23,995 bases of DNA, taken from a virus. The stretch covers positions 1 to 23,995 of the IMG/VR virus record IMGVR_UViG_3300006888_000002; one strand, 5' to 3'. Position numbers and translations under genes: made by a program. Positions 1 to 23,995 of the stretch are shown one piece after another. Below the pieces are notes generated by a model that saw only the letters and a list, made by a program, of their open reading frames with translations, was not told where the DNA came from and searched no databases. Numbering within the stretch: position 1 is the stretch's first letter; each line of letters opens with the position of its first letter.

Positions 1-247
1 CAGCCAGAATCCGGAAGTACTCCACCGTCCCTGCCGCCATCGCCATAGAGGTTGCCAGCGCCGTCGGAGCGGTCCCAAGAGCCACTCTCACGTCATCCAC
101 CGCTGATACACGCACGATCGTATCATTAGATGCGTCAAACACAGCGGAAGCCGCAGACGCAGAAGTCCCGTCCAGCTCGACATTGCTGGAGGGGGCCAGA
201 GCCGGGATGTCCTGGCCGTTCATGCTTTCCGGAAAGTTAGGCAACAT
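1..247 (-). CDS. Small beta-rich phage virion protein, C-terminus cut by the window edge
   Basis: The frame is open from an ATG at 247 to the window edge, giving 82 residues. The start follows a purine-rich ribosome site (GAGGGGGCAAAG). A second in-frame ATG lies at 223. The start overlaps the end of the putative holin gene by 11 nt, so the two are probably coupled. The protein is rich in Ala, Ser and Val. Its pattern (ASAASAVFDA, then VRVSAVDDVRVALGT, then AGTVEYFRI) resembles a widespread class of roughly 100-residue phage proteins of beta-sandwich type found among head and tail genes; this is recognition by pattern, not by alignment. Function is unknown. The secreted-looking protein at 2864-3253 has a comparable C-terminal region. 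Confidence 0.75.
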   Translation of the reverse strand, partial: MLPNFPESMNGQDIPALAPSSNVELDGTSASAASAVFDASNDTIVRVSAVDDVRVALGTAPTALATSMAMAAGTVEYFRILA

Positions 248-485
248 CTTTGCCCCCTCTGTCCAGGATCATCCCAAACAGCCATTTCTGATACTGATTC
301 GCGGTAAAGAATATGATCAGCAGGATCAGTTGAAATCCCGCCCACTGCACGAATGTAGCCCCCAAAGGCCCGGCCATCACGGCCCCCAAAGTAGTTCCCA
401 CCGCGAAGGCACACACCTTCACGCTCACCAGCTTCCTCAGCAGCGCCATCACGATCGCCGCCAGCTCGCTAAAAAATCTCTTCAT
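237..485 (-). CDS. Probable holin (small membrane protein)
   Basis: This encodes 82 residues with a basic N-terminus, a Gly/Ala-rich hydrophobic stretch at about residues 24-48 and a second at about 49-63 (QLILLIIFF), then a charged tail. This fits a two-helix inner-membrane protein of class II holin size. The ATG at 485 overlaps the stop of the endolysin gene (ATGA), so translation is probably coupled. Position directly after the endolysin is the main reason for the holin call; no family-specific motif was recognised. It could instead be another small phage membrane protein. Confidence 0.6.
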   Translation of the reverse strand: MKRFFSELAAIVMALLRKLVSVKVCAFAVGTTLGAVMAGPLGATFVQWAGFQLILLIIFFTANQYQKWLFGMILDRGGKDVA

Positions 486-1093
486 TTCTTGCTCCCTTTC
501 TTTTCAGTTTTTGCCACGCTTTTGGCAACATCCACCTCGTTGTCATTCCCGCTCCCCTTGTCATTCCCGCGGAGGCGGGAATCCAGCCCATCAATCCGCG
601 CCATCTGCGCATCAATCTGCGCAATCTGCGGGAACCCCTGCCGGATATCGGCAGCCAGCTTCACCACATCCCGCGTATAGCTCGGAGCAGTCGCATACCT
701 CCCGCCCCTGGGCCGCCTAAAGTCATGCCGTTCCATCATCTCCACGCTCACCACCTCGCCTTCTCCCGGCCACCGGTATTCCCGCGCCATCAGCCGGAAA
801 TACACGTCTATCCCAGCCTCATAACTGGCAAAGAAGCGGTTCCGTCCGTCATCCACATTCCCCACGTTAAAGATGTTGCGCGTCTTCCGGCTGCGCTTAG
901 CCGCGGGATTGCACCCGAAGTGGCACTCCAGGATCCCCTGCGCCAGTGCCAGTTCAGGTTCCACCTTATAGCGTTCCGCGCCTTTCAGCAGCGCCTCAGC
1001 TATCTTGTCCAGGTCCCAGTCGATCACCGCTTTCTTGCCAAAGGCATCGATGCAGCGCTTCTGGATCACCCGCTTCACGTCGTCTCGGTTCAT
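482..1093 (-). CDS. Endolysin, glucosaminidase-like domain with repeat-encoded C-terminal tail
   Basis: This encodes 203 residues. Residues 26-145 look like a glucosaminidase-type (PF01832-like) lysozyme fold: ELALAQGILECHFG carries the probable catalytic Glu56, followed by the family signature TRNIFNVG and a closing RYATAPSYTRDVVKL segment. Such enzymes cleave the glycan strands of peptidoglycan, and here would act in lysis with the adjacent holin. The start follows a strong GAGGAGG site. Residues about 153-203 are not typical of the family. They are translations of repeat A (FPQIAQIDAQMARID), repeat B ([10 protein letters not shown]) and repeat H, so the original C-terminus has been extended or replaced by repeats. 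Confidence 0.82.
   Translation of the reverse strand: MNRDDVKRVIQKRCIDAFGKKAVIDWDLDKIAEALLKGAERYKVEPELALAQGILECHFGCNPAAKRSRKTRNIFNVGNVDDGRNRFFASYEAGIDVYFRLMAREYRWPGEGEVVSVEMMERHDFRRPRGGRYATAPSYTRDVVKLAADIRQGFPQIAQIDAQMARIDGLDSRLRGNDKGSGNDNEVDVAKSVAKTEKKGSKK
509..529 (+). repeat. Repeat H copy inside the endolysin gene
   Basis: This 21-bp element matches TTTTGCC-N10-CAAC and contains an internal TTGCCA/TTGGCAA dyad. Three further copies lie in the non-coding right arm at 23705, 23748 and 23789. Here it is translated as part of the endolysin tail (VAKSVAK). Confidence 0.75.
541..590 (+). repeat. Repeat B (palindromic CATTCCCGC/GCGGGAAT element), tandem partial plus full copy
   Basis: A truncated copy (TGTCATTCCCGC) is followed by a complete copy whose arms ATTCCCGC and GCGGGAAT can form a hairpin. 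The same truncated-then-complete arrangement occurs at 5331-5381 and inside the transposase gene at 19877-20001. All copies have the same orientation. Confidence 0.9.
593..635 (+). repeat. Repeat A copy, inside the endolysin gene
   Basis: Four imperfect 9-10 nt units of the AATCYGCGY type end in ATCTGCGGGAA. It is translated in the endolysin C-terminus on the opposite strand. Other copies are near 1109, 2153, 2740, 5384, 6972, 7473, 10277, 16240, 16677, 17864, 18092 and 20616, all in the same orientation. Confidence 0.9.
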
Positions 1094-1152
1094 CTAAACC
1101 TCCTCTCTATCCGCGATATCCGCGCACCATCCGCGTAATCTGCGGGAAACAC
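1090..1152 (-). CDS. Putative relay mini-ORF before the endolysin (repeat A)
   Basis: A 20-codon frame starts at GTG and reads FPADYAD through repeat A. It ends at a TGA overlapping the endolysin start (ATGA). The ribosome site before the GTG is weak. It matches the exact relay ORFs on the plus strand and before MuB, but the GTG start makes this the weaker case. Confidence 0.3.
   Translation of the reverse strand: MFPADYADGARISRIERRFR
1109..1150 (+). repeat. Repeat A copy between TM/coiled-coil gene and endolysin
   Basis: Four units (ATCCGCGAT, ATCCGCGCACC, ATCCGCGTA, ATCTGCGGGAAA) fill most of the 68-nt gap. On the minus strand the array ends directly at the GAGAGGAGG ribosome site of the endolysin. 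Confidence 0.9.
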
Positions 1153-1161
1153 CTGTGCTTC

Positions 1162-1422
1162 TCAACTTCCCCCTCCCCTTCTGCTCAGCCGGCCCTCTTT
1201 CATCAGGCACAGCTCCCATTTAGCCAGCTCGTCACTGATGACCTGACGCAACTTCTCTTCACCCATCTGCTCTGCCTGCTTCAGCTCCATCAGCCGCACC
1301 CGTTCTTGCAAAGCGTCCTGGATAGCTTGCCGCCTGGTATATTGAAACATCACCCAGCCGCTGATCAGGCTCGCCACGATTCCGGCCACCAGAGCGATTA
1401 CGTTCAAGGCTTCGGCTTGCAT
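1162..1422 (-). CDS. Small single-TM, coiled-coil protein of the lysis region
   Basis: This encodes 86 residues: a hydrophobic helix at about 7-28 (VIALVAGIVASLISGWVMF), then a long charged helix rich in Glu, Gln, Arg and Lys, likely coiled coil, and a Gly-rich end. The ATG lies 2 nt after the stop of the preceding virion gene, with a GAGGG stretch just upstream. Topology and position next to endolysin and holin would suit a spanin-like or other accessory lysis protein, but no family was recognised. Confidence 0.65.
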   Translation of the reverse strand: MQAEALNVIALVAGIVASLISGWVMFQYTRRQAIQDALQERVRLMELKQAEQMGEEKLRQVISDELAKWELCLMKEGRLSRRGGGS

Positions 1423-1424
1423 AC

Positions 1425-2141
1425 CTACGCTTCCCTCGCCACAAAGTTCACCACGTTATCCGCATTAGTCACCACCTCTGGATCAATGGCTTCCCAGGTG
1501 CTGCCACTCTTGGTCGCGCTCAGGGTCAGATCGCTCAGGAAGTTATGCGCCAGGATCAGATAATTGCCATCCTTATCCGTGTGATCCTCATAGAGCGTGG
1601 ATTCCAGTTGAGCTGCCACCACCACGTCGGCAACGGGTGTCACGCCGTCACTGGCATACACTGTCCCGGTGATTAGTATCGGCTTCTGATCGGCCAGCAA
1701 CACCATGATCGCCACCGCGCCGTTATCGATCGATCCCACCGCCAGATTACGCGCGCCCACCAGCTTGATCACCCGGCTCTCACCGCTTGTGACCATGTGA
1801 CTCACGCTCACTTTCACGCCATAGGCCACCGCCACCACGGTCCGGATGCTGGGGTTATAGAACAGCACGTCGCACAGCCGGTTGTCAAATTCACTCTTCA
1901 GCCAGGCCAGCTCAGTGGCATCGGTGCGGAATGTCCCGCTTTCGATCTCCACCTTTTCGCCGTCCACCCCCTGGGTACCATCACCCAGATCAACGGTCTG
2001 CGGCACGATCTTGATCCCAGCCTTCAGCTCCGGATACTCCAGCCGGTCCCAGTCATCCAGCACATTATCGTTCCCCTGCAGATCCGTGAAATCTATCGGA
2101 GTAGCCGTCCTGCGGATATATACATCAAAGTATTGTTTCAT
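1425..2141 (-). CDS. Virion protein, paralogue of the 2264-2728 product with an added C-terminal Ig/CarboxypepD-like domain
   Basis: This encodes 238 residues. The first ~150 align by eye with the neighbouring 154-residue protein: both begin with YF-x-x-VY-x-RTA or a close variant, share GDGT...V.GE.V.IE and CDVLFYNP / VDVLFYDP, and have a matching TSGE.RVIKL.G.RN / TSGEDPVITLGGTRK segment. Residues ~155-238 form an extra domain (ITGTVYASDGVTPVADVVV, then DKDGNYLI) with the pattern of carboxypeptidase-regulatory/Ig-like beta domains often appended to tail tube or decoration proteins. A tail tube or head decoration role is inference from position after the capsid gene. The ribosome site is AAGGAG, 5 nt before ATG. 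Confidence 0.75.
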   Translation of the reverse strand: MKQYFDVYIRRTATPIDFTDLQGNDNVLDDWDRLEYPELKAGIKIVPQTVDLGDGTQGVDGEKVEIESGTFRTDATELAWLKSEFDNRLCDVLFYNPSIRTVVAVAYGVKVSVSHMVTSGESRVIKLVGARNLAVGSIDNGAVAIMVLLADQKPILITGTVYASDGVTPVADVVVAAQLESTLYEDHTDKDGNYLILAHNFLSDLTLSATKSGSTWEAIDPEVVTNADNVVNFVAREA

Positions 2142-2152
2142 TTCATCTCCTT

Positions 2153-2196
2153 AATCTGCGAAATCAGCGCAACAATCCGCGTAATCTGCGGGAAAT
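2153..2196 (+). repeat. Repeat A copy between the paralogous virion genes
   Basis: Four units end in ATCTGCGGGAAA. On the coding (minus) strand the array runs straight into the AAGGAG ribosome site of the downstream gene (GCAGATTAAGGAG). Confidence 0.9.
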
Positions 2197-2229
2197 CAGG
2201 GAAACCCTGGCGAAAAACATAAAGCGGTT

Positions 2230-2256
2230 AAGGGGCAGGCTCACTGCCCGCCCCTT
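2230..2256 (-). terminator. Hairpin between the two paralogous virion genes, possible terminator or processing site
   Basis: An 11-bp GC-rich stem with a 5-nt loop lies 8 nt after the stop of the upstream gene. In the minus-strand RNA the only non-Watson-Crick position is a G-U wobble (it would be A-C in plus-strand RNA), supporting a minus-strand function. No strong T-run follows, so it may be an mRNA end stabiliser or partial terminator that sets gene ratios. Confidence 0.55.
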
Positions 2257-2263
2257 CATGAGT

Positions 2264-2728
2264 CTAACTAACCGCAATGATCTGGAACGGCGTTCCGGTG
2301 ATTCCAGCCCCCGCTTTGCGAGTTCCACCCAGGGTGATCACGGGATCCTCACCGCTGGTGATGTTGAGCTGCGGATAAGCCCGCACTCCGAAAGCCGCGA
2401 AAGCCACAGTCGGCTGCTCCGGGTCATAGAAGAGCACATCCACTTTCGCGTTCAGAAATGCGCTGCGGATAGTGCCGTAGTTTGCACCGGTAAAGTCTTT
2501 GATTCCGATTTCCACCGGTACCTGCTCTCCGCTCACGCGCTCGGTGCCGTCGCCCATCGGGTCTTTACCATCCGGCTCCAGGCCCAGCTTGGCCTTGTCG
2601 GCCACTGCGCCCACCAAAGCGGTCCAGCCGCTAAAGGTATAGTCCGGGTAGCTTCCACCCTTGGTTAGTGTGCTTACCACAGCCGCGGCCGTACGGTAAT
2701 ACACATTCTTAAAGTATTGTCGGTTCAT
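2264..2728 (-). CDS. Virion protein, single-domain paralogue (tail tube or decoration candidate)
   Basis: This encodes 154 residues from the ATG at 2728, which sits 5 nt after AAGGAG as in its paralogue; an ATG at 2731 is also possible but too close to that site. Conserved with the 1425-2141 product are RTA near the N-terminus, GDGTERVSGEQVPVEIG, VDVLFYDPEQPTVAFAAFG and TSGEDPVITLGGTRK. The protein is beta-rich, with no signal peptide or TM segment. The position after capsid genes and the presence of a longer sister with an Ig-like domain suggest a major virion component such as a tail tube or decoration protein. This is inference. Confidence 0.72.
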   Translation of the reverse strand: MNRQYFKNVYYRTAAAVVSTLTKGGSYPDYTFSGWTALVGAVADKAKLGLEPDGKDPMGDGTERVSGEQVPVEIGIKDFTGANYGTIRSAFLNAKVDVLFYDPEQPTVAFAAFGVRAYPQLNITSGEDPVITLGGTRKAGAGITGTPFQIIAVS

Positions 2729-2739
2729 CATATCTCCTT

Positions 2740-2782
2740 AATCTGCGAAATCTGCGCAGCAATCCGCGCAATCTGCGGGAAA
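2740..2782 (+). repeat. Repeat A copy upstream of the single-domain virion gene
   Basis: It abuts the AAGGAG ribosome site on the minus strand. A 15-codon frame (ATG at 2785, FPADCADCCADFAD) reads through it and stops at the TAA that forms part of TAAGGAG. Confidence 0.9.
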
Positions 2783-2789
2783 CATCCCC

Positions 2790-2828
2790 AAAAAGGCACG
2801 GGGGCTTGGATTTCAGGTCCAGCCCCCG
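2790..2828 (-). terminator. Rho-independent terminator downstream of the secreted-looking beta protein
   Basis: On the minus strand a stem of about 11 bp (arms CGGGGGCTGGA and TCCAAGCCCCCG, one bulge) is followed by TGCCTTTTT. It lies 36 nt after the stop at 2864 and would end part of the capsid transcript before the paralogous virion genes. Confidence 0.72.
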
Positions 2829-2863
2829 CCACCCTTGAGGAGCACGGGGTCGTCAGGCGTTGG

Positions 2864-3253
2864 CTAAAGTCTATGCCAAACAAAGTAAATTGTCGCAGCC
2901 GTTGCAGTTGCCACTCTGCGCACATATAAGGCGGTCATTCGGCTGATGCTCATTCTGATTGGAACGTTGGCGGGTAGGATGGCATGCGCCCCGGCGTCAG
3001 TACTGGCGTCTTCGCCAATCGCGCACAGAGCGGTAGCCCACACTGTCACTTCCACTGCTCCGGCCGGAGGTGTAACGGTCTGATATGCGGTGCTTACCAC
3101 ATACAGACTGTCGCTCTGGAAGGAACTGCAAAACGGCATCGGAATCCCGTTCAGGTCCATCTTGAGGGTCTGAGCCTGCGCCTCCATCGGAAGCAGCAGC
3201 CCCATCATCACCACAAGCAGCCCCAGGATCAGGGTAAGATTGAGCTTTCTCAT
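2864..3253 (-). CDS. Signal-peptide-bearing beta-rich protein in the capsid gene cluster
   Basis: This encodes 129 residues from the ATG at 3253, 4 nt after a perfect AGGAGG; the GTG one codon earlier is too close to that site. Residues 1-28 look like a cleavable signal peptide (MRKLN, a Leu/Val/Met core, then PMEAQAQ). The mature part is beta-rich, has three Cys, and ends with a segment (ILPANVPIRMSISRM ... ATIYFVWHRL) like those in small phage decoration or fibre proteins. An export signal on a gene next to the major capsid gene is odd. It could be a moron altering the host surface, a lipid-associated virion protein, or a host protein captured by the phage. Function is unknown. Confidence 0.7.
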   Translation of the reverse strand: MRKLNLTLILGLLVVMMGLLLPMEAQAQTLKMDLNGIPMPFCSSFQSDSLYVVSTAYQTVTPPAGAVEVTVWATALCAIGEDASTDAGAHAILPANVPIRMSISRMTALYVRRVATATAATIYFVWHRL

Positions 3254-3261
3254 CACCCCTC

Positions 3262-4119
3262 CTATGCCACGTCTTTCCGGAAGCCTACCAGATAGGTATC
3301 TTCCTGCACCACACCACCGAAGACGCTCCAGATGGAGACCTCTTCCCCGGGGAGTTTGGGCAGCGGACCGTTCATGCTTTCCATCTCCTGGTTGCGGCCA
3401 AAGCCGAAAGTAGCCATGGAATAGAACAGGGCCACGGCCAGGGTGCCGTTGGTGCGGCTCCAGGCGTTGGTCACCAGGGGAACGTCCGCCAGGATCACGT
3501 CAAATCCCAGGCAACGTCCGATCACGCCGTCACGCATGGCGGTGGTATCGGCGATCTTGTCACGGGAGATGAAGTCCGGGATGTCGAAGAGGTCGCTTTC
3601 CAGGGTGGCATGAATGGCGCAGTATCGCCCGCGGGTGGGAGCCTTCTGCAGATTCAGCTTCTTGCGCGCGGCAATGAAGTCGGCTCTGGTGATCTTGTGA
3701 CCGGTGGTGTCGGCGATGGTGTTTTTGAAGCCACTGGTGGAGCTCAGCCCGTCGATCATGGTCTCCATGATGAAGGCGTCGTAGCCGTCCAGGATGGTGT
3801 CACCGGCATCCGCGGTCAGGCTGCCCATCATGTCCACGCTCGCCTGCGCGGCATCGATGCTGTTGAGGTTGAAGACCACCCCTTTGCGCTGGGCAAATTC
3901 GAAGCTGATGGATCCCTTGGTGGGGTCATCCGCGGTGGTCACGGGGAAGCTCTGGAGTGTGAGTCCGCTCAGCTTCGGGCCGTTATAGGTGTTGGCTTTG
4001 GTTCCCAGGCACAACGGAGTATAGTCCATCACGCTGTTCACGATGCGTTGCTTTTCCTGCAGAGCGGCTTTGATGCGCTCGAGGGTCTTGTCATTCCAGA
4101 TTTGCGGGAAAAATCCCAT
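3262..4119 (-). CDS. Major capsid protein (Mu gpT counterpart)
   Basis: This encodes 285 residues, within the usual range of major head subunits. It is assigned by position directly after a Mu gpI-type protease/scaffold gene and by overall character: soluble, alpha/beta, no TM, N-terminal helical segment (TLERIKAALQEKQRIVNSVMDYTP), and a C-terminal part with many beta stretches ending in EDTYLVGFRKDVA. The segment SDLFDIPDFISRDKIADTTAMRDGVIG, closed by CLGFDVILADV, resembles the way other phage coat proteins describe a capsid core. AGGAGG lies 5 nt before the ATG and overlaps the end of the protease gene, indicating strong coupled translation. Assignment as coat protein is likely; subfamily is uncertain. 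Confidence 0.82.
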   Translation of the reverse strand: MGFFPQIWNDKTLERIKAALQEKQRIVNSVMDYTPLCLGTKANTYNGPKLSGLTLQSFPVTTADDPTKGSISFEFAQRKGVVFNLNSIDAAQASVDMMGSLTADAGDTILDGYDAFIMETMIDGLSSTSGFKNTIADTTGHKITRADFIAARKKLNLQKAPTRGRYCAIHATLESDLFDIPDFISRDKIADTTAMRDGVIGRCLGFDVILADVPLVTNAWSRTNGTLAVALFYSMATFGFGRNQEMESMNGPLPKLPGEEVSIWSVFGGVVQEDTYLVGFRKDVA

Positions 4120-4120
4120 C

Positions 4121-4528
4121 CTATCCTCCTAAGTAGGCCTTACGTAAGGCCTCGAAACGTTCGGGGTTTTCGGTCTTCAGCGCCATCATCTCGCTGGGTC
4201 TTTGGAGCAGCGCTGCATATTCCGCCTTTAGATCTTCGGCCTTTCCGCCGTTCTGAGGCACCACGGCCAGCTTTCCCAAATCCGGGATCACGTTGCAGGC
4301 GATGAACTTGCCGAATGCTTCCTTTCCCTGCTTGGCCATCATCAGGCCCACTTCCTTCTGAGCCGGTAACAGCTTCTTGGCGGCAATGGCATCTTCCACC
4401 ATGCGAATCTGTTCCGTCTCTGCCAGCACTGCGTCCTTGGCCGCAATCTGCGTCTCAAGCTCGCTAATGCGAATGTCCTTGGCCGCCACATCTACCTTGA
4501 GCTGGGCAACTTGCTCTTCGAGCGTCAT
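4121..4528 (-). CDS. Internal-start scaffold protein (Mu gpZ counterpart)
   Basis: An in-frame ATG at 4528 inside the protease gene is preceded by a perfect AAGGAG at a 6-nt spacing, which is hard to explain unless it is used. The 135-residue product begins MTLEEQVAQLKVD and is a long heptad-rich helix for about 60 residues, followed by a compact C-terminal region ending RFEALRKAYLGG. Mu makes scaffold Z from an internal start of gene I, and the same arrangement is seen here. The product would be made in excess over the protease and line the prohead interior. Confidence 0.8.
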   Translation of the reverse strand: MTLEEQVAQLKVDVAAKDIRISELETQIAAKDAVLAETEQIRMVEDAIAAKKLLPAQKEVGLMMAKQGKEAFGKFIACNVIPDLGKLAVVPQNGGKAEDLKAEYAALLQRPSEMMALKTENPERFEALRKAYLGG

Positions 4529-5092
4529 ACTTTTCTCCTTGTTGCCCGCTTCCGCAGGCTGGTTGTTGGGGGTGCCGGAGGTCCCGGCTGGGGTGCCGAT
4601 CTCCAGGTCGGCAGACTTTCTACCGTGTGAGCCATGCCTGCTATTGATGATCGGCTCCAAATCATCACGAAAATAGGGGGTGTTTGTCATCGCCACGCTG
4701 TGCACGCTGCAGCCTATCCAGCTATCGGTGTGAGGATCCCGGTCGTCAAAGCAGATCACGGGCGAAAGATACCGGTAAGCCTTGCTCTCCAGATACCCCT
4801 TAGCCTCATCAGTCCACTCCAGATCGGTGGCCCACACGCCGTTATCCCGCAGCTCCAGCTTGCCGATCCATCCAGCCGCGGGAGCGGCGGCGCCATTCCC
4901 TGCACAGTTCAGGCTCTGGTGTTCATAATCGATCACCAGCTTGATCCCGAAGCTCTCAAAGTTCCGGATGATGTCCTGGCAATCTTCCGCGGTGATCCGG
5001 AAACCCCGCTCCTTCCACTCGCCAATCGGCACAATGTGGATCTCGCTCGGCAGCTTCCCATCGATCGCGTTGCTCATGCTAAAAACTTTCAT
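4121..5092 (-). CDS. Mu gpI-like prohead protease with scaffold domain
   Basis: This encodes 323 residues. Residues ~15-150 match the Mu I protease family (PF10123-like): IVPIGEWKERGFRIT, the conserved LVIDYEHQSLNC followed by APAAGWI, AYRYLSPV, and the block CSVHSVAMTNTPYF, whose Ser is the likely nucleophile as in related phage proteases. A Gly/Ser/Pro/Asn-rich linker (~155-188) includes a translated repeat K (SADLEIGTPAG). Residues ~189-323 form a coiled-coil scaffold domain that also has its own start. The protein would process the prohead during assembly. The start follows TGGAG, 5 nt upstream of ATG. It is the first gene of the leftward structural operon. Confidence 0.9.
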   Translation of the reverse strand: MKVFSMSNAIDGKLPSEIHIVPIGEWKERGFRITAEDCQDIIRNFESFGIKLVIDYEHQSLNCAGNGAAAPAAGWIGKLELRDNGVWATDLEWTDEAKGYLESKAYRYLSPVICFDDRDPHTDSWIGCSVHSVAMTNTPYFRDDLEPIINSRHGSHGRKSADLEIGTPAGTSGTPNNQPAEAGNKEKSMTLEEQVAQLKVDVAAKDIRISELETQIAAKDAVLAETEQIRMVEDAIAAKKLLPAQKEVGLMMAKQGKEAFGKFIACNVIPDLGKLAVVPQNGGKAEDLKAEYAALLQRPSEMMALKTENPERFEALRKAYLGG

Positions 5093-5195
5093 CTCATCTC
5101 CATTCGTGACTCACTGCGGAGCTCTCACAGTGAAACTCTCACAGCGAAGCTCTCACTTCATGTGCTCCCCTTACCACGCCTCACCCGCGCGAACC

Positions 5196-5217
5196 CCTTT
5201 TATATCGTAACTTACGA
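5196..5217 (-). promoter_or_regulatory. Candidate leftward late promoter with overlapping dyad
   Basis: The gene-free, partly AT-rich stretch 5093-5282 separates the two divergent structural operons. It holds a perfect TCGTAA-C-TTACGA dyad (5205-5217) next to a minus-strand TATAAA (-10-like, 5196-5201) with no convincing -35 box. A -10 without -35 beside a dyad fits an activator-dependent late promoter, as known for Mu Mor and C targets. A short tandem motif (GAAGCTCTCACAG-like, three imperfect copies) lies at 5116-5157. No clear rightward promoter was found. Confidence 0.4.
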
Positions 5218-5282
5218 CACTTTTTCCCAATTTTTTCCATTTCACCCTATCATACCCCCCATCAAACCCATCAGGAGTAATC

Positions 5283-5459
5283 ATGAAATCTGCGCTATCT
5301 ACCATCAATCTGCGAGAGTCGCGCACCCCTTGTCATTCCCGCTCTTCTCTTTGTCATTCCCGCGAAGGCGGGAATCCAGCCCTTAATCCGCGTAATCTGC
5401 GCCCCAATCCGCGTAATCTGCGGGAAACAAATCTGCGGGAAACAAAGGCCACCCCATGA
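5283..5459 (+). CDS. Repeat-built leader ORF coupled to the gp37-like gene
   Basis: This is a complete 58-codon frame with a good ribosome site (AGGAG, 5 nt before ATG). It begins MKSALSTINLRESR and is built entirely of repeat A and B sequence. Its TGA overlaps the ATG of the next gene (ATGA). It could deliver ribosomes to the first structural gene of the rightward operon. Whether the Arg/Asn/Pro-rich peptide has a role of its own is unknown. Confidence 0.45.
   Translation: MKSALSTINLRESRTPCHSRSSLCHSREGGNPALNPRNLRPNPRNLRETNLRETKATP
5331..5443 (+). repeat. Composite array: repeat B (partial, full) followed by repeat A units
   Basis: CATTCCCGC occurs alone, then as a full palindrome ending GCGGGAATCC. 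It is followed by AATCCGCGTAATCTGCG twice and a duplicated ATCTGCGGGAAACAA. It forms the body of the leader ORF at 5283-5459. Confidence 0.9.
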
Positions 5460-5884
5460 CCAAACACCTCATGTCCTGGCTCATCGCCAAGCTCTCCGCC
5501 ACCGCTCTCGGCCTTGCCCAGGTAGAACCCTACGAAGGCCAATTCGAAGATCTCGAAGACACCTCCATCTTCCCGCCGGCTGCCCTCATTGCTATCACCC
5601 GCCTGTCATCCGCCAAAGAGGAAAGCCCCATCCAGCTTAGCTTTATGGCCACCGTTTACCTGGTCACCACCCACATTCACGGCACCTCCACGGATGACAT
5701 GCTGGATCTCATCGATGCGGTCGTCCAAGCTCTCCACGATAAGCCCGTCCGCTATGAACTGGATACCACCCCCTCCATCCCCCCGGACGCCTATTTCGGA
5801 CGCTGCTTCTTCACCGATGGCGATTTCTTCGGCATCATGCCAGGCCTCGCCGTCTATCGCCTCAACTTCACCATCCGCAAATGA
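5456..5884 (+). CDS. Mu gp37-like protein (DUF1834 family)
   Basis: This encodes 142 residues with no signal peptide or TM segment. The order of features (QVEPYEGQFEDLEDTSIFPPAALI near the N-terminus split by short loops, a central LSFMATVYLVTTHIHGTS strand-helix, DLIDAVVQALHDKPV, and a final YRLNFTIRK strand) matches the Mu gp37/DUF1834 family, which works at the head-tail or tail-assembly stage. Its partner gp36-like gene follows, as in Mu. In Mu both lie downstream of the capsid gene; here they lead a separate divergent operon. A weak AAAGG site precedes the ATG, and the start overlaps the leader ORF stop. Confidence 0.75.
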   Translation: MTKHLMSWLIAKLSATALGLAQVEPYEGQFEDLEDTSIFPPAALIAITRLSSAKEESPIQLSFMATVYLVTTHIHGTSTDDMLDLIDAVVQALHDKPVRYELDTTPSIPPDAYFGRCFFTDGDFFGIMPGLAVYRLNFTIRK

Positions 5885-5934
5885 GCACGCCTTTAACCAG
5901 CCGGGACGGCTCTAACCAGCAGGAACTGCTCTAA
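5881..5934 (+). CDS. Short repeat C mini-ORF after the gp37-like gene
   Basis: Seventeen codons start at the ATG overlapping the upstream stop (ATGA) and read MSTPLTSRDGSNQQELL. It stops 30 nt before the next gene, so it does not complete a relay. The near-identical cassette before the portal gene does, because its unit lengths keep the frame. Confidence 0.25.
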   Translation: MSTPLTSRDGSNQQELL

Positions 5935-5959
5935 CCAGCCGCAGGCTCTAACCCAGGAG
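5894..5959 (+). repeat. Repeat C array between gp37- and gp36-like genes
   Basis: Four copies of (CT)YTAACCAGC-type units separated by GGGACGG, AGGAACTG and CGCAGG. The last unit runs into CCAGGAGACC, which supplies the ribosome site of the next gene. A close copy lies at 9037-9120. Confidence 0.9.
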
Positions 5960-5964
5960 ACCAC

Positions 5965-6357
5965 ATGTACTCAACCCTCGACCTCATCACGGCCAAGCTC
6001 GGATCCTTCGCCACCCTCATCACCGCCTCCATGGAAGATGCAGACGTCGAAGGCTTCATCGCCGAAGCGGACAACACCATCGACGGCTACATAGCTGCCG
6101 CCGTCACCCTTCCCTTCACCTCAACCCCCAAGCTCATCACATCCATCTCCACCTCCATAGCCGTCCGCAATCTCTGGGCCCAGAAGCAAGCCAAGACCCT
6201 CCCGGAACACGTCATCAAAGACTATGACAACGCCATCAAACTCCTTGAGATGATCGCCAAAGGCACCATCAAACTCACCGCCCAGGATCACACCTCCGAC
6301 ACCTATAACGACTGTCAATACACCGTCACCACCCGCAACTTCTCGAGTCCCCTATGA
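5965..6357 (+). CDS. Mu gp36-like head-tail connector (DUF1320 family)
   Basis: This encodes 130 residues. It has the typical opening YSTLDLITAKLGSFATLI, then an Asp/Glu-rich helix, EADNTIDGYIAAAVTLPF (the family's DGYLR..Y..P-like region), SIAVRNLWAQ, and a helical block ending in the KLLEMIAKGTIKL motif. Known members are gateway or connector proteins of the head-tail joint. AGGAG, provided by repeat C, lies 6 nt before ATG. It is followed by a relay mini-ORF. Confidence 0.85.
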   Translation: MYSTLDLITAKLGSFATLITASMEDADVEGFIAEADNTIDGYIAAAVTLPFTSTPKLITSISTSIAVRNLWAQKQAKTLPEHVIKDYDNAIKLLEMIAKGTIKLTAQDHTSDTYNDCQYTVTTRNFSSPL

Positions 6358-6488
6358 TCACGCCTACACCCAGCTCAGCTCTCTCTCTTAGTGGAACGGC
6401 AAGCATCTTGCTTGCCAAACGTCCTCCAGACTTCCACTCCGCCGCCCTCAACCTTCTCAACCCTCTCAACCCTCTCAACACCCCATGA
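6354..6488 (+). CDS. Relay mini-ORF between gp36-like and gpG-like genes
   Basis: A 44-codon frame starts at the ATG overlapping the gp36-like stop (ATGA) and ends exactly at the TGA overlapping the gpG-like start (ATGA). It reads through repeats G and D, so the product begins MITPTPSSALSLSG and ends in an LNP-type repeat. It leaves no untranslated gap at this junction. The spacer has no other recognisable gene or strong ribosome site, so initiation of the gpG-like gene may depend on the coupling. Confidence 0.45.
   Translation: MITPTPSSALSLSGTASILLAKRPPDFHSAALNLLNPLNPLNTP
6393..6416 (+). repeat. Repeat G, palindromic 24-nt element
   Basis: The core GGCAAGC-ATCTT-GCTTGCC is a dyad. The same 24-nt element, one base different and inverted, occurs at 23931-23954. 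Confidence 0.8.
6449..6480 (+). repeat. Repeat D array (CTCAACCCT, 9-nt period)
   Basis: Four consecutive 9-nt units of CTCAACCYT type lie immediately before the gpG-like start. Other copies are near 10470, 14229, 14294, 15466, 15788, 16167 and 16726, all in this orientation. Confidence 0.9.
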
Positions 6489-6973
6489 GTAACTTCGACA
6501 CCCTCCTCAAGTCAATCGGCGTCATTCTCACTCGTGACATCAAGGCCCGCATCCGCTCCGGCCAGGTCACGCCTTCTTCCAAGCAATCCGGCACCACCCT
6601 GGTCCGCTCCGCCAAATTGGTAAACTCCATATCGTTCATCACCACATCAGATTCCGTCCTGGTCGGCACCAATCTCCGCTATGCCCGCATCCATCACGAA
6701 GGGGGCGTCATCCGTCCCGTCCGCGGCAAATACCTCACCATCCCCCTCACCAAAGAGGCCGCCGTCCGCCGCCCCCGTGACTTCCAAAACACCTTCATAG
6801 CAAAAGGCGTCATCTTCCAGAAGGAATCCGATGGCTCCATCACCCCCCTCTACGCCCTCAAAAAGCAAGTCACCATCCCCGCCAGGCCCTTCCTCCTCAT
6901 TCCACCCCACACCCGCTCCACCCTGGAGAACGCAGTTGCCGCCTGGTTCAACACCCAAAAGGAGTCCAAATGA
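6485..6973 (+). CDS. Mu gpG-like virion morphogenesis / tail completion protein
   Basis: This encodes 162 residues and resembles the phage virion morphogenesis family (PF05069). It has an N-terminal helix (FDTLLKSIGVILTRDIKARI), then LVRSAKLVNSISFITTSDSVLVGTN and the family hallmark LRYARIHHEGG, followed by a Pro/Arg-rich region and the closing IPARPFLLIPP. Members act late in assembly at the head-tail joint. No clear ribosome site precedes the ATG, only C/T-rich repeat D, so translation probably depends on the upstream mini-ORF. Confidence 0.85.
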   Translation: MSNFDTLLKSIGVILTRDIKARIRSGQVTPSSKQSGTTLVRSAKLVNSISFITTSDSVLVGTNLRYARIHHEGGVIRPVRGKYLTIPLTKEAAVRRPRDFQNTFIAKGVIFQKESDGSITPLYALKKQVTIPARPFLLIPPHTRSTLENAVAAWFNTQKESK

Positions 6974-7038
6974 AATCTGCGCAATCTGCTATCTATCCGC
7001 GTAATCTGCGGGAAAAGAGGAGTACCCATGCACTCTAA
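6970..7038 (+). CDS. Relay mini-ORF between gpG-like and small terminase genes (overlapping end)
   Basis: A 22-codon frame starts at the ATGA overlapping the gpG-like stop, reads MKSAQSAIYPRNLREK through repeat A, and stops 11 nt inside the terminase gene. Unlike the neighbouring exact relays it overlaps by more than one codon, but it still keeps the spacer translated. The downstream gene also has its own AGAGGAG site. Confidence 0.35.
   Translation: MKSAQSAIYPRNLREKRSTHAL
6972..7015 (+). repeat. Repeat A copy before the small terminase gene
   Basis: Four units end ATCTGCGGGAAA and run directly into the AGAGGAG ribosome site. Confidence 0.9.
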
Positions 7039-7474
7039 ATCCACCCGCGACAACGCCCTTCAGCTTTTCATCCAGGGCATCACCGTAGAAAACATCGCCA
7101 CTCAACTCAACGTCCCCATCAAAACCGTCTATAACTGGAAGGTCCGGCACGATTGGAACTCATTCCTCCGAGTCGGCAATCTCGAAATAGCCCGCGACGT
7201 CGAGGCCCAGCTCTATAAGCTTGTTAAGACCATGATTGACAACGAGTCCATTGGCGATCCTTCCCAGGTGGATAAGCTCGTGAAACTCACCAAAGCCCTC
7301 GAGCGCCTGGCACCCAACCGCCAGATCCTCAACTCCCTCTATCACATCCTGGAAGGCGCCACCAACTACGTCAACACCGCCGGTGATCCTGAGTTGACAA
7401 AACTGTGGCAAAAACACCTTAAACCCCTCAGCGAATACCTCCGCTCCCTCTTCGCGCCCAAAGGCCTCCAATGA
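7028..7474 (+). CDS. terS: Terminase small subunit-like DNA-binding protein
   Basis: This encodes 148 residues. Residues 4-40 form a helix-turn-helix (RDNALQLFIQGITVENIATQ, then LNVPIKTVYNWKVRHDW) typical of small terminase subunits. The rest is helical (VEAQLYKLVKTMID ... VDKLVKLTKALERL) and suits ring oligomerisation. It would recognise phage DNA ends for packaging and recruit the large subunit encoded next. The GAGGAG site lies 6 nt before ATG. Confidence 0.82.
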   Translation: MHSKSTRDNALQLFIQGITVENIATQLNVPIKTVYNWKVRHDWNSFLRVGNLEIARDVEAQLYKLVKTMIDNESIGDPSQVDKLVKLTKALERLAPNRQILNSLYHILEGATNYVNTAGDPELTKLWQKHLKPLSEYLRSLFAPKGLQ

Positions 7475-7533
7475 AATCCGCGAAATCTGCCAACAATCCC
7501 CGTGATCTGCGGGAAATAAAGGACTGCCAATGA
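7471..7533 (+). CDS. Exact relay mini-ORF between small and large terminase genes
   Basis: A 20-codon frame begins at the ATG overlapping the small terminase stop (ATGA) and ends at the TGA overlapping the large terminase start (ATGA). It reads MKSAKSANNPRDLREIKDCQ through repeat A. An AAAGGA site for the large terminase lies within it. Confidence 0.45.
   Translation: MKSAKSANNPRDLREIKDCQ
7473..7516 (+). repeat. Repeat A copy between terminase genes
   Basis: Four imperfect units end in ATCTGCGGGAAA and are followed at once by the ribosome site AAAGGA. Confidence 0.9.
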
Positions 7534-9023
7534 ACGCCCAGGTAACCCCACGCAACTACGAGTCCCTCATCGAGGAGCTCGTCCGCTCCATTAAACTCCA
7601 CGCCACTCCCTTTAAAGACAGTGATCCGATCGCCTGCGCTAAACGCAAACAACGCGCCTTGGATGATTACGAGTTCTTCGCCGCCACCTACTTCCCCCAG
7701 CACATCTCCAAACCCTTCGGAGCCTTCCACCGGGAGATCATCGCCGCCGCTTCCAAACCTAAAACTATCACCGCCATAGCCGCTCCCCGGGCCCACGGCA
7801 AGACCGTCAACCTCGCCATCATCAAGCCCATCTGGCACATCCTCCGTGGCGACATCCACTTCTTTGTTGCCGTAGCGGAAAACGAGGATCTCGCCAAGGA
7901 ACGCACCGGCTCCATAGCTGCAGAACTCAGCAACAACGACCGCATCCTCATGGACTTCGGCAAGACCCTTCCCACCGTCTGGGCTGATGAAGATTACATC
8001 GTCTCCGGCGTCTGTCGTGTCCTGGCCCTCGGCTATCGCCAACCCATTCGCGGCAAGACCTTTGGCTTCTATCGCCCGGATTACATCGTCATCGACGACT
8101 TTGAGTCCCACCAGGCCACCAACCTCCGCATTGCCAGGGAGAAGAAGAACTACGTCCGGGAAGAAGCCTTCGGTGCCCTCCCCATGGAAAACGACCGCGG
8201 CATCATCATCTGGCTCGGCAACCTCACCCACGCGGACAGCGCCCTCAACCTCTTCAAAAAAGACTGTGAAGAAGATCCCACCAATCCCCAGATCAATTTT
8301 ATCCTCCGCCGTGCCATCACTGAAGACGGCACTCCTCTTTGGCCGGAAGCCTTCACCCTGGAAGATCTCCGCGTCATTGAACAGGCCGTCGGCTCCATCG
8401 GCTTCCAACGCCACTACATGATGAACCCCATCGTGGAAGGCATCAAGTTCCTCACCGAATGGTTCCGCTACTACGATCACCTTCCGCAGCGTTTTGAATC
8501 CATCGTATCTTATTGCGATCCATCCCTTAGCTCCAAGGCCACCGCTGATTACAAAGCCGTCCTCACCCTCGGCCTGGCTGCTCAGCGCTACTACCTCCTC
8601 GATGCCTGGATCCGGCGCGCCAGCATCAACGCCATGCTCCTCTACCTCTACGAGCTGGACCGCCGCTATCCCACCCGCATCTTCATGGAGGACGTCCTCT
8701 GGCAGAAGGTCCTCTGGGAGTTCATCCCACCCCTCTCCGAAACCCAGGGATATCTCCTCCCCGTAGCGGGAGTTAGCAACAAGCTCCCCAAAGATCAGCG
8801 CATCGAAGCCATCACGCCCATCTTCGAATGGGGATGGATCCTCTTCCCGGCCCTCAAAACATCAGACACCCTCCTCCTGGAAGAACAGCTCCTCGGCTTC
8901 CCCTCTCACCCCAATGACGACGGACCCGATGCCCTCGCCGGTGCCGTAGAATGCCTCAAAAACTACGGCCACCCCATGGAATACCGTGCAATCCCCTCCA
9001 AATCAACCATGTATAGATTATGA
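7530..9023 (+). CDS. terL: Terminase large subunit (Mu gp28-like)
   Basis: This encodes 497 residues, normal for the family. The N-terminal ATPase has the Walker A-like loop AAPRAHGKTVNLA (~residue 90) and the Walker B YIVIDDFE (~190). The C-terminal RNase H-like nuclease is marked by SYCDPSLS (~330, first acidic residue) and the closing acidic DDGPDALAGAVE (~470). The enzyme powers headful packaging and cuts DNA. In Mu-like phages it also cuts into flanking host DNA. It is coupled to the small subunit through the relay mini-ORF. Confidence 0.93.
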   Translation: MNAQVTPRNYESLIEELVRSIKLHATPFKDSDPIACAKRKQRALDDYEFFAATYFPQHISKPFGAFHREIIAAASKPKTITAIAAPRAHGKTVNLAIIKPIWHILRGDIHFFVAVAENEDLAKERTGSIAAELSNNDRILMDFGKTLPTVWADEDYIVSGVCRVLALGYRQPIRGKTFGFYRPDYIVIDDFESHQATNLRIAREKKNYVREEAFGALPMENDRGIIIWLGNLTHADSALNLFKKDCEEDPTNPQINFILRRAITEDGTPLWPEAFTLEDLRVIEQAVGSIGFQRHYMMNPIVEGIKFLTEWFRYYDHLPQRFESIVSYCDPSLSSKATADYKAVLTLGLAAQRYYLLDAWIRRASINAMLLYLYELDRRYPTRIFMEDVLWQKVLWEFIPPLSETQGYLLPVAGVSNKLPKDQRIEAITPIFEWGWILFPALKTSDTLLLEEQLLGFPSHPNDDGPDALAGAVECLKNYGHPMEYRAIPSKSTMYRL

Positions 9024-9127
9024 GCACCGCGCCCTTTAACCAGCCGCAGGCTCTAACCAGCAGGAACTGCTCTAACCAGCCGAAGGCTCTAACCAGCCGG
9101 AACGGCTCTAACCAGGAGACCCCATGA
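9020..9127 (+). CDS. Exact relay mini-ORF between large terminase and portal genes
   Basis: A 35-codon frame starts at the ATG overlapping the terminase stop (ATGA) and ends at the TGA overlapping the portal start (ATGA). It is made of repeat C units translated as ALTSRNCSNQPK-like repeats rich in Asn, Gln and Ser. The last unit contributes the portal ribosome site CAGGAG. There is no stop in this frame across 105 nt. Confidence 0.45.
   Translation: MSTAPFNQPQALTSRNCSNQPKALTSRNGSNQETP
9037..9120 (+). repeat. Repeat C array before the portal gene
   Basis: Five units of the TAACCAGC type alternate with CGCAGG, AGGAACTG, CGAAGG and CGGAACGG linkers. The flanks (ATGAGCAC upstream, CCAGGAGACC-ATG downstream) match the cassette at 5881-5967, so this is a duplicated junction module. 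Confidence 0.92.
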
Positions 9128-10266
9128 GACTACCATTCGCCAAAAAGCCCTCAACTCTCCCCTCCGTCACAGCGGTATCCATCCCAGAATCAAAGTTCTA
9201 CGTCCGCCACACCCTCGATGCCTCCACCCTTCTGGCAGCTCGTAACTCCTTCCTGAATGGACAGCTTACCCCCATGCTGCAGGCATACTCTACCTTCTTC
9301 CATGAAGACGATTCTGTCGCCTCCGCCTGTGACGTCCGCGCTGAGGCCCTTAAAACCGCTTCTGTGAGCTTCGACACCCAAAACCTGTCCCAACTCCAGA
9401 TCGATTACTTTAGCTCCGTAATCAAACGATTTGCCCCCATCTGGGCCGATTTGCTCCTCGAACTCAAACTCACCGGCGCTCTCTTCCGCCAGATCCGCTA
9501 TGAGTTCGTCGATGGATTCTACTATCCGGCCGAGTATCTCGCCTATCCAAAAGCGGATCTCCGCATCCATGACGGAGCTCTCACTCCCTTCAGCGAAGGC
9601 AAGCCCCTCAGTCTGGATCCCCTTCGTTTCATCAACCTCACCCGTGACACCGCCGTCTTCTACTCCATCCTTCGCTATAACGTCTTTTTCAGCTTTGCGA
9701 TCAACAACTGGGCTCAGTTCTGTGAGACCTTCGGCAAACCCCCGAGGATTGCCAAGTATAAGCCAGGCACCACCGAAGCGGAAAAGAATCAGCTTTGGGC
9801 CATGCTCCAAAACTTTGGCACCGACCTCTCCGCCATGATCTCGGATAATGTCGTGATCGACTTCGCGGATTTCGTCAACAAAAACGCCAATGCCGAGCTC
9901 TACCACTCCCTCTGTGAGTTCTGCGACGACCGCATCACCCGCCGCATCCTGGGCAACACCCTCACCACCAAAGCTGTCGCCACCGGAGGATCCTACGCCC
10001 AGGCCTCCATCCACGAGCTGGTCCGCTCCGACATCCTTGCCGGAGATTGCCGTGATCTGGACACCTTCATCACCTCCCGCCTAAACACCCTCAATCTCAT
10101 CAACTTCGGCCGCTCTGATCTGGAAGTCACCGTCGCACCCAAACCCAAGATCAACCTCCTGGACCGCATCCAGATAGACACCAAACTCTACAACGATATC
10201 GGCATAGACTTCCCGGAAGACTACTGGCACCGCACCTACAACGTCCCCCTCCCGGAGCGTCAATAA
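9124..10266 (+). CDS. Portal protein (Mu gp29-like, DUF935 family)
   Basis: This encodes 380 residues. Typical DUF935 features are SVASACDVRAEALKTASVSF near the N-terminus, WADLLLELKLTGALFRQIRY, LRFINLTRD, WAQFCETFGKPPRIAKY (the strongest family block), and TLTTKAVATGGSYAQASIHE late in the protein. It is shorter than Mu gp29 (about 510), lacking part of the C-terminus. It forms the dodecameric DNA channel at the head vertex. The ribosome site comes from repeat C. The stop overlaps the MuF start (TAATG). Confidence 0.9.
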   Translation: MRLPFAKKPSTLPSVTAVSIPESKFYVRHTLDASTLLAARNSFLNGQLTPMLQAYSTFFHEDDSVASACDVRAEALKTASVSFDTQNLSQLQIDYFSSVIKRFAPIWADLLLELKLTGALFRQIRYEFVDGFYYPAEYLAYPKADLRIHDGALTPFSEGKPLSLDPLRFINLTRDTAVFYSILRYNVFFSFAINNWAQFCETFGKPPRIAKYKPGTTEAEKNQLWAMLQNFGTDLSAMISDNVVIDFADFVNKNANAELYHSLCEFCDDRITRRILGNTLTTKAVATGGSYAQASIHELVRSDILAGDCRDLDTFITSRLNTLNLINFGRSDLEVTVAPKPKINLLDRIQIDTKLYNDIGIDFPEDYWHRTYNVPLPERQ

Positions 10267-11615
10267 TGCCCCACTCCCAATCCGCGCAATCAGCGCATCG
10301 ATCTGCGCCATCCGCGGGAACCAGATACCTGCTCTTCTCCCGCAAGCTGAGCCGCAGCTTCACTTCCGATGCAGCCCCAGTCTTAAATGCCGTCAGCAAA
10401 CTAAAACAAACCATCAAAGCCGCCGGCCCCTCAATTCTCAATTCTCAATTCTCAATTCTCAATTACCCCCTCTCAACCCTCTCAACTGAGTATGGCGCCC
10501 TCCTCACCCGATCCCTCCTCACCGCCTACGTCAAAGGCCACGACGCCGCCCGCACCCGCAAATACCGCAAGAACTCCCTCTCCCTGGATGAAGTGATCAC
10601 CTTCTCCTGGGATCTCCCCAATGTCGCTGCCGTAGCTGCCTTCTCCCGCCAGGCCTTCGAGATGGCCGGAGTCCAGACCAATGCTTTGAGAGACGCCCTT
10701 TTCGAAGAAGCCAAAGCCGTCTTTGCCTCCGGTGGCACCTACCTGGAATGGGCAGACAGCTTCCAGCTTCATGGCTTTGAACCCTCCAACCCCTTCCACC
10801 TTCGCACCAATTACGACACCGCCGCCAATGCCGCCTATTCCGCAGCTCAATGGCAACAGATCCAGGAGCTCGCGGAGATATTCCCCTTCCTCAGATACGT
10901 CACCATGCAGGATGACAAAGTCAGGGAGGAACACGCTCCCCTGGACGGCCTGGTCTTTCCGGTCGATGATCCCTTCTGGCTCACCTACATGCCCCCCAAC
11001 GGCTACAACTGCCGCTGCAGTGTAGAGCAGCTCCTCGCTTCGGAATATGATCCTTCCAGCCAGCCCCAGCTCGCCGACGTCCCCCTCGCCATTGCCCCCG
11101 CCTTCATGAATAACCCCGGCGTCACAAACCGCTTGTTATACACGGACATGCTAAACCTGCATAGCTCTACCTGGAAAGAATTAGGGCTCAAAAACTGGCA
11201 GGAATACACGCAGTCTGTCTTGCCTCGCCTGTTAAATACAGACCGCCTTGATCCCCAGCAGTTGCGCGATCTTGCCATTGCCTTCCTGGCTGATCGTGTT
11301 ATCTTCGATCTCAACCACGTTCCCATGATACTGCCTGCCCAAAAGGCTGAAAAGCTGTTCACCCAGGGGAAACCCCTTTCCGATATTCGCACACGCTTCA
11401 AATACTTGCCTTGCATCGACGATACCGTCAAATCCCCGCATGAAGTATGGCTCAATCAGGAAACCCGCCGGCTTCACTACCTGAAACGATACGATAAAAA
11501 CGTCATTGTGATGGTGGAAATCAACCCAAACAATACCCTCGAGTACTTCAATATCCTTGTCCAGAATCGCGATGTCGATTCTCAACGCAAAGGGATTTTG
11601 ATCTATAATCAATAA
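10266..11615 (+). CDS. MuF head morphogenesis protein with C-terminal nuclease-toxin-like domain
   Basis: This encodes 449 residues. Residues 4-20 translate repeat A and 56-73 translate repeats F and D, so the N-terminal region contains repeat insertions in frame. Residues ~80-255 are a MuF domain ending in the signature RYVTMQDDKVREEHAPLDG and PPNGYNCRCSVEQL. Residues ~330-449 have the layout of phage BECR-type (barnase/EndoU/colicin/RelE) toxin domains: PHEVWLNQETRRLHYLKRY, a strand VIVMVEIN, then YFNILVQNRDVDSQRKGIL. Temperate-phage MuF proteins with such C-terminal toxins are known. Codon use changes at about 11100 from strongly C-ending to more A/T-ending, consistent with a swapped domain. 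No obvious dedicated immunity gene follows on this strand. Confidence 0.85.
   Translation: MPHSQSAQSAHRSAPSAGTRYLLFSRKLSRSFTSDAAPVLNAVSKLKQTIKAAGPSILNSQFSILNYPLSTLSTEYGALLTRSLLTAYVKGHDAARTRKYRKNSLSLDEVITFSWDLPNVAAVAAFSRQAFEMAGVQTNALRDALFEEAKAVFASGGTYLEWADSFQLHGFEPSNPFHLRTNYDTAANAAYSAAQWQQIQELAEIFPFLRYVTMQDDKVREEHAPLDGLVFPVDDPFWLTYMPPNGYNCRCSVEQLLASEYDPSSQPQLADVPLAIAPAFMNNPGVTNRLLYTDMLNLHSSTWKELGLKNWQEYTQSVLPRLLNTDRLDPQQLRDLAIAFLADRVIFDLNHVPMILPAQKAEKLFTQGKPLSDIRTRFKYLPCIDDTVKSPHEVWLNQETRRLHYLKRYDKNVIVMVEINPNNTLEYFNILVQNRDVDSQRKGILIYNQ
10277..10322 (+). repeat. Repeat A copy inside the MuF reading frame
   Basis: Four units end in ATCCGCGGGAA. It lies at the position where other junctions carry a separate mini-ORF, but here the frame is fused to MuF and reads SAQSA like the mini-ORFs at 6970 and 7471. 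Confidence 0.88.
10431..10485 (+). repeat. Repeat F (TCAATTC x5) and repeat D inside MuF
   Basis: Five 7-nt TCAATT(C/A) units are followed by CTCTCAACCCTCTCAACT. Translated in frame as SILNSQFSILN then LSTLST. Repeat F recurs at 14005-14036. Confidence 0.92.
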
Positions 11616-11637
11616 GGGCCGCTCTCGCGGCCCTTAT
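11612..11637 (+). terminator. Strong hairpin terminator ending the rightward structural operon
   Basis: A perfect 11-bp stem (ATAAGGGCCGC / GCGGCCCTTAT) with loop TCTC starts at the MuF stop codon and is followed by CTTTAA. It separates the plus-strand operon from the convergent toxin-antitoxin pair and could act in both directions. The 77 nt that follow to 11714 contain no recognisable gene. Confidence 0.78.
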
Positions 11638-11714
11638 CTTTAACTGATCAACTGCCTATCCTGCTGCATGACCAGTCCACATCCTTCTCAGCGGGCAGGC
11701 GCTCCAGATGCTTC

Positions 11715-12044
11715 TCAAGCTAATCCATATTTATGCAAATGCTTATAGGCGCTGGCATATGTTCTCTGATCCCTCAATCCTCCCCAACTGAACATCAGCT
11801 CAGGGCTTTGGGGTTCACTTTCCCATATGCTCGGATGCTCATCGGATAAGGCGTACAGTATCCTGATCTTCTTATTTTTATATTTCCGGTAACCGCAAAG
11901 ATTACTTTTCAGCCTATCCCACGAAAGAGGGGTGGACATTACCAGGCTTTCTTTATTCCGGATAAACTGCGCCACGCAGTTGTCAAGACCGATCAATGAG
12001 TTAAGATAGCTTTGATGGTATATCTTCACATACATCATCATCAT
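11715..12044 (-). CDS. RelE/ParE-like toxin paired with the Panacea antitoxin
   Basis: This encodes 109 residues if the first of four consecutive ATG codons (12044) is used. The start lies inside the end of the antitoxin gene (44-nt overlap), in the run coding for its Asp-rich tail; GGCGGAG lies upstream. The pattern YHQSYLNSLIGLD ... PLSWDRLKSNLCGYRKYKNK, KIRILYALSDE, and LRDQRTYASAYKHL matches the RelE/ParE fold (LxGNLxGxRKYRxxxxRIxYxI, then HRDxxY). A RelE-type member would cut mRNA on the ribosome; a ParE-type would poison gyrase. Sequence alone does not decide which. The call rests mainly on the Arg-Lys-Tyr core and the linked antitoxin. Confidence 0.7.
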   Translation of the reverse strand: MMMMYVKIYHQSYLNSLIGLDNCVAQFIRNKESLVMSTPLSWDRLKSNLCGYRKYKNKKIRILYALSDEHPSIWESEPQSPELMFSWGGLRDQRTYASAYKHLHKYGLA

Positions 12045-12540
12045 CGTCGTCCATCTCCGCCACTGTATCCTGCAAATACCAGTATTGCTCGTCTGTATCG
12101 ACTGCCAGCTCTTCGATAAAGATCGGCTCTCCCGGCTCGGCATATCTCCAGGCAGGCAGCATATGCGATTGCTCCGACAACCTGGTACCTGGATATTTGC
12201 CATAGGTATCGACTACCCGCTCAACTATCTCCTGCAGCCGCGCATCCACAGCCTTATCGGCTAATGGGCTGTACTGATGATAGGTCTGGCCGTCGTCAGG
12301 ACAGTTGTCAAAGGGAATATAATCAACACTCCACAAAGTGCCTTTGCCACTGTTGAGTATCTCATTATAGTTGGCCGGGACCGGCCCCATTTCCTTGCGT
12401 ACGTAATAACTGCCAGTCGGGCTCTCCAGGTACAGCTTGTAATACTCCCGCTCAACAAAGAGGACAAGCTTGGCAAGCTTGACCTTGGGGCATTTCTGGA
12501 TACGCGTCAATATGGCACCGATTAAATCTTGCATGCTCAT
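12001..12540 (-). CDS. Panacea-domain (DUF4065/SocA-like) antitoxin
   Basis: This encodes 179 residues. The first ~150 match the Panacea domain: LIGAILTRIQKCPKVKLAKLVLFVEREYY, the signature TGSYYVRKEMGPVPANYNEIL (split here into TGSYYVRKEM and GPVPANYNEIL), then DYIPFDN and KYPGTRLSEQSHMLPAWRY. Panacea proteins are promiscuous antitoxins that neutralise unrelated small toxins, often in prophages. The C-terminal tail (~150-179), which includes a run of Asp, would be toxin-specific. AAAGGAGG lies 5 nt before ATG. The gene is AT-richer than the phage genes around it, consistent with recent gain. Confidence 0.82.
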   Translation of the reverse strand: MSMQDLIGAILTRIQKCPKVKLAKLVLFVEREYYKLYLESPTGSYYVRKEMGPVPANYNEILNSGKGTLWSVDYIPFDNCPDDGQTYHQYSPLADKAVDARLQEIVERVVDTYGKYPGTRLSEQSHMLPAWRYAEPGEPIFIEELAVDTDEQYWYLQDTVAEMDDDDDDVCEDIPSKLS

Positions 12541-12695
12541 GGCTTCCTCCTTTAACTCACTTTGTTTTAGTATAAATATAAATCAATATAGCCAATGGAA
12601 CCCGCATCATTTTCCTGTCAAGCAATTTTTCGCTGTTTTGACCACAATTCTGTATCCAAATAGCTACAATTCTTCTCAGCCATCTCGACCCCCAC
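12541..12695 (-). promoter_or_regulatory. AT-rich promoter region of the Panacea pair
   Basis: The minus strand shows TATACT (plus 12570-12575) as a -10 candidate with a weak TTGGCT-like -35 about 15 nt upstream, and the strong AAAGGAGG before the antitoxin start. The rest of the 155-nt gap shows no gene. The AT content contrasts sharply with the flanking operons. Confidence 0.4.
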
Positions 12696-13004
12696 CTAAA
12701 ACTCTATCTCAATCTGATGCTTATTCACCCGGTGCTTCACCACATGATCACCCTTATACTTATACCTGGTGCACATCCCCAGCCCATTCTCATCATACAC
12801 CAGCTCCGGCTGCTGTCCATTAAACAAAGCCCGCATCAAAATCCGGCACTTGTTCTCACCCCGGTAGCAGTTATGGCACCACCGCTTCACCCACATCTCA
12901 CCGCAGTCTGAGTTCATAGCCCCCAAATCAAACCCCTTGCGCACTTCAACCTTCTCAAACTGGGGTGCCGATCTCCCGGTCGGCTTTTCAAATCTCTCAA
13001 CCAT
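12696..13004 (-). CDS. Cys-rich early protein, possible zinc-binding
   Basis: This encodes 102 residues from an ATG inside the repeat module (ATGGTTGA, overlapping the upstream stop), with GAGGAG 7 nt upstream. The N-terminus (MVERFEKPTGRSAPQFEKVE) is translated from repeats D and K. The body has five Cys: CGEMWVKRWCHNCYRGENKC plus one later, which could bind zinc. The end is charged with several His (HVVKHRVNKHQIEIEF). No family recognised. It is the last gene of the leftward early operon. Confidence 0.65.
   Translation of the reverse strand: MVERFEKPTGRSAPQFEKVEVRKGFDLGAMNSDCGEMWVKRWCHNCYRGENKCRILMRALFNGQQPELVYDENGLGMCTRYKYKGDHVVKHRVNKHQIEIEF
12962..12984 (+). repeat. Repeat K copy (GGGGTGCCGATCTCC-N-GGTCGGC)
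   Basis: A 23-nt element with a GCCGA/TCGGC dyad. It also occurs at 4591-4613 within the protease/scaffold linker, in the same orientation. Here it is translated as PTGRSAP in the Cys-rich protein. Confidence 0.75.
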
Positions 13005-13080
13005 TTTGTGTCTCCTCTGCCTTCTCTGCTTTCTCTGCTTTCTCTTTTTCATCCGTTAAATCTGTCAGATCTGTGTGCAC
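12996..13080 (+). repeat. Composite junction repeat (E plus KAE plus D) supplying stop, ribosome site and start
   Basis: On the minus strand it reads GTGCACACAGAT-type units, then four KAE-coding 9-nt units ending GCAGAGGAG, then ACACAAA-ATGGTTGA. It encodes the last ~27 residues and stop of one gene plus the ribosome site and first codons of the next. A sister module lies at 16196-16282, and an internal copy without the stop/start lies at 13310-13367. Confidence 0.85.
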
Positions 13081-13764
13081 CTTTTTAATCCTACCATACT
13101 CTCTTTCCTCCCAGTCCACCTTGCCCCTCAGCACTTTCATCACCACACCCGGAGCACAACGCATCTTCCGGATCCGCTCCGGCATCTCATATCTTGCAAC
13201 CGCTTCAGCGTCCGGCAACTGGATCGTCCACCTCACAAACTCCCCCCAGCTATCAAACTCCCACCACTTACGCCCCATCAACCTCTCAACCAAATCCCTC
13301 TCCGCTTTCTCTGCCTTCTCTGCTTTCTCTTTTTTATCTGTTAAATCTGTTAAATCTGTGTGCACCTTCAAGACCGGAACCAGTGCCAGATACTCAGCAA
13401 ACTTACTCCCCCGATACAACGTAGAAGGTCTCAAATAGTCCCGCATCTTCACGTCTTCCATCCACCGGGAACACATAGCCTTATGCACCCCCTTAAAATC
13501 TTCCACTCCATATCCCTCAGCCATCCGTCCCCGGATCAGCTTCAATGTCTCACCCGCCGCCCTGTAATTGCGTCCCGTGAGTTTATTCAGGTCAGACACT
13601 ATGAGAGTAGCCTCATCAAGGAAAAGCTCGTCAGGCGCTTTCTCATTGCGTCTCTCCAGCTCTTTCTTGATGATCCCCCGGATCCACACCTTAAACCGCC
13701 TGCTCACTTCCGCCTCACCGATCAGCCCCGCCGCCTCTGCCCACAGCCCCTTATTGTCACTCAC
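12997..13764 (-). CDS. Replisome-organizer-like protein with KAE repeat insertions
   Basis: This encodes 255 residues from a GTG at 13764, 8 nt after GGGGAG; an ATG at 13782 lies in repeat C without a ribosome site. Residues ~60-125 carry the pattern of the conserved C-terminal domain of phage replisome organizers: LNKLTGRNYRAAGETLKLI, RMAEGYGVEDFKGVHKAMC, RWMEDVKMRDYLRPSTLY and KFAEYL. In replicating phages this domain interacts with replication proteins; its presence in a transposable phage is unusual. Two copies of the repeat block VHTDLTDLTD-KEKAEKAEKAE interrupt the middle and form the C-terminus. Function is inferred from one domain only. Confidence 0.72.
   Translation of the reverse strand: MSDNKGLWAEAAGLIGEAEVSRRFKVWIRGIIKKELERRNEKAPDELFLDEATLIVSDLNKLTGRNYRAAGETLKLIRGRMAEGYGVEDFKGVHKAMCSRWMEDVKMRDYLRPSTLYRGSKFAEYLALVPVLKVHTDLTDLTDKKEKAEKAEKAERDLVERLMGRKWWEFDSWGEFVRWTIQLPDAEAVARYEMPERIRKMRCAPGVVMKVLRGKVDWEEREYGRIKKVHTDLTDLTDEKEKAEKAEKAEETQNG
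13310..13367 (+). repeat. Composite repeat E/KAE inside the replisome-organizer-like gene
   Basis: The copy is nearly identical to the one at 12996-13080 but stays open, so the protein reads through VHTDLTDLTDKKEKAEKAEK and into DLVERLMG. Confidence 0.9.
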
Positions 13765-13834
13765 AGCCCCAACTCCCCGCATTTAACCAGCGTAGCTCTA
13801 ACCAGCGTAGCTCTAACCAGCCAACGGCTCTCAC
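13757..13834 (-). CDS. Putative relay mini-ORF (repeat C) before the replisome-organizer-like gene
   Basis: A 25-codon frame starts at a GTG overlapping the upstream stop (GTGA), reads WLELRWLELRW through repeat C, and stops 8 nt inside the next gene (GTGAGTGA). It needs a GTG start and is therefore less certain. Confidence 0.3.
   Translation of the reverse strand: MRAVGWLELRWLELRWLNAGSWGCE
13784..13824 (+). repeat. Repeat C array, minus-strand operon copy
   Basis: Three TAACCAGC units (two followed by GTAGCTC) lie in the 66-nt gap between the small HTH gene and the replisome-organizer-like gene. Orientation matches the plus-operon copies although the genes here are on the other strand. Confidence 0.88.
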
Positions 13835-13992
13835 TTCCTCCGCTTATCATACACCACATCCCTCACCGTAGCCTCGCTCAGATACCACTTCTCTGCCACC
13901 AGCCCGATCGCCAGCTTCATCTGATAGCCCATTCCCACCAGCCTCCGGATCTCTTCCCGGATCTTATCGTTCCGCAGCTTCCTGTTATCCAC
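13831..13992 (-). CDS. Small helix-turn-helix protein
   Basis: This encodes 53 residues from a GTG at 13992 that follows AAGGGGGGA and overlaps the upstream stop; ATG codons at 14007 and 14013 are possible but lack a ribosome site. The sequence IREEIRRLVGMGYQMKLAIG, VAEKWYLSEATVRDVVY is a typical helix-turn-helix with a basic end (DKRRK). It probably binds DNA and may regulate late genes, as small activators do at this point of Mu-like maps. It is not recognisably Mor or C. Confidence 0.62.
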   Translation of the reverse strand: MDNRKLRNDKIREEIRRLVGMGYQMKLAIGLVAEKWYLSEATVRDVVYDKRRK

Positions 13993-14371
13993 GCGTCCCC
14001 CCTTCATTCTCAATTTTCAATTCTCCATTCTCAATTTGTGCAACTCCCATCTCCCTAAGCATCCCCTTAATCACGTCCCTCAACCGTTCGCTCCGGCATT
14101 CTGCCAGCCGTTTCCGCAGCTCCGCTCTCCGCTCCAGATAAGCAGCGCGCAGCGCGCAAACTTCCATCCGCCCCCGATCGCAAAGCCCCGCCTCGCAAAC
14201 CTTCACTTCACACCCCAGCTCAGCCTTCCACCGGTTCTCAACCCTCTCAACCCCCAACTGGGCTGGGAAGTCCTCTCTCCCCAGCCCACGCGCCAACCCT
14301 CTCAACCTTCTCAACCCTCTCAACCCTCTAAACCGCGCTGAAATTAAGCACGATCGTCTCCCAACTCCCAT
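13985..14371 (-). CDS. Charged early protein of uncertain start, repeat-rich ends
   Basis: The frame is open for 128 codons from an ATG at 14371, which overlaps the DUF3164 gene by 44 nt. The first ~45 residues are repeat D in an Arg/Gly/Leu frame (RGLRGLRRLRGL), so a later start such as the ATG at 14167 (59 residues, after GGGGGCGG) is quite possible. The core MEVCALRAAYLERRAELRKR, LAECRSERLRDVIKGML is helical and highly charged. The C-terminus (IENGELKIENE) is repeat F. No family recognised. Coupled by overlap to the small HTH gene. Confidence 0.45.
   Translation of the reverse strand: MGVGRRSCLISARFRGLRGLRRLRGLARGLGREDFPAQLGVERVENRWKAELGCEVKVCEAGLCDRGRMEVCALRAAYLERRAELRKRLAECRSERLRDVIKGMLREMGVAQIENGELKIENEGGTRG
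14005..14036 (+). repeat. Repeat F copy at the end of the charged early gene
   Basis: Four 7-9 nt units of the (A/C)TTCTCAA type, translated on the minus strand as IENGELKIEN. Related to the MuF-internal array at 10431. Confidence 0.85.
14229..14333 (+). repeat. Repeat D arrays flanking the start of the charged early gene
   Basis: Two blocks of CTCAACCYT units (14229-14251 and 14294-14333) are separated by a stretch ending in the dyad-like CCCAACTGGGCTGGG. Confidence 0.85.
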
Positions 14372-14939
14372 CCTCCCGCTTAGCCCGGAAGTTCATATAT
14401 TGCCGCGTGCTCTGCACCACCACGCTGTTTTTGATGATCTCCATGGCCTCGGTCCAGTCCGGGTTACTGCTCTCGATTTTCGGCAGCTTCAGCAGCATCT
14501 TCACGTCCAGTTGACCCTTCTGATTCACCTGGAATGCCTGGTTCACCAGCGCGATAACTTCCGTCCGGCTTCCTTCCGCCCAGAAGGTGATGCACTTGTC
14601 GATCTTGGCTTTTGCCACGTACAGGGTTTCATCGAAAGTCAGGATCTTCGCGATGTTGATTTCCACTTCCAGGGTATGGCTGAAGTTGCGGATCCGGGCA
14701 TTACCCTGCCAGGTCTCATCATACTCGTCCGCCACGCTGTCCAGATACTCGCGCACCTGGGCCATCATGCTCTGCTTCATCTGCCGGATCACCATCTGTA
14801 ATTTCAACGCGTCACCCAACAGCTTTTCCACCATGGCATCACGCATTTTAGCTGCCTTGCTCACTGCCTTCAGAGGCCACCGGGCCCCCTCGCCATCCAC
14901 CCAATAGGTGATCCGGCCTACCTTTTCAATCTTTGCCAT
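14328..14939 (-). CDS. DUF3164-family Mu-like early protein
   Basis: This encodes 203 residues, the usual DUF3164 length. Matching features are YWVDGEGARWPLKAVSKAAK, MRDAMVEKLL, then a Tyr/Asp region (EYDETWQGN), LEVEINIAKILTFDETLYVAK, AKIDKCITFW, EVIALVNQAFQVNQKGQLDV, and the C-terminal WTEAMEIIKNSVVVQSTRQY, MNFRAKREDGSWETIVLNF. The family occurs in the early region of Mu-like phages between B and gemA or nearby; its function is not established. AAAGGAG precedes the start by 8 nt, and the ATG directly follows the upstream stop (TAAATG). Confidence 0.83.
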   Translation of the reverse strand: MAKIEKVGRITYWVDGEGARWPLKAVSKAAKMRDAMVEKLLGDALKLQMVIRQMKQSMMAQVREYLDSVADEYDETWQGNARIRNFSHTLEVEINIAKILTFDETLYVAKAKIDKCITFWAEGSRTEVIALVNQAFQVNQKGQLDVKMLLKLPKIESSNPDWTEAMEIIKNSVVVQSTRQYMNFRAKREDGSWETIVLNFSAV

Positions 14940-15344
14940 TTACTTATCTCCTTTACTTAGCTTGTTGTTATCCGTTAAATCCGTAGAATCTGTGTGCACT
15001 TCTTCGTCATCAATCTTCCTTACCACCACTTCCCATTTTCCCACCGGAACGTCCCGATAAGTCACGCTGCCATACCGCATAGTTATCCCAGCCTTTCCCA
15101 TCTTGGCGCAAATCGCGATCATCACCAGCGGGGTCGTTCTCATGATGAATGGCTCTACCTTTTGCGTCGCCTGCAGTCCAAACTCCACGGCTATCGCTTT
15201 TGTAAGAGCTCCGGCCACCTGGTCTGATTCATCCTGCCAGGCCAGATCAAGATCCGAGCTCATCAGCGTCAGCCATATCACCTTGATCTGATGCACCACC
15301 AGCTTCAGCTTACGGATCATCACTCTAATCTTCTCATTTCTCAT
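14940..15344 (-). CDS. Early protein of unknown function with repeat E C-terminus
   Basis: This encodes 134 residues. The ATG overlaps the stop of the upstream gene (ATGA). The N-terminus is basic and helical (MRNEKIRVMIRKLKLVVHQI), the middle holds hydrophobic stretches (TTPLVMIAICAKMGKAG) and a short beta region (RYGSVTYRDVPVGKWEVVV). Residues ~115-134 (VHTDSTDLTDNNKLSKGDK) are repeat E placed just before the next gene's AAAGGAG ribosome site. No family recognised. Confidence 0.6.
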   Translation of the reverse strand: MRNEKIRVMIRKLKLVVHQIKVIWLTLMSSDLDLAWQDESDQVAGALTKAIAVEFGLQATQKVEPFIMRTTPLVMIAICAKMGKAGITMRYGSVTYRDVPVGKWEVVVRKIDDEEVHTDSTDLTDNNKLSKGDK

Positions 15345-16000
15345 AGTGAAGTCACCCCATCTTCTGGCACTTCATTCCGCACCTTCGGATCATAAGCGTC
15401 ACCACCCTGGTCGAAGCTGGTGGCACACCCGGAAACACGCAGGCTGTCAAACTCCGCGTCCAGCTCAACCCTCTCAACCTCCTCAACCCTCTCAACATTC
15501 ACCAGTATCCGTTCACCCAGTCCCAGCGCCTCCCGTGCCTGATCCTGGATCCGCTTGATCTGCCGCTCCAGTTTCCCATTGCGATCCAAAGCGTCACTCA
15601 GGCAGCAGCGCAGCGCCCACCTGGACACATCATCATCGATTGCCTTGGGCTCTCCGCTGTTCATCTGCTCAGCCAGCAATTCCATATAATACTTCATGTT
15701 CTCTTCCAACACTGCGTTGCTTTTCTGCTCCATCTGCAGGCCCAGTTCCAGATTCTTCGCCTTTGCCATAGCAGCATCGCGAACCATCTCAACCTTCTCA
15801 ACTTTCTCAACCATCTCAACCATCTGTTGCTTCCGCACCACTTCCCGCTTAGCCTGGATCTCAGCTCCCTTCTGCAACTGCGAACAAGCGCACCGATAAG
15901 CGCCACTTTCGTCCTTATACTCTTCCTTCTTGATCCATAAGGCCACCACGGCAGCCCCCAGTACCAGCATCACCGCGATGATTATCACATCTCCAAACAT
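15341..16000 (-). CDS. Membrane-anchored coiled-coil early protein with VEK repeats
   Basis: This encodes 219 residues from an ATG at 16000, 4 nt after TTGGAGG. Residues 4-25 (DVIIIAVMLVLGAAVVALWI) form one TM helix, followed by a cytosolic region. Repeat D gives EMVEKVEKVEMV (~60) and VERVEEVERVEL (~180), both heptad-like. The middle (MEQKSNAVLEENMKYYMELL ... ALDRNGKLERQIKRIQDQA) is coiled coil. There are Cys pairs at CACS and CC. Membrane-bound early proteins with coiled coils can be exclusion or spanin-like, but nothing specific is recognised. Confidence 0.62.
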   Translation of the reverse strand: MFGDVIIIAVMLVLGAAVVALWIKKEEYKDESGAYRCACSQLQKGAEIQAKREVVRKQQMVEMVEKVEKVEMVRDAAMAKAKNLELGLQMEQKSNAVLEENMKYYMELLAEQMNSGEPKAIDDDVSRWALRCCLSDALDRNGKLERQIKRIQDQAREALGLGERILVNVERVEEVERVELDAEFDSLRVSGCATSFDQGGDAYDPKVRNEVPEDGVTSL

Positions 16001-16203
16001 TGGACCTCCAATGGGCATCCAGCCATAAAGCAAATCATCTGATCTGCTTCACCGCAAACGCCCGATTTAGTTTGTTCTCCATACCGTGCGATCAGGATAT
16101 CACAAGTTTCACACCACTGCACGCACCCCTTACACATCTCGGGACGCCCATCTTTTAGCGCGTCCGCCTCAACCTTCTCAACATTCTCAACCTTATCAAC
16201 CAT
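15985..16203 (-). CDS. Small Cys-rich early protein, possible zinc-binding
   Basis: This encodes 72 residues. It starts at ATGGTTGA overlapping the gemA-like stop, with GAGGAG 7 nt upstream. The N-terminal VDKVENVEKVEAD is repeat D. The rest has eight Cys (CKGCVQWCETC, then SGVCGEADQMICFMAGC, then VQC), arranged like a zinc-binding domain. Function unknown. It overlaps the next gene by 16 nt. Confidence 0.6.
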   Translation of the reverse strand: MVDKVENVEKVEADALKDGRPEMCKGCVQWCETCDILIARYGEQTKSGVCGEADQMICFMAGCPLEVQCLEM

Positions 16204-16282
16204 TTTTTATCTCCTCTGCTTTCTCTGCTTTCTCTTTTTTATCAGCGTTATCCGCGCAACGATCTGCGCTATCTGCGGGAAC
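16196..16282 (+). repeat. Composite junction repeat (A plus KAE plus D) between gemA-like and Cys-rich genes
   Basis: Architecture equals the 12996-13080 module, but the leading block is repeat A (GTTCCCGCAGAT) instead of repeat E (GTGCACACAGAT). It supplies the C-terminal ~27 residues and stop of one gene, then GAGGAG, ATG and the VEK start of the next. Confidence 0.85.
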
Positions 16283-16750
16283 CTTCACCAAAGCCGTCAC
16301 CGCAGCATGGATCTCCACCGTCTGGCTAAAGCTCAACGCTCTCAGCGAATCACCATAACCCCAGCCCACCATAGCCTCATGCAGCCAATCCAGATCCAGT
16401 CCGGCACCCCGCACCAGGATCATGATCCGCTGCCTCAGCTTGGCAGCCTGAGCCTTCTCGGCTTTACGTGCATAGCTCCGCATCATATTGATCGCAGCCC
16501 GCTTCTCATCAGCTTCCAGAGCGTTCCAGTGCGTCGCGTTCCACCGCTTCAGCAGCAGCCCCGATATCCGCCCGTTATCCCACCCGGCCGTCTTCGCCAA
16601 ATGCCAGAACAGCTTCCCCTGGGAGTCATACTCAGCCCGGCCCCCTCTGCATTCTCTGAAGCCCGTTTTGGCTGATCCATCTGCGTGATCCGCGCAACCA
16701 TCAGCGTGATCCGCGGGAACCCCCTCAACCTTCTCAACTATCTCAACCAT
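16196..16750 (-). CDS. gemA: GemA/gp16-like protein (DUF1018) with repeat-encoded termini
   Basis: This encodes 184 residues from an ATG at 16750, 5 nt after AAGGAGG; the GTG at 16765 would place the ribosome site inside the gene. Residues ~40-150 match the Mu gp16/GemA family: QGKLFWHLAKTAGWDNGRIS, the WNATHWNAL region, AAINMMRSYARKAEKAQAAK, and GAGLDLDWLHEAMVGWGYGD followed by SLRALSFSQTVEIHAAVTAL. In Mu, GemA modulates host gene expression and DNA topology. Both ends are repeat-made: MVEIVEKVEGVPADHADGCA (D then A), and VPADSADRCADNAD plus KEKAEKAE at the C-terminus. Confidence 0.85.
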   Translation of the reverse strand: MVEIVEKVEGVPADHADGCADHADGSAKTGFRECRGGRAEYDSQGKLFWHLAKTAGWDNGRISGLLLKRWNATHWNALEADEKRAAINMMRSYARKAEKAQAAKLRQRIMILVRGAGLDLDWLHEAMVGWGYGDSLRALSFSQTVEIHAAVTALVKVPADSADRCADNADKKEKAEKAEEIKNG

Positions 16751-16754
16751 CTCT
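16677..16754 (+). repeat. Repeat A followed by repeat D at the gemA-like start
   Basis: Repeat A (16677-16718) and three repeat D units (16726-16754) together encode the first ~28 residues of the gemA-like protein, including the start codon in ATGGTTGAG. Confidence 0.88.
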
Positions 16755-16761
16755 ACCTCCT

Positions 16762-17076
16762 TCACAGTGCCAGCAACCGCTTATGCCATTCTTCCCCGTG
16801 CAGGCGTCTCAGCTCCAGGCCCCGCGCCCGCCGCTCAGCTTCCCGCCTTGCTGCGTCCGCGCTGGTGGAGGCCCGGTAATATACCCGGCCCTCCACCTTC
16901 CTGGCTATCCTGGTGATCACGCCTGCCCGGCTCAGTCTCAGCAGCTCGTGCCGGGCCGTACTTTCCGGGATCCCTGTGGCGCAGGCCACGTCCGCGGCAC
17001 ACCACTGCGCCCGGTCCGGCATCGCCACGTAATTCAATATGATCTGGCGGTTATTTAGAGCCTTGGCTGCCAGCAT
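16762..17076 (-). CDS. Winged-helix DNA-binding protein downstream of MuB
   Basis: This encodes 104 residues. Residues ~8-65 form a winged helix: NNRQIILNYVAMPDRAQWCA, DVACATGIPESTARHELLRL, SRAGVITRIARKV and the wing GRVYYRAST. The rest is a basic helix (DAARREAERRARGLELRRLH). The start overlaps MuB by 26 nt, with AAGGA upstream. It probably regulates early transcription or cooperates with the transposition proteins; no close family is recognised. Confidence 0.72.
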   Translation of the reverse strand: MLAAKALNNRQIILNYVAMPDRAQWCAADVACATGIPESTARHELLRLSRAGVITRIARKVEGRVYYRASTSADAARREAERRARGLELRRLHGEEWHKRLLAL

Positions 17077-17812
17077 TATCGATGTCCTTGATATCTTTCG
17101 CGGTTAACGCCACTGCCTTCTGCCCCCGGATCTTATCCTCAAAGAGCAGGATAGTCTTCATCAGCCGGCGAAACTGCCCGCCGCTCACCTTGTGTGCCGT
17201 CTCTGCCAGCTTGTCACTCAGCTCATACTCGCACACCTGTTTGCACACCAGCTTCACATCCTCCAGGCTCAGCGGCTGGAACTCACAGAAGAAGTTGCTC
17301 CGGTCAAAGAAGTGGGGATTGGTCCGCTCCAGGCGTTCTCTTACGCCCCGCATCCCCACCAGGATCACCGTCGCGAAGGTCTGATCCACGATGTCGCGGA
17401 TCGTCTCGCGCAGCTCCCGGTTCGGCATCGCGTTATCGAATTCATCGATCATGATCACGCTGTCCGGTGCGTCCATCAGGATGCCAACGCAGTGCTGCAG
17501 CAGACTGTTGGTGGATCCCGCCGGAGCGTTACCCATCACCTCGCTTGGATCCGATGTCAGATTGAGCTGATACTTCAACCCCCTCCACAACTTCTGCGCG
17601 AAGGACTTAGCCGTGTCGCTCGCCTCCAGACGAACGTAAATGAATCCCTGCCGATAGGCCACATACTTCGCCAGTCGGCTCTTACCCAGCCCGGGATCCC
17701 CGTAGATCATCCCCAGGCCCACCATCTCCCGTTTGGGACGTGCCAGCAGCTTCCGGATCTCATCCAGCGCCCGCGTCACGTTACCCGTCTTCACAAACAC
17801 TTGTTCTTTCAT
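17051..17812 (-). CDS. MuB-like AAA+ transposition target ATPase
   Basis: This encodes 253 residues from an ATG at 17812, 6 nt after AAAGGAG; an upstream ATG at 17860 would only add translated repeat E. The AAA+ core has Walker A GDPGLGKS (38-45), Walker B VIMIDEFD (119-126), a sensor-like VILVGMRG and the FFDRSNFFCEFQPLSLEDV region, as in MuB and related AAA-ATPases. The C-terminal helical part (GGQFRRLMKTILLFEDKI) is DNA- or partner-binding in this family. It activates the transposase and selects target DNA. It is shorter than Mu B (312), lacking its N-terminal HTH domain. Linked to the transposase gene by an exact relay mini-ORF. Confidence 0.9.
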   Translation of the reverse strand: MKEQVFVKTGNVTRALDEIRKLLARPKREMVGLGMIYGDPGLGKSRLAKYVAYRQGFIYVRLEASDTAKSFAQKLWRGLKYQLNLTSDPSEVMGNAPAGSTNSLLQHCVGILMDAPDSVIMIDEFDNAMPNRELRETIRDIVDQTFATVILVGMRGVRERLERTNPHFFDRSNFFCEFQPLSLEDVKLVCKQVCEYELSDKLAETAHKVSGGQFRRLMKTILLFEDKIRGQKAVALTAKDIKDIDNAGSQGSK

Positions 17813-17913
17813 CTTGTGCTCCTTTTGTCTATCTGTGTAATCTGTAAAATCTGTGTGCACTTGATCTGCGTAATCCGCGAAAAATCCGCGTAATCTGCGG
17901 GAAACTGCCTCAT
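17809..17913 (-). CDS. Exact relay mini-ORF between transposase and MuB genes
   Basis: A 34-codon frame starts at the ATG overlapping the transposase stop (ATGA) and ends at the TGA overlapping the MuB start (ATGA). It crosses repeat A (FPADYADFSRITQI) and repeat E (TQILQITQID). The MuB ribosome site AAAGGAG lies within it. This is the minus-strand counterpart of the relays at 6354, 7471 and 9020. Confidence 0.45.
   Translation of the reverse strand: MRQFPADYADFSRITQIKCTQILQITQIDKRSTR
17828..17905 (+). repeat. Tandem repeat E and repeat A between transposase and MuB genes
   Basis: Repeat E (17828-17860, ending GTGTGCAC) and repeat A (17864-17905, ending ATCTGCGGGAAA) sit back to back. Their shared layout, three or four ~9-nt units closed by a distinct terminal hexamer, suggests one superfamily with two end types. 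Confidence 0.92.
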
Positions 17914-20678
17914 CTTGTACTCCTCAATCCTATATTTGATAGGTCTTTATTGATTTCTTGGATCAAAATATCATCATCATCCACCACAGACAGCTCTTCC
18001 ATCACCGGCATACACTCCGCAAACTCAGCCTCCACACTTTCAAATCCCTCTGCTTTTCTCTGCTGTTCCTCTGCTTTTCTCTGTGTTAAAGATATCTGCG
18101 AGATCCGCTTCCTATCTGCGATATCTGCGGGAAACACCGCCGCCTTCTCGATTTCCTGTCGCCGGGCCTGGTCCTGCAGCGTCAGATCCACCTGGTGTGT
18201 CAGTGAGTTCATCTCCTGCATCGTGATCGCGTCGCCCTGATTCACCCTCGCCAGATACACCGCCTTCAGTTGCTTCTCATACCGCGCCCGGTCCCGCATC
18301 GCCAGCACGCTCTGCTCATCGTCCATGTGCATCCCTGGGATCACCAGCCTGGCCGGATCCATCAGCTTCTCCCCGCTGGATGTGGCGATCACCGCTTCCC
18401 AGCGATTCCTCTCGTCATACTCCACCAGCATGCTCTTACCCAGGTAACACCCGAACGCCGGATGACGGTAGAGCAGCCCGTCCAGATACACCCCGTCTCT
18501 CTGCACCACCAGCTTCCGCGGATGCCAGTTCAGGTGTTCCACCAGCTCCAGACTTGGTTTCTGGATGCTGTCTTCCCACTCCATATAAGCCTCAATCGGG
18601 CTCGCAACGCTGCCATCCGCCCGGGTCAAACTCGGACGTGGACGGTTATTCCATTCGTTGATATATTCATCCAACGACCTGGTGTATTCATCCCAGCTCA
18701 TGATCTTGTCCGCGTAGGTCTTCATCAGCTTCAGGTTAGTCATCCGCAGCCATTCCGGCCGGTTGCTGAAGTCCTTGCCCACAAAGGCGAACTGCCGCCG
18801 TTCCCACTCTCCGAAGATGTCACCCCAGGCCGGTTCAATCTGCTTCGATTCGCTGTTCCCTGGGATCGCTTTCACCTTCTGCTCCACGCCCATCTGCTCA
18901 TAATAACCGCGGTAGCCCTTACTGATCATCTGCCTGGCCTGCTTCACTGCCGCGGTCTCGCGCTTCCGGCCAGCAAAAGCCACCGGATTGGTATAGATAT
19001 TATAAAAAGCACCGCCGCCGTCATACATCACTTTGCGCGGTACTCCAAACTTGCTCATTCCATCTGTGAAAGCAGTGCGAACCAGATGCCAGCTCTCGCT
19101 CAGCCAGGTCGCATATCCCGTAATCGTCCAGGTCGCCACATCCAGCCACGCCACCAGCACCGGACGCACCAGATACCGGAGGCTCTTGTCGTTGTGAAAC
19201 CAGAAAGGACTCATCACCAGCACGTTCATCGTCTTGCCGTCGCTCTCCCACTTATCCCCGGGCACACAGTCGTTCACCCGTCTGATATGCGGTCTGGCCT
19301 GGTTCTTCCAGGCGGTGGGACCGCTCAGCGCGGCCTTCAGCAGCTCATCCTTGCGGGTTGCTTCCACGATCCTCGCCACACTCCGGTAGCTCATCTCAAA
19401 GCCCGGCACCTGGCTGGCACACATCCTCATGATATCGGTGATCTGATGCCCCCTGGGGTCACTTGCCTGCATCTTGATATAGGTCCGCACATACTGCTGA
19501 TCCTTCACGATCCGGCTTCTGTTCCACTTATCCACTAGGCTCACGGGATAAGTCCCGTCATGATCCCGCCAGCTCTTCTCCCACCGGTAGATGGACCGCA
19601 TACTCAAAGTCAGCGCCCCGTCCTTCGCCAGTCTGGAAGTAGCAGGTCCGCAGATCTTCCCGGTCTTAAGCTGGCGCAGGAAGCTCTTCTCCAGCCCCCC
19701 AATCTTCACCCCATCCACCTTGGCCCGCTGCTTTTCGGATATCCACGTCTTCACGATCTCCAGCCGCGCGTAAGCCACCTCCCGGCTCTCCCTCGGGTAA
19801 CTCTCAAACTCCGCCTTCTCATTCAACCCCACTAAACTCAAAGGACCACCCGTCTCGGCTATCTCCCTGCCCTCTGTCATTCCCGCGGAGGCGGGAATCC
19901 AGCCCGCTTCCTCTGTGCCCTCTTCGACACCTGTCATTCCCGCATCAACGCCTGTCATTCCCGCATCAACGCCTGTCATTCCCGCGGAGGCGGGAATCCA
20001 GCCCACTTCCTCTGCTTCCTCTTCATCATCCTTCATGATCTCCGCCATCAGCTTGCCGGCACCTGATCTCGTATGCTCATAATAGCTTGCCATCACCAGC
20101 TGATAATCATTACCGGTCCGCTTTGCCTCTTCCCATGCCTGCTCACATTGGCTCGCGTTACACCGCTCATAGATGCCGCATTCATAACAGCATTGCTTCT
20201 CGCATACCCGCTTGGCATAGCAGTTTGCGCAAGCCGCTTTGGAATACCGCCCCTCAACTGTTAAGCTTTCCTTAACAGTTCCCTCTGCCTTCTCTGCTTT
20301 CTCCGTTTTCTCTGAAGCCTGTTCGGTTGCATCGGTTGCATCGGTTGCATCGGTTGCATCGGTTGCATCGGTTGCATCGGTTGCAGTGGTTGCAGTGGTT
20401 GCATCGGTTGCAGTGGTTGCAGTGGTTGCAGTGGTTGCATCGGTTGCAGTGGTTGCAGTGGTTGCAGTGGTTGCAGTGACCTTGACCATCCATTTCCCCA
20501 TAGGGATCAGAGGATCATCAAAGTGCTCAGCCTCCAGCTTGCCGCTCTTGATAGCCTTCATCACGGCCTGTCTGCTGATGCCCTTCAGCTCAGCATATTC
20601 CTTCACACTCACCCATCCGCGTAATCCGCTATCTATCTGCGTAATCTGCGGGAAATCAGGAAAACCTTCTCTTGCCAT
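17910..20678 (-). CDS. MuA-like DDE transposase with zinc-like insertion and repeat insertions
   Basis: This encodes 922 residues from an ATG at 20678, 6 nt after AGGAG; Mu A is 663. An N-terminal HTH ([20 protein letters not shown], ~22-41) is followed by 17 tandem AT(T/D) units (69-119), a KAE stretch, an eight-Cys cluster (150-178, zinc-binding type) and a region of translated repeat B (~223-270, [11 protein letters not shown]). Further DNA-binding domains follow. The catalytic triad is D480 (ESDGKTMNV), D553 (MYDGGGAFY) and E615 ([10 protein letters not shown]), with spacing close to Mu A. The beta-barrel (~715-760) and C-terminal domain that contacts MuB follow, with repeat A again near ~850. 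It integrates and replicates the phage by transposition. The D-D-E set is intact, so the enzyme looks active. Confidence 0.93.
19870..20001 (+). repeat. Repeat B cluster inside the transposase gene
   Basis: A complete copy, then two truncated copies (TGTCATTCCCGCATCAACGCC), then a complete copy. The frame stays open on the minus strand ([11 protein letters not shown] and VDAGMTG units). Confidence 0.93.
20323..20477 (+). repeat. 9-nt tandem repeat GGTTGCA(TC/GT), 17 units, in the transposase gene
   Basis: Two unit types alternate in blocks: GGTTGCATC (Asp) and GGTTGCAGT (Thr). They encode a 51-residue ATT/ATD linker between the HTH and the Cys cluster. Such arrays change length by slippage. 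Confidence 0.95.
20616..20656 (+). repeat. Repeat A copy at the transposase N-terminus
   Basis: Four units end in ATCTGCGGGAAA and encode [13 protein letters not shown], residues ~9-21 of the transposase. Confidence 0.9.
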
Positions 20679-20694
20679 ACCTATCTCCTCACCG

Positions 20695-20740
20695 CCCCAC
20701 ACCCCAAAAAGTGGGGGAGAGGTTCGCGGGCCCCTCCCCC
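20695..20740 (-). promoter_or_regulatory. Attenuator-like pair of exclusive hairpins before the transposase
   Basis: In the minus-strand RNA a 10-bp GC-rich stem (20740-20713, one G-U pair) is followed directly by ACTTTTT, an intrinsic terminator layout. Its distal arm overlaps the first arm of a second hairpin (CCCCAC 20716-20711 with GTGGGG 20700-20695), so only one can form. The set lies 17-62 nt upstream of the transposase ATG and could terminate or attenuate early transcription. It may also be another dispersed repeat, as this GC-rich motif type is common in metagenomic genomes. Confidence 0.5.
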
Positions 20741-20759
20741 TGGTATGGCACGGTCTTTG

Positions 20760-20808
20760 TATCACTGGCTTCAGCCGGTCGTAGCACTGACTTCAGTCGG
20801 TGCGTCAC
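20760..20808 (+). repeat. Repeat J, two imperfect copies of a TGACTTCAGTC palindrome
   Basis: ACTGGCTTCAGCCGGT and ACTGACTTCAGTCGGT are separated by CGTAGC. Each has a self-complementary core. No gene is seen between 20743 and 20965. Confidence 0.7.
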
Positions 20809-20833
20809 CACCTCGCTATCCTTATCAAAACTT

Positions 20834-20895
20834 AAAGAGCGGCTCACCGGGGCTGGGACTCTCAAGCCCACACCTCTCCACGCAAACCGCTCTTT
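20834..20895. repeat. 62-bp element bounded by a 9-bp inverted repeat
   Basis: Perfect arms AAAGAGCGG and CCGCTCTTT enclose 44 nt containing a smaller GGGCT/AGCCC stem. This could be a structured RNA, part of the leader of the 62-residue gene, or a small mobile-element-like repeat. No coding sequence is seen. Confidence 0.45.
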
Positions 20896-20900
20896 CAATC

Positions 20901-20965
20901 TTGACAAAAATAGGGACGCCCCTTTCCTGGCAGGTAACCCAACCAACCCACCCAAGGAGCGTCCC
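20901..20965 (+). promoter_or_regulatory. Leader of the 62-residue gene: -35-like TTGACA and ribosome-site-masking hairpin
   Basis: TTGACA (20901-20906) has no clear -10 partner at 16-18 nt. GGGACGCCCC (20913-20922) can pair with GGAGCGTCCC (20956-20965) over 10 bp with one mismatch. This covers the AAGGAG ribosome site immediately before ATG, so translation may be off unless the hairpin is opened. Confidence 0.5.
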
Positions 20966-21154
20966 ATGGAAGAACAATTACTGGAAGAAATACTCAAGCA
21001 GCTCCGCATCACTAACCACTTATTGGCCACTCTCCTCGTTGAGCACGGCAAGCCCCTTAAACAACAGGGGTATGCCTTTGACGAGATGCCGGTTAAGGAG
21101 AGCGACATCATGTCTAAACTTAGAGCGTCAGCGGAGGCCATTGATAATTCCTAA
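20966..21154 (+). CDS. Small helical protein encoded against the early operons
   Basis: This encodes 62 residues after AAGGAG with 7-nt spacing. The first ~30 (MEEQLLEEILKQLRITNHLL) are an amphipathic helix; the rest is polar. It is on the plus strand between two minus-strand operons, and its stop overlaps the stop of the convergent gene at 21151. No family recognised. Position and likely structural control suggest a regulatory role, but this is inference. Confidence 0.62.
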   Translation: MEEQLLEEILKQLRITNHLLATLLVEHGKPLKQQGYAFDEMPVKESDIMSKLRASAEAIDNS

Positions 21155-21462
21155 TCCAACGGATACTTAAAAGAGTTTAGAATCCCCAGCACCAGTCTTG
21201 CGTGACGGCCGCCCTTACTGGCTAGGCTCTCGTAGATTATTTCTGCGTCTACGATCGCTGCCTTATTCACCACCTGGCATCTGGCTACGCTGGCTTCCCT
21301 CTCGCTTTGCTTGTTACGCTCTCTCTGCTCCTGGTCCACCATCTTTTCTGCTCTCAGCAAGCCCTCTTTTACCTCTCTTTCCTGGTCCTGAAGCCTCAAC
21401 TCCGCGTCCATGAGCGCCGCCAGCTGCCTTGCACTCTCTCTCAATCTCTCTTGTAATGTCAC
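21151..21462 (-). CDS. Coiled-coil early protein
   Basis: This encodes 103 residues from a GTG at 21462, one nucleotide after the stop of the membrane-peptide gene, in a GTGAG context that suggests reinitiation. It is mostly helical and highly charged (LRLQDQEREVKEGLLRAEKM, DQEQRERNKQSEREASVARC), then AAIVDAEIIYESLASKGGRH. No family recognised. Confidence 0.6.
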   Translation of the reverse strand: MTLQERLRESARQLAALMDAELRLQDQEREVKEGLLRAEKMVDQEQRERNKQSEREASVARCQVVNKAAIVDAEIIYESLASKGGRHARLVLGILNSFKYPLD

Positions 21463-21463
21463 C

Positions 21464-21601
21464 TCACACCCCCAAAAACCAAGCCACCCAGCTACCCGCC
21501 AGGATCACTACCATCACACTCAACATCCCCAACCCCGCGCAAATCGCGTCTCCCGCGTCCGTGTGGGACCAATCGTAAAACCGCTTCCATGCCTGCCTCA
21601 T
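21464..21601 (-). CDS. Small single-TM early protein
   Basis: This encodes 45 residues with the start overlapping the upstream stop (ATGA). An aromatic basic N-terminus (MRQAWKRFYDWSHTDAGDAI) is followed by a TM helix (GLGMLSVMVVILAGSWVAW). The tight overlaps on both sides support a real gene. Function unknown. Confidence 0.62.
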   Translation of the reverse strand: MRQAWKRFYDWSHTDAGDAICAGLGMLSVMVVILAGSWVAWFLGV

Positions 21602-21942
21602 GATTGCCCCCCAACCCTCAGTCCCAAAGCCTCATGAAACTCCCTGTTCTCCACCAGCCCGGGCTTGCGCTGGTCCATGGGCTTCACAAGCACGCCTCGA
21701 TTGATGTTGAAGGTGATGTTGCCGGTATATCCCTGGGATATTGTGAAGTCGCTAATGTCCCAGCCCTGATAACTCAGCACCCAGTTGACCCAGCGCGGAC
21801 TGCGCCTTGCCCTTCTCAACTGAGCTACACTAAAATAGCGAGCCTTGGGCTCACCCGTTTCATCATCCTGGAACTTCAGATACACTTTGGATACAAGGTG
21901 CTCAGCTCCGTCTTTGAATTTAAGCACAAACGCTTCTCTCAT
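21598..21942 (-). CDS. Early protein of unknown function
   Basis: This encodes 114 residues from the ATG at 21942 (AAAGGAG 8 nt upstream, and ATGA overlap with the Ner-like stop). The composition is mixed alpha/beta and basic: MREAFVLKFKDGAEHLVSKV, YFSVAQLRRARRSPRWVNWV and INRGVLVKPMDQRKPGLVEN. It may bind nucleic acid. No family recognised. Confidence 0.65.
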   Translation of the reverse strand: MREAFVLKFKDGAEHLVSKVYLKFQDDETGEPKARYFSVAQLRRARRSPRWVNWVLSYQGWDISDFTISQGYTGNITFNINRGVLVKPMDQRKPGLVENREFHEALGLRVGGQS

Positions 21943-22193
21943 GCTGCTTTCTCCTTTCTTGCCCACATCGGCAAGTAACATCCCCTCTTCCTCAGTTGCT
22001 CCCCCAGATAAGCTCCGATCCTTCTCCGGATCTCGGCACCTTTCCGCCTCTCGTTCATCAGATAGCGGATATACAAAACACTCACCCCCATTGCAGTAGC
22101 CAGATCCATAGGCGTTTGATCAATATCAATCAATGCCTTCTTGATCGCCTTCCCACTCGGACTCGCCAGTGTACTGTTTTTTTCGCTTGACAT
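21939..22193 (-). CDS. Ner/XRE-like early regulator, first gene of the lytic operon
   Basis: This encodes 84 residues from the ATG at 22193, preceded by GAGGTGAT. Residues ~13-60 form a helix-turn-helix (IKKALIDIDQTPMDLATAMG, VSVLYIRYLMNERRKGAEIR). The position, first gene divergent from the CI-type repressor, corresponds to ner in Mu, which shuts down repressor and early transcription. The C-terminal part is basic (YLGEQLRKRG). Confidence 0.75.
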   Translation of the reverse strand: MSSEKNSTLASPSGKAIKKALIDIDQTPMDLATAMGVSVLYIRYLMNERRKGAEIRRRIGAYLGEQLRKRGCYLPMWARKEKAA

Positions 22194-22226
22194 TATCACC
22201 TCTATCAAATAGTCTGTAATCAGATG

Positions 22227-22255
22227 ATGACAAGATATAACAGCCGTGATATAAG
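22227..22255 (+). promoter_or_regulatory. Promoter of the repressor operon
   Basis: ATGACA (22227-22232), a 17-nt spacer and TATAAG (22250-22255) form a good sigma-70-type promoter, with TGA just before the -10. It overlaps the opposing early promoter almost completely. Confidence 0.6.
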
Positions 22256-22259
22256 TCAA
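22232..22259 (-). promoter_or_regulatory. Early lytic promoter
   Basis: On the minus strand TTGACT (plus 22254-22259), a 16-nt spacer and TATCTT (plus 22232-22237) form a sigma-70-type promoter for the Ner-like operon. A GTGATA half-site (22246-22251) lies in the spacer. Confidence 0.6.
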
Positions 22260-22267
22260 GCAAAATA

Positions 22268-22281
22268 ATCACACTTGTGAT
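22268..22281. promoter_or_regulatory. Repressor operator dyad
   Basis: ATCACA-CT-TGTGAT is a near-perfect dyad next to both promoters. Related half-sites are GTGATA at 22246-22251 and TATCAC at 22194-22199. Together they form a plausible operator set for the CI-like repressor or the Ner-like protein. Confidence 0.6.
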
Positions 22282-22298
22282 AATAAGGACGTGGATTC

Positions 22299-22946
22299 GT
22301 GACTATCTCTCAAAGAATCAATGAGATAAGAAGGCAAAAAATGTTGAGCCAGGTTGACTTTTCTGCCGCGTTGGGGGTCACACAAGCGTCAATTTCACAG
22401 TATGAGAGCGGGCGTAGAATACCCGACACAGGCTTTCTCACAAAACTTTGCAGTGTGTATAATGTTAACCTCACCTGGCTCCTCACCGGAGAGGGGGAGA
22501 TGTTCACTATAGACCACGCGCGCGAGGGTGGTCTCTTCCCTCACTCTATCAGCATTCCCATTGTGGCTTCTATCGCGGCCGGTCCATCCATCCAACCCCT
22601 GGAAGACGAGCCTCAGCAGATCATCCAGGTCCCGCTCACCCTGCTCACTCTCCCGCCCCCTTACTGGGCCTTCCGGGTCGAAGGTGAATCTATGGCCCCC
22701 CACATTATCCAGGATGACATCGTGGTCCTCTCCCGTGACTGGCACAGTCTCGATCTCCATTCGCGCATCTGCGGCTTTCGCACTCCGGACGGCATCACAT
22801 TGAAGAAGCTCATGGTCCAGCATCGCAAAAAGACCGCCTGGCTCATGCCTCTCAATAACTCATACCAACCCCAGGAATACACCCGTGATACCCAGGATCT
22901 CACCCTTATCGGTGTCCTGGTACTGCTTATCCGCAAATACATCTAA
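22299..22946 (+). CDS. LexA/CI-type phage repressor
   Basis: This encodes 215 residues from a GTG start (AAGGA 9 nt upstream). Residues 4-62 are an XRE HTH (QVDFSAALGVTQASISQYES). Residues ~85-210 are an S24 peptidase domain with cleavage-type Ala94-Gly95 (IVASIAAGPS), catalytic Ser131 (VEGESMAPH) and Lys169 or Lys170 (ITLKKLMV). It would keep the lysogenic state and be removed by RecA-stimulated self-cleavage. Mu c lacks this self-cleaving domain, so induction here is probably SOS-linked. Divergent from the Ner-like gene. Confidence 0.92.
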   Translation: MTISQRINEIRRQKMLSQVDFSAALGVTQASISQYESGRRIPDTGFLTKLCSVYNVNLTWLLTGEGEMFTIDHAREGGLFPHSISIPIVASIAAGPSIQPLEDEPQQIIQVPLTLLTLPPPYWAFRVEGESMAPHIIQDDIVVLSRDWHSLDLHSRICGFRTPDGITLKKLMVQHRKKTAWLMPLNNSYQPQEYTRDTQDLTLIGVLVLLIRKYI

Positions 22947-22957
22947 AGGAGAACATC

Positions 22958-23434
22958 ATGAAGGTCTTAATAACCACTATTCTGCTTATGGCTGTCACCC
23001 TTTTACCAGCTACAGACTTCATCCTTAAAGACGGTACCACCATCATCGGAACCCTAAAAGGCATCTTGGATCAATCCATGTATGTCGTCACTGATTCAGG
23101 TCAGCTTCACGTCTTGCCTTTCGATACTGTCCAGGCCATAAACGACGGCTCAGGTGACGTATCTTATGTATGGAAGATGAAAAAACCCTTCATGGACATC
23201 AATCCCAAAGCCTATGATGTCATCAATTCTCCCATTAACTCCGCTCAGGTCGATATTCTTCAGGTTCCACCACCTCCCCGGGATCCTTACGAACGCCACC
23301 TGGCCAGCATATCAACCGCCCTCTGGACTATGAACGTTATAACTATCAGCACATTGGTTGTGGCAATCCTTACTTATTTCCATACCAAAAAGAAGGCACC
23401 AACACCACAGATACCACTTCAGGGCACATTATGA
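22958..23434 (+). CDS. Exported, membrane-anchored lysogeny protein of unknown function
   Basis: This encodes 158 residues, 11 nt after the repressor, with AAAGGAG 7 nt before ATG. Residues 1-19 look like a signal peptide (MKVLITTILLMAVTLLPAT). It is followed by a small beta barrel-like region (FILKDGTTIIGTLKGILDQS, YVVTDSGQLHVLPFDTVQAI), a Pro-rich linker (PPPPRDP) and a C-terminal TM helix (~122-141, NVITISTLVVAILTYF) with a basic end. Expression with the repressor suggests lysogenic conversion or superinfection exclusion. Inference only. Confidence 0.7.
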   Translation: MKVLITTILLMAVTLLPATDFILKDGTTIIGTLKGILDQSMYVVTDSGQLHVLPFDTVQAINDGSGDVSYVWKMKKPFMDINPKAYDVINSPINSAQVDILQVPPPPRDPYERHLASISTALWTMNVITISTLVVAILTYFHTKKKAPTPQIPLQGTL

Positions 23435-23667
23435 GACGCATCACTACCATATCCCTGATCGTCGCTTACATCTTCTACTTTGCCGCTGCAGCCCTTGCTT
23501 TTGGAGGCATCGCTAACCTTACTGACGAAGGCCCCTTTACCAGGATCGAAGTCTTTGTCATCCTGGCCGGCGCGTTCAGCACCTTTGTATCCGGCATTAT
23601 CATTCACCTCCTCACCGTCATAGCTATTGACGTTGAACACCTCCGGGATATTAAAGACAAGCACTAA
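23431..23667 (+). CDS. Two-TM membrane protein, partner of the exported lysogeny protein
   Basis: This encodes 78 residues with an ATGA overlap with the previous gene. TM helices at about 7-27 (ISLIVAYIFYFAAAALAFGG) and 41-63 (VFVILAGAFSTFVSGIIIHL), then an acidic/basic tail. It is probably co-expressed in lysogens with the exported protein and may form a complex with it. No family recognised. Confidence 0.68.
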   Translation: MRRITTISLIVAYIFYFAAAALAFGGIANLTDEGPFTRIEVFVILAGAFSTFVSGIIIHLLTVIAIDVEHLRDIKDKH

Positions 23668-23995
23668 CCCAGTAACAAAATCACGCTCAACAACCCCAAT
23701 AACCTTTTGCCAAGGTTTTGGCAACCCCATCCCATCATCCCTCTACTTTTTGCCATGGTTTTGGCAACATCCCTTTAGCACCGCAACTTTTTGCCAAACC
23801 TCCGTCAACCCCCATTACCCTTTCCTAACCCCTTAACATTCCATCAAATACACCTTAAAAAACCTCCAACATCTTCTTGCCATCCCTCCTGTCACCCCAT
23901 AAGCGGACGATCTGTGTCCGGGGGAGCTATGGCAAGCAGGATGCTTGCCGTTCCATAAGCTCAAGCTGGCCATTCTAGATCAGTTGTCTTCTAAA
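23668..23995. other. Non-coding right arm with repeat H and G copies
   Basis: No credible gene is seen. The stretch contains three repeat H copies, a CGGAC/GTCCG hairpin near 23905 and an inverted copy of repeat G at 23931-23954. It could hold the left end of the phage genome, as the repressor-side end is expected near here, but no TG/CA terminal boundary or flanking duplication can be shown within the window. Confidence 0.6.
23705..23809 (+). repeat. Three spaced 21-bp repeat H sites, candidate transposase end-binding array
   Basis: Copies of TTTTGCC-N10-CAAC start at 23705, 23748 and 23789 (spacing 43 and 41). The first two have a TTGCCA/TTGGCAA type dyad, and the third is degenerate in its second half. 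Mu-type transposases bind sets of about 22-bp sites near each end, so number and size fit. However, another copy lies inside the endolysin gene (509-529), which weakens the case. Confidence 0.45.

Follow-up and report, generated by a model that had tools for sequence, protein, structure and literature searches.

We consider it rather probable that the repeats joining neighbouring genes in this virus are tolerated filler, not a dedicated cassette, and that members of short dispersed families either expanded in, or inserted into, the gaps of this compact phage genome. The window, meaning the whole 23,995-nt stretch analysed (IMG/VR record IMGVR_UViG_3300006888_000002), contains two junctions with the same composite repeat. 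We favor filler over a cassette because relatives of the phage carry other repeats, or none, at the same boundaries.

Carrier phage

The carrier is a Mu-like phage in which a DDE transposase gene adjoins the gene for a MuB-type ATPase:

17910-20624, transposase; DDE_2/Mu-transpos_C matches weak, slightly below curated cut-offs (1e-3, 2e-4)
17051-17812, MuB-type ATPase (AAA_22/TniB)

Relatives were found in Cloacimonadota. We assign the phage to a Cloacimonadota bacterium, and its own host presumably carries the repeat families described here. A MuB relative was sought in Cloacimonadota genome G037 and was absent, leaving G037 without support as the host. A search for similar DNA among annotated phage records found none.

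Two junctions share a composite repeat

The 24-mer GCAGAGGAGANANAAAATGGTTGA is present exactly twice in the window, on the minus strand, at 12997-13020 (reading GCAGAGGAGACACAAAATGGTTGA) and 16196-16219 (reading GCAGAGGAGATAAAAAATGGTTGA). With up to 3 mismatches allowed, only these two window sites match; 0 of 100 shuffles gave even one match, and the chance expectation is 0. (GAGAAAGCA)n stands directly before both copies, which share one geometry, namely AGGAG, 7 nt, ATG, and then ATGGTTGA, which contains the TGA of the upstream gene. Stop and start overlap by 8 nt at both junctions (13004-12997 and 16203-16196). The junctions have in common a 48-nt stretch with 42 identical positions, and over the 21 nt that follow the last K unit they are identical at 19/21. 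The outer repeats are unlike, with E at junction 1 and A at junction 2.

12997-13020 (minus strand), composite junction 1: last K unit followed by the AGGAG Shine-Dalgarno, then 7 nt and ATGGTTGA; joins genes 12997-13764 and 12696-13004
13015-13053 (minus strand), K repeat (GAGAAAGCA)n, encoding KEKAEKAEKAEE, the C-terminus of the Phg_2220_C protein
13051-13077 (minus strand), E repeat (CACACAGATCTGACAGATTTAACGGAT), encoding HTDLTDLTD
16196-16219 (minus strand), composite junction 2: geometry as junction 1, exact 24-mer match
16214-16243 (minus strand), K repeat encoding KKEKAEKAEE, the C-terminus of the 16196-16750 protein
16262-16281 (minus strand), A repeat (TTCCCGCAGATAGCGCAGAT) at junction 2
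16164-16200 (minus strand), V repeat (GTTGAGAAG)n, the N-terminus of the 15985-16203 product (MVDKVENVEKVE)

The initial annotation held that a repeat supplies the stop, ribosome site, start codon and both protein termini at these junctions. The sequence reads as claimed for the stop, the start and the termini. For the ribosome site, AGGAG does stand 7 nt before ATG, and the repeat probably supplies part of this Shine-Dalgarno.

Flanking genes and their repeat-encoded tails

12997-13764 (minus strand), upstream gene at junction 1: encodes a replication-type phage protein, matching Pfam Phg_2220_C (4.4e-20) and PHROG 428 replication initiation (1.7e-18)
12696-13004 (minus strand), downstream gene of junction 1: L294 homologue 67% identical from residue 23 on
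16196-16750 (minus strand), upstream gene at junction 2: repeats encode most of residues 1-40 and about 160-184, which are, by alignment, missing in L005
15985-16203 (minus strand), downstream gene of junction 2: 72 aa

The two gene pairs have no protein similarity, confirming that the flanking genes are unrelated. A duplication that included the flanking genes, which had been named as grounds for abandoning the cassette, was not seen; a duplicated gene block is thereby ruled out as the origin of the two junctions.

Alignment with orthologues from related phages shows that the repeat-encoded tails are missing there. The L294 homologue of 12696-13004 starts at the residue equivalent to position 21, and by this comparison the first ~20 residues of the window product (MVERFEK...) are an extension. 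No relative of the 15985-16203 product was found in L001, L005 or L294, and a search for more phages with the 16196-16750 protein returned the L001 contig only. In the structural model of that protein, pLDDT is 31-37 for residues 1-40, about 90 for residues 41-150 and 52-62 for the C-tail, which is helical with low confidence; low tail order is seen in this model only, as the second modelled protein gave a poor model (mean pLDDT 56.5).

Repeat families across the contig

The pieces of the composite are independent repeat families, two among the seven or more that the contig holds. The seven compared here form 39 clusters; five families beyond those of the initial annotation occupy most other junctions. 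Sixteen of the 39 repeats are intergenic (5.1 expected), and 28 are either intergenic or no more than 100 nt from a gene end (18.0 expected); weak matches at 14770 and 19062 were excluded from these statistics. Units measure 9-21 nt and, family X excepted, are not palindromic. Those at the junctions (the 9-nt GAGAAAGCA and GTTGAGAAG, as well as the A and E families) are purine-rich and lack stop codons in the frame used. Further copies include the following:

13300-13338 (minus strand), internal K copy in a linker (by orthologue alignment) of the Phg_2220_C protein
13336-13362 (minus strand), internal E copy beside the internal K copy
20283-20312 (minus strand), K copy in the transposase, away from any junction
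18047-18087 (minus strand), K relative with a 10-nt unit (AACACAGAGAAAAGCAGAGG), in the C-terminal linker of the transposase
16720-16756 (minus strand), third V-repeat start, GGAGGTAGAG-ATGGTTGAG at 16750 (GGAGGTAGAG-ATG), without (GAGAAAGCA)n; an A repeat then follows at 16679-16719
17840-17903 (minus strand), A repeat followed by an E repeat in the gap between transposase and MuB, with AAAGGAGCACAAG-ATG next

Parts of the composite also occur separately or reordered, as with V then A at 16750 and E beside AAAGGAG at 17840. Most repeat copies do not adjoin a start codon. Start contexts vary across the phage, and AAGGAGATAAGTAAATG or AAAGGAGCACAAGATG already stands at other starts. Unrelated genes contain in-frame repeat peptides at 13300-13362, 15460-15496, 15784-15820 and 20283-20312; the K copy at 13300-13338, said earlier to lack the junction and stay open, is indeed in frame and open. 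Copies away from gene boundaries had been suggested as a check on the cassette: only two of the four K copies in the contig sit at a gene boundary, and two lie inside genes. Across all families, gene ends hold more repeats than expected.

What surprised us most was no part of the earlier claim. All 39 copies are strand-polarised on the contig even though the genes change direction, and direct versus inverted repeat orientation stands at 122:5.

Related phages and bacterial genomes

The L001 orthologues carry 10-nt K repeats at both C-termini and GTGGAC-type repeats at the internal site; L294 has 10-nt K at the internal site and at the C-terminus, and L005 has neither an internal nor a C-terminal K repeat. 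The K-type repeats at the same C-termini in the window, L001 and L294 may reflect conservation instead of chance. Within this lineage, no phage was found to cover both junctions with 9-nt K. In the sister phage L285 (76-88% nucleotide identity), repeats are wholly different at 4 of the 10 compared junctions and partly different at 2, and the replacements keep the window's strand polarity. Different repeats in the same gaps of such similar phages make a compact example of phage proteins gaining and losing tails.

Gene order also differs at repeat-bearing junctions, with no inversion and with no breakpoint mapped inside a repeat. The 14940-15344 sequence lies upstream of DUF3164 in the window, whereas in L001 and L294 it comes immediately after the Phg_2220_C gene; in L294 its homologue separates the 12696-13004 homologue from the Phg_2220_C gene.

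The pattern AAAGCAGAGGAGA-N0-12-ATGGTTGA was not found in viral contigs. A looser search of these (5-10 nt spacing, ATG only) matched >100 contigs, a specificity too low to inform. No clear copy of the composite occurs in 125 Cloacimonadota genomes, which gave five scattered 3-mismatch matches versus one for the reversed control. K-type repeats in the 10-nt form are present in 24 of these 125 genomes, with reversed controls near zero. In 977 kb of G037, families A, H and T rank with the most over-represented 14-mers, and 59 of 65 family copies there are intergenic though about 90% of the sample is coding. The literature searched yielded no account of these Cloacimonadota families; the repeat sequences retrieved unrelated papers only.

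Origin of the junction repeats

If the repeats are tolerated filler, they would pile up where phage genes meet and in protein linkers. Units that are purine-rich and stop-free in the frame used can extend into both gene ends, and would thereby add dispensable, presumably neutral tails of low predicted order (KAE..., VEK...) to the C-terminus of one product and the N-terminus of the next. The last GCAGAG unit adjoins a Shine-Dalgarno of the ordinary AGGAG type, and the start codon is followed at once by a GTTGA unit. Since the 8-nt overlap would pass upstream ribosomes to the downstream gene, the arrangement probably does no harm at the least, and is likely to maintain translational coupling. 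Repeats turn over at junctions and linkers as tolerant sites, and small genes are reshuffled, uninverted, between such junctions, perhaps by recombination at the repeats.

It is plausible but somewhat doubtful that one junction was copied ectopically from the other, with K-K recombination having moved the adjoining Shine-Dalgarno and start. The shared 48-nt stretch reaches 21 nt past the last K unit between unrelated flanks; however, starts of the kinds noted above already exist, so adding a V unit to a common ribosome site would produce much of the likeness, and the outer repeats differ. A local copying event between the junctions, at the least, is likely, because the 19/21 identity exceeds what a common Shine-Dalgarno and V unit need.

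Selection of the repeats as recombination linkers for in-register exchange of whole genes, as proposed for lambdoid boundary sequences, seems to us unlikely. Small genes are reshuffled without inversion among the window, L001, L005 and L294, and the presence of repeats at most junctions, overwhelmingly in direct orientation, would allow such exchange. Yet the repeats can move on their own, no breakpoint was mapped within one, and ordinary illegitimate recombination followed by selection yields the same picture (PMC3029335).

Neutral accumulation does not explain the strand polarity of all families. It is quite unlikely, in our estimation, that the lineage keeps acquiring bacterial intergenic repeats by a strand-specific process that makes junctions standard linkers for gene exchange. 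Such acquisition, for instance of single-stranded fragments annealing to one strand of the replication fork, would leave all repeats pointing one way whatever the direction of transcription. Polarity across oppositely transcribed blocks, which has no ready explanation, would indicate either replication-linked acquisition or selection against inverted repeats.

The portable cassette of the initial annotation, mobile or copied and selected for a stop, ribosome site and start that couple any two genes, is very unlikely. Repeats do join unrelated genes twice with identical geometry where none is expected by chance, L001 carries K-type repeats at both of these C-termini and L294 at one of them, and mycobacterial MIRUs provide a precedent (PMC12548453); but the pattern tested was absent from viral contigs, the 125 phylum genomes gave only five scattered 3-mismatch matches, half of the K copies are internal, and the parts occur alone and in other orders. 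Most improbable of all is that the KAE and VEK tails are functional, charged coiled-coil segments merely reflected in the DNA: the 9-nt unit preserves frame and a helical tail is predicted, but with low model confidence, the tails are missing in L005 and replaced by frame-shifting 10-nt units in L001 and L294, and the families also occupy non-coding gaps and lie antisense within a plus-strand gene (10433-10486).

Comparison with known systems

Bacteria carry dispersed short intergenic repeats of the REP/BIME, MITE and STRR kinds, and the Cloacimonadota families resemble these as short intergenic repeats that often form inverted pairs 100-200 bp apart.

At junctions, MIRU repeats overlap start codons, and through a stop/start overlap their reading frame runs on into the following gene, which probably preserves expression (PMC12548453). 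The window repeat likewise overlaps an upstream stop and a downstream start. MIRU, however, is one family with a 4-nt overlap, a single conserved unit at many junctions, whereas the phage window has several unrelated families, 8-nt overlaps and intragenic copies, and its composite occurs twice there, with no copy of the tested form in viral contigs and no clear one in the 125 genomes.

The SAS/ESAS repeats of cluster K mycobacteriophages contain AGGAG, lie just before starts in nearly one orientation and sometimes hold the upstream stop (PMC3203893). The window repeats are similarly all on one strand. Whereas SAS is one conserved 13-bp sequence by starts, almost absent from the host, the window has several families common to bacterial genomes, with polarity independent of gene direction; where SAS places a conserved AGGAG repeat 3-7 bp before starts, AGGAG stands 7 nt from ATG at two window junctions and start contexts vary.

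Rickettsia palindromic elements comprise several families inserted in frame within unrelated genes, adding peptide (PMC10969869), as the window repeats also do. They are palindromic and about 150 bp long (about 100-150 bp defining the class), whereas the window's units are short, tandem or imperfect, and sit mainly at gene ends.

Finally, lambdoid boundary sequences are short shared junction sequences proposed to permit modular exchange (PMC3029335, citing Clark 2001, Susskind and Botstein 1978). The window also has short shared sequences at gene junctions, but these are of bacterial intergenic kinds and exchange at them is a proposal. They offer a test case for an old question about mosaic phages, namely whether sequences at gene junctions favour gene exchange or are only tolerated there.

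Composite repeats at two gene junctions

The window, an IMG/VR contig, carries a Mu-like phage gene set that includes DUF3164, portal, and minor head protein genes in addition to the following:

17910-20624, minus strand: transposase
17051-17812, minus strand: MuB/TniB-type ATPase

The closest MuB relatives in Cloacimonadota are found in L004 (76%) and L005 (67%), and one viral contig, L001, encodes another (77%). L286 and L287, two pieces of one contig (IMGVR_UViG_3300006838_000030), represent the same phage (99.97-100% identical over window positions 1-12375); they provide no independent evidence, and neither extends to the two composite junctions. A SocA/Panacea-domain protein, possibly an antitoxin, is encoded at 12001-12540 (2.1e-12), and a small ORF at 11715-12044 overlaps its gene.

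At 12997-13020 and 16196-16219, the minus strand reads GCAGAGGAGA[CT]A[CA]AAAATGGTTGA. Both composites are preceded by more GAGAAAGCA units, and the outermost repeat before these units is E at the first junction and A at the second. Allowing up to three mismatches, these are the only two matches in the window, while 100 shuffles returned none. The TGA of the upstream gene falls within ATGGTTGA at both junctions, giving an 8-nt overlap through which translational coupling is likely on known biology, and AGGAG ends 7 nt from the ATG. Elsewhere in the phage, start sites have AAGGAGATAAGTAAATG (14939) or AAAGGAGCACAAGATG (17812). The arrangement described in the initial annotation is real and precise; its interpretation as a portable gene-junction cassette is unsupported. 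The two flanking gene pairs encode unrelated proteins, and DNA similarity between the junctions is limited to about 48 nt plus scattered repeats. Because both K (two terminal and two internal copies) and V (internal copies at 15460 and 15784) also occur inside genes, the composite is best described as V and K meeting around an ordinary ribosome site. At three junctions (13004, 16203, and 16750), the codons that immediately follow ATG come from V.

Dispersed repeat families and strand polarity

The pieces of the composite are independent repeat families. Relaxed scans of the window for seven families yielded 41 matches, relative to almost none in shuffled sequence, and each family is confined to one contig strand:

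Family A, minus strand: TTCCCGCAGATTACGCAGAT
Family V, minus strand: GTTGAGAAG
Family K, minus strand: GAGAAAGCA
Family E, minus strand: CACACAGATTTAACAGAT
Family T, plus strand: TAGCTCTAACCAGC
Family X, plus strand: GTCATTCCCGC...GCGGGAATCCAGC
Family H, minus strand: GAGAATT

Excluding two weak matches, 16 of 39 are intergenic (5.1 expected; reached by 9 of 5000 circular shifts). The count rises to 28 when matches lying no more than 100 nt from a gene end are included (18.0 expected; reached by 43 of 5000 shifts). An additional family, GTAGCACTGACTTCAGYCGGT, is shared by the window (20759-20801), L285 junctions, and intergenic DNA of G037 (L101). Separately, a 9-nt array in the transposase gene (20325-20478) encodes (ATT/ATD)n between the N-terminal domain and the remainder; the corresponding site in the L005 transposase holds an (ATN)n array that is shorter.

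Repeat polarity is unaffected by gene direction: genes run on the minus strand at 1-5.1 kb, switch to plus at 5.4-11.6 kb, and return to minus at 11.7-20.7 kb. The one-strand pattern has a chance of about 2e-10 if copies are independent, which they are not fully. Distant 13-mer pairs are likewise mostly direct rather than inverted in the window (122:5), the L001 contig (51:4), and L285 (43:1), compared with 308:201 in G037 contigs. Genes of the L001 contig all share one direction, so it is uninformative on polarity relative to gene direction; replacement repeats in L285 have the same polarity as those of the window. One exception to direct orientation is an inverted 40-nt pair (6392-6431 and 23916-23955; 85% complementary) that contains the palindrome GGCAAGCA...TGCTTGCC.

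Turnover of repeats and shuffling of genes

Sequence comparison with relatives indicates that the repeats turn over. The 16196-16750 protein has about 36 N-terminal and about 25 C-terminal residues, largely repeat-encoded, beyond its L005 orthologue, which begins MPKAEYD and lacks the C-terminal tail; the L001 orthologue has no N-terminal extension and a different tail derived from a 10-nt unit. AlphaFold assigns pLDDT values of 31-37 to residues 1-40, about 90 to the core, and 52-62 to the C-tail. The model for the other protein is poor and was left out of the argument. In the Phg_2220_C protein, an internal linker carries K plus E in the window; the L001 linker has GTGGAC-type repeats, that of L294 has 10-nt K, and that of L005 has no repeats. 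K-type repeats also stand at the C-terminus of this protein in the window, L001, and L294, and are absent there from L005. The repeat-derived start of the 12696-13004 protein is an extension, since alignment with the L294 homologue begins only at residue 23. In the sister phage L285 (76-88% identical across 732-10977), repeats differ wholly at four of ten junctions compared (5085, 6349, 6965, and 7466) and partly at two (9015 and 10240), with stop and start codons retained.

Small genes are also shuffled, always in the direction of their neighbours. In the window, gene 14940-15344 lies upstream of DUF3164; in L294 it is placed between the Phg_2220_C and 12696-type genes, and in L001 it follows the Phg_2220_C gene. 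The L005 homologue of 482-1093 sits among early genes; and the downstream neighbour of 16196-16750 differs among the window, L001, and L005. This pattern is compatible with, and does not prove, recombination at junction repeats, as no repeat contains a mapped breakpoint. Portal and minor head protein form one fused ORF in L001 (9759-12215) via a repeat-encoded linker; they are separate ORFs in L005 and in the window, where 9124-10266 and 10266-11615 meet at 10266 and an A repeat comes next. The neighbouring late genes 1425-2141 and 2264-2728 have similar N-termini and near-identical upstream regions (A repeat plus TTAAGGAGAT), suggesting that a gene was duplicated together with its junction.

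Cloacimonadota repeats and comparison with known elements

The repeat families of the window also occur in bacterial genomes. Among 125 Cloacimonadota genomes, only G037 matched the 21-nt K pattern when one mismatch was allowed, and it was chosen for that reason. The commonest 14-mers in 977 kb of this genome include CGCAGATTACGCAG, GAGAATTGAGAATT, and TAGCTCTAACCAGC, and 59 of 65 repeat clusters are intergenic, though genes make up 90% of the sample. Of the 125 genomes, 23 contain the A pattern and 24 the 10-nt form of K, with reversed controls essentially zero. A copies in G037 are often intergenic inverted pairs 100-200 bp apart, often with V between them, for example:

L088, 10022-10212: A inverted pair
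L104, 1601-1749: A inverted pair
L118, 4558-4747: A inverted pair

K similarly forms inverted pairs in G001 (L149 and L150). A search of G037 for a MuB relative found none, and this genome therefore cannot be taken as that of the phage's host.

Overall, there is good support for reading the two junctions as a case of bacterial-type repeats filling gene junctions and supplying dispensable termini. Four known kinds come near these repeats, which display the defining features of each incompletely: MIRUs (PMC12548453), start-associated sequences of cluster K mycobacteriophages (PMC3203893), Rickettsia palindromic elements (PMC10969869), and lambdoid boundary sequences (PMC3029335).
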